Shown: positions 1 to 64,000 of the stretch, piece after piece | How the letters are laid out: each line of letters opens with the position of its first letter | How positions within the stretch are numbered: the first letter of the stretch is position 1 | DNA from: Bacteroidales bacterium | GTDB lineage: Bacteria; Bacteroidota; Bacteroidia; Bacteroidales; UBA932 | DNA: 64,000 nucleotides | Assembly: GCA_024691765.1 (NCBI GenBank) | Contig: JAILNI010000041.1 | Span: 1 to 64,000 of the forward strand | Direction of reading: 5' to 3' | Program-made: the position numbers and the translations under genes | The notes under the pieces: model-generated | What the model saw: only the letters and a program-made list of their open reading frames with translations | Databases searched by the model: none | Told to the model about the DNA's origin: nothing

Positions 1-1595
1 GACGCAGGTAACTCAACACATCGCCGAGCAGGCCCGTCACGGTGTTGTAGGTAGCCCACAGGCCGCTGCCGATGTTCTTCAGGGGATTGCGGTGCAGGTC
101 GTTGAGCAGGAAAATACCCAATCCGCTCAGTACGCCGAGCACAATGATGATCCATTGCGTGACCTCGGAAGAGAGCACACCGGCGAGGGAGATGCCTCCG
201 ACGATGATACCGCCGACAATCAGCAGCGTCCAGCCCCAGGTTCCCAGCGAACCGAGGAAGCCCTGGTTCTTGGTCGCCATCACCGTTTTCACAATGAGGG
301 CCAGGCAGATGTGGAAGATACCCACCAGCAGCGACAGCACCATCGTCCCGTCGTAGCCCATGATCTTGGACGGCAGGAAGACGCCTTTGATCGGTTCGAA
401 GATGCTCCAGTTGGCAATGTCGATCGAGAAGAAGGTGTGGAACAGGAAACCGATGATCACCGTTGCGCCACCCAGGGTCAACACAAGGGGAGCAAGGGAT
501 TTGAATGCGTCCGCTTTCTTCAGGAGCAATGCGACGATTATCAACACCAGTCCGTAGCCGCAGTCGCCCATACAGAAGGCGAAGAACAGCATAAAGAATA
601 CGGAAATATAAGGCGTCGGGTCAAAACCGTTGTAAGCCGGGCGGCCGTACATATCCGTCAGCATCTCGAACATCCGCACGAAGGCATTGTTCTTGAAGGC
701 GATAGGGGGATTCTCCTCCACCTTCGCATCTTCTTTGATGTAGAGCACGCCGAGGGCGTCCAGGCGGGCGGCAATTTCGCTTTCTTTCTCCTTGGGGGCG
801 AAGCCCTCGAAGGTCAGCACATAGTCTTCAGCAACTGCATTGCCGGAAACGCCGGCCAGGTAGAGGTCGAGTTGAGAAACAAGCCCGTCGCGCATCTTTT
901 CCAATTCCGGAATACGGGCCTGCAAGCCCTTCAGACGGGATTCGAGCGCGGCTTTACGCGAGGTCGCGTCGGTCAGTTCGCTTTCCGCGGCGGAAAGCGG
1001 CCGCTCGGGAGCGGCTATCTCACCGGGAAGGTCATCGGTGCCGGTTACGACAAACCAGATATGGGATTTGTCGCTGTCGTCGATGACGGTGAGGGCATAG
1101 TCCGCCGCCCAGGAAGACTGGAACTGCATGGCGCTGAGACAATGGAAATGCAGCGAAATGCCGGCATCCTGCAGGCTGCGCAGCATTTCGGGGGAGTAGT
1201 CGCCCCATACGCGGAGCGTCGCCGTCTCTTTGCTGAGGGATTTGAGGGATTCGCCGATGCGGTCGTATTCAGTCAGGGCATCCCGGACCGATTCGGCCAA
1301 GGCGGCACCGGACAGGTTCGAATCACAGCCGTCCTTGGGGCAAGCAGCGCCGTCTTTTACGGAATTGCTATCAGCGCAGGCTGCTGCCGTCCCTTCCGGG
1401 GCTTTGAAGGCCTTCAGTTTGCGAAGCAAGGTATTGAGGTCCTCGATGGCGGCGAGCCGTTCGGCGGAAGCGTTGTCCACCGGCTTGGCGCTGCGGGTAA
1501 TGTCCATCAGGCCCATTTCCTGCAAATTGTCCAGCAGTCCGGATTCTTCTCCCTTCAACAGGATGAAGTTGTAGCGGGTCATCGGAGCAATCATA
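1..1595 (-). CDS. ntpI: V-type ATP synthase subunit I (3' part runs off the window)
   Basis: Minus-strand reading from ATG at 1595 gives MIAPMTRYNFILLKGEESGLLDNLQEMGLMDITRS..., then a membrane part (YISVFFMLFFAFCMGDCGYGL...LGVLSGLGIFLLNDL) typical of subunit I; follows subunit D in an operon. Confidence 0.9.
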
Positions 1596-2202
1596 GGCTT
1601 TCCTCCTCTTCTTCTTGTTGGGTATGACGCGCCTTAACAATCTTGGAAGCGGCTTTGCTCAGGTTTTCTTCGTCCTCCATAAAGCGTTTGATCTTGCGGA
1701 TGGCTTCCTGATAGCCCGGAATCTGCACTTTCTCGTACAAGTTCACCTTCTGGGTGGTCTTGCGGCGTTGAAAATCCAAGATGCGGCTTTTCTCCTGATA
1801 AACCTCGGACTCAATGCCCAGGCGGCTCAGTTCCTGCAAGATGGACACACCGTCGGCGAACCAGGCAGGGGAGTAGAACGCATCGAAAGGATGAATCTCG
1901 TAGTGAATTTCTCCCAAGCCCGGCGTTTTGACGCCCGCGACTTTTTCCACGAACAGATCGACATCCGTAATAGAAATGAGTCCACCGTCAAATTCGTTCC
2001 ACAAAGAGGCCAGATAATCGTACCGTTGCAAAGCGGCGTCCAGTTCGGCGAGCAACTTCTCCGAACGCTCTTTCGCCTTGCGAACTTCCAGCCGGAGGGC
2101 GCTTTCCTTGTTTTTGAGCGTAGGAAGGGCGCTCACCCGCATCTTGAGCTGCTTGGTGATGGTGTTCAGCGAAGTCTTGTTATATTGGAACTTGACTGCC
2201 AT
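1591..2202 (-). CDS. ntpD: V-type ATP synthase subunit D
   Basis: MAVKFQYNKTSLNTITKQLKMRVSALPTLKNKESALRLEV..., subunit D-like N-terminus and coiled coil; operon context. Confidence 0.93.
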   Translation of the reverse strand: MAVKFQYNKTSLNTITKQLKMRVSALPTLKNKESALRLEVRKAKERSEKLLAELDAALQRYDYLASLWNEFDGGLISITDVDLFVEKVAGVKTPGLGEIHYEIHPFDAFYSPAWFADGVSILQELSRLGIESEVYQEKSRILDFQRRKTTQKVNLYEKVQIPGYQEAIRKIKRFMEDEENLSKAASKIVKARHTQQEEEEESL

Positions 2203-3524
2203 TATTTCTTCCAGTATTTGTCAATAAGCGCTTGTTTGATACCGGTTTCCGCCGGGGAGAAATACTTGGCGAAAAGGGCCCAGGCCGTGTCGAGCATCTC
2301 ATCCAGGGAGATGTTGACATCGATGGCCAGGATGCGCGTGGCGTAATCCTTGGCGTAATCGAGGCAGCGAAGGTCGTAGTCGCTCAGGTCGAAACCGTTC
2401 TCCAATTTGGTCTTGGCATTGGCGGCATCCGAATACAGACGGACGGAGGCGTTCATCACCTGGGAGTGGTCCTCGCGGGTTTTCTTGCCCTGCACGTGCT
2501 GTTTCAGACGGGACAGGCTGCGGAACGGGTCGATGATGACCTTGCCCGAATCGGGGTCCGCACGCAGATATAACTGACCTTCCGTGATATAACCGGTGTT
2601 GTCCGGAATGGCGTGGGTGATGTCGCCGTCGTTGAGGGTGGTCACAGCTATAATGGTGATGCTGCCGCCGGACGGGAGCTGCACGGCCTTCTCGTAAATC
2701 TTCGCAAGGTCGGAATAGAGCGAACCGGGCATGGCGTCCTTCGAGGGAATCTGGTCCATTCGGTTGCTCACTATGCTAAGCGCATCGGCGTAAAGAGTCA
2801 TGTCGGTGAGCAGCACCAGCACCTTTTCGTTCCTGTCCACGGCGAAGTATTCAGCCGCAGCGAGGGCCATGTCGGGCACCAGAAGACGCTCCACAGGGGG
2901 ATTCTCGGTGGTGTTCACGAAAGAGACTATGCGGTCGAGCGCACCCGCGTTCTCGAAGGCGTGCCGGAAGTACAGGTAGTCGTCGTTGCTGAGTCCCATG
3001 CCGCCGAGGATGATCTTGTCGACGTTGGCCCGCAGGGCCACTTCGGCCATCACCTTGTTGTAGGGCTGGTCGGGGTCGGCGAAGAAAGGTATCTTCTGCC
3101 CGGAAACGAGCGTGTTGTTGAGGTCGATGCCGGCGATACCCGTGGGGATGAGTTCGGAGGGCTGGCGGCGCTTGTAGGGATTTACCGAAGGGCCACCCAC
3201 CTTTCGCTCCTCGCCTTCCACCTCCGGACCTCCGTCGATGGGATGTCCGTAGGCGTCGAAGAAACGGCCAGAAAGCTGTTCGCTGACCTTCAGGGTGGGG
3301 GGCTCGCCCATGAACACCACTTCGGCGTCGGTGGGGATGCCCTCGGTGCCGGAGAAGACCTGCATGGTCACGAGGTCGCCGCGGGTCTTTACGACCTGCG
3401 CCAGGCGCCCCGCCACGGTAGCCAGTTCGTCGTTGCTCACGCCCTGGGCGTGCAGCGATACGGTGGCCTTGGTGATGGCCTCCAGATGCGTGTATATCTT
3501 CTGGAATACTTTAGGATCTGCCAT
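2202..3524 (-). CDS. ntpB: V-type ATP synthase subunit B
   Basis: YKRRQPSELIPTGIAGIDLNNTLVSGQKIPFFA...; LVLLTDMTLYADALSIVSNRMDQIPSKDAMPGSLYSDLAKIYEKA. Confidence 0.97.
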   Translation of the reverse strand: MADPKVFQKIYTHLEAITKATVSLHAQGVSNDELATVAGRLAQVVKTRGDLVTMQVFSGTEGIPTDAEVVFMGEPPTLKVSEQLSGRFFDAYGHPIDGGPEVEGEERKVGGPSVNPYKRRQPSELIPTGIAGIDLNNTLVSGQKIPFFADPDQPYNKVMAEVALRANVDKIILGGMGLSNDDYLYFRHAFENAGALDRIVSFVNTTENPPVERLLVPDMALAAAEYFAVDRNEKVLVLLTDMTLYADALSIVSNRMDQIPSKDAMPGSLYSDLAKIYEKAVQLPSGGSITIIAVTTLNDGDITHAIPDNTGYITEGQLYLRADPDSGKVIIDPFRSLSRLKQHVQGKKTREDHSQVMNASVRLYSDAANAKTKLENGFDLSDYDLRCLDYAKDYATRILAIDVNISLDEMLDTAWALFAKYFSPAETGIKQALIDKYWKK

Positions 3525-5268
3525 TTTCTTCGAGGAGTTTGTCGATTTGTACCCTGTAGTCCTTGAACTGCTCGCTTTCGTAGGCGGAATAGTTCATCTG
3601 TTTGAGCAGGTTGATAAGGTTCTTGAAATAGTCGCGGCATTCTTCGAAATTCCCGAATTCAAAATGCCTGTCGCATATCTCAAGTATGAGGTCGAGCATG
3701 TATTTCTGGCGCTCCATGGGGCAGAGGGCGTCCACCGCGTCGAAGGCGTCCTGCTGCAGGAAGGCGAAGTCGATCACTTCGCTCTTCCAGAAGGCCTCGT
3801 GGTAGCTCATTGGCACGCCGTCGTCGCCGAGAATGTTTATCTGGTCGGCCATTTCCTTGCCGCGGCGCACCAGCATCTTGGCCTTAACTATCTTGTCCAC
3901 CCAGCCTTTCTCTACCTTTGTGTCGAGGTAGTCGCTGATTTCGGGATATTCGAGGTATTTGGAATAGGAGTCAAGGGGGTTGACGGCGGGGTAACGCTTC
4001 TGGTCGGCGCGGTTCTGCTCAAGGGAGTAGAAGCAGCGAGCGGCCTTCTTGGTGCTCTCGGTGACCGGTTCCTTGAGGTTGCCTCCGGCGGGGGAGACGG
4101 TGCCGATGACGGTTACCGCACCCCTCTGCCCGTTGTTCAGGACCACCATTCCGGCACGGGAGTAGAAGTTGGAAATGATGGCCGACAGGTCCACGGGGAA
4201 GGCGTCCGCACCGGGAAGCTCTTCCATTCGGTTGGACATTTCCCTGAGCGCCTGGGCCCAGCGGGAGGTGGAGTCGGCCAGCAGCAGGCAGCGCAGCCCC
4301 ATCGCACGGTAGTACTCGCATATGGTCATGGCCGTGTAGACCGATGCCTCACGTGCCGCCACCGGCATGTTGGAGGTATTGCAGATGATGGTCGTGCGCT
4401 CCATGAGCTTGCGGCCGGTGTACGGGTCGACGAGTTCGGGGAACTCGGTGAAGATTTCCACTACTTCGTTAGCACGCTCGCCGCAGGCCGCCATCACTAT
4501 CACGTCGGCCTCGCCCTGCTTGGCTATAGCATGCTGCAGCACGGTCTTTCCGCAACCGAACGGGCCGGGGATGAAACCGGTTCCGCCTTCGGCAATGGGG
4601 TTGAAGGAGTCGATTACACGCACACCCGTCTCCATTATCTTCTCCGGACGCGGTTTTTCCTTATACGCCCTCACTGCAACCTTGACCGGCCAGCGCTGCA
4701 CCATGGTCACGGGCACTTCGGCGCCGTCCTCGTCTTCCAGGGTGGCAATTACGCTGTCGATGTTGTAAGAGCCTGCCGGAGCCACCGACTTTACGGTGAA
4801 TTCGCCTTTCAGGCTGAAGGGAACCATTATCTTGTGGGGAAGCCAGCCTTCCGGAACCTCGCCCAGCCAGTCCGCCGCCTGAACCTTGTCGCCCGGAGCT
4901 GCAAGGGGCTTGAAATCCCAAAGCTTTTCGTGGTCCAGCGGGTCGGTGTATTCGCCGCGTTTGAGGAACACGTCGCTCATGGTGGTGAGGTCGTTCTGGA
5001 GGCCGTCGTACACGCTTCCCATAAGCCCCGGGCCGAGGCTCACCTCGAGCATGCGGCCGAGGAATACCACTTTCGCGCCCCCGGCGAGTCCGCGGGTGCT
5101 TTCGAACACCTGTACCGACGCCTTGTTTCCGGAAACCTTGATGACTTCGGCCAGAAGCTGCGTGCCGGCAAGGTCGATGTAGCAGAGCTCATTCTCCGCC
5201 ACCGGCCCGTCGGTCTGCACGGTCACCAGATTGGAAACGATTCCCGTTACTTTTCCTGTTGTTGCCAT
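3511..5268 (-). CDS. ntpA: V-type ATP synthase subunit A (catalytic)
   Basis: Walker A GPFGCGKTVLQHAIAKQGEAD, DSTSRWAQALREMSNRMEELPGADAFP. Confidence 0.98.
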   Translation of the reverse strand: MATTGKVTGIVSNLVTVQTDGPVAENELCYIDLAGTQLLAEVIKVSGNKASVQVFESTRGLAGGAKVVFLGRMLEVSLGPGLMGSVYDGLQNDLTTMSDVFLKRGEYTDPLDHEKLWDFKPLAAPGDKVQAADWLGEVPEGWLPHKIMVPFSLKGEFTVKSVAPAGSYNIDSVIATLEDEDGAEVPVTMVQRWPVKVAVRAYKEKPRPEKIMETGVRVIDSFNPIAEGGTGFIPGPFGCGKTVLQHAIAKQGEADVIVMAACGERANEVVEIFTEFPELVDPYTGRKLMERTTIICNTSNMPVAAREASVYTAMTICEYYRAMGLRCLLLADSTSRWAQALREMSNRMEELPGADAFPVDLSAIISNFYSRAGMVVLNNGQRGAVTVIGTVSPAGGNLKEPVTESTKKAARCFYSLEQNRADQKRYPAVNPLDSYSKYLEYPEISDYLDTKVEKGWVDKIVKAKMLVRRGKEMADQINILGDDGVPMSYHEAFWKSEVIDFAFLQQDAFDAVDALCPMERQKYMLDLILEICDRHFEFGNFEECRDYFKNLINLLKQMNYSAYESEQFKDYRVQIDKLLEENGRS

Positions 5269-5283
5269 TATATCGTAGTTGTT

Positions 5284-5880
5284 TTATTCTATGGTGAAGT
5301 TTGCCTTTATATCCCTGACCATCTTTTCGAAGAGTTCGCGGCCAGTGGCCTCGTCGAGTTTCAGCCAGCGGTCGACGATCTGCAGCTTTGCCGCGAAACC
5401 GAGGATAAGGTCGAGGTCGAAGACGTGCATTACCGTAAGCGCGTCGATACGCTCCCAGAGCATTGAGTCGAGCCCCCTTTCGCGGGCGAGGATGTCGCTC
5501 CCGGAGAGCACTTCCGCTGCCTTTGCGGCGTCTTCGAAGTCTTCCTCCAGGCCCTGCTCAGAGCCCGGCAACTGCATGATGTCGCGGCCTTCCGGCCTTC
5601 CGAGTGTTCGGTTGAGCCACGCGACCTTGGCGTTACGAAGCTGAAGGTCGTAGTGGAAGAAGTCCCGGATAAACGCGCTGCGGCTCTTTGCGGCCTTAGC
5701 GTAGAACTCTTCGGTAAGACATTCCGCCTTCCAGCCGTCCAGTACAAACTGAAGTGCGGCCGCGTCAGATTCGGAGAACTGCTCGCGGATTTCCTCCAGC
5801 ACGGCTCCCGCATCAAGCGGACCGCGATAGTCTGCCTGAAGGACGGGGAGTCCGGCGGTTATGAACTCGTAATTGTTCAC
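5284..5880 (-). CDS. V-ATPase operon-associated protein (DUF2764-like)
   Basis: MNNYEFITAGLPVLQADY...; position between subunits A and E as in Bacteroidota V-ATPase operons. Confidence 0.7.
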   Translation of the reverse strand: MNNYEFITAGLPVLQADYRGPLDAGAVLEEIREQFSESDAAALQFVLDGWKAECLTEEFYAKAAKSRSAFIRDFFHYDLQLRNAKVAWLNRTLGRPEGRDIMQLPGSEQGLEEDFEDAAKAAEVLSGSDILARERGLDSMLWERIDALTVMHVFDLDLILGFAAKLQIVDRWLKLDEATGRELFEKMVRDIKANFTIE

Positions 5881-5889
5881 CCTTTGATC

Positions 5890-6489
5890 CTATTCGCCAA
5901 ACAGAAGCCTGCGGGTTACGGGACGGAGATACTCGGCGATGAGTGCCCTGAAGTTCTCTTCGGTAAGGTTGACGAACCAGCCGCCGTCTTTCGGGCCTAT
6001 GCTGAAGCCGCCGGCAACCTTCTTGCTGAAGCCGGCCTCGACCCCGTGATTCAAAGACTTGCGGAGTTCCCCGGCCACCCAGGGCTCGAGTTCGCCGCGA
6101 AGCTTGTCGGGCAGTACCAGCGAGAGGTCCACGGCCTGCTGGGCGTCGAACTTCTGCGCTACGGCCAAGATGATTTCCTTCAGGAAAGCGGGATCTTCGA
6201 GAGACTCTGCGTCCGCGAGACCGCCGGTAAGCAGGTTCTCGATATCCTTCTTCGTGGCCTGGAGGGCCTGGGCAGAAGCCATACGGATGTCGGATTCCGC
6301 CTTATCCTTGAGGGCGGCGGCGTCCTTTTCGGCTTTTGCCATGATGGCTGCGGCATCTTCATTTGCCTTGGCTACGATGACCGATGCTTCCTTCCTGGCG
6401 TTTTCGAGAAGCTGCTCCGCGTCGGCCTTTCCCTTCGAAAGTCCTTCGTTATAAAGCTTTTCGGTGAGTTCCTGTAATTTGTCTTGCAT
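5890..6489 (-). CDS. ntpE: V-type ATP synthase subunit E
   Basis: MQDKLQELTEKLYNEGLSKGKADAEQLLENARKEASVIVAKANEDAAAIMAKAEKDA, subunit E coiled coil; first gene of operon. Confidence 0.85.
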   Translation of the reverse strand: MQDKLQELTEKLYNEGLSKGKADAEQLLENARKEASVIVAKANEDAAAIMAKAEKDAAALKDKAESDIRMASAQALQATKKDIENLLTGGLADAESLEDPAFLKEIILAVAQKFDAQQAVDLSLVLPDKLRGELEPWVAGELRKSLNHGVEAGFSKKVAGGFSIGPKDGGWFVNLTEENFRALIAEYLRPVTRRLLFGE

Positions 6490-6564
6490 ATGGTGCTTTG
6501 GTTATTGTTCGTCCAATCCAACAAAAATACTAATTCCTCTCCGTTTTTGCAAAGCAAATAATGC

Positions 6565-6572
6565 TATATTTG
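6565..6572 (+). promoter_or_regulatory. Bacteroidota -7 box (TATATTTG) for the DMT transporter
   Basis: TATATTTG located 9 nt upstream of the likely TTG start. Confidence 0.5.
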
Positions 6573-6580
6573 CAACTGCT

Positions 6581-7531
6581 TTGGCTTATCTGGGAGAAAT
6601 AATCTCGATAGGGGTGGCCCTCTGCTGGACCATCGCTTCGCTTTGGAGCGAATACAGCAGCAAGCGCCTGGGTGCGTCCGTCATGAATCTCTGGCGGATG
6701 GGCTTTTCCGTGCTGATGTACACGCTTATGTGCTGGGCCTTCCTCGGCAGGCCTTGGCCGGCGTTTGCCGGTTGGGGAACATGGGGGCTGCTGGCCCTGA
6801 GCGGCTTCATCGGTTTCTTCCTCGGAGACCTTTGCCTGCTGGGAGCGTATGTGATCATAGGCGCCCGCACCACCCAGCTCTTCCAGACGCTGGCCCCCGC
6901 TTTCGCCGCAGTTTTCGGCTGGATCATGCTGGGGCAGAGTCTTGGCTTGAAGAGCCTGATTGCCATGGGAGTAACCCTCGTGGGTATAGGAATTACAGTC
7001 CTGAGCCGGGGGAGTGGTGCGCAGGACCGCGGTGCCGGCGGTGTGAGGCTGCAGATTCCCTTGAAAGGGGTGCTGCTCGGCGTCGCCGCCGCCCTTGGCC
7101 AGGGGCTCGGCCTTGTAATCAGCGGCCTGGGCCTCAAGAGCTATATGGCCGAACTCCCTCCTGAAGCGCTTTCGCAGGCAGCCTTCATCCCGTTCAGCGC
7201 CAATATGATACGCTGTATTTCCGGCTTCCTGGCCGCCCTCATTATGATGATCGCCCTTGGACGCATGAAGGAAGTCGCCTCGGCGGCCCGCGACCGCAAA
7301 TCCATGGGAGCCCTCGCCATCGTGGTGATCTTCGGCCCCGTGGTGGGAGTCGGCTTCTCCCTGATGGCCCTGCGCTACACTGCCGCCGGCATAGCCAGTA
7401 CGCTCCAGGCCCTCACCCCCATCCTCCTCATCCTTCCTTCGCACTGGATGTTCGGCGAAAAGCTATCCTGGCGCAGCCTCCTCGGCGCCGCCGTCTCCGT
7501 TGCCGGCGTCTCCCTGTTCTTCCTGCTGTAG
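6581..7531 (+). CDS. DMT/EamA-family transporter
   Basis: Ten-TM-like translation with two EamA-like halves (..GEIISIGVALCWTIASLWSEYSSKRLG.., ..ALTPILLILPSHWMFGEKLSWRSLLGAAVSVAGVSLFF). Start assigned to TTG 6581; uncertain. Confidence 0.85.
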   Translation: MAYLGEIISIGVALCWTIASLWSEYSSKRLGASVMNLWRMGFSVLMYTLMCWAFLGRPWPAFAGWGTWGLLALSGFIGFFLGDLCLLGAYVIIGARTTQLFQTLAPAFAAVFGWIMLGQSLGLKSLIAMGVTLVGIGITVLSRGSGAQDRGAGGVRLQIPLKGVLLGVAAALGQGLGLVISGLGLKSYMAELPPEALSQAAFIPFSANMIRCISGFLAALIMMIALGRMKEVASAARDRKSMGALAIVVIFGPVVGVGFSLMALRYTAAGIASTLQALTPILLILPSHWMFGEKLSWRSLLGAAVSVAGVSLFFLL

Positions 7532-7651
7532 TGGGCTCTTCCGCCCTCCAACCAGCCCTCAGCCAGGCTTCGGATTATTATTCTTTCGTTGCTGAGCCTC
7601 GCGCGTGTATATATAAAAGAGGTGAAGAGTATACTATTCGGAAAAAAGTGC

Positions 7652-7659
7652 TATATTTG
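7652..7659 (+). promoter_or_regulatory. Bacteroidota -7 box (TATATTTG), candidate promoter of the 30-kb lipoprotein/Sus operon
   Basis: TATATTTG followed by about 20 nt to ATG 7681; only clear promoter-like signal before 14 tightly packed plus-strand genes. Confidence 0.6.
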
Positions 7660-7680
7660 TATCTCGTATAATAACACTAA

Positions 7681-7785
7681 ATGAGACCAAATAAGCACGA
7701 TACAACCTGCCCATGCAGGCTCTCCTATGTAAATGGGGGGGGGTATAACTTATTTAAAATCAGCAACTTACATATTTTATCCTGA
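7681..7785 (+). CDS. possible 34-aa leader peptide containing a G9 tract
   Basis: MRPNKHDTTCPCRLSYVNGGGYNLFKISNLHILS*; no clear RBS, may be coincidental. Confidence 0.3.
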   Translation: MRPNKHDTTCPCRLSYVNGGGYNLFKISNLHILS

Positions 7786-7845
7786 CCTGCCACGGTAGTC
7801 TGCGTGGCGGGCGCTTCCTTATGCGTACGCGCGCGGCGGGAGCGC
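7786..7845 (+). promoter_or_regulatory. two adjacent strong hairpins in the operon leader
   Basis: CCTGCCACG-GTAGTCTG-CGTGGCGGG (7786-7811) and GCGCTTCC...GGGAGCGC (7811-7845), sharing one G. Confidence 0.5.
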
Positions 7846-7899
7846 AGGAGGTGACGACACCGGAAAAGAAACAACAACAAACAATATAAACAAAACATT

Positions 7900-8049
7900 A
7901 TGAGCAAAACTAGAACACTAACCAAAAGGCCCTATCCCGCGCCGCAGTGCGAGGAAATTGAAGTGGCAATTCAGGAGTGTCTGCAAACCAGCACTTACAT
8001 CAACGAAGTCGAGGTCTATTCCGAGGACGACAAGTCTGATCTCTGGTAG
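7900..8049 (+). CDS. 49-aa acidic small protein, first complete ORF before the lipoprotein genes
   Basis: MSKTRTLTKRPYPAPQCEEIEVAIQECLQTSTYINEVEVYSEDDKSDLW*; ATG after A-rich leader, 27 nt before the next gene. Below the ORF-track length cutoff. Confidence 0.65.
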   Translation: MSKTRTLTKRPYPAPQCEEIEVAIQECLQTSTYINEVEVYSEDDKSDLW

Positions 8050-8076
8050 TATTAACCCTTAAAAGAGCAATTGATT

Positions 8077-11000
8077 ATGAAACGTTATATCAATACAATC
8101 TTCGCGGGGCTTGCCATTGCCGCCCTCGCTTTCTCATGTGCCAAGGAAACCCCGGCCCCGACTCCTGAGGATCCGGATTCCGGCAAAATCATATTCCAGG
8201 CGTATGCAGCCCAGACCAGGACCACCGTTGAAAACGGCGCCGGTTCCGAGCGTATAGTCAAGTGGGCCGCAGGTGACGAGATCAAGATATGGTACGCCGC
8301 CGACGCCAGCGTTACCGCAAACGCCGCTACCGCAGGCACCTCCACCTCTTTCGAGGTCGAAGGTCTCGGCGCAGCATCCGATTACTATGCCTCATATCCG
8401 TCGGGCATTTCCGCTTTCGACGGGACCGACCTTTCGGTAACCGTTCCCGCCGCCCAGGACGGAAACTTTGCATCCGCCAACATGTCGGTGGCAACCACTC
8501 CGGCAGGTGAGCTTTCTCTCCACTTTTACAATGTGACCTCCCTCGTGAAGTTCGACCTCGCCGGCGCAGGTTACACCAAGGCTGTGTTCTGCGGTGCCAA
8601 CGGTGAAGACATCACCGGCATCGTTCCCGTCACCTTCGACAAGGACGGACTCGGTGTCGTTACCGGAGTCACTCCCGGCGCAGCGGCCTCTGCAGGATCC
8701 AGTGTTGAAGTAACTGTTTCCGGAACGGGAACCTATTATTTCTCCATCCTTCCCCAGACTCTCGCCGACGGTTACATGGTTCAGCTCTATAAGGGCTCCA
8801 GCCTCGACGAGACTGTCTCCATGCCTCATAGCATCAATTTCGCAAAGGGAACAATCGTATATCTGGGCAGCCTCGACGGAAAGAGCGTGAGCGACTTTTT
8901 CGCAACTCCTTCAGGCGCAGGCAACAAGACCGGGCGCAACTGGGATAATGCTTTCGATGCGGCTGCACTGAAGGCTTTCTTGGATCAGCCCGTTGACGGC
9001 GGCGGCGACCAGATTGACGATGCGGCCCTTGCAAAGGCGGCCGTCCTCGACGGCGCAACCATCCATATGGCAGCCGGCGACTACGACTTCGCAGGAGAGG
9101 CCAAGATTGAGTTCAGCGGCTATGCAAGCCAGGTAGGCATCACCTTCAAGGGTGGTTATCCCGCTGGCCTTGCCGGTACTTCCGTAGCAGAACGCGACAC
9201 CACGACCTACCGCAGCGCCATCACTTCCAGCGTGGCAGGAAGCATCATTACCCTTGGCGACCAGACCAATGTTTCCTTTGAGGGCATCACCTTTAAGGGA
9301 GCAACCCGTGCAGTCGACGGCGGCGCTCTGATGGCAGATGCGGAGAGCGGAGATTGCTCTCTCACCCTTACCAGCTGCCGCTTCATCAATAATGCCAATA
9401 CCGATGATTATACTGGTGCTGGCGTATACATCAAGAAGGGTTCTGCGACCATTTCAGAATGCTATTTCGCAAGTAACTATGCACGTAACGGTTCTTGTAT
9501 CAACCTGGATGCAGGAAACGGAACTGTTTCAATAAGCGATTGCCTGTTTGAATACAACACCACCTTCAATACTTCCGCCTGTGTACAGAACGGAAGCACC
9601 AAGACCGTCAGCATTACCGATTGCACCTTCGACCATAACACTGCAGGCAGCTACGGCGGCGGCGCCTTCCATACAAATGCATCCGGTGCATCGACTACTT
9701 TCAGCGGCTGCACGTTCAGCAATAATTCTGCAGGTCAGGGCGGCGCCATCAGTATCCAGAAGGGATCTGCTGCATTCACCAACTGCAGTTTCACAGGCAA
9801 CACAGCTACCAAGGGATCCAAATCTGACACACAGGAAACGGATGACGATCTGGGAGCCTATGCGGGCGGTGCGATCATCCTTCATGATGCGACTTCGGTC
9901 TGTACCCTGAATTCCTGCACGTTTACCAATAATTCAGCTCCTAACGGCAGCGGCGGTGCGATTGCGTATGAAAGTGTGGCCGCTACGCTGAACGTCAATG
10001 CAGGAACTTCCTTCTCCGGCAATACCGCATATAACCATGGCGGAGCCATCTATGTACGCGGTGCAGGCAAACTGTTCATCACCGGCGAAAGCGCATCCAA
10101 GGTCAACTTCACCGACAACAAGACGCTTGCCACCGGAAACCAGCACGCCAACGGCGGCGCCATCTGGCTGGGTGCATCTTCCCAGACGACTATGAGCTAT
10201 GCCGTATTCGACGGCTGTGAGGCCGGTAAGGAAGACGGAAGTACCGTGAACTATTCAAACGGCGGCGCAATCAGCATCAAGACCGTCAATTCCTTCTCGG
10301 CAAGCAACTGCGAATTCACCGCCTGCCGCGGACGTAACGGAGGTGTGCTCAACGTTGAACTCGGAAGCGGAAAAACCGCTACGTTTACCAACTGCGACTT
10401 CCACGACAACGTCGGCCGTTCGGGTGCCTCCAAAGACGGCACTTCCGGCAATTTCCACGGAGCCGTGGCCCGTTTCGGCGGCAGCGGAACCACCACGTTC
10501 AACACCTGTTCCTTTACAGACAACGTGGCTTATAATGGAGGTGGAGCCCTGCATTCCAATACAGCCAATACCGTGGTTTGCAACAACTGCTCTTTCTCCA
10601 ATAATGATAGCAATAGCTCTGGTGGTTCTATCACTTGGGAAAACGGAACGCTGACCATCAGCGGTGGTACGGTGAGCGAAGGAGATTCCGGAACTGGTCA
10701 GGGTGGCATGTTGTATTTTATTAAAGGAACGCTTAACCTGAATAATACTACCGTGTCTGGATGCAAGAGCGCATCCGCCAAGAGCGGTGGCGCCATCCAG
10801 GTTTATACCGGCGGAACCTATGGCGGTGCAGTTACCATTAATGCAACGGGTACCACGTTCTCTGACAATCAGTGTGGTAGTTATAGCGATGACGCTGAGC
10901 AGGGCGGTGCCATCCGTACCGAGGGTGCTTCAGGCAAAGTGATTACCATAAACCTTACCGACTGTCTCTTCTCCGGAAACAAAGCCAAGAGGTTTGGAAC

Positions 11001-11799
11001 CGCAATCTCCTTGAACAAGTACTGCTTCCTGAAGGCCGACCGTTGCGTGTTCTCCGGCAATGTAGGTAAATCCCGCGGTACCGTTAATTATGGCGACAAT
11101 AGCCTGATATTCATGAACAACTGCGCGTTCTACAACAATACCTTCTCCGATGCCACCACATGGGGCCTTACCGTCCATGGCGGCGGTGCGAACGCGGGTA
11201 TCTGCCTGAACAACCTCACGGCCTACAACAACCGCAGCACGAACGGTTCCCCGAGCACGACCAGCAATGTTTCAGTGAATGGTGATTCTCCGATGCTGAT
11301 TGTAAACAGCACCATACTCGACAACACGGCATTCCTTCTCCGTGCGAACGGCAGGACGCTGCAATTCTGCAACAACATCCTCGTGAATCCCGGAACCGCG
11401 GCGAACATTGTTCACAGCAATACCGGCACCAAGACTTCATATGGCCACAATATTATGAGCGGCACCAGCGCAGCCGACGACGTGACGGATCTTACCAGCT
11501 GCACGATGTCCACCCTCACCAGTGGCGCATGGTCTTCCAATACGGCCTCGTCCCCGTACTACGGCGTTTACAGCTGGACCGGCGGCGCCAGCCTGCCCGG
11601 ATTCACCCCGGCGGTTGAAAGTGACGTCACAGACGCAATCGCTGCCTACACCCAGGCGGTCAGCGGAGTGGGCGTCTCCAACGCAGGTACCGCATTCAAG
11701 GAATGGCTCGACAGCCTCAGCCCGAAGGGTTACCAGGCTGACGGCCGCAGCGTGACGCGCGAAGGCACCATGTGGCCGGGCGCATACCAGCAGAACTAA
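8077..11799 (+). CDS. Lipoprotein: fimbrillin-like N-terminal domain plus Pmp-like (GGAI/FxxN) parallel beta-helix repeats
   Basis: Lipobox AALAFSCAK; IIFQAYAAQTRT... fimbrillin-like start; many alternations such as FTNCSFTGNTA / GGAISIQ, GGAIYVRG, GGAIWLG. ATG 8077 preferred to TTG 8071. Confidence 0.85.
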   Translation: MKRYINTIFAGLAIAALAFSCAKETPAPTPEDPDSGKIIFQAYAAQTRTTVENGAGSERIVKWAAGDEIKIWYAADASVTANAATAGTSTSFEVEGLGAASDYYASYPSGISAFDGTDLSVTVPAAQDGNFASANMSVATTPAGELSLHFYNVTSLVKFDLAGAGYTKAVFCGANGEDITGIVPVTFDKDGLGVVTGVTPGAAASAGSSVEVTVSGTGTYYFSILPQTLADGYMVQLYKGSSLDETVSMPHSINFAKGTIVYLGSLDGKSVSDFFATPSGAGNKTGRNWDNAFDAAALKAFLDQPVDGGGDQIDDAALAKAAVLDGATIHMAAGDYDFAGEAKIEFSGYASQVGITFKGGYPAGLAGTSVAERDTTTYRSAITSSVAGSIITLGDQTNVSFEGITFKGATRAVDGGALMADAESGDCSLTLTSCRFINNANTDDYTGAGVYIKKGSATISECYFASNYARNGSCINLDAGNGTVSISDCLFEYNTTFNTSACVQNGSTKTVSITDCTFDHNTAGSYGGGAFHTNASGASTTFSGCTFSNNSAGQGGAISIQKGSAAFTNCSFTGNTATKGSKSDTQETDDDLGAYAGGAIILHDATSVCTLNSCTFTNNSAPNGSGGAIAYESVAATLNVNAGTSFSGNTAYNHGGAIYVRGAGKLFITGESASKVNFTDNKTLATGNQHANGGAIWLGASSQTTMSYAVFDGCEAGKEDGSTVNYSNGGAISIKTVNSFSASNCEFTACRGRNGGVLNVELGSGKTATFTNCDFHDNVGRSGASKDGTSGNFHGAVARFGGSGTTTFNTCSFTDNVAYNGGGALHSNTANTVVCNNCSFSNNDSNSSGGSITWENGTLTISGGTVSEGDSGTGQGGMLYFIKGTLNLNNTTVSGCKSASAKSGGAIQVYTGGTYGGAVTINATGTTFSDNQCGSYSDDAEQGGAIRTEGASGKVITINLTDCLFSGNKAKRFGTAISLNKYCFLKADRCVFSGNVGKSRGTVNYGDNSLIFMNNCAFYNNTFSDATTWGLTVHGGGANAGICLNNLTAYNNRSTNGSPSTTSNVSVNGDSPMLIVNSTILDNTAFLLRANGRTLQFCNNILVNPGTAANIVHSNTGTKTSYGHNIMSGTSAADDVTDLTSCTMSTLTSGAWSSNTASSPYYGVYSWTGGASLPGFTPAVESDVTDAIAAYTQAVSGVGVSNAGTAFKEWLDSLSPKGYQADGRSVTREGTMWPGAYQQN

Positions 11800-11816
11800 C
11801 AAGACCCGACGTCAAT

Positions 11817-14444
11817 ATGTCCATTAAACGCATATTCAATCTTTTGCTCACCCTCCTGATCGTAGGAGGGTTGAGCTTTGCATGCTCCGGAAATGAAGAG
11901 CAGCCCAAGCCAAACGAGAAACCTCAGGAAGAGGAGCCCAAGGATCCGGATGATCCTTCGAACCCTGATGACCCCAAGGATCCCGAGGATGAACCTCAGA
12001 CCATAACCTTCCAGGCCGCTGCGGCTCAGCGCGAAGGCCTTGCCGCTCAGTGGGCTGCGGAAGACGAGATAGCCATCTGGTGGAGTGCCGACGGCCGCGT
12101 GGTCGCAAAGGCCTCCGAAGCCGGCGAGAATACTGAGTTCGAGCTGGATGAAATCGAAGAGGCCGAGGCCTACTACGCGATCTATCCTGCTACCGGCGTG
12201 GAATCTTTTGCCGACGGCGTATTCAGCCTCTCCGTGCCCTCCGTGCAGAACGGGGCCCTCTCCGATGTAGACATCTGGCTTGCTTCGACTTCGGCCGAAG
12301 ACAAGAGTCTCGCCTTCAAACCGGCGACGGCGCTTGTGAAGCTTGAGGTGGAAAGTTCCGAGTACGACAGGGTGGTGTTCCGCGCTGCGAACGGAGAAGC
12401 CCTTGCCGGAACGGTATCCGTATCCTTCGGCGAGGAAGGCCTTGTATTCGGAGAAGAGGTGGCGGATCCCGCCGAGTCCATCCAGATGGCCATCCCTGGC
12501 CCGGGAGTGTACTATCTTTCAGTCCTCCCAGGAACCCTTGAAAAGGGCGTCTTCGCATCCTTCTACAAGGGAGAGAAAGCCGCACCGATGGTTTATCTCG
12601 AAGGTGCGACCAAGGCGGATCCCGCCGTGCTCGCATCTGCCGGCAAGCTCGATAAGATGATAGTGTACGACTATTATGTCAGCGAAGCAGGTTCCGGAAA
12701 CAAGGACGGCAGGAGCGAGGCAAACGCTATGAGTCTTGATTCTCTGCGCGCATTCGTCGCCCAGCCTCTGGACGGAGAAGGCAATCAGATAGACGAGCTC
12801 GCCCACCTTATGGCAGCCATCCTCGACGGCACTACCGTTCATTTCGCAGACGGCACCTATGTGCTGAACGTAAACGGTTCCGAACATCCTGCAAAGATTG
12901 AGTTCACCGGCTACCCGAAGCAGGTCGATCTCACTTTCGAAGGCAGCAACGCCGCAATACTCAGCGGTGGCAATGAATATAGGGTTCTTACCCTTGGAAA
13001 CCAGATCAATCTCACCCTTAACGGTATGGCTGTCAAGGACGGCAACCTCGAGTCTTTCATCAGCGATGAGGGCGCCGGAATCTCGGTCGCAGCAGGCGGC
13101 AGCGGAAACGCTACGCTTAACGCCAACGGAACTCTTTTCTCCAACAACAGGTGCCTTGAAAACAATTCCGAGAACAAGGGCAACAGCGGCGGTGCAATAC
13201 GTTGCGCCAAGGGAACCGTGAATCTTGTGAATTGCGTGTTCGACGAGACAAACCACGCCCGCAACGGTGGCTCCGTCTTTACAAACAACGATGCTGCGGT
13301 GGTCAATTGCACAGGCTGTACCTTCAAATCGTACAGCTACAATACCGGAGGCGCTGCCAACAACTCCAAGGGAAAGCAGTATTTCACCAATTGTACCTTT
13401 GATGGTTGCTACACCTATTCAGGTTGCGGCGGAGCGCTCCATGCCAACGCTGCAAACTGTGTCGTCGTTGTGGATGGTTGCACTTTCCATGCCTGCAAGG
13501 CAAGGACCAAAGATGCAAGTTCCTCCAACAAGGAATCCGGAATCATTTCGGTGCAGACTGCTGATTTTACCATCAACAACTCGGTGTTTGAGAATTGTGA
13601 AGGCATTGCCGGCGCCTTGATATTCCTTCAGGGCAGTGACAATCTCTTCAAGTGCAACAACACCGTATTCAAAAACAACACCGGTAGCGACCGCGGTCTC
13701 ATTAAAGGAAACGGAAGCGGCGCGAACGATATCGCAAGCGTAGGATTCTTCAACAACTGCGTCTTCTACAACAACAAGATGAAGACCAACCAGTGGGGGA
13801 ATATCCTGCATGGCGGCAATCCGGCCGTGGCCTGCTTCAACAACTGCACGTTCTATGGAAATACGCGCGAGCAGGCAGGCGGCAACGGTGTCGGCCTCAA
13901 TACCGACGGCAGCATCATTCTGCTGAACTCCACCTTCATCGAAGCCGACGACCTCGTGAGCGTACGTGCCGCGACCAACGACGGTGACGGTCGCAACTGC
14001 GTACTTCTGGCGAATTCCATAGTGCTCAACACTTCATCCGGAAAACCGTTTATAGCAAGCGATAAACTGAAGCCCGCGAAGAGCAGTTCCTACAACTGCA
14101 TCATGGGTTCCGTTTATACCGCTCCGGAGAATTATTCGAGCCACAACGATGTTATGGATGCAACGGAAGCGAGTCTGGAGGGCGGCAGTTACAACGCTAC
14201 TTCCAACCTTTACCTCTGGAACGGTCCGGACGGATCGTTTACCAAGATGGCATCTTCCGACTTCGAAGAAATCCTGAAGACCGGAGCCGGGGTAAGACCA
14301 ACCAAAAAGACCCATCCGTATCTTGGCACCAAGACCATCGGAGAAGCATTTTACGAATGGCTGGTGAGCATCGACGCCATAGGCAAGGATGCAGCAGGGA
14401 ACTCCCGCGGCAGCCTGTGGTGGCCCGGTGCATATCAGTATTAG
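11817..14444 (+). CDS. Lipoprotein, paralog of upstream gene: fimbrillin-like domain plus beta-helix
   Basis: Lipobox GLSFACSGN, acidic-proline linker PKDPDDPSNPDDPKDPED, ITFQAAAAQ..., GGAIRCAKGTVNLVNCVFDETN; C-terminus GSLWWPGAYQY. Confidence 0.82.
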   Translation: MSIKRIFNLLLTLLIVGGLSFACSGNEEQPKPNEKPQEEEPKDPDDPSNPDDPKDPEDEPQTITFQAAAAQREGLAAQWAAEDEIAIWWSADGRVVAKASEAGENTEFELDEIEEAEAYYAIYPATGVESFADGVFSLSVPSVQNGALSDVDIWLASTSAEDKSLAFKPATALVKLEVESSEYDRVVFRAANGEALAGTVSVSFGEEGLVFGEEVADPAESIQMAIPGPGVYYLSVLPGTLEKGVFASFYKGEKAAPMVYLEGATKADPAVLASAGKLDKMIVYDYYVSEAGSGNKDGRSEANAMSLDSLRAFVAQPLDGEGNQIDELAHLMAAILDGTTVHFADGTYVLNVNGSEHPAKIEFTGYPKQVDLTFEGSNAAILSGGNEYRVLTLGNQINLTLNGMAVKDGNLESFISDEGAGISVAAGGSGNATLNANGTLFSNNRCLENNSENKGNSGGAIRCAKGTVNLVNCVFDETNHARNGGSVFTNNDAAVVNCTGCTFKSYSYNTGGAANNSKGKQYFTNCTFDGCYTYSGCGGALHANAANCVVVVDGCTFHACKARTKDASSSNKESGIISVQTADFTINNSVFENCEGIAGALIFLQGSDNLFKCNNTVFKNNTGSDRGLIKGNGSGANDIASVGFFNNCVFYNNKMKTNQWGNILHGGNPAVACFNNCTFYGNTREQAGGNGVGLNTDGSIILLNSTFIEADDLVSVRAATNDGDGRNCVLLANSIVLNTSSGKPFIASDKLKPAKSSSYNCIMGSVYTAPENYSSHNDVMDATEASLEGGSYNATSNLYLWNGPDGSFTKMASSDFEEILKTGAGVRPTKKTHPYLGTKTIGEAFYEWLVSIDAIGKDAAGNSRGSLWWPGAYQY

Positions 14445-14463
14445 TTAACGCAAACTTCTTACT

Positions 14464-17400
14464 ATGAGAAAATTCATACTGGCTTTGCTGCTCTCCTGCA
14501 TCGCAACACTTGCAGGAGCGCAGCAAAAGCTGTCTTTAAGCGGCACGGTGGTCGACGAACAGGGCGAACCCGTAGTGGGTGCGGCGCTGGTCGTAAAGGG
14601 CGCCCCGACAGAAGGCGCGATTACCGGCCTGGACGGCGAATTTGCCATGCAGGTACGTCCTGACGCAGTGCTGGAGGTCTCGTGCTTCGGCTTTGCGAAC
14701 CAGGACGTTCCGGTGGCGGGGAGGACTGAAATCAAGGTGGTCCTCACCGTTGACAACCAGGTGCTCGACGAAGTCGTCGTCGTCGGTTACGGCATGGCCT
14801 CGAAGCGTCTCGTTTCGTCGTCGATAGCATCGCTGAAGATGGACGACATCGACCGCGGAGCCGAGACCGACCCCGTGAAGAGCCTCCAGGGCCGCGTTAC
14901 CGGTGTGAGCGTGACAAGCCCGTCGGGTATTCCGGGCGAGAGCCCCAACATAATAGTCCGCGGCGTCAGCTCCATCTCCGGCAGTTCGTCGCCCCTTTAC
15001 GTAGTCGACGGAATCCCGGCGGAGAGTTACCCGAACATCAATCCTGGTGACATCGAGCGTATGGAGGTGCTCAAGGACGCCTCCGCAACTGCCATTTACG
15101 GCAGCCGTGCAAATGCCGGCGTGGTGATAATCACCACCAAGAGCGGAAAGGCGGGCAAGTCGAAGATCGACGTGGACGCCCATTTCGGAGTGGCCCAGGT
15201 GGCACACGACATCGTGATGGCCAACACCGCTCAGTATATCGACGTGATGCAGGCTGCGGTCGACAACTGGAACGTCTATGTGGCGGAGAAGGGGAGCGGT
15301 TCCCTGAAGGAACTCTACATCCCCGACAATCCGGCCGACTTCGACTGGGTGGGCGCAATCTCACGCAGGTGGGCGAAGCGCAGCAGCGTTTCGGCAAGCC
15401 TTTCCGGCGGCAACGACGCCACGACCTTTTATCTTTCGACCGGCTACGACGGCCAGGAAGGCTACCTCAACAAGACGGCCTTCAACAAATACACGGTGCG
15501 TGCGCGCATAGGACACAAAATCGCGCCGTGGATAGCCCTTAACGTGAACATGGCGGGTGCTTATGCACGTTACGACAAGACGGAAGAAACCGACGGGAGC
15601 CTGAAGGTGCTTCGCGCCGCACGCGAAGAGCAGCCGTGGTACACCCCGTACTGCACCCGCAGCATAGACGATTTCGGACGCGAAATCCGTGCGAATGCTA
15701 ACAGCGGCGACTACCGTACCATGAGCGTGGACGGCCTCGCCCGCCACAACCCGGTGATGTGCATAGAGGAAGAGGACTACTGGAACAACAAATACCAGCT
15801 GTCCGGAACGGCATCACTGGACATTACCCCTGTCAAGGGGCTCAGGTATACTCCTTCCATAAGCGGGTATACCATCTTCGATAATTCGACCAAGAAACTT
15901 ACGGAGCTCAATACGGAGCGCGGTTACAAGGACGGCTGGCACGCCCTGAGCATACAGAAGAACAATTCACTGCGCTGGGTGTTCGACAACGTATTGAGCT
16001 GGAATCAGGAAAGGGGCCGCCTCACCTACGACATTATGGCGGGCCACTCCTACGAGCAATACGAGTACGACACCTTTGGTGCGGCGTCCGACAACTATGC
16101 CAATTCGGCATATCCGTCCTCGTCTTTCAATCTCATCACCTCCGGCACTGACATCTATGCCGGAAGCATAGGTTACAACGCCTACGCCCTCGAGTCGTAC
16201 TTCTCCCGCGGCGCTCTCAACTGGGACAACCGTTACATACTCAATGTCTCGTTCCGTACCGACGGAAGCTCCCGTTTCCCGAAGAACAACCGTTTCGGAT
16301 TCTTCCCGGCAGCATCGCTCGCATGGATAGTGACCAATGAGAAGTTCTTCCCGAAAAACCCTGTGCTGAACGAACTCAAATTCCGCCTTTCCGCGGGCCA
16401 GACCGGCTCAATGGCGGGCATAGGCAACTGGGCGGCAATGAACCTCGTGAGCGCCGGCTCTTCCTACAACGGCGTTTCCGGACTCGCCTTCAGCACTCCT
16501 GCACAGGACCTCAAGTGGGAGAAATCCACGAAGTACAACCTCGGACTCGACTCCGACTGGCTGGACGACAGGATGTCGGCGCAGCTGGATGTGTTCTACT
16601 CCCGGACCGACGACCTTCTTTACTCCAAGCCGGTCATCGCCACATCGGGCTATACTTCGCTTTCTTCCAACATTGGCGTGATGGAGAACGTCGGCGTGGA
16701 GTTTAACGTGAGCGGCACGGTGCTCAAGGCGGGGGATTTCAACTGGGACCTCTCAGGCAACTTCTCCTGGGCCAAGAACAGGCTCGTGAGCCTTCTTGAA
16801 GACCAGGACATCATATTCGTCAACTCCAGCAACCTGTACGGCGGCAACAAGCACGCCATCATTACCAATGAGCCGATATCCACATGGTACACTCTGGAAG
16901 CCCTGGGAATCTACCAGGACGACAGCGAGGTGCCGGCCAAACTCTACGCCAAAGGCGTGAGGGCCGGTGACGTCAAGTACCGCGATATCAACGGCGACGG
17001 CGACATCGACTACAATAACGACCGCACCATTACCGGCAAGGCCACTCCGGATTTCTTCGGAGGACTCACCTCCACCATGCGCTGGAAAGGCTTTGAACTC
17101 AACCTGTTCTGCCAGTATAGCATTGGCGGGAAGATATTTGCAGCGTGGAAGGGAGCCGGCCAGGAAGGCGCGGAGCATCTGGGCCTGTCCGCCGGCAGTG
17201 TTACCGCCGACAACGGAAAGAGCTACAGCCAGTTCTTCAACGTCAGCCGCGATGCGGCGCTGGGTTATTGGAAGGGCCCCGGAACATCGGATACTCTTCC
17301 GCGTCCAACAGTTTCCGGAATGCATACCGGTTGGGACGTTGATTACAACATCCTCACTTCGTCCCGTTTCCTCGAGGACGCATCCTACTTCAAGTTCAAG

Positions 17401-17628
17401 ACCGTCACCCTTGCCTGGAACCTTCCCAAACGCCTGATCGGCAGGGCTGGAATAGCGGGGGCGAAAGTGTTCCTGAGCATCGACAACGCACTCACTCTCA
17501 CCCGTTACGACGGCTACGACCCCGAGGTCTCCATGGCATCGGGCCCCGCTACCGCCAACTACGGAGTGGACTTCGGCTGGCAGCCTACCCTTCGCAGTTT
17601 CCTTGCAGGTGTCTCCATCAAACTCTAA
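14464..17628 (+). CDS. SusC/RagA-family TonB-linked outer membrane protein
   Basis: Signal peptide; LSGTVVDEQGEPVVGAALVVKG carboxypeptidase-regulatory-like domain; VLDEVVVVGYG; plug ...SPLYVVDGIPAE...; TonB-dependent barrel. Confidence 0.97.
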   Translation: MRKFILALLLSCIATLAGAQQKLSLSGTVVDEQGEPVVGAALVVKGAPTEGAITGLDGEFAMQVRPDAVLEVSCFGFANQDVPVAGRTEIKVVLTVDNQVLDEVVVVGYGMASKRLVSSSIASLKMDDIDRGAETDPVKSLQGRVTGVSVTSPSGIPGESPNIIVRGVSSISGSSSPLYVVDGIPAESYPNINPGDIERMEVLKDASATAIYGSRANAGVVIITTKSGKAGKSKIDVDAHFGVAQVAHDIVMANTAQYIDVMQAAVDNWNVYVAEKGSGSLKELYIPDNPADFDWVGAISRRWAKRSSVSASLSGGNDATTFYLSTGYDGQEGYLNKTAFNKYTVRARIGHKIAPWIALNVNMAGAYARYDKTEETDGSLKVLRAAREEQPWYTPYCTRSIDDFGREIRANANSGDYRTMSVDGLARHNPVMCIEEEDYWNNKYQLSGTASLDITPVKGLRYTPSISGYTIFDNSTKKLTELNTERGYKDGWHALSIQKNNSLRWVFDNVLSWNQERGRLTYDIMAGHSYEQYEYDTFGAASDNYANSAYPSSSFNLITSGTDIYAGSIGYNAYALESYFSRGALNWDNRYILNVSFRTDGSSRFPKNNRFGFFPAASLAWIVTNEKFFPKNPVLNELKFRLSAGQTGSMAGIGNWAAMNLVSAGSSYNGVSGLAFSTPAQDLKWEKSTKYNLGLDSDWLDDRMSAQLDVFYSRTDDLLYSKPVIATSGYTSLSSNIGVMENVGVEFNVSGTVLKAGDFNWDLSGNFSWAKNRLVSLLEDQDIIFVNSSNLYGGNKHAIITNEPISTWYTLEALGIYQDDSEVPAKLYAKGVRAGDVKYRDINGDGDIDYNNDRTITGKATPDFFGGLTSTMRWKGFELNLFCQYSIGGKIFAAWKGAGQEGAEHLGLSAGSVTADNGKSYSQFFNVSRDAALGYWKGPGTSDTLPRPTVSGMHTGWDVDYNILTSSRFLEDASYFKFKTVTLAWNLPKRLIGRAGIAGAKVFLSIDNALTLTRYDGYDPEVSMASGPATANYGVDFGWQPTLRSFLAGVSIKL

Positions 17629-17640
17629 ATGCCCGGAATC

Positions 17641-19086
17641 ATGAAAAAGTATCTTTACATCTTGTTCCTTATGGTTCTGGCACTTTCCTCTTGCGGAAAG
17701 ATGCTGGACGGCATTTCACCGAAGGGAGCCATCACCACAGACAAACTCAGCGATTCCGATATCGCCCTGCTGTCGAACGGAGTGATGCACCAGTTCGAAG
17801 CCATTGTGAGCAACCTCTGGTTCGAAGGGGATTATCTTGCCGAAAACTACGCGGCGGGCCCGGGCTTCAGTTTCAGCGACACCCATGCTGAAACGCAGTC
17901 CGCAGCGTCCTCCACCGCGCTTTCCCGCTGGCAGTACTGCTACGGCAAGCTCCAGTATGCCAACCTGCTGATAGATGCCGCAAAGAAGGGCGTTTCGGCC
18001 GATGCCAAGGAGGCTCTCGGCGTGGGCTACTTCTTCCGCGCGTACATATATTACAATCTGGTCACCCGCTACGGAGGAGTTCCGATTATCGATGCCCCCA
18101 CCAACCTGGACGCTTCGGTGACTCGCGCCTCCGAGGCAGCCACATGGAAATTCATAGAGGACGACCTTGACAGGGCTGACGCAATGTTCACCTCGGCAGG
18201 CACACAGTTCAGTTCGTTTGCGTACGTGTCGCCCGAAGCAGTGGCCATGCTCAGGGCCAGGGTTTTCCTGTGGGAAGGGAAGTACGCTCAGACCGTTACG
18301 GAAGCGGGCAAGGTTATCGGCAGTGCCGCTCTGAGTCTCAGCGACAACGCCGCTGACTGGGCGAAAATGTTCGTGAACGGCAGCGCTTCGAAGGAACTTG
18401 TATTCGCCCCCGTGAACGTGCGTTCAACCGATTACATACGTCTCTTCGAAAAAGTCAACGATACGGACGGCAGTTGGAACTATTCCCCTGTACCTGCACT
18501 TTTTGCGGGCCTCTTTGCCGACAAGGCAGTTGCGGCGGACGATTTTCGCAAGGCTCCTACCTTCGGCGAGGATGCCAACCGCGTAATCAAGTTCCCCAAC
18601 GGTCAGGGCGGGCAGTTCGTCGCGAACCCGGCACCGTCGGAATCGCCGCTGCCTGTTTTCCGCGTGGCGGACGCATATTTCATGAAAGCGGAGGCCCAGT
18701 GGCTCGGCGGCAGTGTGGATGACGCCCTGCTGACCATGAAAGCCCTCATGGAGAAGCGTTACGCTACCGTGGCCCTTCCCGCAACGATGTCCGACAGCGA
18801 CTTCGAAACCCTTCTTCTGGATGAACTGCAGAGGGAGTTCTATGCGGAAGGCCGCCGCTGGTTCGACATCAAGCGCCTGGCCATAAGGCATCACGGTTAT
18901 GTAAGTGCAACAGATTATTCAGGCGGGGATTTCACCACCTGGATAAAGACGGTTTACCCGGGGAATGACAGTTATGCCATTGACGGTTGGAACGACCGTC
19001 ATCAGCTCATGTACTGGCCCATCCCCCAGGCCGAGCGCGACAAGTCGTACGGCGCACTTGCCCAGAATCCCGGTTATGAACAATAA
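17641..19086 (+). CDS. SusD/RagB-family nutrient-binding lipoprotein
   Basis: Lipobox LALSSCGKM; EALGVGYFFRAYIYYNLVTRYGGVPII; LLDELQREFYAEGRRWFDIKRL; follows SusC. Confidence 0.97.
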   Translation: MKKYLYILFLMVLALSSCGKMLDGISPKGAITTDKLSDSDIALLSNGVMHQFEAIVSNLWFEGDYLAENYAAGPGFSFSDTHAETQSAASSTALSRWQYCYGKLQYANLLIDAAKKGVSADAKEALGVGYFFRAYIYYNLVTRYGGVPIIDAPTNLDASVTRASEAATWKFIEDDLDRADAMFTSAGTQFSSFAYVSPEAVAMLRARVFLWEGKYAQTVTEAGKVIGSAALSLSDNAADWAKMFVNGSASKELVFAPVNVRSTDYIRLFEKVNDTDGSWNYSPVPALFAGLFADKAVAADDFRKAPTFGEDANRVIKFPNGQGGQFVANPAPSESPLPVFRVADAYFMKAEAQWLGGSVDDALLTMKALMEKRYATVALPATMSDSDFETLLLDELQREFYAEGRRWFDIKRLAIRHHGYVSATDYSGGDFTTWIKTVYPGNDSYAIDGWNDRHQLMYWPIPQAERDKSYGALAQNPGYEQ

Positions 19087-19098
19087 ACAATAAACAAT

Positions 19099-20754
19099 AT
19101 GAAAAAGCTTTTAGTCATCATTGCAGCCCTTCTGCCTTTCCTGTGCGGCTGCAACAAGAATTCCGAAGGCGACGGCACGCCTCTCAACGTAAATGTGAGC
19201 GTTTCTCCTGAAATGATATATGCCGGTGATGCGGTGTCGTTCGAGGCGGTAGTCAGCGGAGGTAAGAAGCCCTACAGCTATGAGTGGACGATACGCGGCG
19301 AAGTCCAGGCCCATAAGGAGGCGTCTATGGTTTATACTTTCCAGACCAACGGAAGCGAAATAGTGCTTTTGAAGGTTTCCGATGCCGCCGGAGCAAGCGC
19401 GCAAAAGCGCAAGGTGGTAGTCATCAACGCAGCCAAGATACCTGAAACAGGTGAACTGACGCTCAACTGGGTAGGACGCATGGGAGGATACAACTCGCAG
19501 TCCTCGGCTGCGATAGCTCCCGACGGGTCCATTTACACCACCTGCCGCGACAATAACCTTTACAAATGGTCGTCATCCGGTGAATCCGTATGGGTGAAAC
19601 AGATATTCAAGCCTACCGCGAAATCGACCAGCGTGACATACGGAACGCCTTCTATCGACACCGACGGCACCGTATTTATCGGAGGCGGTGACGGCAAGAG
19701 CGATACGGCTGGCGACGGCACTCTCAAGGCCTTCAATCCGGACGGAAGCGTAAAATGGAGCTTCAGCGAATGGTGGGCTTCCAGCGGAACACCCATGCCT
19801 ACATGCCAGGGTGTCATTGCCGCCATCGACGGAGACAACATTTATTACGGGCACACCGGAACCAACGGAATCGTGGCCTCTATTAATAAGGCTACCGGAG
19901 CCCGCAACGGCTTTGCCGCCCCTGCCGGCGGCGCCCGAAGCGGTATCGCCATCTCGAAGGCCGGAACGATCCACTGGTACGGAGGACAGTTCGGCCTGTT
20001 CGGCATAGACAAGAGTTCGCTCGATGGCGGCGGAGCCGACAAACAGAACCATAAATGGCGCGTCTTCGGCGACAGCGGCAGTGCGGAATATGCCACCACC
20101 AACGCGCTCGGCCAGCTGGCCTGCCTTACGGTTGGCGGAACTCCCTGCGTCGCAGGCATAGCGACTGACGGTAAGGGAACAAAGGTATACGTAGCCAAGG
20201 CCTCCAGCGGTGAAATTGTGAGTACATGCTACATCGACGACAGCGATGCGCAGGACCAGGGAGGCGTAGTGGTGGACAAGAACGGCAACCTCGTAGCCGG
20301 CCTCAACTATACTCTCGGTCAGGATAACGGCGGCGTTATCTTCATTGATCCTTCCGACGGCAAGGTGGTATGTCGTTTCCGCACTCAGGAGAAGCTTTCA
20401 GGCTCTCCCGCAGTCGACAAAGCAGGCAACATACACTTCGGTACGGAATCGGGTTTCTACTATGTTGTCAAGCCGGACGGCGACAACTGCCAGCTGCTTG
20501 TCAAGCGCAACCTGGCGAAAATGGTGGTTGAGGACAGCCGTTATGCGGAATCCTTCTCCAAGTTGTACACTGCAAAGATCTGGTGCTCGGTAGTCATAGC
20601 AGACGACGGACGCATGTACATCTGCTTCACCGACGACGACTCCCGTGCTTTCGGCGGCGTTGCCTGCCTGAGCTATGCGGGATGCGAAGGCCCGGCGGAA
20701 TCCGAATGGCCCATGATGGGGCATGACTGCCGCCACACCGGAAAACAAATCTAA
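19099..20754 (+). CDS. Lipoprotein with PKD-like domain and PQQ-like beta-propeller
   Basis: Lipobox FLCGCNKN; PYSYEWTIRGE; repeated blades (GSIYTTCRDNNLYKWSSSGE..., GDGTLKAFNPDGSVKW); C-terminus EWPMMGHDCRHTGKQI. Confidence 0.8.
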   Translation: MKKLLVIIAALLPFLCGCNKNSEGDGTPLNVNVSVSPEMIYAGDAVSFEAVVSGGKKPYSYEWTIRGEVQAHKEASMVYTFQTNGSEIVLLKVSDAAGASAQKRKVVVINAAKIPETGELTLNWVGRMGGYNSQSSAAIAPDGSIYTTCRDNNLYKWSSSGESVWVKQIFKPTAKSTSVTYGTPSIDTDGTVFIGGGDGKSDTAGDGTLKAFNPDGSVKWSFSEWWASSGTPMPTCQGVIAAIDGDNIYYGHTGTNGIVASINKATGARNGFAAPAGGARSGIAISKAGTIHWYGGQFGLFGIDKSSLDGGGADKQNHKWRVFGDSGSAEYATTNALGQLACLTVGGTPCVAGIATDGKGTKVYVAKASSGEIVSTCYIDDSDAQDQGGVVVDKNGNLVAGLNYTLGQDNGGVIFIDPSDGKVVCRFRTQEKLSGSPAVDKAGNIHFGTESGFYYVVKPDGDNCQLLVKRNLAKMVVEDSRYAESFSKLYTAKIWCSVVIADDGRMYICFTDDDSRAFGGVACLSYAGCEGPAESEWPMMGHDCRHTGKQI

Positions 20755-20766
20755 ACTTATGTTGTC

Positions 20767-21819
20767 ATGAAAAAGCTTTTCGCTTTTTTAGTCGTCGCGC
20801 TTTGTCTGTTCGCTCCTTCATGCAACACTCAGGAGAACGAAGGCGGGAATAATGGTAAGGACAATCCTACCGTACCAGATGTGCCGGAAGACACGCCGTC
20901 GGCTGCGAACACGACCCTTCTCACACTTCTGAAGGAGAAAATCGCGGAGTATAACCAGGATGCCACGGTTCCGACCAGCCACGTCTTCATCTGCGCCCAC
21001 AGGGCGAACACTTACGAGGCTTACCTGAACTCCATTCCGGAGAACTCGATTCCCAATATCGAGATGGCGATTGCCAAGGGTGCTGACATGGTGGAGCTGG
21101 ACGTGCGTCCCAGCAAGGACGGCACCCTGTACCTCATGCACGACGAGACCGTGAATGCCACCACAAACGGTAAGGGAAGCATTGAAACCCTGACCGACGA
21201 ATACATCAACGGTCTTGAAATGAAGGCCCGGGGCGCGTCTACCTATTATAAGGTCGACGGGCAGCCGGTGCGTGTGCCAACCCTGGAGCAGGCTCTTGCG
21301 GCATGCAAGGGGAAGATTTATGTGAATCTCGACCTTTCGGGCAAGAACTGCTCCCCGTCAGGGGTTGTACGGGCAATCATGAACACAGGAACCGTAGACC
21401 AGGTGATGATTTACGGAGCGAACGGGGCCAGCGAGCAGAAGGAGTACATTACCAAGGGTTACGAGCGCTGCGGCAGCTGGCTTGCCATTCACCCGTACAT
21501 CAGCTCTCCTGACAACATAAAGAACTATGCAACAGGTTATTACGACTGTGCGAAGCTGTTCCAGTATAACTATGATGTCTATTATAACAATACAATAGAC
21601 AAGTTCGGAAGCAAATGCCATGAGGCCGGAGGACTGTCCTATTCGAACAGCCTTGATTACGACAAACAACTGCGGGACTGGTATAACAACTATTACAAAA
21701 AGGGCATCGAGGGCAGTTGTACGGTTCTCGACCGCTTCATAGCTTCCGGCTCCGACTTCGTACAGACCGACCACGTGGAAATAGCGAATTTGTATTTGAA
21801 ATCCAAAGGTTTAAGATAG
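20767..21819 (+). CDS. Glycerophosphodiester phosphodiesterase-family lipoprotein (GDPD)
   Basis: Lipobox FAPSCNTQ; HRANTYEAYLNSIPENSIPNIEMAIAKGADMVELDVRPSKDGTLYLMHD: HR / E-x-D / H catalytic pattern of GDPD. Confidence 0.88.
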   Translation: MKKLFAFLVVALCLFAPSCNTQENEGGNNGKDNPTVPDVPEDTPSAANTTLLTLLKEKIAEYNQDATVPTSHVFICAHRANTYEAYLNSIPENSIPNIEMAIAKGADMVELDVRPSKDGTLYLMHDETVNATTNGKGSIETLTDEYINGLEMKARGASTYYKVDGQPVRVPTLEQALAACKGKIYVNLDLSGKNCSPSGVVRAIMNTGTVDQVMIYGANGASEQKEYITKGYERCGSWLAIHPYISSPDNIKNYATGYYDCAKLFQYNYDVYYNNTIDKFGSKCHEAGGLSYSNSLDYDKQLRDWYNNYYKKGIEGSCTVLDRFIASGSDFVQTDHVEIANLYLKSKGLR

Positions 21820-21820
21820 C

Positions 21821-24007
21821 ATGAAAAGACTGGTAATACTGGCATTGGCGATGCTGGCCGTTGCGGTTTCCTGCAAAAAGCAGTCGGAGAAAGAAAAGGA
21901 TAATCAAAACGGACAGGCAGAATCAGGCGTAACCCTGCAGCTCTGGGCCCGCACTCCCGCGGATTTGGTTTGGCACAATGGGGACGCCATAGGCCTGTAT
22001 ACTTCCGACGATTTCAATTCCCGTTTCGAGCTGGATTATCTTGAGGCAGGCAAGGAGGATCGCGCCCGTTTCAATGGAAAGATTACCCGGGACGCTGCCG
22101 TTTTCGGCGCGTATTTCCCATTTGACACGGATGCGGGAGAGCGCCTTGACGCATTGCGCCTAAGCATACCTGAAGGTGTGAAATACGGAGACGAGCCCGC
22201 CCGTTTTGATTTGGCATCCTATCAGGACGGTGAAGCTATAGCTTTCACTTTTGTGCCGAAGCTGGCAACGGTAAAGCTTGTTTTCGACAAGGTTTCAGGC
22301 ACTCCGATTGACGGCATTGATCTTAAAGACATAACCATCACGGGTCAGCGGAACATGGTGGGCCTGTATTCGGCTAACCTGATTCAGCCTTCCCAGATGC
22401 TCTCGGCACTGAACGGAAGCAACGTGCTTTCTTTCGACATGAACGGCCAGACGATGACGGAAGGCCTTGAAGTCAAAGCGTCGATAGCTGCGATGTGGAA
22501 GGGAGGAGACAAGATAAGCGTTTCGCTCAACGAAGGAGAGTACACAACTGAACTGACTCTGGCAAATTCCATCGGAGAGGGCGAAGAGCTGGAACTCACC
22601 GTGAGCGCTACCGTTTTCAATCCGGTGATCACACTCGACTGGGTGAGTCCGGCGCTTGGATTGAAGTCCGCTGAAGCTTCGGAAATGCGTAGCAATTACC
22701 CGGCTGTGGATGATGCCGGCAATGTATACGTCCAGATCTCCAAGGGCGATGCCAAGCTCTATAAACTGAAGCCGGCCGACGGTTCCGTCGCGTGGTCTGT
22801 CGATATGGGTTACACGCCCGAGAACAACGCTTCGCCTTCCTGCGAAGCCGACGGCTCCGTGGTTTACGCTCTCGGTGGCTCTTCCGGCAGCGGCCGCGTC
22901 ATGGCCGTCAACGGATCGGACGGATTGGTCAAATGGACCTTCGGCCCGGATAAGTTTTTCGGTAACGGAAGCACACCTGCTCCCAACTTCAACCAGGTGA
23001 CTCCGGCAATTGGCGAAACCTGCATTTATGTCGGCAATGCCGGAACTGCCGGAACCGTGCTTGCCATCGATAAAACCACTGGAGAAAGGGTCGCTTATGT
23101 CTCCGACACGACAGATGGTATCGGAGGGCCTGCTGGCGGTGCTCAGTCAGGTGTGGGCATTACAGCCGGCGGGGAAGTGGCTTGGGTTGCCAATTACGGC
23201 ATCTTTACGGCCGACAAGGCCCTTCTGGATGCTCCTGTGTCGATTCACGACACATACGGAGCATTCGTGCCCTGGGCCCAGCATTTCTATCATGGCTGGC
23301 AGTACAAATCCTCCAGAAGCGGCATTGCCTGTTCAAAGATAGACGGGGTGGACGCTGTCTGGGCGACGGTTATGGAACAGACTACCAGTGGACAATGGAA
23401 CCTGCACGTTATCTGTTCCAAGGTCGAATCCGGAAAGCAGGGAGATTACACCAAGGGTAAGTTCACCCTGGACAAGAAGATAGAGAATGTTACCAACCAG
23501 GATCAGGGAGGCATAGTGATAGGCCCGCAGGGTGAAGCGGTCGTGGCGCTCAAGGGAACTCCGGGATCCATCAAGGGAATAATGCCCAACGGAGATGTAG
23601 CGTATTCGTATACGCTTCCCGGGGGCAAGGATGTGACCGGTGCCTGCGCCGTGGACAACAACGGATTCATACATATCATAGGTGACGAGAGTGGCGGCGC
23701 GGATTATTATGCCATAGTGCGTCCCGACTATGTGAACGGTACGTGCGAGCCTGTAGCTGTGGCAGACCTCAATGTCCTGGTAAAGGGCGTCGACATGGGA
23801 ACCTGCGACAGGGTTCGCGCTTGGACGTCGGTAGTGCTCGGAAAGGATGGCAAGATGTATATCGGGGTCACTGCAAAGGATGAATCGGGCAATACCAAGC
23901 AGGCCCGTGTGATGCGTCTCTCGTTCAAGAGCACCAAGGGGCCGAGTTCCGTTTCTCCATGGCCTCAGAGAGGCGCTGACGCATGTCATTCCGGTAATCA
24001 GAAATAA
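21821..24007 (+). CDS. Lipoprotein with fimbrillin-like N-terminus and PQQ-like beta-propeller
   Basis: Lipobox AVAVSCKKQ; N-terminal domain ...WHNGDAIGLYTSDDF..; propeller blades; C-terminus SPWPQRGADACHSGNQK parallel to the 19099-20754 product. Confidence 0.75.
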   Translation: MKRLVILALAMLAVAVSCKKQSEKEKDNQNGQAESGVTLQLWARTPADLVWHNGDAIGLYTSDDFNSRFELDYLEAGKEDRARFNGKITRDAAVFGAYFPFDTDAGERLDALRLSIPEGVKYGDEPARFDLASYQDGEAIAFTFVPKLATVKLVFDKVSGTPIDGIDLKDITITGQRNMVGLYSANLIQPSQMLSALNGSNVLSFDMNGQTMTEGLEVKASIAAMWKGGDKISVSLNEGEYTTELTLANSIGEGEELELTVSATVFNPVITLDWVSPALGLKSAEASEMRSNYPAVDDAGNVYVQISKGDAKLYKLKPADGSVAWSVDMGYTPENNASPSCEADGSVVYALGGSSGSGRVMAVNGSDGLVKWTFGPDKFFGNGSTPAPNFNQVTPAIGETCIYVGNAGTAGTVLAIDKTTGERVAYVSDTTDGIGGPAGGAQSGVGITAGGEVAWVANYGIFTADKALLDAPVSIHDTYGAFVPWAQHFYHGWQYKSSRSGIACSKIDGVDAVWATVMEQTTSGQWNLHVICSKVESGKQGDYTKGKFTLDKKIENVTNQDQGGIVIGPQGEAVVALKGTPGSIKGIMPNGDVAYSYTLPGGKDVTGACAVDNNGFIHIIGDESGGADYYAIVRPDYVNGTCEPVAVADLNVLVKGVDMGTCDRVRAWTSVVLGKDGKMYIGVTAKDESGNTKQARVMRLSFKSTKGPSSVSPWPQRGADACHSGNQK

Positions 24008-25215
24008 TGAAAAGAATCATATACTGCATGCTCGCAGGACTGGCCGCAATGGTATCCTGCAACAAGAACGAAGGCCCCGAACTGGACCTCAAGCCCTCGG
24101 TAATCTGCCACCAGGCGATTTCGGGGACTGCAATGAACGGAGAAAAGATAGTCGTGAGTGCGTCCAATATTTCCTCATCCACGGAGGTGACGGTTAAATT
24201 CGGCAAGGAGCAGACCCTTACCCGCAAGGGAGCGGGAACCATCTCCTATGCTTTCGAAAAGCCCGGATCCAAGACCATTACCGTTACCATGAGCCCGGAG
24301 GAGGTGGAGAAGCAGACCTTCAAGGTGTACATAGAGAAACTGGACGCCCTTCAGGTGCTTGCGCAGAAACTCAAGGCCAATCCCAATCTCTGCCTGACGA
24401 TGGCCCACCGTGGTAATTCCTCCGACTGGAGCATACCCGAAAACTCGCTGGGAGCCATCGAGAAATGCGTGGCGGACAAAGTGGACATCATGGAGACGGA
24501 CCTCTATACCACCAAGGACGGTGTGCTGGTTGTGTCTCACGACGCGTCCCTGAACCGCGAGACCGACGGAAGCGGAAACATCAGCTCAAAGACCCTTTCC
24601 CAGATAAAAAGCCTGCACCTCAAGGACCGCAACGGGAATGTCACGGACTACCAGATGCTCACCTTCGACGAGTTGCTTGATGCCTGCAAGGGACGCATCT
24701 ACGTCAACGTGGACATAGGAGACCGTGATGCCGATATCCCGACGGTTGTGACCATGATAGAGAAAAAGGGTATGACAGAGCAGGTACTTGTTTACTGCAA
24801 CGACAAGACCAAGATCCAGGCTGCTTTCAAGACCAACCCGAACTGCAACGTTTATTCCCCTACGGGAGGCAGTTCGACCAGTCTTGTCGAGGCCGGCCTG
24901 CCGGGAAACATCTATTTTACGCAGTGCACGTGGAACCCGACTACCGCGGAGGCTTCGAGGACAGGAAAGGTGGACTCCGGCAAACAGCCTACTTCCGCAA
25001 GCGCAGTCGCCACTGCCGTTGCAAACGGTACCATCATTACGGTGAACGCCATCTATACCCTCAACACTGCACAGTTCTGGCCTAAAGATTTCAAGCGGGA
25101 GCAGGTGGTTGACATCTTCAAGACCTTCCCCGCCACGCAGTGCCTGCACGTGGACACCCCTGCGGAAGCCCGCAACGCCCTGTTGGCTGAAGGGTATGCA
25201 TTGTTGAATAACTAA
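24007..25215 (+). CDS. Second GDPD-family lipoprotein with Ig/PKD-like N-terminal domain
   Basis: Lipobox AMVSCNKN; MAHRGNSSDWSIPENSLGAIEKCVADKVDIMETDLYTTKDGVLVVSHD. Confidence 0.87.
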   Translation: MKRIIYCMLAGLAAMVSCNKNEGPELDLKPSVICHQAISGTAMNGEKIVVSASNISSSTEVTVKFGKEQTLTRKGAGTISYAFEKPGSKTITVTMSPEEVEKQTFKVYIEKLDALQVLAQKLKANPNLCLTMAHRGNSSDWSIPENSLGAIEKCVADKVDIMETDLYTTKDGVLVVSHDASLNRETDGSGNISSKTLSQIKSLHLKDRNGNVTDYQMLTFDELLDACKGRIYVNVDIGDRDADIPTVVTMIEKKGMTEQVLVYCNDKTKIQAAFKTNPNCNVYSPTGGSSTSLVEAGLPGNIYFTQCTWNPTTAEASRTGKVDSGKQPTSASAVATAVANGTIITVNAIYTLNTAQFWPKDFKREQVVDIFKTFPATQCLHVDTPAEARNALLAEGYALLNN

Positions 25216-25232
25216 CTAAATATCTTATAACT

Positions 25233-28193
25233 ATGTCATTGAAGACTTGCCTTGCGGCTCTTGCCCTGTGGCTTATGATTCCGGCCGCCGCCCTCGCCCA
25301 GAGCGTGTTCTCCGGAACCGTCACCGACAGGGAAGGGGAGCCTGTGATAGGTGCGTTCGTTTATGAGAAGGGTACCCAGAACGGGGCGATGACCGATCTC
25401 GACGGAGCCTTCTCACTGACTGTCGCAAAAGGGAAGACAGTGGTCGTCTCCTATATCGGTTTCGAAGACAGGGAACTGGTGTTCGAAGGACAGCAGGGCC
25501 TCGTAATCGTGTTGGAGGCTGCCACCACTGCACTCGACGAGGTCGTTGTGGTCGGTTACGGATCCATGAAGAAGAAGGAAATGACTTCGGCCATATCCCA
25601 TGTCTCTTCAAAGGACTTCAACCAGGTGACTTCGCTCGATTCCAGGATGCTGCTTCAGGGAAAGGTGTCCGGCGTGAATGTGGACAACACCCAGCTCGCC
25701 GACCCGAACAACCAGGCCAGCATACAGATTCGAGGCGTTTCGTCGCGTCAGGCTGGAACAGGCCCCCTGTATGTGATTGACGGCATTCCGGGTGGCGACA
25801 TGACCAACATAAACCCTGCGGACATCGAGTCCATCGATATCCTCAAGGACGGTGCTGCATCGGCCATCTACGGAACCCGCGGAGGTAACGGCGTTGTCCT
25901 GGTGAACCTGAAGAAAGGTGCGCGTGACGGCTCAGTGCATACCAAGTACAGCGGCTCCTATACCGTGAATGTTCCTAAACGCGAGCTTCAGATGCTCACG
26001 CCTGACCAGTACAGGGCATACCGCTGCGCGAGCAACCCGCTTGGCGACTTCGGCGCAAACACCGACTGGTTCGACGCATCCACCCGCATTGGCACGTCCC
26101 AGATGCATACCCTCACCGTTTCCGGCGGCTCGGCGAAATCCAACTACCGGGTTACCGCCGATTACCGCTATTCGACCGGTATCGACCTTCGCTCGGACCG
26201 CAAGGAATACGGGGCGAGGGCGACGGCGAACCATACGACCTCCAGCGGTCTTTTCACCTTCAGCGGAAGCATTACTCCGAGGGTAATCGCAAAGAACAAT
26301 TCCGTGGGATTCGGAGCCGTGCTGCAGAACAACCCCACGTACCCTGTGTACGATGAGAATTCTCCCAACGGCTACTACCAGTTCGCCGCGGGCGTTACCG
26401 GGTCGAACCTTGTGGAAACAGCCACCCAGGTGATTGATTTCGACCAGGTCCGCCTCCTGGAAATGAGCGGCAGCGCCAGACTCAACCTCCTGCCTCTGCT
26501 GGCACCTGCGCACAAGGGGTATGAACTTACCAGCCTCGTGACGGTTTCCGACCATGTTACCGACAAGTTCAACAACTATTACGAACCGTCCACGTATTCC
26601 GGACAACAGAACACCGGCCATACCGGTTATGCCGAAAAAGCTACTTCCGCCTCGCAGCTCATGAACCTGGAGTGGGTTACCAACTTCTCCATGGAACTTT
26701 CCGGACACCGCGTCCGTGCAATGGCGGGCTATTCCTATGCGTACAATGTAAGCTCGAGCTTCAGCGCAAACAACTCCGACTTCACCACCGACGCCACGAC
26801 CTACAACAATCTGGGTGAAGGCGCAGAGGCGGCCCTCGACGGCAAAAAGCTCATGTCCTCCTCGAAATCGGACAACAAGCTCATCTCCTTTTTCGCACGA
26901 GTGAACTACGACTGGAAGGAACGCTACCTGCTGTCGGTATCGCTGCGGCATGAGGGATCTTCCCGTTTCGGAGCCAACCACAAATGGGGTAACTTCCCGG
27001 CCGTTTCGGTGGGATGGCGCATAAGCGACGAGCCTTTCATGGGCTTCGCCTCCGGCATCGTTGACGACCTCAAGCTGCGTTACGACTTCGGCGTCACCGG
27101 CAACCAGGATATAGGCAACTACCTTTCGCTTTCCACTTACCGTGCCTACGGTTATTACCAGTACAACGGCCAGAGGTTTAACGTGTGGGGCCCGTCGGGC
27201 AACGTTAACCCGGACCTCCGCTGGGAGAAGGGTTACAACCAGAATCTCGGTCTGGACTTCAGCCTTCTCAAGTACCGTATTACTGGTAGCATCAACTACT
27301 TCAACCGTCATCAGGTGGACCTGCTGGGCAGCTACGACGTCGCCGTACCGCCCAACATATCGTCTACGATTACGGCCAACGTGGGTTCCATGCGCAACCA
27401 GGGCATAGAAGTGGACCTGACAGTCATTCCGCTGCGGCGCGAGGGCTTCGAATGGTCCTTCACCGTGGTGGGAGCTACTTCCAACAACAAGTTCGAGAGC
27501 TTCTCCAATGACATTTTCAAGGGACAGAGCTATGTCTCCACTTGCACGATGGCCAATCCCAACAATCCCGGTCCGCTGCAGAGGCTCGAGGAAGGACAGC
27601 GCGTGGGTAATTACTACACTTACCGTTATGCCGGCGTGGATACCAGGGGAGACTGGCTAATCTACGCTGCTGACGGCAGGATAATCCCCATCACCGAGGG
27701 TACCGACGCCGACAGGACAGTCACCGGCAACGGCCTGCCCTGGTTCACTGGCTCCCTTACAAACAATATCAAATACGGGAACTTCGATTTTGGGATATCG
27801 CTTCGCTCAGCGCTTGGTTTCGAGATCTTCAACGTTCACGATTTCTATTACGGTCTGCAGAGCATGACGACTAACCTGCTTACGAGCGCCTATGCAAAAA
27901 ACGCTGCCGTAAGCAAGGGCCGTAACGTGCTGACCGACTATTTCCTCGAGCCTGGAGACTATCTCAAGCTCGACCAGATAAGCGCAGGATACACGCACAA
28001 ATTCAAGAGCAAGTATCTGGAGAGCGTACGTGCGTTCTTCACGGCTTCCAACATCTATACCCTTACCCGATTCACCGGAGTGGATCCTTCCAACTATCCG
28101 GTTAACGGTATGACTCCGGGCACCTTCGGCGGCAGCATAAAGTACTATCCGTCTGCCTTCCAGTTTGTTTTGGGACTTCAAATCGGCTTCTGA
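25233..28193 (+). CDS. SusC/RagA-family TonB-linked outer membrane protein
   Basis: FSGTVTDREGEPVIGAFVYEKGT; ALDEVVVVGYGSMKKKEMTSAISHV; GPLYVIDGIPGGDMTNINPADIESIDILKDGAASAIYGTRGGNGVVLV. Confidence 0.97.
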   Translation: MSLKTCLAALALWLMIPAAALAQSVFSGTVTDREGEPVIGAFVYEKGTQNGAMTDLDGAFSLTVAKGKTVVVSYIGFEDRELVFEGQQGLVIVLEAATTALDEVVVVGYGSMKKKEMTSAISHVSSKDFNQVTSLDSRMLLQGKVSGVNVDNTQLADPNNQASIQIRGVSSRQAGTGPLYVIDGIPGGDMTNINPADIESIDILKDGAASAIYGTRGGNGVVLVNLKKGARDGSVHTKYSGSYTVNVPKRELQMLTPDQYRAYRCASNPLGDFGANTDWFDASTRIGTSQMHTLTVSGGSAKSNYRVTADYRYSTGIDLRSDRKEYGARATANHTTSSGLFTFSGSITPRVIAKNNSVGFGAVLQNNPTYPVYDENSPNGYYQFAAGVTGSNLVETATQVIDFDQVRLLEMSGSARLNLLPLLAPAHKGYELTSLVTVSDHVTDKFNNYYEPSTYSGQQNTGHTGYAEKATSASQLMNLEWVTNFSMELSGHRVRAMAGYSYAYNVSSSFSANNSDFTTDATTYNNLGEGAEAALDGKKLMSSSKSDNKLISFFARVNYDWKERYLLSVSLRHEGSSRFGANHKWGNFPAVSVGWRISDEPFMGFASGIVDDLKLRYDFGVTGNQDIGNYLSLSTYRAYGYYQYNGQRFNVWGPSGNVNPDLRWEKGYNQNLGLDFSLLKYRITGSINYFNRHQVDLLGSYDVAVPPNISSTITANVGSMRNQGIEVDLTVIPLRREGFEWSFTVVGATSNNKFESFSNDIFKGQSYVSTCTMANPNNPGPLQRLEEGQRVGNYYTYRYAGVDTRGDWLIYAADGRIIPITEGTDADRTVTGNGLPWFTGSLTNNIKYGNFDFGISLRSALGFEIFNVHDFYYGLQSMTTNLLTSAYAKNAAVSKGRNVLTDYFLEPGDYLKLDQISAGYTHKFKSKYLESVRAFFTASNIYTLTRFTGVDPSNYPVNGMTPGTFGGSIKYYPSAFQFVLGLQIGF

Positions 28194-28194
28194 G

Positions 28195-29976
28195 ATGAAA
28201 AAGATATTGACATTCGCAATTATCGCCCTGGCGGCGGTATCCTGCACCAACCTGGACGAAAACGTTTACTCATCTCTGATGAGCGCCAACTATTACCGCA
28301 AGAAGTCGGACGTCGTAAAGGCTGTATTCAGACCCTTTGAGCATTACTTCGAATCGGTACAGCGTTACATTCCCATGCAGGAGCTTTGCTCCGACGTATT
28401 CTTCACTCCGCAGATGGACGACTACGGCTGGTGGGACGGCGGTAAATGGGACCAGTGGCATAAGCACGACTGGCAGGACATTTCCGGCGACCTGGTGGAG
28501 AGCCAAGTCGGTGATTTCTGGACAAATACCTATCAGGGAATAGCCCAGTGCAACCTGGTGCTTGACGATATAAAGAGGCTGGACCATTCGAAATTTCCGG
28601 ACATAACGGAAGCGGAGTGGGGCTCTTTCGAGGCTCAACTGCGATGCATGAGGGCTTACGCCTATCTGAAGCTTTTCAATTTCTACCGCAACTGCCAGCT
28701 TATTACCTCTTCTTCCACCACTGAAAACGAGAAAGTGGAGCGTAAAAAGCAAGTGAAACCCCAGGTGTTGTACGACTTCATCGAGGATGAACTGCTGGAC
28801 TGCATCAACCTCCTGCCTTCGAAAATTGGCACCGGAGGCCCTGATACCCACCAGGGAGAACTTACCAAGGGTGCCGCCGCGACGCTTCTTGTGCGCCTCT
28901 ACCTGAATACGGAAGTCTGGATGGGCTATAAGGCCTACGACAAATGCAAGGCGATGTGCGACAGAATCCTGGGCGGCGAATTCGGTACGTACGCCCTGGC
29001 GGAAAACTGGTACGCCCCGTTCGACTGGGACAACGATAAGTGCCCAGAAGTGATTTTCGGTTTCCCGGCATCCTTCGGCACCACTTCGTGGCACATGCAG
29101 AACGACCGTCGTACCGTCTATGGCCGTGGGCTGCCCTACAACAGCCAGAAGTATCTTGAAATTGACCAGGACGGTTCACGCAACCCCCGCTGGCATCTGT
29201 CGCCTTCGTTCGACAATCGCAGCCCGCGGCGTCCGTTCACTGGAGCTCCATATAACTATACCCTGGGCTGTCCTACGCAGAAATTCGAGAAATACCCCGG
29301 AGACCTGCGCTACAAACAGTACAAGAATACCTCGGTCAATACACGCGAGGGAATGTTCTTCCTTGAAGGCTATATTGTAGACAAGGATGGCAACAGGGCC
29401 ACGGCCCATGCAGGATACGACCTGTATCTGCTTGACCAGTGCGGAGGCTTTATGTCAGGAGCTCCTACCGGAACCATAACCGATGCCAAACGCTCGGAAT
29501 CCACAATTTTCAACGGTGACATGAATTCCGGTCTGTATTGCGTTAAGTATCCTTTCTACTCATATGCGGGAGGTTATTACATGGAGCCGGACTATACGGA
29601 CATGAGGCTTGCGGAAATAATCTATTCAAAAGCCGAATGCCTCTATCGTGAAGGCGACAAGACAGGAGCCGGCAAACTGCTGAATTCGGTTCGCAAGCGC
29701 AATTATGAAAATTTCAAATCCTCCATCGCCTACCAGGGCTCCGACGGAGGCAGCGTAGTGCTTACCGACCAGGAGTTCATCGATGAATGGATGAGGGAAT
29801 TCATATTCGAGGGACGCCGCCGCGACGACCTTATCCGCTGGGGGCGTTTCGAGGAAGCCTGGTGGGAAAAGACAGCGGATTCAGATACCCACAAGCGCAT
29901 CTATCCTCTTGCCAAGTCCACATTGGAACTCAACAGATATCTTAAACAGAATCCCGGTTATCCCGGCATTAATTAA
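28195..29976 (+). CDS. SusD/RagB-family nutrient-binding lipoprotein
   Basis: Lipobox AAVSCTNLDE; AQLRCMRAYAYLKLFNFY; EFIDEWMREFIFEGRRRDDLIRWGRF; follows SusC. Confidence 0.95.
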   Translation: MKKILTFAIIALAAVSCTNLDENVYSSLMSANYYRKKSDVVKAVFRPFEHYFESVQRYIPMQELCSDVFFTPQMDDYGWWDGGKWDQWHKHDWQDISGDLVESQVGDFWTNTYQGIAQCNLVLDDIKRLDHSKFPDITEAEWGSFEAQLRCMRAYAYLKLFNFYRNCQLITSSSTTENEKVERKKQVKPQVLYDFIEDELLDCINLLPSKIGTGGPDTHQGELTKGAAATLLVRLYLNTEVWMGYKAYDKCKAMCDRILGGEFGTYALAENWYAPFDWDNDKCPEVIFGFPASFGTTSWHMQNDRRTVYGRGLPYNSQKYLEIDQDGSRNPRWHLSPSFDNRSPRRPFTGAPYNYTLGCPTQKFEKYPGDLRYKQYKNTSVNTREGMFFLEGYIVDKDGNRATAHAGYDLYLLDQCGGFMSGAPTGTITDAKRSESTIFNGDMNSGLYCVKYPFYSYAGGYYMEPDYTDMRLAEIIYSKAECLYREGDKTGAGKLLNSVRKRNYENFKSSIAYQGSDGGSVVLTDQEFIDEWMREFIFEGRRRDDLIRWGRFEEAWWEKTADSDTHKRIYPLAKSTLELNRYLKQNPGYPGIN

Positions 29977-29982
29977 GTAACC

Positions 29983-31419
29983 ATGAAGAAGTACAGCATT
30001 ATATTATTATCCGTCCTTCTGGCGGCTTGCCAACCACACTTCGACATGGTGCCGCCTGACGGCAGCGGCCCGGTCGCCCAGGAATTTACCGAAAACTGGT
30101 ACGTGACGCAGAACGGCTCCGGCTCCAAAGACGGCAGCGACTGGTCCAATGCCCTGCCGTTCAAGACCCTTATACAAAGGATTTCGTCATCTGCGGCGTC
30201 GTTCTCGGATGCCGGTATCCACATTCAGGAAGGCACATACCTTCTGAATGCCAAAGATTCCTGCATAACGCTTAACTCGGACATCCTCTGCATAAGGGGA
30301 GGCTACAGCAGCGACCTTAAGTACGATGACCTTTCCAAATGCGACCCCGACATGTATCCTACCATATTTACGGGAGATGTCAACGGTGACGGAGTGGCAA
30401 ACGACGGTGATGCGGCATTTGCCTATGTAAGCGAGGCTTCGGTACGCTTCGAAAACATTACCTTCAGGAACTTTTATCTGAGTCCGGCTTTGAATTCAAA
30501 ACTAGGAAGCAAAGGCGGAGCTGTATTCGGAATCAACGGACAGTATCTTACCACTTCCGTAGAATGCCGGAACTGCATATTTGAGGGTAACGCGAACGGC
30601 ATTTCATCCAGTGCGAATCAGGAAGGCGGCCCTTGCGCTTATGTGTGGGAAGGCTATTTCAAGGCACGGGGCTGTGCGTTTATAGACAATGCAGCCAACA
30701 GCCGCGGAGGCGCCATACGCACCAATGGGAAATCTGCGGTAATCTTCCTCGACGCTTGTTTCTTCAAAGGCAACAGGATTGAGGCACAGTGGGGCTCGGC
30801 TATCCAGAATTCAGCCGGAGTGATTTGCGCAAACAACTGTACTATGATACAGAATACGGGAGCCGGCTCCACCCTCAACGGCGGCGGCGCCTTCTTCCTT
30901 GCAAACTGCACAATACTCGACGATGCAGAGCCTTCCGGCAGCAACAACGCGGCATTCCGCTGCGAGTCCAAGGCTAACTGCGGAACCATGCTCATCAACA
31001 ATGTGCTCGGCAGTACGAATGCCGCAGGCTACGGACTCATACTCAACGCCGGCGGCACGCTCCTATCAAAGGGATACAACCTGATAAAGAGCGCTTATCT
31101 TGCTGACGGATGCTCTGATCCTACGCTGACATCGGACCTCAAGAAGGATGTCGTGCTCGCGGGTAGTCTGGACGAAGAAGCTTTCTGCTGGGAATGGGAT
31201 TTTGACCAAATCAAAGACGATTTCCTCGAATTCGCAGTTACCGACGACGTATACGATGCTGCAGTGCTTTTCGAACCTTCGGGTTATTGTTCGATTGCGG
31301 TTTTGGGAAGGGCCTTCGCCACATGGGCCACTCCAAATGCTTTCGCAGTCGACTGCCGCGGCGAGATTCGCGGCGACGACGGCTTCCAGCCCGGCGCATA
31401 TGATCCAAACCTTGATTAG
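29983..31419 (+). CDS. Beta-helix lipoprotein
   Basis: Lipobox LLAACQPH; WYVTQNGSGSKDGSDWSNALPFKTL start shared with paralogs; CAFIDNAANSRGGAIRTNGKSAVIFLDACFFKGNR; C-terminus DCRGEIRGDDGFQPGAYDP. Confidence 0.8.
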   Translation: MKKYSIILLSVLLAACQPHFDMVPPDGSGPVAQEFTENWYVTQNGSGSKDGSDWSNALPFKTLIQRISSSAASFSDAGIHIQEGTYLLNAKDSCITLNSDILCIRGGYSSDLKYDDLSKCDPDMYPTIFTGDVNGDGVANDGDAAFAYVSEASVRFENITFRNFYLSPALNSKLGSKGGAVFGINGQYLTTSVECRNCIFEGNANGISSSANQEGGPCAYVWEGYFKARGCAFIDNAANSRGGAIRTNGKSAVIFLDACFFKGNRIEAQWGSAIQNSAGVICANNCTMIQNTGAGSTLNGGGAFFLANCTILDDAEPSGSNNAAFRCESKANCGTMLINNVLGSTNAAGYGLILNAGGTLLSKGYNLIKSAYLADGCSDPTLTSDLKKDVVLAGSLDEEAFCWEWDFDQIKDDFLEFAVTDDVYDAAVLFEPSGYCSIAVLGRAFATWATPNAFAVDCRGEIRGDDGFQPGAYDPNLD

Positions 31420-31425
31420 ACTGAC

Positions 31426-33033
31426 ATGAAAAAGATATTATTCATACTGTTTGTCCTGATTGCGGCGTTCGCTTGTTCACCGGCCGAGATACGGCAGGCA
31501 AAAGTCCTGACGCCGTCGGAAATAGCGGAACATAATAAGAATTATCCGAATCCGGAAGATCCGAACAACCCTGATAACCCCGACAATCCTGATAACCCGG
31601 ACAATCCAGACAATCCAGACAATCCAGACAATCCCGATAACCCGAACCCTCCCGTGGTTATTACCAAGTACTACGTGAGCGTATCGGGCAGCGGCAGCAA
31701 GACTGGTGAGGATGCCTCAAACGCCCTTGATTTCGATGGTTTCAAGACCTTTGTCGTGACTGCAGCCGCAGCCGGCAAGACTTTCAGTTTCGCCGACGGC
31801 ACATATGTGTTTGCCACGCACCTTTCGCTTGGCAATGCGGTATCCCTTATCTTCGAGGGAGGAGAGGGAGCGGTCCTCAGCGGTGACGGCAAAACCCGCA
31901 TCCTCAATCTGGGCGGCGGAGTCAACCTTGCAATAAAGGGCATGACTCTGTCCGGAGGCTACTGCACCACTCACGGCGCCGCTATTTATGCCGACAACTG
32001 CACGCTCACGGCAGACGGAACGGCGTTTAAGAACAACAAGACAAACGGAGGCTCTGGGAAAAACGACAACAACGGAGGAGCGATATATCTGGGGAGCAAT
32101 ATGCAGTCGGCTGTTTTCAAGAACTGCCTGTTCTCCGGGAACCGTATAGAGACTACATCTACCGACCAGTACGGAGCTTCGGTACGTATCGAATCGGCCA
32201 GCAGCCCGTACGAGGTCCTTTTTGACAATTGCACCTTCAAACAGAATTATGCAAAACAGGCTCCTGGTATCAGTGTGAATGCCAAGGTGGTCCTCAAGGT
32301 GAACAACTGTCTTTTCGAGGATAATTCCGCCAATTCCCGCGGAATGATCCAGGGCAACGGCGGAGTAGTATTCATCAACGGCAGCACTTTCCACGACAAC
32401 CATACCACCGACAACAACGGCTGGGGAGTGGACATTCACGGAAAGGTTTATCTGTGCATCCATAACTCCACCATTTACGGAAATACCAACGCCAGCACTA
32501 CCGCAGGCAACAACAACGCTGCAATCAACGGATACCATTCCATGCTTATGACCAACTGCACGGTTATCGAATCCTGCCAGCTCGGGCTGCTGAGAATCGA
32601 CGACAATGCCGGTAAACAGGTGCTCTGCAACAATATCCTCGTGAATACTTCGGGAAAGACCGTTCTTATAGGCAATACCACGGCGGTTTCCCTTTCCCGG
32701 GGCCACAACGCCATGAGCGCAGTGTCGGGTTTCGACTCCTTCTCGGCAGACGCCACAGATCTCACTTCTTGCACCGAATCCAGTTTTGGGGAGCATTCCT
32801 ACAGCAACGGAGTTTACACCTGGAACGGAACTCTCGCCGGCTTTACGGCGGCAGGCAAGTCCGATGTGGAAGGGGCCATGGAGGAATTCAACGTGGATGT
32901 GAGCGGCCTTATGCAAAATATCGGCGGAGCCTTTATGGATTGGCTGGCATCCCTGACGCCCAACGCCCTGAACGTCGACGGACGGGGAACTGCCCGCAGC
33001 GCTTCCTGGTGGCCCGGCGCATACCAGAACTAA
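31426..33033 (+). CDS. Beta-helix lipoprotein with (Asp-Asn-Pro)n linker
   Basis: Lipobox AFACSPAE; NPDNPDNP... linker; YYVSVSGSGSKTGEDASNALDF; C-terminus DGRGTARSASWWPGAYQN. Confidence 0.82.
   Translation: MKKILFILFVLIAAFACSPAEIRQAKVLTPSEIAEHNKNYPNPEDPNNPDNPDNPDNPDNPDNPDNPDNPDNPNPPVVITKYYVSVSGSGSKTGEDASNALDFDGFKTFVVTAAAAGKTFSFADGTYVFATHLSLGNAVSLIFEGGEGAVLSGDGKTRILNLGGGVNLAIKGMTLSGGYCTTHGAAIYADNCTLTADGTAFKNNKTNGGSGKNDNNGGAIYLGSNMQSAVFKNCLFSGNRIETTSTDQYGASVRIESASSPYEVLFDNCTFKQNYAKQAPGISVNAKVVLKVNNCLFEDNSANSRGMIQGNGGVVFINGSTFHDNHTTDNNGWGVDIHGKVYLCIHNSTIYGNTNASTTAGNNNAAINGYHSMLMTNCTVIESCQLGLLRIDDNAGKQVLCNNILVNTSGKTVLIGNTTAVSLSRGHNAMSAVSGFDSFSADATDLTSCTESSFGEHSYSNGVYTWNGTLAGFTAAGKSDVEGAMEEFNVDVSGLMQNIGGAFMDWLASLTPNALNVDGRGTARSASWWPGAYQN
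31564..31648 (+). repeat. short in-frame tandem repeat, 9-nt units encoding Asp-Asn-Pro
   Basis: ...gacaatccagacaatccagacaatccagacaatcc... direct copies inside the ORF. Confidence 0.85.
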
Positions 33034-33042
33034 GCCGCGGTC

Positions 33043-36000
33043 ATGAGACTCCGGTTCCTGATCGCCGCCGTTGCGGCTTCCGTTACCCTGCTCATTTGCT
33101 GTAACAAGGCAGATGAGCGTACGCCTCGAAAAGAACAGTCTCAGGAACAGAAACCTCAGGAGGAAATCGATGATCCCGGAGACGGCTGCTTCAGCGGCGG
33201 ATACGGAACGGCAGAGAAGCCTTACAAGATAGCCACCAGACAGGACCTGCTGGACCTGTCGGCCTGGGTGGCAAGCAGCGACGAGGACAAGGCTGCATTC
33301 AGGACTGCCTGCTACAGGCAGGTCGCTGATATCGATTTTGAGGGCGACACTCTTTTTTCCATAGGCAATACGAATTCGGAGCCCTGCTCTTTCTTCCAGG
33401 GAACTTATGAAGGCAACGGCTTCAAGGTTAGCAACGTCGTAATAGCCAATTCCAACGCCGACAAGGCCAACGGCTTTTTCGGCTATATCGACGGAGCCGC
33501 CCATATCGACGCCATTAAACTGGAAAACGTGACCGTTAGTTCAGCAACATGGAACAACGGAACGATTGTGGGATGCATTCAGTCCACTTCTACCGCAGTT
33601 GTGGAGAACTGCGTGGTGACTGGAGGAAGCGTATCTTCAAACAATACTGACAATGGCGGAATATGCGGAAAACTGATGGGTGGCACCATCAGAAATTGCT
33701 CGTATTCTGGTACTGTGACAGGAACGGCCAGTACAAAACACCGCACCGGCGGTATAGTCGGGCAGGTGAGCAATCCCGGCTGTCTCGTGGATGGCTGCTT
33801 CTTCGATGGAAAAGCATCCGGCGCCTGCGGAAACGTGGGCGGCATAGTGGGTTCACTGGTCGGTTCGTCATCGGTCACGAACTGTTCGACGAGCGCCTCT
33901 ACGGTCGTAGAGGGCGGTTCGGTTGCCGACAACGGAATCAATATCGGCGGTATCGCGGGCTACATCACGTCGGCGACCGGCGGCAAGGTGGAGAACTGCT
34001 CCTTCCCCGGAACGGTAATCGGCCATTATTACGAAGTCGGCGGAATAGCAGGCCGCGACGAGGGCCTTGTCATCAGGAACTGCTCCTTCAGCGGCAGCGT
34101 CGCTTCCGACTGGGACGAAAGTGGTACCAGCGGAGACACCTACGGCCGCGTAGGCGGTATCTGCGGTCACGTCCACGGCACTGGCTATGTCGAGAACTGC
34201 CTCGTGAGCGGAAGCGTTGGAGCGGCCGACAAGCGTGTTTCCTATACGGGCGGCGTAGTCGGCTGGCTGGAAAAGGGCAGCGTCGTAGGCTGCTGCATCC
34301 CTTCCGGAAAGAATCTCACCGTCAAAGGTAAAGCAACCGTGGGCGGCATCGTGGGCCAGTTCAAAAGCGGCATCGTGAAATCCTGCATCATGGATGGCCT
34401 CAGCCTTGATTCCTCCGGCAACTATGCAGGCGGCGGTGCCGGGCGAATGATGCCCAATGCTTCCATGACTATCTGTGAGCTGAGGAATTCGAGCGTATCC
34501 AGCGGGGGAATGGGAGCCGGCGGTATGTGCGGCCTGTTCCAGACGGGCGGATACATCGCCCAGTGCCATGTGTCCGGCAGTTCCATAAGCGCCGGAACCA
34601 AACTTGCGGGCGGAATCCTGGGCAATATGGACAGTTGTACGTCCGCCGCGACCAGCAAGGTGGAGAGATGCACTGTTACAGGAGGTCCGGGGTTGGCCGT
34701 TACTGCCGATTCCAACGGTATAGCAGGAGGCATACTTGGCGGCTGCAATACCTACGGCGCAATCAACCACTGCAGCGCCAGCATTGACGTAGTCAGCGCA
34801 AATGGCTCAAATGTGGGCGGTATCGCAGGCTGGACCAGTACGCTCAATATCGTAATAGCCAACTGCGTGTATTACGACGGAGAACTGTCGGCCCCCAAAG
34901 GCAGCGGTGTCGCCGGCATTTGCGGGCAGTTCAGTTCCAATTCCACCGCACTGGGATCCTCAATCATCGTGAACTGCTGTGCCTTCCCGTCAAAGGTTAC
35001 GACCGCATCTGCAAACATGGCAGGTATCGGCGGATACGTGAATACCGTTACGATTAAGAACTGCTACAGCCGCTCCGAACCCTCGTGTTTCTATAATGGA
35101 AGCGCCAACGACGGCTCAGGCTCGGCCGGTACCATCTACGGATGGCTGCGCGGACACAACGACAGTAAAGGCTCCCTGGCCGGCATTCTGGAGGATGTGT
35201 ACTACCTGAGCGGCTGGAAAGCTGGTAATTTCAGCGGCAGTTGGACTTATGCAAAGAGCGAGCAGGCCCTCACGGGTGCCCAGATGCAGAACACGGGTGC
35301 AGTGACACGTCCTTCCACAGGCACCGGTTACGGCAGTTTCCTGGATGCCTTGAATGCTGCTGCAAACGACTATAACTCCGGCGCGCCCGTTTTCGGCATA
35401 ACGGCCGCAGAATGGGTGATGGGCACGAACGGATATCCGGTTCCCTACGGAACGGCTCTCGCAGGCAGCGATGCGGTTCCCGGCAAGATAAGGGTGTCCC
35501 TGCTTGGAGATTCCATCACAACGTATCAGGGCTATACGACTTTGCCGAACAATTATGAGTATCCCCAGGACAAGTATCCTGATTTCACGTCGGTTACCCA
35601 GACCTGGTGGTACCAGCTCATCTACAACAGGATGACGGACGCCATGCTGGAGGTGAATTCTTCCATCACCGGCACCTGTGTCCAGAATACGACCAAGGAC
35701 GGACATCCCGGCTACGGCTTCCTGAACCGTTACGGGGAACTTGGCAATCCGGATGTGATTGTCGTCAACGGAGGCACCAACGACATTTCACGCGGTCTGC
35801 CGGTAGGTTCGTTGGATTTCACCATTGATACGGAAGATCTTGACACCTACCAGTTCGCCCAGGCGTACGACAAACTTGTCAGGCTCCTGAAGGCGAAGTA
35901 TCCATCGGCCATAATCTGCTGCGTCATGGGCGACCGCTTTTTCGACAGCACGTCGACTGCCCATGCACCCGTGGTTCGTGAGATATGTTCTCACTACGGC

Positions 36001-36138
36001 GTTCTTTGTGCCGAAGTGGACTACGGCGCGGAGCGTGCTACCTGCCGTTACTCCAACGGCACCAACGTTCATCCAACTCCGGAAGGCATGACCTTCATGG
36101 CCGATGCAGTCTGGAACGTACTTCAATCAGTACTATGA
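33043..36138 (+). CDS. Lipoprotein with GLUG-like repeats and C-terminal SGNH/GDSL hydrolase domain
   Basis: Lipobox LLICCNKA; many GGIVG/GGIAG ... NCSFSG repeats; C-terminal RVSLLGDSITTYQGY, VVNGGTNDI, NVHPTPEGM = SGNH blocks I, III, V. Confidence 0.85.
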   Translation: MRLRFLIAAVAASVTLLICCNKADERTPRKEQSQEQKPQEEIDDPGDGCFSGGYGTAEKPYKIATRQDLLDLSAWVASSDEDKAAFRTACYRQVADIDFEGDTLFSIGNTNSEPCSFFQGTYEGNGFKVSNVVIANSNADKANGFFGYIDGAAHIDAIKLENVTVSSATWNNGTIVGCIQSTSTAVVENCVVTGGSVSSNNTDNGGICGKLMGGTIRNCSYSGTVTGTASTKHRTGGIVGQVSNPGCLVDGCFFDGKASGACGNVGGIVGSLVGSSSVTNCSTSASTVVEGGSVADNGINIGGIAGYITSATGGKVENCSFPGTVIGHYYEVGGIAGRDEGLVIRNCSFSGSVASDWDESGTSGDTYGRVGGICGHVHGTGYVENCLVSGSVGAADKRVSYTGGVVGWLEKGSVVGCCIPSGKNLTVKGKATVGGIVGQFKSGIVKSCIMDGLSLDSSGNYAGGGAGRMMPNASMTICELRNSSVSSGGMGAGGMCGLFQTGGYIAQCHVSGSSISAGTKLAGGILGNMDSCTSAATSKVERCTVTGGPGLAVTADSNGIAGGILGGCNTYGAINHCSASIDVVSANGSNVGGIAGWTSTLNIVIANCVYYDGELSAPKGSGVAGICGQFSSNSTALGSSIIVNCCAFPSKVTTASANMAGIGGYVNTVTIKNCYSRSEPSCFYNGSANDGSGSAGTIYGWLRGHNDSKGSLAGILEDVYYLSGWKAGNFSGSWTYAKSEQALTGAQMQNTGAVTRPSTGTGYGSFLDALNAAANDYNSGAPVFGITAAEWVMGTNGYPVPYGTALAGSDAVPGKIRVSLLGDSITTYQGYTTLPNNYEYPQDKYPDFTSVTQTWWYQLIYNRMTDAMLEVNSSITGTCVQNTTKDGHPGYGFLNRYGELGNPDVIVVNGGTNDISRGLPVGSLDFTIDTEDLDTYQFAQAYDKLVRLLKAKYPSAIICCVMGDRFFDSTSTAHAPVVREICSHYGVLCAEVDYGAERATCRYSNGTNVHPTPEGMTFMADAVWNVLQSVL

Positions 36139-37568
36139 GAAGGCTTACCATTATTCTGGCAATGGGGCTGTGCCTGGCGGCATCGGCCCAGGAACTTAAA
36201 AAATCCGTTACATGGGAGAATTTCAGGGCCCATCCGGCACCGCTTCCGATAGCGGGGGAGCTGCAAAGCGTGCGCTCTTCACTTGACGGTACTTCGTTCT
36301 GGTCAATAGGCGTGGAAACCATGGACAGGGACTATGCCGATTTCGAACAATTCCGCAGCTACGTGGGGGAGACCGGGGTCGGCTATGCCCGTCTGCAAAG
36401 CGGCTGGGCCAAGACCGAGAAGAAGAAGGGAAAGTATGATTTCGCGTGGCTGGACGCGCACGTAGACGGGATTATCGGCGAGGGGCTTCATCCATGGATG
36501 TGCCTTTGCTATGGCAACCCGCTTTATTCGAAACACGGGCACGACCTCAACGCAAAACTTTTTCCGGAAGGCCCCATAATGGAGGCCTGGGTGCGTTACG
36601 TAAAGGCCATCGTAAAGCGTTATAAGGGCAAGGTGACGCTATGGGAAGTGTGGAATGAACCTGACGGGAGGCAGAATCTGGATTCGTATGCGTTGTACGC
36701 CAATCTCTTTGTCCGCACGGCGAAAGCGATCAGGGAAGTGGATCCGGAGGCGAAGATAGCCGCTTTCGGCAGTTGCAGCCCGGACCGGGAGTATATCCGC
36801 CAGGCGCTCGAACTCATCGACAAGGCGGGAGGAATCCCCCTCATCGACTATATAACATACCACGCCTATTGGACCGTACCGGAAAGGATTATCCCCGCGG
36901 TCCGGCAACTCAGGGCCGACGTGGACAGGTACAATCCCTCAATCGGCCTGCTTATGGGAGAGGCGGGCTGCGCCGGACAACTGGAGTACGGGCATGCGAT
37001 GGCCAACATCGAATGGGACGAGTATAAACAGGCCAAATGGGATCTGAGGCAGGCCGCGACTCACTTTGGAATAGGCATTCCGTATTCCTTCTTTACGATG
37101 GTGGATTTGAACTACGGATGGATGCTCCAGTCGTTCGGGCTCATCCGCATGAACGGGCAGAAGGAACCGGTCTACCTGCGGCCTAAATTCTATGCCGTAC
37201 AGCACGTCACTGCTTTCTTTACTCCCGAAATGAAGGCGAGCGAAAAGGTGTCGGTGACTCTGGAAACCCCGGCCGTTTACAATTCGTTCGGCCTGGAAAA
37301 AGACGGGGAAGCCGTCGGATGTGTCCTATGGCTCTGCGGCGACCGGCCCACCCGTTCCCTTGAGCGCCGCCTCATGGACATACGCCTGGAGGGAATCACC
37401 ATGAAAGATCCCGTATATGTGGACCTTCTCACAGGCTACGTCCACGAACTGCGCATTACGCCCCGCTACCATAACCGCGAAGACGGCTCCACCGCCTTCA
37501 GCGACTTCCCCCTATGGGACAGTCCTGTGGCAATAATTGAAAGGAGCGCCTGTAGTTTTATTAAATAG
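36135..37568 (+). CDS. Clan GH-A-like glycoside hydrolase (GH39/GH5-like fold)
   Basis: Signal peptide; VTLWEVWNEPDGRQNLDSYA (acid/base NE motif) and IGLLMGEAGCAG (candidate nucleophile); ATGA overlap with preceding gene. Confidence 0.72.
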   Translation: MRRLTIILAMGLCLAASAQELKKSVTWENFRAHPAPLPIAGELQSVRSSLDGTSFWSIGVETMDRDYADFEQFRSYVGETGVGYARLQSGWAKTEKKKGKYDFAWLDAHVDGIIGEGLHPWMCLCYGNPLYSKHGHDLNAKLFPEGPIMEAWVRYVKAIVKRYKGKVTLWEVWNEPDGRQNLDSYALYANLFVRTAKAIREVDPEAKIAAFGSCSPDREYIRQALELIDKAGGIPLIDYITYHAYWTVPERIIPAVRQLRADVDRYNPSIGLLMGEAGCAGQLEYGHAMANIEWDEYKQAKWDLRQAATHFGIGIPYSFFTMVDLNYGWMLQSFGLIRMNGQKEPVYLRPKFYAVQHVTAFFTPEMKASEKVSVTLETPAVYNSFGLEKDGEAVGCVLWLCGDRPTRSLERRLMDIRLEGITMKDPVYVDLLTGYVHELRITPRYHNREDGSTAFSDFPLWDSPVAIIERSACSFIK

Positions 37569-39495
37569 ACTTTCTCACCACCATCGCCCGGATGGCGTTG
37601 AGGACGGCCAGGATCATCACGCCCACGTCGGCGAAGATTGCCAGCCACATATTGGCGATGCCGAGGGCGCCGAGGATAAGGCAAACACCCTTGATTCCGA
37701 GCGCCATGATTATATTCTCCCGCACTATCCTCAGGGTTTTGCGGGAGATTTTTATGGCGGTGGCTATCTTCAGCGGGCTGTCGTCCATGAGGACGATGTC
37801 GGCCGCTTCGATGGCGGCGTCGCTTCCGGCCCCGCCCATCGCAATGCCTATATCAGCCCTTGAAAGCACCGGGGCGTCGTTGATTCCGTCGCCAACGAAG
37901 GCAAGGCGCTCTTCCCGGGGCTGTGCGGCAAGCAACTCTTCCACCTTTGATACCTTGTCCGCCGGGAGCAACTCTGCATGCACCTCGTCGACGCCAAGTA
38001 CGGCAGCCATCTGATTCGCAACGTCGCGGGAATCTCCGGTAAGCATTACGGTGCGCCGGATTCCGCAGGCCTTAAGAGCGCCTACCACTTCCTCCGCGTG
38101 AGGCTTGAGCACGTCGCCCAGCACTATGTGACCGGCGTAATGGCCGTCGACGGCTACGTGCACGATGGTTCCTGCCGTTCCGCAATGGCAGTACTCCAAC
38201 CCGAGGCTTGCCATCAGTTTTTCATTGCCCACGGCAACCTTTCGCCCGTCTATCAAGGCGGTTATTCCCAGACCGGCAAGTTCCTGGATGTCGCTTATCC
38301 TGCTGTGGTCGATATCCTGTCCGTAAGCCTTTCGGAGGGTCTTGCTGATGGGATGCGACGACGCGCATTCAGCTATTGCGGCGAGTTCGGTAATGAGCCG
38401 CTTCTCCTGCTCGTCGGTTTCCACATGGTCGTGTATGTCGTGCATTGCGGATACTTCGAACACCCCGAGGGTAAGCGTACCCGTTTTGTCCATTACCACG
38501 GTACGGACCCTGGAGAGATTCTCGAGGATATTGGCGCCTTTGACCAGTATGCCTTCGCGGCTGGCTCCGCCTATTCCGGCAAAGAACGACAGCGGGATGC
38601 TTATTACGAGGGCGCAGGGGCAGCTGATCACAAGGAAGGTCAGGGCCCTGTAAATCCACTCGTTCCAAAGCGGGTCTAGACCGGGTATGAGAAGCCTCAC
38701 GAGTGGAGGCAGCAGGGCAAGCGCGAGGGCGGCTCCTACGACGGCGGGAGTGTATATGCGCGCGAAGCGGGTGATGAAGTCCTCCGAACGGGATTTATGC
38801 GAAGCGCTGTCCTCGACGAGTTCAAGTATCTTAGAAACGGTGGATTCACCGAATTCTGCGGTCGTGCGGAGTTTCAGGACGCCGGTAAGGTTGATGCTGC
38901 CGCTAAGCACTTCGTCGCCTGCCTTGACCTCGCGGGGAAGCGATTCCCCGGTAAGGGCTGCGGTATTCAGGGAAGAGGTCCCTTCGGTAACGACAGCGTC
39001 GATAGGCACTTTTTCTCCCGGAAGGACGACGATTACGCTTCCAACCTGCACGTCGTCGGGGTCAACCCTTTCGAGCGACCCGTCTTCCCGGGGCACGTTG
39101 GCGTAATCGGGACGAATGTCCATCAGGGCGGAGATGTTGCGGCGGCTCCGGCCTACGGCATAACTCTGGAAGAACTCTCCAATCTGGTAGAAAAGCATCA
39201 CCGAGATGGCCTCGAGATAGTCTCCGCTCCGTTCGTAAAGGGCAAGCCCGAAAGCGCCGGCAGTGGCGACCGTCATCAGGAAGTTCTCGTCGAAGAGGCG
39301 CCGGTTGCCAATGCCCAGGAAGGCCTTCCGAAGGATATCCCAGCCGATGATAGCATATACGATAAGATAATAGAGTATGCCTTTGCCTATTCCTCCCAGA
39401 GGAAGGACCGTCACGTCGGGCAGCAGCACGAGCGTCGCGGTGAGCACTGCGGCCACCACGATACGCACGAGCATATTCCTCTGTTTGGTTGTCAT
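37561..39495 (-). CDS. Heavy-metal translocating P-type ATPase (Zn/Cd/Pb-type)
   Basis: SCPCALVISIPLSFF, MDKTGTLTLG, LTGDSRDVA, VGDGINDAPVLSRADIGIAMG. Confidence 0.95.
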   Translation of the reverse strand: MTTKQRNMLVRIVVAAVLTATLVLLPDVTVLPLGGIGKGILYYLIVYAIIGWDILRKAFLGIGNRRLFDENFLMTVATAGAFGLALYERSGDYLEAISVMLFYQIGEFFQSYAVGRSRRNISALMDIRPDYANVPREDGSLERVDPDDVQVGSVIVVLPGEKVPIDAVVTEGTSSLNTAALTGESLPREVKAGDEVLSGSINLTGVLKLRTTAEFGESTVSKILELVEDSASHKSRSEDFITRFARIYTPAVVGAALALALLPPLVRLLIPGLDPLWNEWIYRALTFLVISCPCALVISIPLSFFAGIGGASREGILVKGANILENLSRVRTVVMDKTGTLTLGVFEVSAMHDIHDHVETDEQEKRLITELAAIAECASSHPISKTLRKAYGQDIDHSRISDIQELAGLGITALIDGRKVAVGNEKLMASLGLEYCHCGTAGTIVHVAVDGHYAGHIVLGDVLKPHAEEVVGALKACGIRRTVMLTGDSRDVANQMAAVLGVDEVHAELLPADKVSKVEELLAAQPREERLAFVGDGINDAPVLSRADIGIAMGGAGSDAAIEAADIVLMDDSPLKIATAIKISRKTLRIVRENIIMALGIKGVCLILGALGIANMWLAIFADVGVMILAVLNAIRAMVVRKSI

Positions 39496-39714
39496 TTAGC
39501 CGATAATCTCGAAATCGGGTTCAACCTTTTTCGCGGCTTTGAGGGCGGCAGCCATCACGGCTTCCGGGTCTGCGCCGTCTTCGAATTCGACCTTCATCTT
39601 CTGGGTCATGAACACCACCGAGGCGTCCTTTACGCCTGCCACCTTTTTAACTGCATCTTCCACCAGGTTGGCGCAGTTGGCGCAATCTACTTCTATCTTG
39701 TAACTCTTTTTCAT
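39496..39714 (-). CDS. HMA-domain metal-binding protein
   Basis: MKKSYKIEVDCANCANLVEDAVKKVAGV: 72-aa CxxC HMA fold, directly upstream of the ATPase. Confidence 0.9.
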   Translation of the reverse strand: MKKSYKIEVDCANCANLVEDAVKKVAGVKDASVVFMTQKMKVEFEDGADPEAVMAAALKAAKKVEPDFEIIG

Positions 39715-39794
39715 ATAATACCCTTGTTTGGTGGTGCAAAGATACGTATAATCTCACGAAAGGAACTACCGATTTGTAGTGAGAGAAAACCGTA

Positions 39795-39962
39795 CTAAAT
39801 GTGCTTATAGTCTACAAGGTCGGGCCTCTGCTGGCGCGCGATGGCCATGCGTTCTTCCTCGTTGTAAACGTTACGATAAGTGGTGCCTGCGAAACGAGTG
39901 GTCGCGCAGCTCATCAGGCACAGCAGCGGCAGCAGCCGCAGAAGGGTTTTGACAGCTTTCAT
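39795..39962 (-). CDS. 55-aa small lipoprotein
   Basis: MKAVKTLLRLLPLLCLMSCATTRFAGTTYRNVYNEEERMAIARQQRPDLVDYKHI*; lipobox LMSC; not in ORF track. Confidence 0.6.
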   Translation of the reverse strand: MKAVKTLLRLLPLLCLMSCATTRFAGTTYRNVYNEEERMAIARQQRPDLVDYKHI

Positions 39963-39965
39963 ATC

Positions 39966-40784
39966 TTACAGTACTTTCCTCATCAGGGCGTCCCACCAGC
40001 GGTCGGGAAGGATGGCGTGAAGGAAGAGACCGAAGCCGGAGCCTATGCCCCTGCGGTAGCGGGTTTTGGGACGGCGGGCGTTGACCGCGCGCGAAATCGC
40101 GTTCGAAATGATCTTCGGCTTGGACATGATATTGGACGAGTAGCCGATGGTCATGGTCTTTGCCATCCTGAGCGCGGGCTTCTCATAAGCCGTGCCGACT
40201 GAAGACTCCTCCAGGTGCTTCGCGGCGATGAGGCCCCAGTCCGTCTTGATGCCGCCCGGTTCGATGATCACCACGTCGATCCCGAAAGGCTTCATTTCCA
40301 TACGGAGGGCGTCGCTGAGGGCTTCCACCGAATACTTCGACACATGGTACCATCCCCCGAATGGAACCACTGCCTTGCCTGCAATCGATGCGGTATTGAT
40401 GATGCGGCCCGAGTGCTGCTCCCTCATGTAGGGAAGCACCATCCTGGTAAGCGCGGCCAGGCCGAAGACGTTCACTTCCACCTGCCTGCGGGCCTCTTCC
40501 ATGCTGACGTTCTCCACCGCTCCGAAATAGCCGTAGCCGGCGTTGTTCACCAGCACGTCTATGCGTCCTTCGGCCTTGATGACTGCGTCCACGCCTTCCT
40601 TCATGGAGACTTCGTCCGTTACGTCCATGCGCACCGGAACCACCCCGAATTCGCGCAACGCTTCGAGCTTGTCAGTCCTGCGTGCAGCTCCATAAACCTT
40701 GTGGCCCTGAAGGGCGAGCTTCTTTGCGGTTTCGTATCCTATACCGCTGCTCGCTCCCGTGATGAGTATTACTTTTTGTGTCAT
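39966..40784 (-). CDS. SDR-family NAD(P)-dependent oxidoreductase
   Basis: VILITGASSGIGYETAKKLA, NNAGYG, YHVSKYSVEALSDALRME. Confidence 0.95.
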   Translation of the reverse strand: MTQKVILITGASSGIGYETAKKLALQGHKVYGAARRTDKLEALREFGVVPVRMDVTDEVSMKEGVDAVIKAEGRIDVLVNNAGYGYFGAVENVSMEEARRQVEVNVFGLAALTRMVLPYMREQHSGRIINTASIAGKAVVPFGGWYHVSKYSVEALSDALRMEMKPFGIDVVIIEPGGIKTDWGLIAAKHLEESSVGTAYEKPALRMAKTMTIGYSSNIMSKPKIISNAISRAVNARRPKTRYRRGIGSGFGLFLHAILPDRWWDALMRKVL

Positions 40785-40791
40785 ATCGTTG

Positions 40792-40799
40792 CAAATATA
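40792..40799 (-). promoter_or_regulatory. -7 box TATATTTG for the SDR gene
   Basis: Reverse complement reads TATATTTG, 7 nt before ATG. Confidence 0.5.
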
Positions 40800-40801
40800 C
40801 G

Positions 40802-40833
40802 AAAAAGCCCCGGGATTTCTCCTGGGGCTTTTT
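40802..40833 (-). terminator. intrinsic terminator downstream of tRNA-Asp
   Basis: AAAAAGCCCCGGGATTTCTCCTGGGGCTTTTT, GC-rich stem with U-tract in both directions. Confidence 0.85.
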
Positions 40834-40909
40834 GGCGGTGCGGAAGAGGCTCGAACTCTCGACCTCCGGCGTGACAGGCCGGCATTCTAACCAACTGAAC
40901 TACCGCACC
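40833..40909 (-). tRNA. tRNA-Asp (GTC), CCA encoded
   Basis: GGTGCGGTAGTTCAGTTGGTTAGAATGCCGGCCTGTCACGCCGGAGGTCGAGAGTTCGAGCCTCTTCCGCACCGCCA folds as a cloverleaf; anticodon loop CTGTCAC. Confidence 0.96.
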
Positions 40910-41011
40910 GGGTAGCTTTTTCGGGCGTTCCCTTGCGGGTCTTCCGTCAAAAGCGGATGCAAATATAAGGATATTTTTCAAACCTGCAAGAAGTTTTTTG
41001 AGAATTGTAGT

Positions 41012-41019
41012 TATCTTTG
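41012..41019 (+). promoter_or_regulatory. -7 box TATCTTTG for uvrA
   Basis: TATCTTTG ends 4 nt before ATG 41024, implying a leaderless or near-leaderless transcript. Confidence 0.5.
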
Positions 41020-41023
41020 TGAG

Positions 41024-43831
41024 ATGTCCGAAAGCATAGTAATAAAGGGTGCGAGGGTCAACAACCTCAAAAACATAAGCCTTGAGATTCCGCGCGGCAA
41101 GCTGGTGGTGGTTACCGGCATCAGCGGCAGCGGCAAGAGCTCCCTCGCTTTCGACACCCTCTATGCCGAAGGGCAGAGGCGTTTCGCCCAGAGCGTATCC
41201 TCCTATGCGAGGCAGTTCCTCGGCCGCATGTCCAAGCCGGACGTGGATTTCATCGACGGCATTCCGCCGGCAGTAGCGATAGAACAGAAGGTTTCGGTAA
41301 GGAATCCACGGAGCACCGTCGGTACAACGAGCGAGCTCTACGACCTGCTGCGCCTGCTTTTCTCACGCATAGGCCGCACCTATTCTCCGGTCAGCGGGGA
41401 AGAGGTCAGGGCCGACTCCGTGCAGAACGTGCTCGAATACATGCAGGGCAGCGGACAGACGGTGTTCTACATTCTATCCGACCTTGGCCGTGAATCCGGC
41501 GGAGACCATACTGAACTGCTGATGTCCCTGAAGGAACAGGGCTACTCGCGCCTTTTCGCCGACGGCCGTGCTCTCGACATCGAAGACATACTCCGGAGCG
41601 GCAGCTGCCCGGAAGGGGCCATGCTGCTGATAGACCGCCTGCGCCTCGAGAGCCCGGATGAGATAGCTTCCGACCCCGACCTCCGTACGCGACTGCTTCA
41701 GAGCGTGGGCGATGCCTTCGAAAGGGGGGATGGCGACATGGCGGTGGTCTGCGGGGAGAGCCTCCGGCGCTTCTGTTCCCGCTTCGAGAAGGACGGCATC
41801 GTCTTCCCGAAACCCGATGAAGACCTGCTCAACTTCAACTCTCCCCTCGGGGCGTGCCCTGTCTGCGGCGGCCTCGGGAAGATGATAGGCATAAGCGAGG
41901 ACCTGGTGGTTCCCGACAAGAGCAAGAGCATATACGAGGGAGCGATTGCATGCTGGAGGGGAGACCACATGAGCTGGTTCAAGGACCATCTGGTGCATGT
42001 GGCAGCCCGCTACGGCATCAGGCCGTTCGTCCCGTGGTGCAACCTCACTCCGGAAGAGAAGGACATCATCTGGAACGGCCACAGCATCCAGGGAGACGAT
42101 GACAGCATAGTGGGCATACGGGAATTCTTCGACTGGGTGCATACCCAGCGCTACAAGATACAGTACCGCTTCATGGAGAACCGCTTCAGCGGACGCACAA
42201 CCTGCGAATCCTGCCACGGCAGCCGGCTCCGGGCGGAGGCTCTCAACGTAAAGATAGGCGGAAAGAACATACACGAGTGGTGCGCCATGACCGTGGAGGA
42301 CCTTCAGGCCTTCCTGGATTCGCTGGAACTGGACGCCCGGGAGAAGGAGATTGCCGCAGAACCCCTGCGCGAGATACGCTCCCGCCTGCAGTACATTTCG
42401 GAAGTTGGGCTCGGCTATCTCACTCTCGACCGCACCATGGCAACCCTTTCCGGCGGCGAGAGCCAGAGGGTCAACCTCATAACCGCCCTCGGCAGTTCGC
42501 TGGTGGGCAGCATGTACATACTCGACGAGCCTTCTGTTGGGCTGCACCCGCGCGACACCGACAGGCTCATAGGGGTGCTCCGCCGCCTTCGCGACCTCGG
42601 CAATACGGTGATAGTAGTCGAGCACGACGAGAACATCATACGCGCCGCCGACCTGCTCATCGACATGGGGCCTATGGCGGGCGTGCACGGAGGACGGATC
42701 GTGTTCAAGGGACGGCTCGGGCCGAATCCCCCCGCAAAGACTCCCGAATCCCTTACGCTGCAGTACGTTTACGGCCTCAAGGAGCGTTACAGTAGGACCA
42801 AACGCCAGTGGCACTACTACATTTCGGTGGAAGGGGCCATGGAGCACAATCTCAGGAACATCACCGTTAAGTTCCCGCTCAGGGCACTTACAGTGGTGAC
42901 CGGCGTGAGCGGCTCGGGTAAGTCGTCACTCGTTGGCGACATACTCTACCCGGCCATGATGCGCCGCATGGGAGAAGGCGGGGAGGTGCCCGGTACGCAC
43001 AAGGGCCTGGGCGGCAACCTCGACCGCATCTCCCGCGTGGAATACGTCGACCAGAACCCCATTGGCCGCAGCACCCGGAGCAATGCGGTGACCTACCTCA
43101 AGGTCTACGACGAAATCCGCAAGCTCCTCTCCGAACAGCAGTACGCGAAAGTGAACGGCTACGGCCCCTCCTTCTTCTCCTTCAACCAGGAGGGCGGCCG
43201 CTGCCCGGAATGCCAGGGAGAAGGCGTGGTTACCATAGGCATGCAGTTCATGGCCGACGTCACCATGGTCTGCGAGGAATGCGGCGGCAAGCGCTTCAAG
43301 TCCGACATCCTTGAGGTGCGCTATCGCGGAAAGAATATCGACGACATACTCTCGATGAGCGTGGAAGAGGCTATAGATTTCTTCTCACTCGGAACAGAAG
43401 ACGGAGCGAAGGAAATAGCCCGCAAACTCCAGCCTCTGGTAGACGTCGGGCTCGGGTACATCAAACTCGGCCAGAGCTCGAGCACCCTTTCCGGAGGCGA
43501 GAGCCAGCGCATAAAGCTTGCCTACTTCCTCTCGCTGAGCGGCGGAAACCGTGGCGGCGAACGCATCCTGTTCATCTTCGACGAGCCCACCACCGGCCTG
43601 CATTTCTTCGACGTGGAGAAGCTCCTGCGCAGTTTCGACGCCCTTCTCGACGCCGGCCACAGCATAGTGGTGGTGGAGCACAATACAGACGTCATCCGCG
43701 CCGCCGACTGGGTGATAGACATGGGGCCCGATGCGGGTGCCGACGGCGGGGAAGTGGTCTTCGAAGGAACTCCGGAAGATCTGATTGCCAAAGGAGATAC
43801 TTACACGGCGAAGTATCTCCGCGAAAAATGA
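41024..43831 (+). CDS. uvrA: Excinuclease ABC subunit A
   Basis: GISGSGKSSLAFDTLYAEGQRRFAQSVSSYARQFLGRM, CxxC zinc motifs, LSGGESQRVNLITALGSSL, second GVSGSGKSSLVGDILYPA. Confidence 0.99.
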   Translation: MSESIVIKGARVNNLKNISLEIPRGKLVVVTGISGSGKSSLAFDTLYAEGQRRFAQSVSSYARQFLGRMSKPDVDFIDGIPPAVAIEQKVSVRNPRSTVGTTSELYDLLRLLFSRIGRTYSPVSGEEVRADSVQNVLEYMQGSGQTVFYILSDLGRESGGDHTELLMSLKEQGYSRLFADGRALDIEDILRSGSCPEGAMLLIDRLRLESPDEIASDPDLRTRLLQSVGDAFERGDGDMAVVCGESLRRFCSRFEKDGIVFPKPDEDLLNFNSPLGACPVCGGLGKMIGISEDLVVPDKSKSIYEGAIACWRGDHMSWFKDHLVHVAARYGIRPFVPWCNLTPEEKDIIWNGHSIQGDDDSIVGIREFFDWVHTQRYKIQYRFMENRFSGRTTCESCHGSRLRAEALNVKIGGKNIHEWCAMTVEDLQAFLDSLELDAREKEIAAEPLREIRSRLQYISEVGLGYLTLDRTMATLSGGESQRVNLITALGSSLVGSMYILDEPSVGLHPRDTDRLIGVLRRLRDLGNTVIVVEHDENIIRAADLLIDMGPMAGVHGGRIVFKGRLGPNPPAKTPESLTLQYVYGLKERYSRTKRQWHYYISVEGAMEHNLRNITVKFPLRALTVVTGVSGSGKSSLVGDILYPAMMRRMGEGGEVPGTHKGLGGNLDRISRVEYVDQNPIGRSTRSNAVTYLKVYDEIRKLLSEQQYAKVNGYGPSFFSFNQEGGRCPECQGEGVVTIGMQFMADVTMVCEECGGKRFKSDILEVRYRGKNIDDILSMSVEEAIDFFSLGTEDGAKEIARKLQPLVDVGLGYIKLGQSSSTLSGGESQRIKLAYFLSLSGGNRGGERILFIFDEPTTGLHFFDVEKLLRSFDALLDAGHSIVVVEHNTDVIRAADWVIDMGPDAGADGGEVVFEGTPEDLIAKGDTYTAKYLREK

Positions 43832-43832
43832 T

Positions 43833-43840
43833 TATATTTG
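43833..43840 (+). promoter_or_regulatory. -7 box TATATTTG for the glycosyltransferase
   Basis: Starts 1 nt after uvrA stop, ends 4 nt before ATG 43845. Confidence 0.5.
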
Positions 43841-43844
43841 TAAC

Positions 43845-44684
43845 ATGACCCGAATCGCAGCACTCACGATGGTCCGCAACGATGATTTCTACCTGCGCAA
43901 GTGGGTGGAGTACTACGGACGCGAACTCGGAGGGAAGGAGAACCTTTACATCTATTTCGACGGCCTCGACCAGGAGATAGCCCCCTTCTGCGAGGGAACC
44001 CATGCCGAGAGGGTTCCGAAGATAGGAACGCAGGTGGTTTCCGCCGAAAAGGGCCGTCTGGCTTTCCTCTCGATGAGGGCTTTCGAACTCATGAAATCCG
44101 GTTACGACCTGGTGATAGGCGTCGACGCCGACGAGTTCCTCGTGGTGGATCCGGCTCTCGGAAAAAGCCTGGCCGAGTATCTCGGAAGCCTGAAAATCAA
44201 GGGCTCCGCATCCGGCCTCGGTCTCGATTTCGGCCAGAAGCTCGGCGAGGAGGCAGACATCACCGAAGACAGGCCCTTCCTGCGGCAGAGGCATTACGCC
44301 CAGATAGGAACGCGCTACACCAAGCCCTCCGTCCTCGCCGCGCCCCTTCGCTGGGGAAGCGGCTTCCACCGCATCAAAGGGCATAACTTCCATATACAGA
44401 AGGACCTTTACCTGCTGCATTTCGGTTACTTCGACATGAAGCGCCTGCAGGACCGCTTCTCCGACAAGGACCGCCTGGCCCAGGGCTGGGGCAAGCACAT
44501 GAAGAAGCGCTCCCGCACTATACGTCTGGTAACCGAGCGTAAAGCCCGCGACTTCGCCCGCTGGACGCGCCTCGCCCGCATCTGCCAGACTATCGTCCGT
44601 CCGCCCTATGCATGGAACAAGCCGGCTATGTTCGGCGCGAAGATAATAGTCCGCATCCCCGAAAGATTCCAGGATATAGTATGA
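43845..44684 (+). CDS. Glycosyltransferase (family 2 / GT92-like)
   Basis: MTRIAALTMVRNDDFYLRKWVEYYGRELGGKENLYIYFDG..., VIGVDADEFLVVDP. Confidence 0.8.
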   Translation: MTRIAALTMVRNDDFYLRKWVEYYGRELGGKENLYIYFDGLDQEIAPFCEGTHAERVPKIGTQVVSAEKGRLAFLSMRAFELMKSGYDLVIGVDADEFLVVDPALGKSLAEYLGSLKIKGSASGLGLDFGQKLGEEADITEDRPFLRQRHYAQIGTRYTKPSVLAAPLRWGSGFHRIKGHNFHIQKDLYLLHFGYFDMKRLQDRFSDKDRLAQGWGKHMKKRSRTIRLVTERKARDFARWTRLARICQTIVRPPYAWNKPAMFGAKIIVRIPERFQDIV

Positions 44685-46435
44685 TCGCTCCCTTCCCGAT
44701 AGACGCTGTAATTCCATGGGTGGACGGAAGCGATCCCGTCCTCTCCGCGCGCAGGGCATCCTTTGCCACCGGCAGCGAAACCGCCAACGACGAATCGGGA
44801 GGCCCCACCAGATACCAGCAGATAGGGGAGTTGCGCTACAGCGTGGCGTCCATCCTTCGCTTCGCCCCATGGGTTCGAAAGATCTTCATAGTGACCGACG
44901 GTCAGGATCCGGCTCTAGGAGCCATGCTCGAAAAGCATTTCCCGGAGCGCGCCGGCGACGTGGTGACCGTCGACCATAAGGTCATCTTCCGCGGAAGGGA
45001 GGAGTTCCTGCCGGTGTTCAATTCCAATTCCATCGACACCCTCATCTGGAATATACCAGGGCTTTCGGAGCATTTCATCTATTTCAACGACGACCTGATG
45101 CTTATGCGGCCCGTTCAGCCCGAGGATTTCTTCCGCGACGGGAAGGTGGTCTGCTATGGAAGATGGTGCCCCGCGTGGTTCGAACGTCTGCTTCGCGCGC
45201 TCAAGCCTTCCCACATAGGCTTCAAGGCGTCTATGCTCCGGGCTCTCGAGATGATGGGCGGAGGCCGCCGCTTCGTGCTGATGGTGCATACGCCGCATCC
45301 GCTTCTCAAGAGCTGGTATGCCTCGTGGGTGGAGCGGAGGCCCGATATGGTGGAGAACAATCTCCGCTACAGGTTCCGTGACGTGCGTCAGTTCGAGGCG
45401 CAGGAGCCTTTCTACCTGGGGATGGCTGCCGAGGGGCGGCTCATCCTGGAGAAAGAGAAAGACAGGGTGCGTTATTTCAAAAGGCGCGGATCTCGCGGCT
45501 ACGTTGACAGCAAGATAGCCTCCTTCGAGGCTGACACCACGGGCAAGTTCGTCTGCTTCAACTCGCTGAATTACTGCACCCCCGACGAGCAGGAGAAGGT
45601 GCTTCTCTATCTGGAGCGCATGACGGGGCTGGGCGGAAAGCCGCTGGAGCGCCGGGAAATCCAGATGCGACTGTTGGACATACTTCGCGACGTGGACGCC
45701 TTCTGCCGCGAAAAGGGCCTGCGTTATTCCATGGCCTACGGCACCCTTCTCGGTGCCGTGCGCCACAAGGGTTTCATCCCGTGGGACGACGACATCGACC
45801 TGCTCATGCCGCGGCCGGATTTCGAACGCTTCGTAAGCGAGTATGGCAAGCACGGCCCGTACGAGGTGCTTTACGGAACCGAAAAGCCTGAAGCGGCGTT
45901 CATGAACTTCTTTGCCAAGGTGCACGACACCCGCACCCGCAGCATCGAACCCCGCATGCCGGCATACCATTTCGGCCTGAACATCGACATCTTCCCCGTC
46001 GACGGCAAACCCGAAGACATGGACTTCAACCTGCGCCGCGAACGCGCCCTCTGCAGCGACGTGCATCACCTTTACATGAGGCTGAGGCCCCTCTGGCCTT
46101 TAAGCTTCCACGATCCTCTGCCGGGCCATCTGGCATCGTACCGCATGACTCCGCGGCAGTGGTTCGAACGCATGAGGGCTGAGATGACATCAATCCCGTT
46201 CGATGGTTCGCGTTTCTGCGGAAGCGTTTCGGTGCGCTATGTGGGAAATGCCGAGATATTCCCGAGGGCCCTTTTCGAGAACTATGTGGAGCTGCCTTTC
46301 GAGGACGGCTCCTTCATGGCTTTCCGCGACTGGGACGCTTTCCTGCACCAGCAGTTCGGAGACTACATGCAGCTTCCTCCGGAGGACAGGCGCAAGACGC
46401 ACGAACTCTCCGTATTCCTACTTCCGGAGAAATAA
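44681..46435 (+). CDS. Stealth-type polysaccharide phosphotransferase fused to LicD-family domain
   Basis: N-terminal IDAVIPWVDGSDP, GELRYSVASILRFAPWVRKIFIVTD, FNSNSIDTLIWNIPGLSEHFIYFNDD; C-terminal VDAFCREKGLRYSMAYGTLLGAVRHKGFIPWDDDIDLLM. Confidence 0.9.
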   Translation: MIAPFPIDAVIPWVDGSDPVLSARRASFATGSETANDESGGPTRYQQIGELRYSVASILRFAPWVRKIFIVTDGQDPALGAMLEKHFPERAGDVVTVDHKVIFRGREEFLPVFNSNSIDTLIWNIPGLSEHFIYFNDDLMLMRPVQPEDFFRDGKVVCYGRWCPAWFERLLRALKPSHIGFKASMLRALEMMGGGRRFVLMVHTPHPLLKSWYASWVERRPDMVENNLRYRFRDVRQFEAQEPFYLGMAAEGRLILEKEKDRVRYFKRRGSRGYVDSKIASFEADTTGKFVCFNSLNYCTPDEQEKVLLYLERMTGLGGKPLERREIQMRLLDILRDVDAFCREKGLRYSMAYGTLLGAVRHKGFIPWDDDIDLLMPRPDFERFVSEYGKHGPYEVLYGTEKPEAAFMNFFAKVHDTRTRSIEPRMPAYHFGLNIDIFPVDGKPEDMDFNLRRERALCSDVHHLYMRLRPLWPLSFHDPLPGHLASYRMTPRQWFERMRAEMTSIPFDGSRFCGSVSVRYVGNAEIFPRALFENYVELPFEDGSFMAFRDWDAFLHQQFGDYMQLPPEDRRKTHELSVFLLPEK

Positions 46436-46436
46436 C

Positions 46437-46444
46437 TATATTTG
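46437..46444 (+). promoter_or_regulatory. -7 box TATATTTG for the cytidylyltransferase fusion gene
   Basis: TATATTTG just after the upstream stop, 6 nt before ATG 46451. Confidence 0.45.
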
Positions 46445-46450
46445 CAAGTT

Positions 46451-47794
46451 ATGAAGAAGGTAATAACCTACGGCACTTTCGACCTTTTCCACCAGGGGCA
46501 CATAAACCTGCTCAAGAGGGCGAAAGCTCTCGGCGACTGGCTCATCGTCGGCGTCACCACCGACAACTTCGACCTTGAGAGGGGCAAGCTCAACACCTGC
46601 AACAACGTGATGGAACGCATCGACGCGGTGCGCGCCACGGGCCTTGCCGACCAGGTTATAATAGAAGAATACCGCGGGCAGAAGATAGACGACATCCACA
46701 AATACGGAGTGGACATCTTCGCCATAGGATCCGACTGGGAAGGCTATTTCGACTATCTCAAGGAGTTCTGCGAGGTCGTTTACCTCCCACGTACGGAGGG
46801 TATATCCAGCACCATGCTGCGTCAGGAACAGGCAAGCCTGCGCATAGGCATAATCGGCACCGGCAGCATAGCCAGGCGTTTCGTTCCGGAGTCGTCCTTC
46901 GTGAACAGCGTGGCCATATCGGCGGCCTATAACCCCAACCGTGCGGAGGGCGAGGCTTTCTGCAGGGAATTCGAGATTCCTCTCTGTGCCGGAAGTGCGG
47001 AAGAGTTGTTCGGGGCCTGCAATGCAGTTTACATAGCTTCGCCCCACTATACCCATTATGAGTATGCCAAGGCGGCCCTCAATGCCGGCAGGCACGTTCT
47101 CTGCGAGACGCCCCTCGTGCTCGAGAAGGCCCAGGCGGAAGAGCTCTTCAGCCTTGCGAAGCGGAAGAAACTCGTGCTGATGCTGGCGCACAAGACTGCC
47201 TACTGCCCTGCGTTCGGGCATCTTGTAACCCTTCTCCAGTCGGGTGCGATAGGGGATATAGTGGACATCAAGGCGGCTACCACGACCATCACCGACCTCA
47301 GTTCGGAAAAGATGGACAGCGCCCGCTTCGGCGGCAGCATGAACGAGAACGCCTGCTTCCCGCTCCTGCCCATATTCCATCTGCTCGGAACCGACGTCCG
47401 TGAGACTTTGTTCGTCGCCCGGATGAAAGGCGGCGTAGACATCTACACCAAGGCCGTCATGATATTCGATTCGGCCTCCGCCAGCTTCGAGGTGGGGCTC
47501 GGTGCCAAGACCGAGGGCAGCATGGTGGTATCCGGCACCAAGGGCTATGCATATGTGCCCGCACCCTGGTGGAAGACGGATTTCTTCGAACTCCGCTACG
47601 AAGACCAGAACCAGAACAAGAAGTGTTTCTATCCCTTTGCCGGCGAAGGCCTGCGCTACGAAATCAAGGAATTCGTATCAGCTGTGATGGCGGAAGGGTA
47701 TTTCTATACCAAACTGCCCGAGAAGGAGATAATAGCGATGGCCGGCATACAGGAGGCCTTCAACCGCAAGCATAATCTGAAAGTACTCAAATGA
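46451..47794 (+). CDS. Fusion: glycerol-3-phosphate-type cytidylyltransferase + Gfo/Idh/MocA oxidoreductase
   Basis: VITYGTFDLFHQGHINLLKRAKALGDWLIVGVTTD (HxGH, cytidylyltransferase) then RIGIIGTGSIARRFVPES...AVYIASPHYTHYEYAKAALNAGRHVLCETPLVL (Gfo/Idh). Confidence 0.9.
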   Translation: MKKVITYGTFDLFHQGHINLLKRAKALGDWLIVGVTTDNFDLERGKLNTCNNVMERIDAVRATGLADQVIIEEYRGQKIDDIHKYGVDIFAIGSDWEGYFDYLKEFCEVVYLPRTEGISSTMLRQEQASLRIGIIGTGSIARRFVPESSFVNSVAISAAYNPNRAEGEAFCREFEIPLCAGSAEELFGACNAVYIASPHYTHYEYAKAALNAGRHVLCETPLVLEKAQAEELFSLAKRKKLVLMLAHKTAYCPAFGHLVTLLQSGAIGDIVDIKAATTTITDLSSEKMDSARFGGSMNENACFPLLPIFHLLGTDVRETLFVARMKGGVDIYTKAVMIFDSASASFEVGLGAKTEGSMVVSGTKGYAYVPAPWWKTDFFELRYEDQNQNKKCFYPFAGEGLRYEIKEFVSAVMAEGYFYTKLPEKEIIAMAGIQEAFNRKHNLKVLK

Positions 47795-48849
47795 ATCTTC
47801 CCATGCATTCATACGCTTTCCCCGGAGACATACCGGAAAGCATAGCCCGGATAGGCTCAGAGCCCATTCCCTACATGCGCACCGACGAGTTCTCCCGCAT
47901 CAACCTCGAATCCGAGCGCATACTGCTGGATCTGATTCACTGCCGCGGAGGGCGTACGATCATCTACACGGGTTCCGGCACCGGGGCCATGAGCGCAATC
48001 GTGGAGAATTACGCATCCGGCTTCGAAAAGGCACTGGTAATCGACGGCGGCTCCTTCGGACACCGCTGGGCCGACCTCTGCGGCTACTACGGCCTGCCCT
48101 TCGTGCATTTCAAGGTGCCTTTCGCCCACGATATCGACTACTCCTCGCTTGAGGAGACCATAGCTTCCGAACGTCCGGGCGTCCTGCTCTGCCAGCACGA
48201 CGAAACCTCGTCCGGAGTGCTCTTCGACGTGAAACGCATAGGAGGAATCTGCCGCCGTTACGGGGTATCCCTGGTGGTGGACGTGATAAGCAGTTTCCTC
48301 GCCGAGGAGTTCAACATGGACGAAATCGGCGCCGACGTCTGCGTTACCAGCACCCAGAAGGGGCTCAACGTGCCTCCGGGCCTCTCGGTGGTCTTCCTTT
48401 CCGAAAAGGCTTCGAAGTTCCCCTTCAAGCACAGGGGCTACTACTGGGACTTCGAGGAGAACCTCAGGAACCTTACCCGCGGCCAGACTCCCTACAGCCC
48501 CGCAACCATAATCTTCCTTCAGCTCCACGCCAGGCTGAAACAGCTCGAAGCCGAAGGGGGAGAGGCGGCTAATATAGCCAGGGTGCATCACAGGGCTGAG
48601 TTTTTCCGCTCGGAGTGCCGCAAATACGGCTGGGACATGCCAACCGAATCGCCGACATTCGCAATCACGGCCATACAGACTGCGGACGATGCGTCACGCA
48701 AAGTGTTCCGCGGCCTGATCGAAAAATACGCAACCTATATAATGCCGGGATCCATTCCGGGCTTCTATCGTATTTCCCACATGGGAGAGCAGACGGATGA
48801 AGAGTTGGCGCTCCTTGCCTCCCGCATCAAAGAACTGGAAACTATCTGA
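47791..48849 (+). CDS. Class V (PLP-dependent) aminotransferase, alanine-glyoxylate/AEP-transaminase-like
   Basis: TIIYTGSGTGAMSAIVENY, CQHDETSSGVLFDV, VVDVISSFLAEEFNMDEIGADVCVTSTQKGLNVPPGLSVVFLS. Confidence 0.85.
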   Translation: MNLPMHSYAFPGDIPESIARIGSEPIPYMRTDEFSRINLESERILLDLIHCRGGRTIIYTGSGTGAMSAIVENYASGFEKALVIDGGSFGHRWADLCGYYGLPFVHFKVPFAHDIDYSSLEETIASERPGVLLCQHDETSSGVLFDVKRIGGICRRYGVSLVVDVISSFLAEEFNMDEIGADVCVTSTQKGLNVPPGLSVVFLSEKASKFPFKHRGYYWDFEENLRNLTRGQTPYSPATIIFLQLHARLKQLEAEGGEAANIARVHHRAEFFRSECRKYGWDMPTESPTFAITAIQTADDASRKVFRGLIEKYATYIMPGSIPGFYRISHMGEQTDEELALLASRIKELETI

Positions 48850-48857
48850 ATGTAAAG

Positions 48858-49703
48858 ATGAAACAGCTTACCCAAAAAGAGTTACAGCAGGAAAGCCTGA
48901 AAATCCTGAAAGAGGTCGACGCTTTCTGCAAGGCAAACGGAATCCGATATTCCATGGCTTACGGAACCTTGCTCGGTGCGGTGCGCCACAAGGGTTTCAT
49001 CCCATGGGACGATGATATCGACATCGTCATGATGCGTGAAGACTATGACCGCTTCTGCCGGGAGTACAAATCGGACAGGTACGAACTGTTCTGCTCCGCA
49101 AGGAATTCCGATGCGTACGTGGCCTATGCCAGGGTCGCCGACATGAGGGATACCGAATCCCGCACCTACATCCCGTGGGCCGGAAACAGGCAGGACCAGG
49201 GCGTGCGCATAGATGTTTTCCCTCTTGACTACGCTCCCGATGACGAGAAGGAGCAGCTCCAGCAGTATAAGCTTTTCTGCACCCTTTACGACTTTTCGAA
49301 CCGGGTTCGCAAGGCCAACGTCAAAGCCATCCCCGGACTGCCCCTGAAATTCCATATCAAGAGGCTCGTCCACAGCAACCGTTACAACAGGCGCCTTGCC
49401 CGTCAGACCGCGGAAGAGGCGGCGGCGTGGCTGGAGTTCCTTCAGCGCAAACTCTGCGCGAAGCCGACAAAGCACCTCTCGCAGTATGCCTGCCCTGACC
49501 GCAATATCCGAGAGTGGTTCGATGTCGAGGATTTCGAGAATCTTATCGAGCTTCCTTTCGAGGACACGTCATTCAGCGCCCCGGCCAACTACGACAAGGT
49601 GCTCACCGAGTGGTTCGGCGACTATATGCAGCTGCCTCCTGAGAAAGACCGCAAATGGAGGTCCCTGGGCTATATCCGCCTCTTCTGGAAAGACAAGAAA
49701 TAA
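48858..49703 (+). CDS. LicD-family phosphotransferase
   Basis: VDAFCKANGIRYSMAYGTLLGAVRHKGFIPWDDDIDIVMMREDYDRF, nearly identical to the LicD block of the 44681 fusion. Confidence 0.93.
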   Translation: MKQLTQKELQQESLKILKEVDAFCKANGIRYSMAYGTLLGAVRHKGFIPWDDDIDIVMMREDYDRFCREYKSDRYELFCSARNSDAYVAYARVADMRDTESRTYIPWAGNRQDQGVRIDVFPLDYAPDDEKEQLQQYKLFCTLYDFSNRVRKANVKAIPGLPLKFHIKRLVHSNRYNRRLARQTAEEAAAWLEFLQRKLCAKPTKHLSQYACPDRNIREWFDVEDFENLIELPFEDTSFSAPANYDKVLTEWFGDYMQLPPEKDRKWRSLGYIRLFWKDKK

Positions 49704-50251
49704 CGAAGCCTCGAATAGAGATAATGGAGCCTGACATATGTCGGGCTCTTTTTCGTCGCCTCGTCGAGGTACATTATAAAAATATATGAAACGTAATTGG
49801 TATTCTTGAAAGCCTTTACTCCGTATATACGGAAACCGTTCTTGAGATGCCATTTTACAGAGCTCTCGGCCCTCGTGGCGGTGTCGCTCTTAACGTACTG
49901 CACGCCGTTTTCCACGGCCCAGGCCTTCCAGACGACTGCCAGCTGCGTAGCTACTCCGAGGTGTTTGGCCTTCGGACTTACGGCAAGGTACTCATGGTAG
50001 GCGTAAGTGCGGCCCCTTCTGTCGGTCTTCAAATGAAGGACTGCGGTGCCGAGAAGCTCTCCGGAGTCTTCGTCCAGGGCGACAAACACGGTGCCGTCCT
50101 TCATCTTTTCCTCGAACTGGGCGGCGCTCATGAAAGAACAGGTGAAACGAAGCCCCTGCAGAAGCCTCTCTTCGAATGATTCGTGCATGAAGTCCGCAAT
50201 CTGCGCGTAGGTGATGCCGGTTTCCTGCAGCTGTTTGATTATTAGTTTCAT
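49670..50251 (-). CDS. GNAT-family N-acetyltransferase
   Basis: FEERLLQGLRF..., YHEYLAVSPKAKHLGVATQLAVVWKAWAVENG; overlaps LicD 3' end. Confidence 0.82.
   Translation of the reverse strand: MKLIIKQLQETGITYAQIADFMHESFEERLLQGLRFTCSFMSAAQFEEKMKDGTVFVALDEDSGELLGTAVLHLKTDRRGRTYAYHEYLAVSPKAKHLGVATQLAVVWKAWAVENGVQYVKSDTATRAESSVKWHLKNGFRIYGVKAFKNTNYVSYIFIMYLDEATKKSPTYVRLHYLYSRLRYFLSFQKRRI
49727..49753 (+). terminator. intrinsic terminator after the LicD gene
   Basis: GAGCCTGAC-ATAT-GTCGGGCTC-TTTTT. Confidence 0.8.
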
Positions 50252-50281
50252 ATGGCTGCTAATATACGAAAAAATCCAGAG

Positions 50282-51130
50282 TTACAGCGAAAGGAGCATT
50301 TCGGCGCTGCCGTTCCTCTGCATGGGCGGCAGGGGGAAAACCCATTCCCTTCGGGTACCATCCGCAGTGGCGCAGAATACCAGTTCCGTATCGGACGGCC
50401 CCTCCCTTTCGAAAGGATAACAATATAGCGAGACCCCGGGCAGGCAGGGCTCTTCGCCAATGGTGCCGGCGTATTCGTACAGCATCATTTCCGGATGCGC
50501 AAGGGCTTCAGGCAGGCTCTCGCTTTCCGCTATGTGGAAGCCGTCGCTGCGGAGAACCTGCGCCCTGGCGTTCACGTTGCGCAGCCTGATTTCCGCATCC
50601 GTAAGCGGCGAACCGCTGCGGTTGTTTATGCAGGCCAGCTCCACGCGGCAGAGAAGGGGAGTGAGCCGTACCGTAACCGTATCTAGGGGAGGATGGCGGG
50701 GAATGCTCAGGACCGCGCTCATAAGGGGAAACCCCGGGTCTTCGTCGCGGTACAGCATTTCCAGGCGCTCTGCGCTGTCGAAGCGCTGAAGGGCTTCAAC
50801 CCTGAGCGGGGCCGGGCTGTTGGCTATGGCAACGAGAATCCCGTCGCCCCTGCCGGGAATGGCGGCCTTGAGATGCTTACTGGGCTTTTCTTTGCGTATG
50901 TGTGAAATAAGATCTTTGGTGAGAGTATCGCTGTAGATGAGCAGATCCAAAATACGGACGCCGCCGGGAGCCGTAAAGCATAGCGTAGTGTTGAGAGTGT
51001 CCTTGAGAGACAGGCTCCCGGCGGTATCCGTTTCCGTGTGGGGAATCCCCTCGCTGCACCCCGGCGCCGTCACGGCGGCGAGAAACAGCCCACCGGCCAC
51101 AAACACATGAAAAATGCGAGTCATCAACAT
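50282..51130 (-). CDS. Lipoprotein, possibly fimbrial-subunit/FimB-like
   Basis: Start MLMTRIFHVFVAGGLFLAAVTAPGCSEG (lipobox APGC); beta-rich; family uncertain. Confidence 0.5.
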   Translation of the reverse strand: MLMTRIFHVFVAGGLFLAAVTAPGCSEGIPHTETDTAGSLSLKDTLNTTLCFTAPGGVRILDLLIYSDTLTKDLISHIRKEKPSKHLKAAIPGRGDGILVAIANSPAPLRVEALQRFDSAERLEMLYRDEDPGFPLMSAVLSIPRHPPLDTVTVRLTPLLCRVELACINNRSGSPLTDAEIRLRNVNARAQVLRSDGFHIAESESLPEALAHPEMMLYEYAGTIGEEPCLPGVSLYCYPFEREGPSDTELVFCATADGTRREWVFPLPPMQRNGSAEMLLSL

Positions 51131-51187
51131 GAAGAAGATTTTTGGGAATCCGACTGCAAAGCTATGGTTCCGGGAGCTGCCTGTCAA

Positions 51188-51279
51188 GGGGGTAAAATTT
51201 TTTCGTGCAGATTTTTCTGTTTTTTAAAAACATAAAAAAACGTAAAACATTTACCCCCGTCGTTTTCAGGCGCCGGGGG
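51188..51279. repeat. intergenic palindromic element with GGGGGTAA arms
   Basis: GGGGGTAAAATTTTTTCGT...ACGTAAAACATTTACCCCC, then GTCGTTTTCAGGCGCCGGGGGTAAG. Confidence 0.6.
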
Positions 51280-51305
51280 TAAGTGAATAAACGTTTAATA
51301 AACGA

Positions 51306-52577
51306 TTAACCGAAGTTGTCGAAGTGGAGGTTGGTCTCCAGGTCGACGCCGAGGCTGTCGAGCAGGTTCTCCACGGTTTTCACCAGCATGGGCGGGCCGC
51401 ACATGAAGTAGTGGATATCCTCCGGGGCCTCATGCTCGTTTAGGTAGAGCCTGCCCATTTCGGGCGCCACGAAGCCTGCGGTGTACTTCACACCCTTCTC
51501 GTCGGCCACGGGATCGGGCCTGTCGAGGGTGAGGTAGAACTTGAAGTTCGGGAAGTCCTTCTCGATGGCCCAGTAGTCTTCGAGATAGAAGGCTTCGGAA
51601 AGGCTCCTCGCGCCGTAGAAGAAGGAGACCTTGCGCTTTGTCTTGAGCGTGCGGAACAGATGCATTATGTGGCTGCGCAGAGGGGCCATGCCGGCGCCGC
51701 CGCCCACGAAGATGTATTCCGTTTCGATTGGATCGTTCTCCGGAAGGAGGAAGTCGCCGAACGGGCCGCTGATAGTCACCTTGTCTCCCGGATGCCTGGT
51801 GTAGACATACGAGGAGGCGATGCCAGGATTCACCGGCAGCAGCTTGTTGCTGCCCTTGGGTGCGTTAGGGTCGAACGGCGGGGTGGCGATTCGGACGTTG
51901 AGCTTTATGATCTGCCCCTCGGCCGGATAGGAAGCCATGGAGTAGGCCCTTACAGTCGGTTCGGGGTTCACGCATTTGAGGTCGAAGAAGCCGTAGCGTT
52001 CCCAGGTGGCCCTGTATGGCTCGTCCACGTCGATGTCCTTATAGTCGAACACGCCCTTGGGAATGTCGATCTGGATGTACTCGCCGCTCTTGAAATCGAG
52101 GTGCTCGCCTTCTGGGATGCGGACGGTGAATTCCTTGATGAAGGACGCCACGTTGTGGTTGGAAATGACCTCGCACTCCACCTTCTTCACGCTGAGCGTG
52201 CTGTCGGGAATGCGTATCTTGAGGTCTTCCTTCACCTTCACCTGGCAGCCCAGCCTCATGCCTTCCTTTATCTGCTTGCGGTTGAACTGGCCCTTTTCGG
52301 TTTCGAGTATCTCTCCGCCTCCCTCGATCATCTGCACCTTGCACTGGCCGCAGTTGGCCTTGCCGCCGCAGGCTGAGGGGAGGAAGATGCCCTGGTCGGC
52401 CAGGGTGTGCATCACGTCGCCGCCCTGGGGAACGTCCAGCACCCGCTTCCCGTCGTTGATGTCTATCTTCACGGTGCCGGAAGGAGTGATGGCCGACTTC
52501 ACCCAGAGAAGCAGGATCACCAGCACGACGGTCACCAGGACCGTTATGGCTATTGCGCTTACAATTACCTGTGTCAT
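51306..52577 (-). CDS. nqrF: Na+-translocating NADH:quinone reductase subunit F
   Basis: 2Fe-2S CGGKANCGQCKVQ; FAD/NAD domain VGGGAGMAPLRSHI. Confidence 0.98.
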   Translation of the reverse strand: MTQVIVSAIAITVLVTVVLVILLLWVKSAITPSGTVKIDINDGKRVLDVPQGGDVMHTLADQGIFLPSACGGKANCGQCKVQMIEGGGEILETEKGQFNRKQIKEGMRLGCQVKVKEDLKIRIPDSTLSVKKVECEVISNHNVASFIKEFTVRIPEGEHLDFKSGEYIQIDIPKGVFDYKDIDVDEPYRATWERYGFFDLKCVNPEPTVRAYSMASYPAEGQIIKLNVRIATPPFDPNAPKGSNKLLPVNPGIASSYVYTRHPGDKVTISGPFGDFLLPENDPIETEYIFVGGGAGMAPLRSHIMHLFRTLKTKRKVSFFYGARSLSEAFYLEDYWAIEKDFPNFKFYLTLDRPDPVADEKGVKYTAGFVAPEMGRLYLNEHEAPEDIHYFMCGPPMLVKTVENLLDSLGVDLETNLHFDNFG

Positions 52578-52589
52578 AACCTTTCCCTC

Positions 52590-53204
52590 CTATAAGCTGA
52601 TACCCATGAAAATCATGAAGGCGAGTCCCATCAGGCCCACCGTTATGAAGGTGATGCCTATGCCCTTGAGGGGCTTGGGAACATTGCTGTAGGCCATCTT
52701 TTCGCGAATCGCGGCCAGCATCACGATGGCAAGGTACCAGCCAATGCCTGAACCGAGTGCGTACACGGCGCTCTCGCCAACGTTCGCGAAGTCTTTCTGC
52801 TGCATGAAGAGGCTGCCGCCGAGTATGGCGCAGTTCACCGCAATCAGCGGAAGGAAGATGCCGAGGCTCCCGTAAAGAGCCGGAAGATAGCGCTCCACCA
52901 CCATCTCGACCAGCTGCACGAAGGCTGCGATGACCGCGATGAAGAGGATGAAACTGAGGAAGCTCAGGTCGACCTCCGCGAACTGCGGACCCAGCCATGC
53001 GAGCGCTCCGGGCTGGAGCACGTAGCGGTTGAGCAGGTAGTTCAGGGGAAGAGTGCAGAGCAGCACGAAGATCACGGCGAGGCCGAGGCCGTTTGCCGTC
53101 TTTACAGTCTTGCTTACCGCCAGGTATGAGCACATACCCAGGAAGTAGGCGAATATCATGTTGTCTACGAAGATAGACTTTACGAAAAGGCTTACGTATT
53201 CCAT
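52590..53204 (-). CDS. nqrE: Na+-translocating NADH:quinone reductase subunit E
   Basis: [44 protein letters not shown]. Confidence 0.98.
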
Positions 53205-53216
53205 ATGGCTGTGCTT

Positions 53217-53822
53217 TTACTTTTCCTGGAGTTCCCTGTCGACGCTGCGGTGTACCCAGATAATGCATCCTATGAGTATCAGCGCGAACGGCGGAAGGAT
53301 TACAAGATTGTTGGTTACATAGGCTGCCGGCATAACCTGCAGGCCGAAGAGGGTGCCGCTTCCGAAGAGTTCGCGGAAGAAGGCAACGATAAGCAGTATC
53401 ATGCCGTAGCCGAAGCCGTTGGCAAGACCGTCCACAAGGGAGGGAAGGGGCTTGCTGCCGAGGGCGAACGCTTCGATACGGCCCATCACTATGCAGTTGG
53501 TGATAATGAGGCCGATGTAAACGGACAGCTGTTTGTCGATGGGGAAGGTGACCTCGATGCTCTTGAGTATCTGGTCCACCAGAATAACCAGCATCGCGAC
53601 CACGACCAGCTGCACGATGATGCGTACGCGGTTGGGAATGCCCTTGCGCAGAAGGCTCAGCACCAGGTTCGCAAGGCCGCAGACCACGGTGACGGACAGC
53701 GCCATCACAAGCGCGCCCTTAAGGGTTACGGTAACCGCGAGCGACGAACATATACCGAGTACCAGCACGGTAATGGGGTTGCCCTTGAAGAGAGGCTGAA
53801 GGAATGTTTCTCTCAGTGTCAT
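53217..53822 (-). CDS. nqrD: Na+-translocating NADH:quinone reductase subunit D
   Basis: NPITVLVLGICSSLAVTVTLKGALVMALSVTVV; operon context. Confidence 0.97.
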   Translation of the reverse strand: MTLRETFLQPLFKGNPITVLVLGICSSLAVTVTLKGALVMALSVTVVCGLANLVLSLLRKGIPNRVRIIVQLVVVAMLVILVDQILKSIEVTFPIDKQLSVYIGLIITNCIVMGRIEAFALGSKPLPSLVDGLANGFGYGMILLIVAFFRELFGSGTLFGLQVMPAAYVTNNLVILPPFALILIGCIIWVHRSVDRELQEK

Positions 53823-53825
53823 GGC

Positions 53826-54602
53826 TTAGTCCTCCTCTGCGTTGATGGCGTGATTCTCCAGCATGCTGAAGAACGCTGCGTTACCCAAATGTTTTTCGTA
53901 GGCGTCGAACCAGACGTTGAGGGCTTCGTTGAGGCCTTTGGAGGTCATGGTTGCGCCGGTGATTGCGTCGACCGCGTTGGCGGCTCCGGAGGCCTCGGCG
54001 TTCTTTTCGAGCCTGAAGGCGGGTTTGTCGCCCCATTCTACGGTTTTGCCGGCGAATTTCTCGCGGAACCAGGGTTCGTCCTTTATCTTGGCGCCCAGGC
54101 CCGGGGTTTCGCCCTCATGGTCGAAGTAGGCACCTGCGATTGTATGAAGGTCGGGCTCGAACGCGATGTAACCCCAGACCGGACCCCAGAGGCCCGCTCC
54201 GTAGACGGGAATCACCGTCCTGCCGCTTTTGAACACATAAACGGGGAGCTTTGCCTCGCCGCCGGCCTTTATGGCCCTGTCCTGCGGTTTGAGTTTGTCC
54301 ACAAGCTGGATGTTGTCCTCTTCGATGCCAAGTTCGCCGTTCTTCTCTCCGTCGAGGCCTATGGTGTAGGCTTCCTGAATGCTGTCGGCGTAAAGCCGGA
54401 GTATGTCGGCGTTCTTCGTGGCATAAAGCTCTTCGGTCGGTTTGGTGCCGGCCGCCGCCATCATCTGCCTGAGGGTTTCTGCTTTGGCGTTTGCCTGCTG
54501 GGCCGGACCCAGTTTGGAAGCGGCGAAAGCCAGGATGCCAGCCACCACCACAACTATTATGGTAGTGTAGACTACTGTGTAGATGTTTCCGTTGGTATTC
54601 AT
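53826..54602 (-). CDS. nqrC: Na+-translocating NADH:quinone reductase subunit C
   Basis: MNTNGNIYTVVYTTIIVVVVAGILAF...; DAITGATMTSKGLNEAL (FMN-attachment motif). Confidence 0.96.
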   Translation of the reverse strand: MNTNGNIYTVVYTTIIVVVVAGILAFAASKLGPAQQANAKAETLRQMMAAAGTKPTEELYATKNADILRLYADSIQEAYTIGLDGEKNGELGIEEDNIQLVDKLKPQDRAIKAGGEAKLPVYVFKSGRTVIPVYGAGLWGPVWGYIAFEPDLHTIAGAYFDHEGETPGLGAKIKDEPWFREKFAGKTVEWGDKPAFRLEKNAEASGAANAVDAITGATMTSKGLNEALNVWFDAYEKHLGNAAFFSMLENHAINAEED

Positions 54603-54604
54603 GG

Positions 54605-55696
54605 CTAGGCGTTTGCTTTAAGTTTGCGTGCCCTGCGGCTGATGTGCGAAGAAACCACGCAGTGGTCGATGAGGGGAGCGGCAGTATTGCCCATCAGTAT
54701 GGCCAGCATCATTCCCTCGGCGTAGCCTGGGTTGAAGAGGCGCACCGTGATGCAAAGCATGCCGATCAGCAGGCCGTATATCCATTTGCCGCACTCCGTC
54801 TGGGCGGAAGTGACGGGATCGGTGGCCATGAAGACGGTACCGAAGGCGAAACCGCCGACGATAAGCTGGTTCCAGCAGGGCATCGCGCTGATGCCGGCAA
54901 GGTCGGCGATTCCTCCTACGAGGAGGGCTCCGAGCACGCTGCCGCACATTACCTTCCAGCTGGCGACTCCCGTCCAGAGGAGTATGGCCGCGCCGAGCAG
55001 GATGGCGATTACGCTGGTCTCACCCACGCTGCCGGGGATGGTTCCGATAATCTGGCTCCAGATGCCGTTGCTGTACTGGGCGGCTCCGTCGAGTGCCAGG
55101 GGAGTGGCCCCGGTGAAGCCGTCTGCGAAGGTTTCGGACGCCTTCTTTGCAATCCAGACTTCGCTTCCCGACATAGCGGTGGGATAGCTGAAGAACAGGA
55201 ACGCACGTGCCAGAAGGGCCGGGTTCCAGATGTTCATTCCTGTGCCGCCGAAGACCTCCTTGCCGAAGATGACGGCGAATGCGACCGCGAGCGCGAGCAT
55301 CCAGAGGGGAGTGGTTGGCGGAACGATGAGGGGAATGAGGAAGCCCGATACGAGGTAGCCTTCGTTCACCTCTTCACCGCGGAGACCGCTGCTGAAGAAC
55401 TCTATGAAAAGGCCCACTCCGTAAGAGACTACGAAGAGCGGCAGCGTCTTCAGGAAGCCCCACCACCAGTTGGCGAGTATGTTGGCCGAAGTGCCGCCGC
55501 CTATTGCGAGCTGGTGCTGATAACCTACGTTCCACATGCCGAAGAGGGCTGCCGGAACGAGGGCTATCACCACTATTATCATGATGCGTTTCAGGTCCAC
55601 TGCATCGCGCACGTGCGCACCCTTGCGGGTGACCGTGCCGGGCACATGGAGGAAGGTTGCAAACGCATCGACTGTTGCTGTCCAGAACTTTTTCAT
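54605..55696 (-). CDS. nqrB: Na+-translocating NADH:quinone reductase subunit B
   Basis: DGFTGATPLAL FMN-binding motif, multi-TM, operon context. Confidence 0.97.
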   Translation of the reverse strand: MKKFWTATVDAFATFLHVPGTVTRKGAHVRDAVDLKRIMIIVVIALVPAALFGMWNVGYQHQLAIGGGTSANILANWWWGFLKTLPLFVVSYGVGLFIEFFSSGLRGEEVNEGYLVSGFLIPLIVPPTTPLWMLALAVAFAVIFGKEVFGGTGMNIWNPALLARAFLFFSYPTAMSGSEVWIAKKASETFADGFTGATPLALDGAAQYSNGIWSQIIGTIPGSVGETSVIAILLGAAILLWTGVASWKVMCGSVLGALLVGGIADLAGISAMPCWNQLIVGGFAFGTVFMATDPVTSAQTECGKWIYGLLIGMLCITVRLFNPGYAEGMMLAILMGNTAAPLIDHCVVSSHISRRARKLKANA

Positions 55697-55697
55697 A

Positions 55698-57056
55698 CTA
55701 TTCCATTTCTTTGAGCATGAGGCGTATGCCGTTTGCGATTATTTCCTGAATGTCGTTCTTGGAGGGGTCGATGAACTCGCAGAGGGCGAGGTCTTCCGGA
55801 ACGACTTCGTATATGCCGAATTTCTCCATCTTGTCGATGTCGCCGGCGAGGCAGGCCTTGATCAGGTAAACCGGAAAGATGTCCATGGGCAGAACCTTGG
55901 CGTAATAGGCGTCGCTCATCACGAACGCGCGGGGACCGCCGTGGAGGTTGGTGTCCAGGTCGTATCTGCGCCAGGGCATGAGCCACGAGAAGTAGCTGTG
56001 GTCGGTACTGAACTGCTTCCAGCGTATGGGGCGTGCCCAGCCGAGAAGTTCGGGTTCGTAGCCTTCCCTGAGCACCGTCACGAGGTTGTCGTAGAAGCCG
56101 AGGTATCCGTCGCGGCCGACGTTTTCGCCGCTGAGGATGTTGCCGCTCACCACTCGCAGGTCGTCAGTAGCTCCGAAGAATGCTCCCAGCGTGCTCATGG
56201 GCGATCCGGGATACATGTCGGCGTAGGCGGGTTCGATTGCGGCCGGACCGGCCACGGCTACCTTGCGGCGCACGTCGTAGCGGCCGGTGTTGAAGAGGGC
56301 GCCTATTGCGGCAAGGCCGGGAAGGGATACGGTCCATACCACGCTGCCCTTGGTGACGGGGCACACATGGCTGATCTGCACTCCCACATTGCCGGCGGGA
56401 TGCTTTCCTTCGAAGACGTGTTTCTCCACATTCTCGAGCCTGGCGAGGGGGCTGCGGTTGAAGTTGGCTGCGTTGTAGCCCACATGGACTTTGCCGGAGC
56501 TGAGTTTCGCGAGGGCATCGACACCTTTCTGGATGTCGACCAGGCGGTCGCCGAGGGTGAATTCGGGGCATGCCGCAAGGGGAGCGGTGTCGAAGGCTGA
56601 GACGAACACGGCCTTCGGCGTGTCTGCCGGATTGGCTATGATGCCGTACGGCCTCTGGATGACGAAGGGCCACAGACCGGCTTCGAGTATGGCTGCCTTG
56701 ACTGCGTCTGCATCCAGTTCCGAAGGATTCTTTTTCCCGAAGTCGAGCGCTTCCCTGCGTCCGTCGGACTGGAGTACGACCGCAAGCAGTTTCCGCTTCT
56801 CGCCGCGGACAATCTCCTTCACGACACCGCTGACGGGCGAAGCCACCAGCACTTCCGGCCTCTTCTTGTCGGAGAGTACCGGCGACCCGCACTTCACGGC
56901 GTCGCCCTCCCTTATGAGAAGACGCGGAGTGAAGCCCTTGAAATCGGACGGGCGGATGGCTATTATGTCGGGAGTAACTGTCTTGGCGATACGGAGTTCG
57001 GCTTTCCCGGTAACCGGCAGGTCGAGTCCTTTGGTCAAAACGATTCTTTTGGACAT
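55698..57056 (-). CDS. nqrA: Na+-translocating NADH:quinone reductase subunit A
   Basis: KRIVLTKGLDLPVTGKAE...LVREGDAVKCGSPVLSDKKRPEVLVASPVSGVVKEIVRGEKRKLLAVV-type sequence; first gene of operon. Confidence 0.97.
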   Translation of the reverse strand: MSKRIVLTKGLDLPVTGKAELRIAKTVTPDIIAIRPSDFKGFTPRLLIREGDAVKCGSPVLSDKKRPEVLVASPVSGVVKEIVRGEKRKLLAVVLQSDGRREALDFGKKNPSELDADAVKAAILEAGLWPFVIQRPYGIIANPADTPKAVFVSAFDTAPLAACPEFTLGDRLVDIQKGVDALAKLSSGKVHVGYNAANFNRSPLARLENVEKHVFEGKHPAGNVGVQISHVCPVTKGSVVWTVSLPGLAAIGALFNTGRYDVRRKVAVAGPAAIEPAYADMYPGSPMSTLGAFFGATDDLRVVSGNILSGENVGRDGYLGFYDNLVTVLREGYEPELLGWARPIRWKQFSTDHSYFSWLMPWRRYDLDTNLHGGPRAFVMSDAYYAKVLPMDIFPVYLIKACLAGDIDKMEKFGIYEVVPEDLALCEFIDPSKNDIQEIIANGIRLMLKEME

Positions 57057-57163
57057 ATTGTTGGTGTAATTTCGATTATTCCGATTAATCGTATAATAAC
57101 TTGCGAAGATAGCGAAAAATATTGATACGCGGAATATCTTTTTCGAGGGGTTCTACTGGCGCC

Positions 57164-57289
57164 GGGGGTTAACACGTTTTTGCCCTTTTTCGTGTTAGCC
57201 CCCCATCCTGCATCCCGGGGGTTAACACGTTTTGGGCTGTTATCGTGTTAACCACTACGCTTTCTCCGGGCGGAGTTTAGCGTATTTGA
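57164..57289. repeat. composite palindromic repeat block, left of uvrD
   Basis: Hairpins GGGGGTTAACACG...CGTGTTAGCCCCC (57164-57203) and GGTTAACACG...CGTGTTAACC (57220-57253), then the CTCCGGGCGGAG palindrome spanning the uvrD stop. Confidence 0.85.
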
Positions 57290-59777
57290 GAAGGAGTTGC
57301 TTGCGGCCGTAGTCGTCGAATTCGACCACTGCTTTCATTTCCGGGGCTTCCCCGGTGATTTCCAGTATCCTGCCGGCGCCGAAACGGTTGTGCTCTATGC
57401 GCTCGCCGACATAAAGCTCTGTCATGGGAACGGGAACGAAATCGGCGTCGATTACAGGAGGCGCAGATGTCGGGCGAACCGGGCGCGATACAGGGCTGGG
57501 TTGAGACTCCTGATGGGGAGATGTCCCGAATGAAGTACGGCGAGGCTCAAAGCGGACCGTTGAAGACTTTCCGTAGCGATACCCGCCCCCGCCGGACGAA
57601 GGGTTACGGCTGAACGAACTGCCCGAAGATCCTGAGCTACGGCTGAATGAGTTGCCTGAAGAGCCGGCACCGCGGCTGAAAGAGCGACCGGCCAAGCCTC
57701 CGTAGGAGCCGCCAACTCCGCCGAAACGGCCGAGGGCGCTCGAAGGCACCTCGGGTCGCTCCTTCGGCAGCGGATTTGCCAGGTATTGGTCGTCTATTTC
57801 ATAAAGGAAGCGGCTGGGAGGATTGCTCTCGTGCTTGCCGTTGCGCATTCGGGTGCAGGCGTAAGAAAGCGACACCGCCCTTTTGGCGCGGGTTACCGCC
57901 ACGTAGAACAGGCGCCTTTCCTCTTCTATATCCTGCTTCGAAGCCAGCATCCCTCCTCCTGGGAAAAGATTCTCCTCACAGCCAGCCACGTACACATAGG
58001 GGAATTCCAGCCCTTTGGCCGAGTGGACAGTCATGAGAGCAACCTTATTGTTGGTGTCTTCGTCGGTTGTAACGTCCACATTGGAAAGCAGCGCTATATT
58101 CTCAAGGAAATCCGCCAGCGTAACGACCTGGAATTCGTCCTCCGGAACACCGTTGTCGGCGAATTCATCCTGCCTTTCTTCAACGAAACCGGCCACCGAG
58201 TTCAGCAGTTCGTCCAGATTTGCGGTTCGCGCCATGCCCTCGATGGAGGTGTCAAGCTTATGGAAAGCATAATACCCGGAGGCGTCGGCAATCATCTTCG
58301 CCATATCGTAGGCATCGGTCTCCGGCACTTTTGCCGCAAGGCCGTTTATCATGCTGCAGAACGCCTGGATCTTGCCGAGCGCCGCCTGCCGAAGACCGTA
58401 AAGCCCGGTGTCCTGCATGAAAGCCGCCTTGAACAGCGGACAGCCATGAGCCCGGGCACATTCGTTCAGCGCCGAAATCGAAGTGTCGCCAATCCCCCTT
58501 GCGGGAACATTCACCACGCGCTTGAAACTCTCGTCGTCGTTAATGTTCACAACCAGCTTGAAATATGCGGTCATATCCTTGATTTCAGCCCTGTCGAAGA
58601 AGGAATTGCCGGAGTAAATCATGTATGGCAGATTGCGGCGGCGGAGCTGTTCCTCGAGTGCCCGGGACTGGGAATTGGTGCGGTAAAGCACGGCGAAATC
58701 CTGGTACTGTGCACGCTCCAGCTGCATTCGCGATATGATGTCGGAGACTATCATTATGGCCTCGTCCTGCTCGGTCCAGGCTTTCATGAGTTCCAGTTTC
58801 TCTCCCTTCTCGTCTCCTGCGAAGCACTTTTTGGGAATGCGTCCTTCATTGTGCTCGATGACTGAATTCGCAGCCTCCACGATGTTGGAGGTCGAGCGGT
58901 AATTGTGTTCGAGACGGAGGATCCTGCTCTCGGGATAGTCTTTCTGGAAATTAAGGATGTTCTCTATCCTGGCGCCGCGGAAGGCATAGATGCTCTGGGA
59001 GTCGTCGCCTACCACGCTTATGTTGTGATGCCTCTGCGAGAGTTTTTTGATGATAAGGTACTGCGCGAGGTTGGTATCCTGGTACTCGTCCACGAGTATA
59101 TAGGAGAAACGCGCCGAGATCTCTTCAAGGGCCTCGGGATTGTCACGCAGGAGGATATTCATCTGGACGAGGATATCGTCGAAGTCCATCACCCCGCTCT
59201 GCTTCAGTTTTTGCTGGTAAAGTTCGTACACCCTGCCTATCATAGGCCGCTTCGATGCGGAGTCGGCGTCGAAATACTGCCTGTCCTGGTTGTACCTTTG
59301 CGGGAGCACCAGAGCGTTCTTTGCGGCCGAAATGCGCGACAGCACTTCCCGCGGCTTGTACGTTTTGTCGTCGAGTTTCAGTTCCTTGATGCACGCCTTG
59401 ACTGCAGAGGTGGAGTCCGACTGGTCGTAGATGGTAAAGGTCCGGGGATATCCGAGGGATTCGGCATAGTCCCGCAGGAACCTCACGAACACCGAATGGA
59501 AGGTGCCCATCACAAGCCTTGCGGCCCTGCGGTCACCCACCATCACGGCGATTCTCTGCTTCATCTCGCCGGCGGCTTTCTTGGTAAAGGTGAGGGCGAG
59601 AATACGCGCCGGGTCGATATCTTCCGTAGCAAGGATATATGCGATTCTGGATGTAAGCACCCTGGTCTTTCCGGATCCCGCTCCAGCCACTATGAGCATG
59701 GGGCCGTGGATATTCTCCACCGCCGTCCGCTGCTGAGGGTCGAGCCCTTCCAGGATTCTTGCCGCTTTCTCGTCCAT
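57255..59777 (-). CDS. uvrD: UvrD/PcrA-family ATP-dependent DNA helicase
   Basis: LDPQQRTAVENIHGPMLIVAGAGSGKTRVLTSRIAYI, VDEYQDTN, VGDDSQSIYAFRGA, MTVHSAKGLEFPYVYVAG. Confidence 0.97.
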   Translation of the reverse strand: MDEKAARILEGLDPQQRTAVENIHGPMLIVAGAGSGKTRVLTSRIAYILATEDIDPARILALTFTKKAAGEMKQRIAVMVGDRRAARLVMGTFHSVFVRFLRDYAESLGYPRTFTIYDQSDSTSAVKACIKELKLDDKTYKPREVLSRISAAKNALVLPQRYNQDRQYFDADSASKRPMIGRVYELYQQKLKQSGVMDFDDILVQMNILLRDNPEALEEISARFSYILVDEYQDTNLAQYLIIKKLSQRHHNISVVGDDSQSIYAFRGARIENILNFQKDYPESRILRLEHNYRSTSNIVEAANSVIEHNEGRIPKKCFAGDEKGEKLELMKAWTEQDEAIMIVSDIISRMQLERAQYQDFAVLYRTNSQSRALEEQLRRRNLPYMIYSGNSFFDRAEIKDMTAYFKLVVNINDDESFKRVVNVPARGIGDTSISALNECARAHGCPLFKAAFMQDTGLYGLRQAALGKIQAFCSMINGLAAKVPETDAYDMAKMIADASGYYAFHKLDTSIEGMARTANLDELLNSVAGFVEERQDEFADNGVPEDEFQVVTLADFLENIALLSNVDVTTDEDTNNKVALMTVHSAKGLEFPYVYVAGCEENLFPGGGMLASKQDIEEERRLFYVAVTRAKRAVSLSYACTRMRNGKHESNPPSRFLYEIDDQYLANPLPKERPEVPSSALGRFGGVGGSYGGLAGRSFSRGAGSSGNSFSRSSGSSGSSFSRNPSSGGGGYRYGKSSTVRFEPRRTSFGTSPHQESQPSPVSRPVRPTSAPPVIDADFVPVPMTELYVGERIEHNRFGAGRILEITGEAPEMKAVVEFDDYGRKQLLLKYAKLRPEKA

Positions 59778-59824
59778 CGCAGGGCGAAAATACGAAAAAT
59801 TTGGCGATTATCCGATATTCTTTT

Positions 59825-59965
59825 GGGGGCTAACACGAAAAGAGCCCAAAACGTGTTCACCCCCGGGGTGCATGATGGGTGGCTAACACGAAAAAGGCCC
59901 AAAACGTGTTGACCCCCTGGCGGCGGGGCGTCAAATACGCGAAACTCCGCCCGGAGAAGCGTTAG
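59825..59965. repeat. composite palindromic repeat block, right of uvrD (inverted relative to left block)
   Basis: 59828-59917 matches the reverse complement of 57164-57253 at 80 of 90 positions by hand alignment; 59931-59965 is an inverted copy of the last 35 nt of uvrD. Confidence 0.85.
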
Positions 59966-60114
59966 GCTACCTCCAGGCCAAGTTCGGCGATGAGGGAGAG
60001 GGCGTCGGCGGAGAGGCTGCGGCTGATGAAGGCTGCCTCGTCGGGCCTGTAGGAGTTGGCGGTGAGTTCGTCGGAGACTCTCTTGCGGAGTGAAAAAATC
60101 TGGCTTGCTGACAT
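59962..60114 (-). CDS. 50-aa small protein
   Basis: MSASQIFSLRKRVSDELTANSYRPDEAAFISRSLSADALSLIAELGLEVA*; upstream TATCTTTG box at 60170-60177 (minus). Confidence 0.6.
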   Translation of the reverse strand: MSASQIFSLRKRVSDELTANSYRPDEAAFISRSLSADALSLIAELGLEVA

Positions 60115-60169
60115 ATCTTTGCGTTTTTAATTGTTTTCGTTCATTCGTGGAATCCTTTCGTCCACGATG

Positions 60170-60177
60170 CAAAGATA
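60170..60177 (-). promoter_or_regulatory. -7 box TATCTTTG for the 50-aa ORF
   Basis: Reverse complement of CAAAGATA; about 55 nt upstream of ATG. Confidence 0.45.
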
Positions 60178-60207
60178 TGGCGCGATTTTGCCAATAAGCG
60201 TCAAAAA

Positions 60208-61125
60208 CTATCCGGCAAAATATTTTTTTGAAAAATCTTTGATATATTCACTCAGTTCGGGGGAATCCAGCACTTGCACGTGGTCGGCAAGGCCTATAGC
60301 AAAGCGGCCGACTCCCTGCATGGCGCACACGTCGGACTCGAAGATCCAGGAGGAACAGGGGGGCGTCGCCGCATCACTCAAACGTACTTCAGATGCCGCC
60401 AGGGGATACTCCTCCAGCAGCAGGTCGCGGGCCAGCTGGTCGAGTGCCAGCTTGACGTGGTACTTCCTCTCTCCGCTCATGCGGAATACGTCCATCTCGG
60501 TGCGGCGATGTTCGTCTTCATGAGTCCACGGCTCGCCCCGGAGAATCTCCACCTCGCCGATTCGGGCAACTCCGAACATCTTGCAGCGGCCGTCGGCGAG
60601 ATCGTATCCCCAAACGTGTATGTAGTTGGTGGTGAACGCAAAAGGCTCTATGCGCCTGTCTCCGCCGCGGCCCGAAGACGACTTGAAATCGTGAAGCACG
60701 ACGCAGCGCCTGTCCTGGATGGCGTCGGACAGCTCGCGGACGTTAAGTGCGTTAGATCGCTTGCTTATGAAGTCGGTAACCGGAGCTACATCGTATATGG
60801 CAGCCAGTTTCTGGTGGAGGTTCTGCTTGAGGGCGTTGGTGTTGTCCAGGCTCTCGATAAGTCCGTTGATGATGCCTGCCTCTTCGTCGGAGAAATACAC
60901 CAGGCGGTCCAGGTCGCGGGTCCGCCGTCCGGTCGACACCAGTTCATACACCCCGCTCCGCACCTTCCGCACGGCGAATCCTGCTTCGCGGAAGGTGTCG
61001 AGATAGCGGTAAATGCTGCGGTAGCTGGTGTCCAGCTTCTCTGCCAGTTCGTCCACCGTGTAAACGGTGTTCCCGGTGAGAAGCTTCATCAACCGGAGCA
61101 ACCTTTCGACCTGCGCCTGCTCCAT
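60208..61125 (-). CDS. WYL-domain transcriptional regulator (HTH N-terminus)
   Basis: RLLRLMKLLTGNTVYTVDELAEKLDTSYRSIYRYLDTFREAGF; WYL-like domain with IEPFAFTTNYIHVWGYDLADGRCKMFGVARIGEVEIL. Confidence 0.9.
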   Translation of the reverse strand: MEQAQVERLLRLMKLLTGNTVYTVDELAEKLDTSYRSIYRYLDTFREAGFAVRKVRSGVYELVSTGRRTRDLDRLVYFSDEEAGIINGLIESLDNTNALKQNLHQKLAAIYDVAPVTDFISKRSNALNVRELSDAIQDRRCVVLHDFKSSSGRGGDRRIEPFAFTTNYIHVWGYDLADGRCKMFGVARIGEVEILRGEPWTHEDEHRRTEMDVFRMSGERKYHVKLALDQLARDLLLEEYPLAASEVRLSDAATPPCSSWIFESDVCAMQGVGRFAIGLADHVQVLDSPELSEYIKDFSKKYFAG

Positions 61126-63350
61126 TATTTACACCAGCGGTCAAGCCAGTCGTAGAAATTGCGGTGCCAGAAGAGGGCGTTCTGCGGCTGCAGTATCCAG
61201 TGGTTCTCTTCCGGGAAAACGAGAAGTTTCGAGGGAACTCCCATCATCTGCGCTGCGTTGAAGGCCGCCATGCCCTGCTCGTAGGGGATGCGGTAGTCCA
61301 TCATTCCGTGTATGCAGAGTATGGGCGTGTGCCACTTGGTAACCATGGACGAAGGCGAGCTGCCGTAATGCCTCTTTGCCTTGGGAGTGGACGCATAAGG
61401 CGCACCGGCCTGCTGCATTCCGCCGAAGGTGATTCCGTCGCCCGCGGGGCCCTGCTGTCCGGGAGTGTAGGCGTATTCGGTAAGGCCGCCGTTGTCCCAG
61501 TTGGCGAACCACATTTCCTCGGTGGTGAACCAGAGCTGCTTTTCGTCGAAGATGCCGGCGTGAGCGATGAAGCAGTCGTAGAGGTCGCCGTGCAGACCTT
61601 CGAGCATGTAGGCCGAATAGCCGCCGTAGGAAGCTCCCACGCATGCGAGTTTACCCACGTAAGGCTTGCTCTTGATATAGCGTCCGGCAGAGAGGTAATC
61701 CTGCATGTTCAGGCCGGGATAGTCGCCGCTTATCTCTTCCTTCCACTCCTGCCCGAACGCGGTGGTTCCGCGACGGTTGGGCAGTATCACTATGTAGCCC
61801 TGCTGGGCCATCAGGCGGTAGCACCAGCGATAGCTCCAGTCCTGGGAATTGGTGCTCTGCGGGCCTCCAAGCACGATTTCTATTGCGGGATATACCTTGC
61901 TTTCGTCGAATTCCGGAGGATAGACCACCCAGCACTGCATCTGCTTGTGGTCCACCGTCTCAACGTATACCGACTCCTCGTGAATGGGGGCGAGGGCGTC
62001 GAGGATATGTTTGTTCTCGAAGGTGATCTGCTTCAGTGACGGTTCCGCTCCGCTTACTACGCTTGCCAGTTCGACCGGGAACTCCAGCGAATAGTAGCTG
62101 GTTAGCATCTCCACGCTGCCGTCCTCACGGTCGAGGATGGCGAAGGGGGAGAAGAGGTCGGTCCACCATGAGCCGGGGGTGAGGCGTTCTATGCTGCCGT
62201 CGAGGCTGGCGCGGAAGATGCTCTGCACCGCTTCGTCCACAAGGGCTGCAAAGTAGATCTGTCCGCCGTGCCAGACAGGACCGGTGACGTCGTGGTCGAA
62301 GTCGGCTCCGAGGCGGCGGACGTTGGAGATGCGAAGCTCCGCATCCTGTCCGTCGGCGTCGCCGTCTCCAAAGGCTACATCGGCTACGAAGAGCCTCTGC
62401 TGGTCGGCCTCATAACCGTCGCGCGCCATCGAAACCCAGGCGAGATGCTTTCCGTCGGGGCTCCAGACCGGGTCGGTGTCGTATCCGCCCTTTTCGGTGA
62501 CGGCCACCGTCGCTCCGGTCAGCACATCATATATATAGATAGAGGTGTTGGTGCTGAATGCATACTCCTTGCCCACTTTTTTGCGGCAGCTGTACGCGAT
62601 ATGCCTGCTGTCGGGCGCCCAGTCGAGCTGTTCAATGCCGCCGAAGGGCTCGGTTGGCAGTTCGAAAAGCTTCTCGGTACCGAGTATGTCGAGGCTGCTT
62701 TCCGGGGTGATGGTGCCGTTCACCATGGTGGCGACGTAGCTGCGCGGAACCTCGGTCACCCAGTGGTCCCAGTGGCGATACATGAGGTTCTCGGTGCTGT
62801 AGGCCTGCGCTTTGTCGAGGGCCGGGTCGGTGTCGGCTGGCTGCACCAGCGCGGCGTTCTTTATTGTGCTTGTATAGATAATCTGCTGCCCGTCAGGAGA
62901 GATTTTGAATTCTCCGATTCCGGCGGGTATGTCGCTGAGTTTCACCTTCTTCCCGAGCTTGCTGCCCTTGAGCGGAGCCTTCCAGAGCTGACCGCCCTGA
63001 ACGAAGTAGATGCTGCCGCCGTCTGTGCTCCAGCGGGCGCAGTTAATGCTTTTTCCGCTGCGGGTCAGCTGCACGCGGCCGCTGCCGTCGGGATTGCACA
63101 GGTACAGGTTGCGGCAGCTGCGGTTTTCCTCGATGCTCTGATAGGACACTCCATACAGGATCTTGCTCCCGTCGGGGGAGAGCTGCGGGTCGCTCAGACG
63201 ACCGAAAGACAGGAGCACTTCGGGGGTCATGCGACCGTCCGCAATCTCCACTTCCTGCGGGCCGAAATACCCGCCCTTTTCTTCTTTTTTCATACAACTG
63301 AGTGCAGCGGTCAGCGCAAGGCCGATCGCCAGGATTGATGAGGTTTTCAT
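61125..63350 (-). CDS. S9-family (prolyl oligopeptidase) peptidase, lipoprotein-like N-terminus
   Basis: GASYGGYSAYMLEGLHGD (nucleophile elbow), LCIHGMMDYRIPYEQGMAAFNAAQ, PEENHWI; N-terminal WD40-like propeller; lipobox AALSCMKK. Confidence 0.95.
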   Translation of the reverse strand: MKTSSILAIGLALTAALSCMKKEEKGGYFGPQEVEIADGRMTPEVLLSFGRLSDPQLSPDGSKILYGVSYQSIEENRSCRNLYLCNPDGSGRVQLTRSGKSINCARWSTDGGSIYFVQGGQLWKAPLKGSKLGKKVKLSDIPAGIGEFKISPDGQQIIYTSTIKNAALVQPADTDPALDKAQAYSTENLMYRHWDHWVTEVPRSYVATMVNGTITPESSLDILGTEKLFELPTEPFGGIEQLDWAPDSRHIAYSCRKKVGKEYAFSTNTSIYIYDVLTGATVAVTEKGGYDTDPVWSPDGKHLAWVSMARDGYEADQQRLFVADVAFGDGDADGQDAELRISNVRRLGADFDHDVTGPVWHGGQIYFAALVDEAVQSIFRASLDGSIERLTPGSWWTDLFSPFAILDREDGSVEMLTSYYSLEFPVELASVVSGAEPSLKQITFENKHILDALAPIHEESVYVETVDHKQMQCWVVYPPEFDESKVYPAIEIVLGGPQSTNSQDWSYRWCYRLMAQQGYIVILPNRRGTTAFGQEWKEEISGDYPGLNMQDYLSAGRYIKSKPYVGKLACVGASYGGYSAYMLEGLHGDLYDCFIAHAGIFDEKQLWFTTEEMWFANWDNGGLTEYAYTPGQQGPAGDGITFGGMQQAGAPYASTPKAKRHYGSSPSSMVTKWHTPILCIHGMMDYRIPYEQGMAAFNAAQMMGVPSKLLVFPEENHWILQPQNALFWHRNFYDWLDRWCK

Positions 63351-64000
63351 GATATTTTGCTGTAATCTTTGATATCGTATTTACTCTTGCGCAATTCCCT
63401 GGCCAGCAGGGCGTTGCGTGGATCCTGCAGGGCCGGGTCGGCTTCCAGTATCCTGGTGGCGTAAGCCCTCGCCTCGGCCAGCATCAGGCCGTCGCGGGCG
63501 AGAGAGGCGATGCTGAGGTTAACCGGCATTCCGCTCTGGGCCGTGCCTTCGAGGTCGCCGGGGCCGCGCATCTTCATGTCTTCTTCCGCTATCTCGAAAC
63601 CGTCGCTGGTGCGGCACATGAGTTCGAGTCGCGCGCGTGCTTCCTTTCCCGTCTTGTAGTCGTGAACCAGTACGCAGTAGCTCTCGTCGGCGCCGCGTCC
63701 AACCCGTCCGCGCAACTGGTGAAGCTGGCTCAGTCCGAAACGCTGGGCGCTTTCAATGACCATCACGCTCGCGTTGGGAACATCCACGCCCACTTCTATA
63801 ACCGTGGTGGAAACAAGGATGTCGGCCCTCCCGGAAACGAATGCGTCCATGTTGAAGTTCTTCACCTCGTTCGTCTGTTGTCCGTGAACGATGGCAACCC
63901 TGTAATCCGGCTGAGGGAAGTGCTTGACGATGTCTTCGTAGCCCAGCTGGAGGTTGGCGAGGTCGGTTTTTTCGCTCTCGAAAATGAGGGGATACACTAC
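63347..64000 (-). CDS. recG: ATP-dependent DNA helicase RecG (C-terminal part; gene continues beyond the window)
   Basis: DILVSTTVIEVGVDVPNASVMVIESAQRFGLSQLHQLRGRVGRGADESYCVLV; MRGPGDLEGTAQSGM. Confidence 0.97.
   Translation of the reverse strand, partial: VVYPLIFESEKTDLANLQLGYEDIVKHFPQPDYRVAIVHGQQTNEVKNFNMDAFVSGRADILVSTTVIEVGVDVPNASVMVIESAQRFGLSQLHQLRGRVGRGADESYCVLVHDYKTGKEARARLELMCRTSDGFEIAEEDMKMRGPGDLEGTAQSGMPVNLSIASLARDGLMLAEARAYATRILEADPALQDPRNALLARELRKSKYDIKDYSKIS

Follow-up and report, generated by a model that had tools for sequence, protein, structure and literature searches.

Gene organization of the locus

The window (the whole stretch of 64,000 nucleotides analyzed here) comes from a rumen-type Bacteroidales bacterium and carries a co-directional operon of 14 genes on the forward strand (~8071-37568). 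Its middle is occupied by two propeller genes alternating with two glycerophosphodiester phosphodiesterase (GDPD) genes, in the order PROP1, GDPD1, PROP2, GDPD2. The four gene starts given in the initial annotation were matched exactly by open reading frames, which encode proteins of 551 aa (PROP1), 350 aa (GDPD1), 728 aa (PROP2), and 402 aa (GDPD2). All four bear lipoboxes, and intergenic spacing is tight. It is important to point out that a lipobox alone cannot separate the surface from the periplasmic face.

Upstream, lipoboxes and spacing place two beta-helix lipoproteins (8071-14444) in the same operon, namely, a Chlam_PMP/Beta_helix protein (8071-11799) and a 31% relative at 11772-14444. 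There follow SusC1, a SusC/RagA TonB-dependent outer-membrane transporter (14464-17628; TIGR04056, E = 5.9e-247); SusD1, its substrate-binding lid lipoprotein (17629-19086; PF07980, E = 1.8e-19); PROP1, a lipoprotein combining a PKD domain with a PQQ/BamB-like beta-propeller and likely acting in substrate capture (19099-20754; PF13360 and PF00801); GDPD1 (20767-21819; PF03009, E = 1.5e-21); and PROP2, with a fimbrillin-like N-terminal domain and a PQQ-like propeller (21821-24007; PF13360, E = 1e-8). GDPD2 (24007-25215; PF03009, E = 2.1e-21) precedes a second adjacent transporter-lid pair, SusC2 (25233-28193; TIGR04056, E = 5.6e-183) and SusD2 (28195-29976; PF07980, E = 1.3e-19). For SusD2, the open reading frame tool gave a TTG start at 28165, and the ATG at 28195 is the likely start. 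The operon continues with two lipoproteins (29983-31419 and 31426-33033) that are relatives of the beta-helix pair upstream and a GLUG-repeat lipoprotein with a C-terminal SGNH/GDSL hydrolase domain (33043-36138; PF16255, E = 5.5e-17; Glug, 6.4e-4), and it closes with a GH39-like glycoside hydrolase (36135-37568; PF01229, E = 7e-10). The operon has this one GH39-like gene, which was not found among the orthologous loci inspected; the enzyme at the core of this SusCD locus is a GDPD.

The two transporters share only 26% identity, and orthologues of SusC1 in loci with the same first half are 54 to 81% identical. Comparison of the SusD proteins with solved structures returned only generic SusD matches and no clue to substrate.

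The GDPD and propeller families

The window GDPDs scored 78.1 and 77.6 bits against PF03009 (curated cut-off, 23.6). Both keep an intact catalytic set, as had been noted at the outset: HR, ExD, and H are invariant across 66 aligned GDPDs that include both copies, and H78, R79, E110, D112, H125, and D189 are invariant within the GDPD1 and GDPD2 clades. The two proteins are 38% identical over 141 aa, and 3i10 is the solved structure closest to them in sequence. At its N terminus, GDPD2 has a short domain with weak PKD/Ig-like character.

PROP1 and PROP2 are 29% identical over 490 aa and both match PQQ_2 (PF13360; E = 2.3e-11 for PROP1). The AlphaFold2 model of PROP1 (pLDDT 88.8, pTM 0.86) shows a propeller of ~8 blades, for which Foldseek returned the 8-bladed Cake8 as top match and BamB next. 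The PROP2 model (pLDDT 82.3) matched BamB as well as the Bacteroides fimbrillin-like structures 4k4k and 3sy6. The N-terminal domains thus differ as originally described, with a PKD domain on PROP1 (5.9e-5) and a fimbrillin-like domain on PROP2 (Mfa_like_1, matched at 7e-13 by the L115 orthologue and at 0.028 by the window copy). A similar C-terminal motif, WPxxGxDxxHTGxQ, is indeed present in both propellers; it is not special to the pair, being a conserved feature of the propeller family as a whole, and for the same reason it was discarded as a docking motif.

Conservation and recurrence of the propeller-GDPD pairing

SusC1, SusD1, PROP1, and GDPD1 are adjacent and in the same order in all 16 related loci, the window included. 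PROP2 lies directly 3' of GDPD1 wherever it is present (9/9 loci), and GDPD2 directly precedes SusC2 in 6/6 loci. The operon is thus built of a unit A, SusC1-SusD1-PROP1-GDPD1-(PROP2), in which PROP2 is an accessory, and a unit B, GDPD2-SusC2-SusD2. Two gene fusions were also found, one of GDPD1 with PROP2 (L114:11677-14790) and one of a propeller with a GDPD (L120:12670-15087).

Lack of co-occurrence with propellers elsewhere would have counted against the initial annotation, but the pairing does recur in other Bacteroidales families, usually beside a gene for a GlpT-like (glycerol-3-phosphate) transporter. The arrangements include SusC-SusD-PROP-X-GDPD-GlpT in G068 (L146) and G114 (L155), SusC-SusD-GDPD-PROP-GDPD-GlpT in G332 (L160), SusC-SusD-PROP-GDPD-GDPD-GlpT in L122, and SusC-SusD-MBL-NHL propeller-GlpT-GDPD in G149 (L151), where the propeller is of a different class (NHL). 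The L122 GlpT matches E. coli GlpT (1pw4) at 4e-46. Against the glpT models, the GlpT-like proteins fall short of the curated cut-off. The window operon holds neither a GlpT nor a FecR regulator; the host's GlpT-like gene lies on another contig. FecR genes, some with an ECF sigma-like gene, stand upstream in several orthologous loci and point to substrate-induced control.

Order-wide profile searches found the propeller type in 1 of 393 sampled genomes each time (the host's own genome, then G114), so the locus appears rare outside close relatives; these searches scored only three candidates per genome, and weak relatives may be missed. The G332 propeller was found via its GDPD only.

Taken together, the constant gene order, the two fusions, and the recurrence in other families support the view that propeller and GDPD belong together. 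The most economical reading of the pairing is the one first suggested for it, in which an enzyme and a putative substrate-docking protein would work together on the cell surface.

Proposed function

What is understood of SusCD loci concerns almost exclusively the uptake of glycans. The best reading of this operon is that it is a phosphodiester counterpart of a polysaccharide utilization locus. The propeller lipoproteins, raised on PKD or fimbrillin-like domains, would fill the role of surface glycan-binding proteins and capture substrate, and the lipid-anchored GDPDs, presumably surface exposed, would cut glycerophosphodiester bonds beside the transporter, through which SusCD would import the fragments. 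Where a GDPD lies near GlpT, it is in many cases no lipoprotein (L155, L151, and L153), and some of the cleavage may therefore take place in the periplasm. The final product is likely to be glycerol-3-phosphate, which, whether freed outside or in the periplasm, could reach the cytoplasm through the GlpT-like transporter, encoded in the operon in some relatives and elsewhere in the host genome. The substrate may be a teichoic acid, a glycerophospho-glycan, or the head groups of lipids, and the other enzymes of the operon (SGNH and GH39) suggest something more than a simple glycerophosphodiester.

A more specific version of this scheme is possible, and we put it forward tentatively. Rumen Bacteroidales might use a SusCD "phosphodiester utilisome" to take up the glycerol-phosphate polymers of neighboring bacteria (wall or lipoteichoic acids or glycerophosphorylated capsules) after binding and cutting them, with the GDPDs assisted by side-chain-removing SGNH and GH39-like enzymes and with the propeller as a surface protein of a new type that binds anionic polymers.

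Alternatively, the locus could scavenge phosphate, its phosphodiesterases freeing phosphate-bearing products from any carrier to meet a need for phosphorus. The phosphate utilization (PUS) loci of Flavobacterium offer a precedent: their SusCD genes are accompanied by phosphodiesterase genes, low phosphate induces them, and the same study lists a low-phosphate-induced lipoprotein with propeller-type InterPro domains, Fjoh_3414 (PMC8115612). However, the PUSI enzymes belong to PF00149 and PF16670 and not to the GDPD family, the window operon has no phosphatase, the FecR genes of several orthologous loci, some with an ECF sigma-like gene, are typical of substrate sensing, and the GlpT-like transporters encoded nearby suggest that glycerol-3-phosphate is what the cell gains. 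We consider this alternative unlikely.

Still less probable, in our judgment, is that the propellers, as lipoproteins with a structural or adhesive function, share an operon with the GDPDs and have no direct part in handling their substrate. The fimbrillin-like domain and the beta-helix neighbors do look adhesive, and propellers of the PROP2 type are found as well where SusCD genes have no GDPD nearby (L124), but the propeller-GDPD fusions in L114 and L120 and the recurrence of the pairing, even with NHL propellers, argue against it.

Glycerophosphodiester uptake thus remains our preferred reading, and its interest is broader than this operon. A conserved SusC-SusD-propeller-GDPD cassette that has a GlpT-like neighbor and recurs in several families of Bacteroidales points to a parallel class of glycerophosphodiester loci in gut and rumen bacteria. 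It offers a concrete candidate route by which these bacteria could feed on teichoic acids or the head groups of lipids, and it marks propellers out as a possible class of substrate-binding proteins on the surface, open to direct assay.

Origin of the two halves

The initial annotation explained the alternating order by a duplication of the module and subsequent domain swapping. The proposed check, a GDPD phylogeny, gave a different picture: the two copies are not each other's closest relatives and fall in separate clades (GDPD2 clade, 100/99), and an AU test rejected an exclusive GDPD1 plus GDPD2 clade (P = 0.031). No propeller was detected in the SusCD locus that holds the nearest outside relative of GDPD2 (L014/G043; 100/99). 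The split between PROP1 and PROP2 is older than the divergence of these genomes, and each clade spans many genomes. Gene order also speaks against the claim, as the gene adjoining PROP2 in relatives is GDPD1, not GDPD2; three loci (L110, L111, and L113) have GDPD2 without PROP2, and PROP2-GDPD2 adjacency is confined to the window, one of the three loci that hold both.

GDPD1 and GDPD2 are old, separate lineages. A grouping of the two that includes L014 was not rejected (AU P = 0.50), and a second tree placed them together, apart from ordinary Bacteroidales GDPDs (99/97); once L014 is included, they may share a deep common ancestor, by ancient paralogy. A true propeller-GDPD duplication does exist in L120, whose second copy is fused. 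Although the propellers and the GDPDs are homologous pairs in alternating order and the second tree unites the GDPDs, a recent duplication in the host genome with later swapping of N-terminal domains is ruled out by gene order and tree tests to the point that we regard it as largely refuted and very improbable. The operon is probably not a duplicated module and instead joins two different uptake units of the SusCD type, whose substrate would contain a glycerophosphodiester.

Comparison with known systems

The window GDPDs share the catalytic residues HR, ExD, and H with GlpQ/GDPD glycerophosphodiesterases such as B. subtilis GlpQ (PMC7086022). They differ in being lipoproteins within a SusCD operon and in their third metal ligand, which is Asp here but Glu in most GDPDs described so far.

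A literature search for GDPDs with SusC/SusD found no described system save the Flavobacterium PUS loci (PusCD, PUSI to PUSIV), in which, as here, SusCD pairs are co-located with phosphodiesterases and not with CAZymes (PMC8115612). The window enzymes belong to PF03009, the partners in related loci include GlpT-like transporters, and the PusCD study describes no GDPD-propeller pair. A paper on a GlcNAc phosphodiesterase (PMC10704324) was set aside as a precedent because that enzyme belongs to another superfamily.

The BtuB-BtuG system for vitamin B12 uptake also couples a beta-propeller surface lipoprotein to a TonB-dependent transporter for ligand capture (PMC10404256), a role that is putative here. 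BtuG is a seven-bladed propeller that caps its transporter and is itself the lid of BtuB in place of a SusD, whereas the window locus has a SusD lid and a propeller that is larger, BamB-like (best folds, the 8-bladed Cake8 and BamB), and set on a PKD or fimbrillin-like stalk.

A further parallel is with the polysaccharide utilization loci and utilisomes of Bacteroidetes, which comprise SusC, SusD, a surface glycan-binding protein, and a surface hydrolase (PMC7618045). The same four kinds of outer-membrane component are encoded in one operon here, as SusC1-SusD1-PROP1-GDPD1, in 16/16 loci, with PROP1 as the presumed binding protein. As in those loci, a lipoprotein of Ig-like and binding-type domains accompanies a lipoprotein hydrolase, and some orthologues carry ECF/FecR-type control. 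In the present system such a complex is hypothetical, the putative binding protein is a PQQ/BamB-type propeller, and the core hydrolase is a GDPD, acting on phosphodiesters, rather than a glycosidase.

Two conserved gene units meet in the window

The four genes between the SusCD pairs lie exactly where the initial annotation had placed them, all on the plus strand and all bearing a lipobox. The propeller lipoprotein PROP1 (19099-20754) matches Pfam PKD and PQQ_2, the latter above its curated cutoff and the former slightly below its own; PROP2 (21821-24007) matches PQQ_2, and the phosphodiesterases GDPD1 (20767-21819) and GDPD2 (24007-25215) match GDPD, all above curated cutoffs. The two GDPDs (38% over 141 aa) and the two propellers (29% over 490 aa) are remote homologues.

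These genes belong to a run of 14 (~8071 to 37568), all on the plus strand with hardly any gaps, from whose spacing we infer a single transcript; apparent 28-29 bp overlaps disappear with likelier ATG starts for the ORFs at 11772 and 28165. The order is two beta-helix lipoproteins, SusC1, SusD1, PROP1, GDPD1, PROP2, GDPD2, SusC2, SusD2, two lipoproteins related to the beta-helix pair, a protein combining GLUG repeats with an SGNH hydrolase, and a GH39-like enzyme. The four related beta-helix (Chlamydia PMP-like) lipoproteins on either side of the SusCD units (8071-14444 and 29983-33033) vary in number and length among relatives, reaching 1818 aa in G010. On the GLUG-repeat protein, the catalytic domain is an SGNH hydrolase in the window (33043-36138) and a GDPD in the counterparts from two relatives (G077:C41:1826-5218 and G051:C19:19092-22556), making the protein a single surface scaffold with interchangeable catalytic heads. 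The assembly is 1.78 Mb, 92.6% complete with 6.7% contamination, and relatives sharing the locus are mainly ruminant-gut Bacteroidales MAGs.

A propeller profile search returned 16 loci (L111, L112, L113, and L121 being the same contigs as G077, G010, G034, and G051), in one of which, L124, no GDPD was found near the propeller. In the other 15 and the window, SusC1-SusD1-PROP1-GDPD1 are adjacent and in the same order (16/16). PROP2 occurs in nine of these 16 (L109, L112, L114-L119, and the window) and GDPD2 in six (the window and L110-L114). Because PROP2 always directly follows GDPD1 (9/9) and GDPD2 always directly precedes SusC2 (6/6), PROP2 is a member of unit A, SusC1-SusD1-PROP1-GDPD1-(PROP2), and GDPD2 of unit B, GDPD2-SusC2-SusD2. 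Both genes are present in three loci only, with intervening genes in two, and the window's propeller-GDPD-propeller-GDPD series is the meeting point of the two units. The window's genome has a third GDPD, with a C-terminal DUF4996 (L136:7783-8763, G000:C3), whose orthologue adjoins the propeller locus in G051 (L121:2240-3262).

Phylogeny and fusions

The series had initially been read as a module duplication followed by domain swapping, and a recent duplication is not supported. In a 64-row tree, GDPD1s and GDPD2s formed two separate clades, each 100/99, and the closest outside relative of GDPD2 was the GDPD of L014 (G043), a SusCD locus in which no propeller gene was detected. An exclusive GDPD1-GDPD2 clade, when forced, was rejected (delta lnL 28, p-AU 0.031), and one admitting L014 was not (p 0.50). 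With more taxa, both clades stood apart from ordinary Bacteroidales GDPDs (99/97), with poorly resolved branching order. GDPD1 and GDPD2 are thus possibly deep paralogues. The propellers, too, fall into two old lineages, PROP1 and PROP2. The second GDPDs of L115, L117, and L122 were of the ordinary kind, so different sources have supplied the gene at the second position.

The catalytic set described for both GDPDs holds throughout, as HR, ExD, and the catalytic His are invariant across the two clades, together with an Asp as the third metal ligand. At the position of GDPD1 Q266, 21 of 22 members have Gln and other GDPDs mostly Glu, possibly a specificity mark common to both clades.

Two fusions were found, one of GDPD1 and PROP2 in a 1037-aa protein (L114:11677-14790) and one joining a PROP1-like propeller to a GDPD1-like enzyme in an 805-aa protein (L120:12670-15087). 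These are Rosetta stone evidence for joint action of propeller and GDPD, and L120 also demonstrates a true propeller-GDPD duplication in another lineage. After the L120 fusion come a DUF4886 protein and an alpha-L-fucosidase with F5/8C domains (15101-18372), which hint at a fucosylated substrate there.

Recurrence in other loci

GDPDs and propellers also co-occur in other loci. Among 20 neighborhoods of other GDPDs in relatives, a PQQ propeller with SusCD was present in two (L146 and L155) and SusCD with a TIG-NHL propeller in one (L151). The further family in G332 (L160) has tightly packed SusC-SusD-GDPD-PROP-GDPD-GlpT, and L122 has SusC-SusD-PROP-GDPD-GDPD-GlpT, the last gene matching E. coli GlpT (1pw4, 4e-46). 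GlpT-like transporters lay beside or near the GDPD in 5/20 neighborhoods (L142, L146, L151, L153, and L155); that of the window's genome, on another contig, is 51% identical to L122's. These proteins fall in the organophosphate antiporter group (TIGR00881 and TIGR00712) with scores under curated cutoffs, so glycerol-3-phosphate is their likely, not proven, substrate.

Other genes accompany these loci. In two bacterial families, a lipoprotein of ~340-355 aa with no Pfam match separates propeller and GDPD (L146:7179-8201 and L155:9804-10871) and is possibly another phosphodiester-handling enzyme. The SusCD-GlpT-GDPD locus L151 encodes a metallo-beta-lactamase-fold protein and the TIG-NHL propeller (8457-11083), so that a propeller of another class occupies the corresponding position. 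A cluster in the window's genome (L135, G000:C44, 23-8160) encodes a metallophosphatase, a GH127-like protein, a GDSL-melibiase fusion, an endo/exonuclease/phosphatase, and a GlpT-like transporter, and may be its second organophosphate locus.

Propeller structure

The AlphaFold2 model of PROP1 (pLDDT 88.8, pTM 0.86) combines a PKD domain with a propeller that, among PDB structures, best matches Cake8 (designed, eight-bladed) and BamB. That of PROP2 (pLDDT 82.3) also matches BamB, and its N terminus resembles the Bacteroides fimbrillin-like structures 4k4k and 3sy6, in agreement with the domain proposed from sequence. The similar C-terminal motif noted earlier, WPxxGxDxxHTGxQ, is indeed common to PROP1 and PROP2 but not specific to the pair; because it is conserved throughout the propeller family, it is better taken as a fold element than a docking motif.

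Proposed function and comparison with known systems

SusCD, propeller, and GDPD are jointly encoded and conserved, with catalytic residues intact and lipid-anchor signals present. By analogy to the SGBPs of utilisomes (PMC7618045), a precedent for surface capture proteins, and to BtuG (PMC10404256), a precedent for a propeller in that role, the propeller would capture substrate at the cell surface. The GDPD would cleave it beside SusCD, and GlpT would recover glycerol-3-phosphate. As GlpQ requires an unsubstituted glycerol C2 (PMC7086022), we conjecture that the operon's SGNH and GH39-like enzymes remove substituents from a teichoic acid-like polymer. In 7 of 16 loci, a FecR gene immediately precedes SusC1, and at least L115 and L117-L119 have an ECF sigma-like ORF before it; we therefore favor substrate-driven control over a plain phosphate starvation response.

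Our literature search found no published description of a SusCD-propeller-GDPD cassette. Its nearest functional counterpart is the PusCD phosphate utilization loci of Flavobacterium, whose phosphodiesterases, unlike the window's GDPDs, are of other families (PMC8115612).
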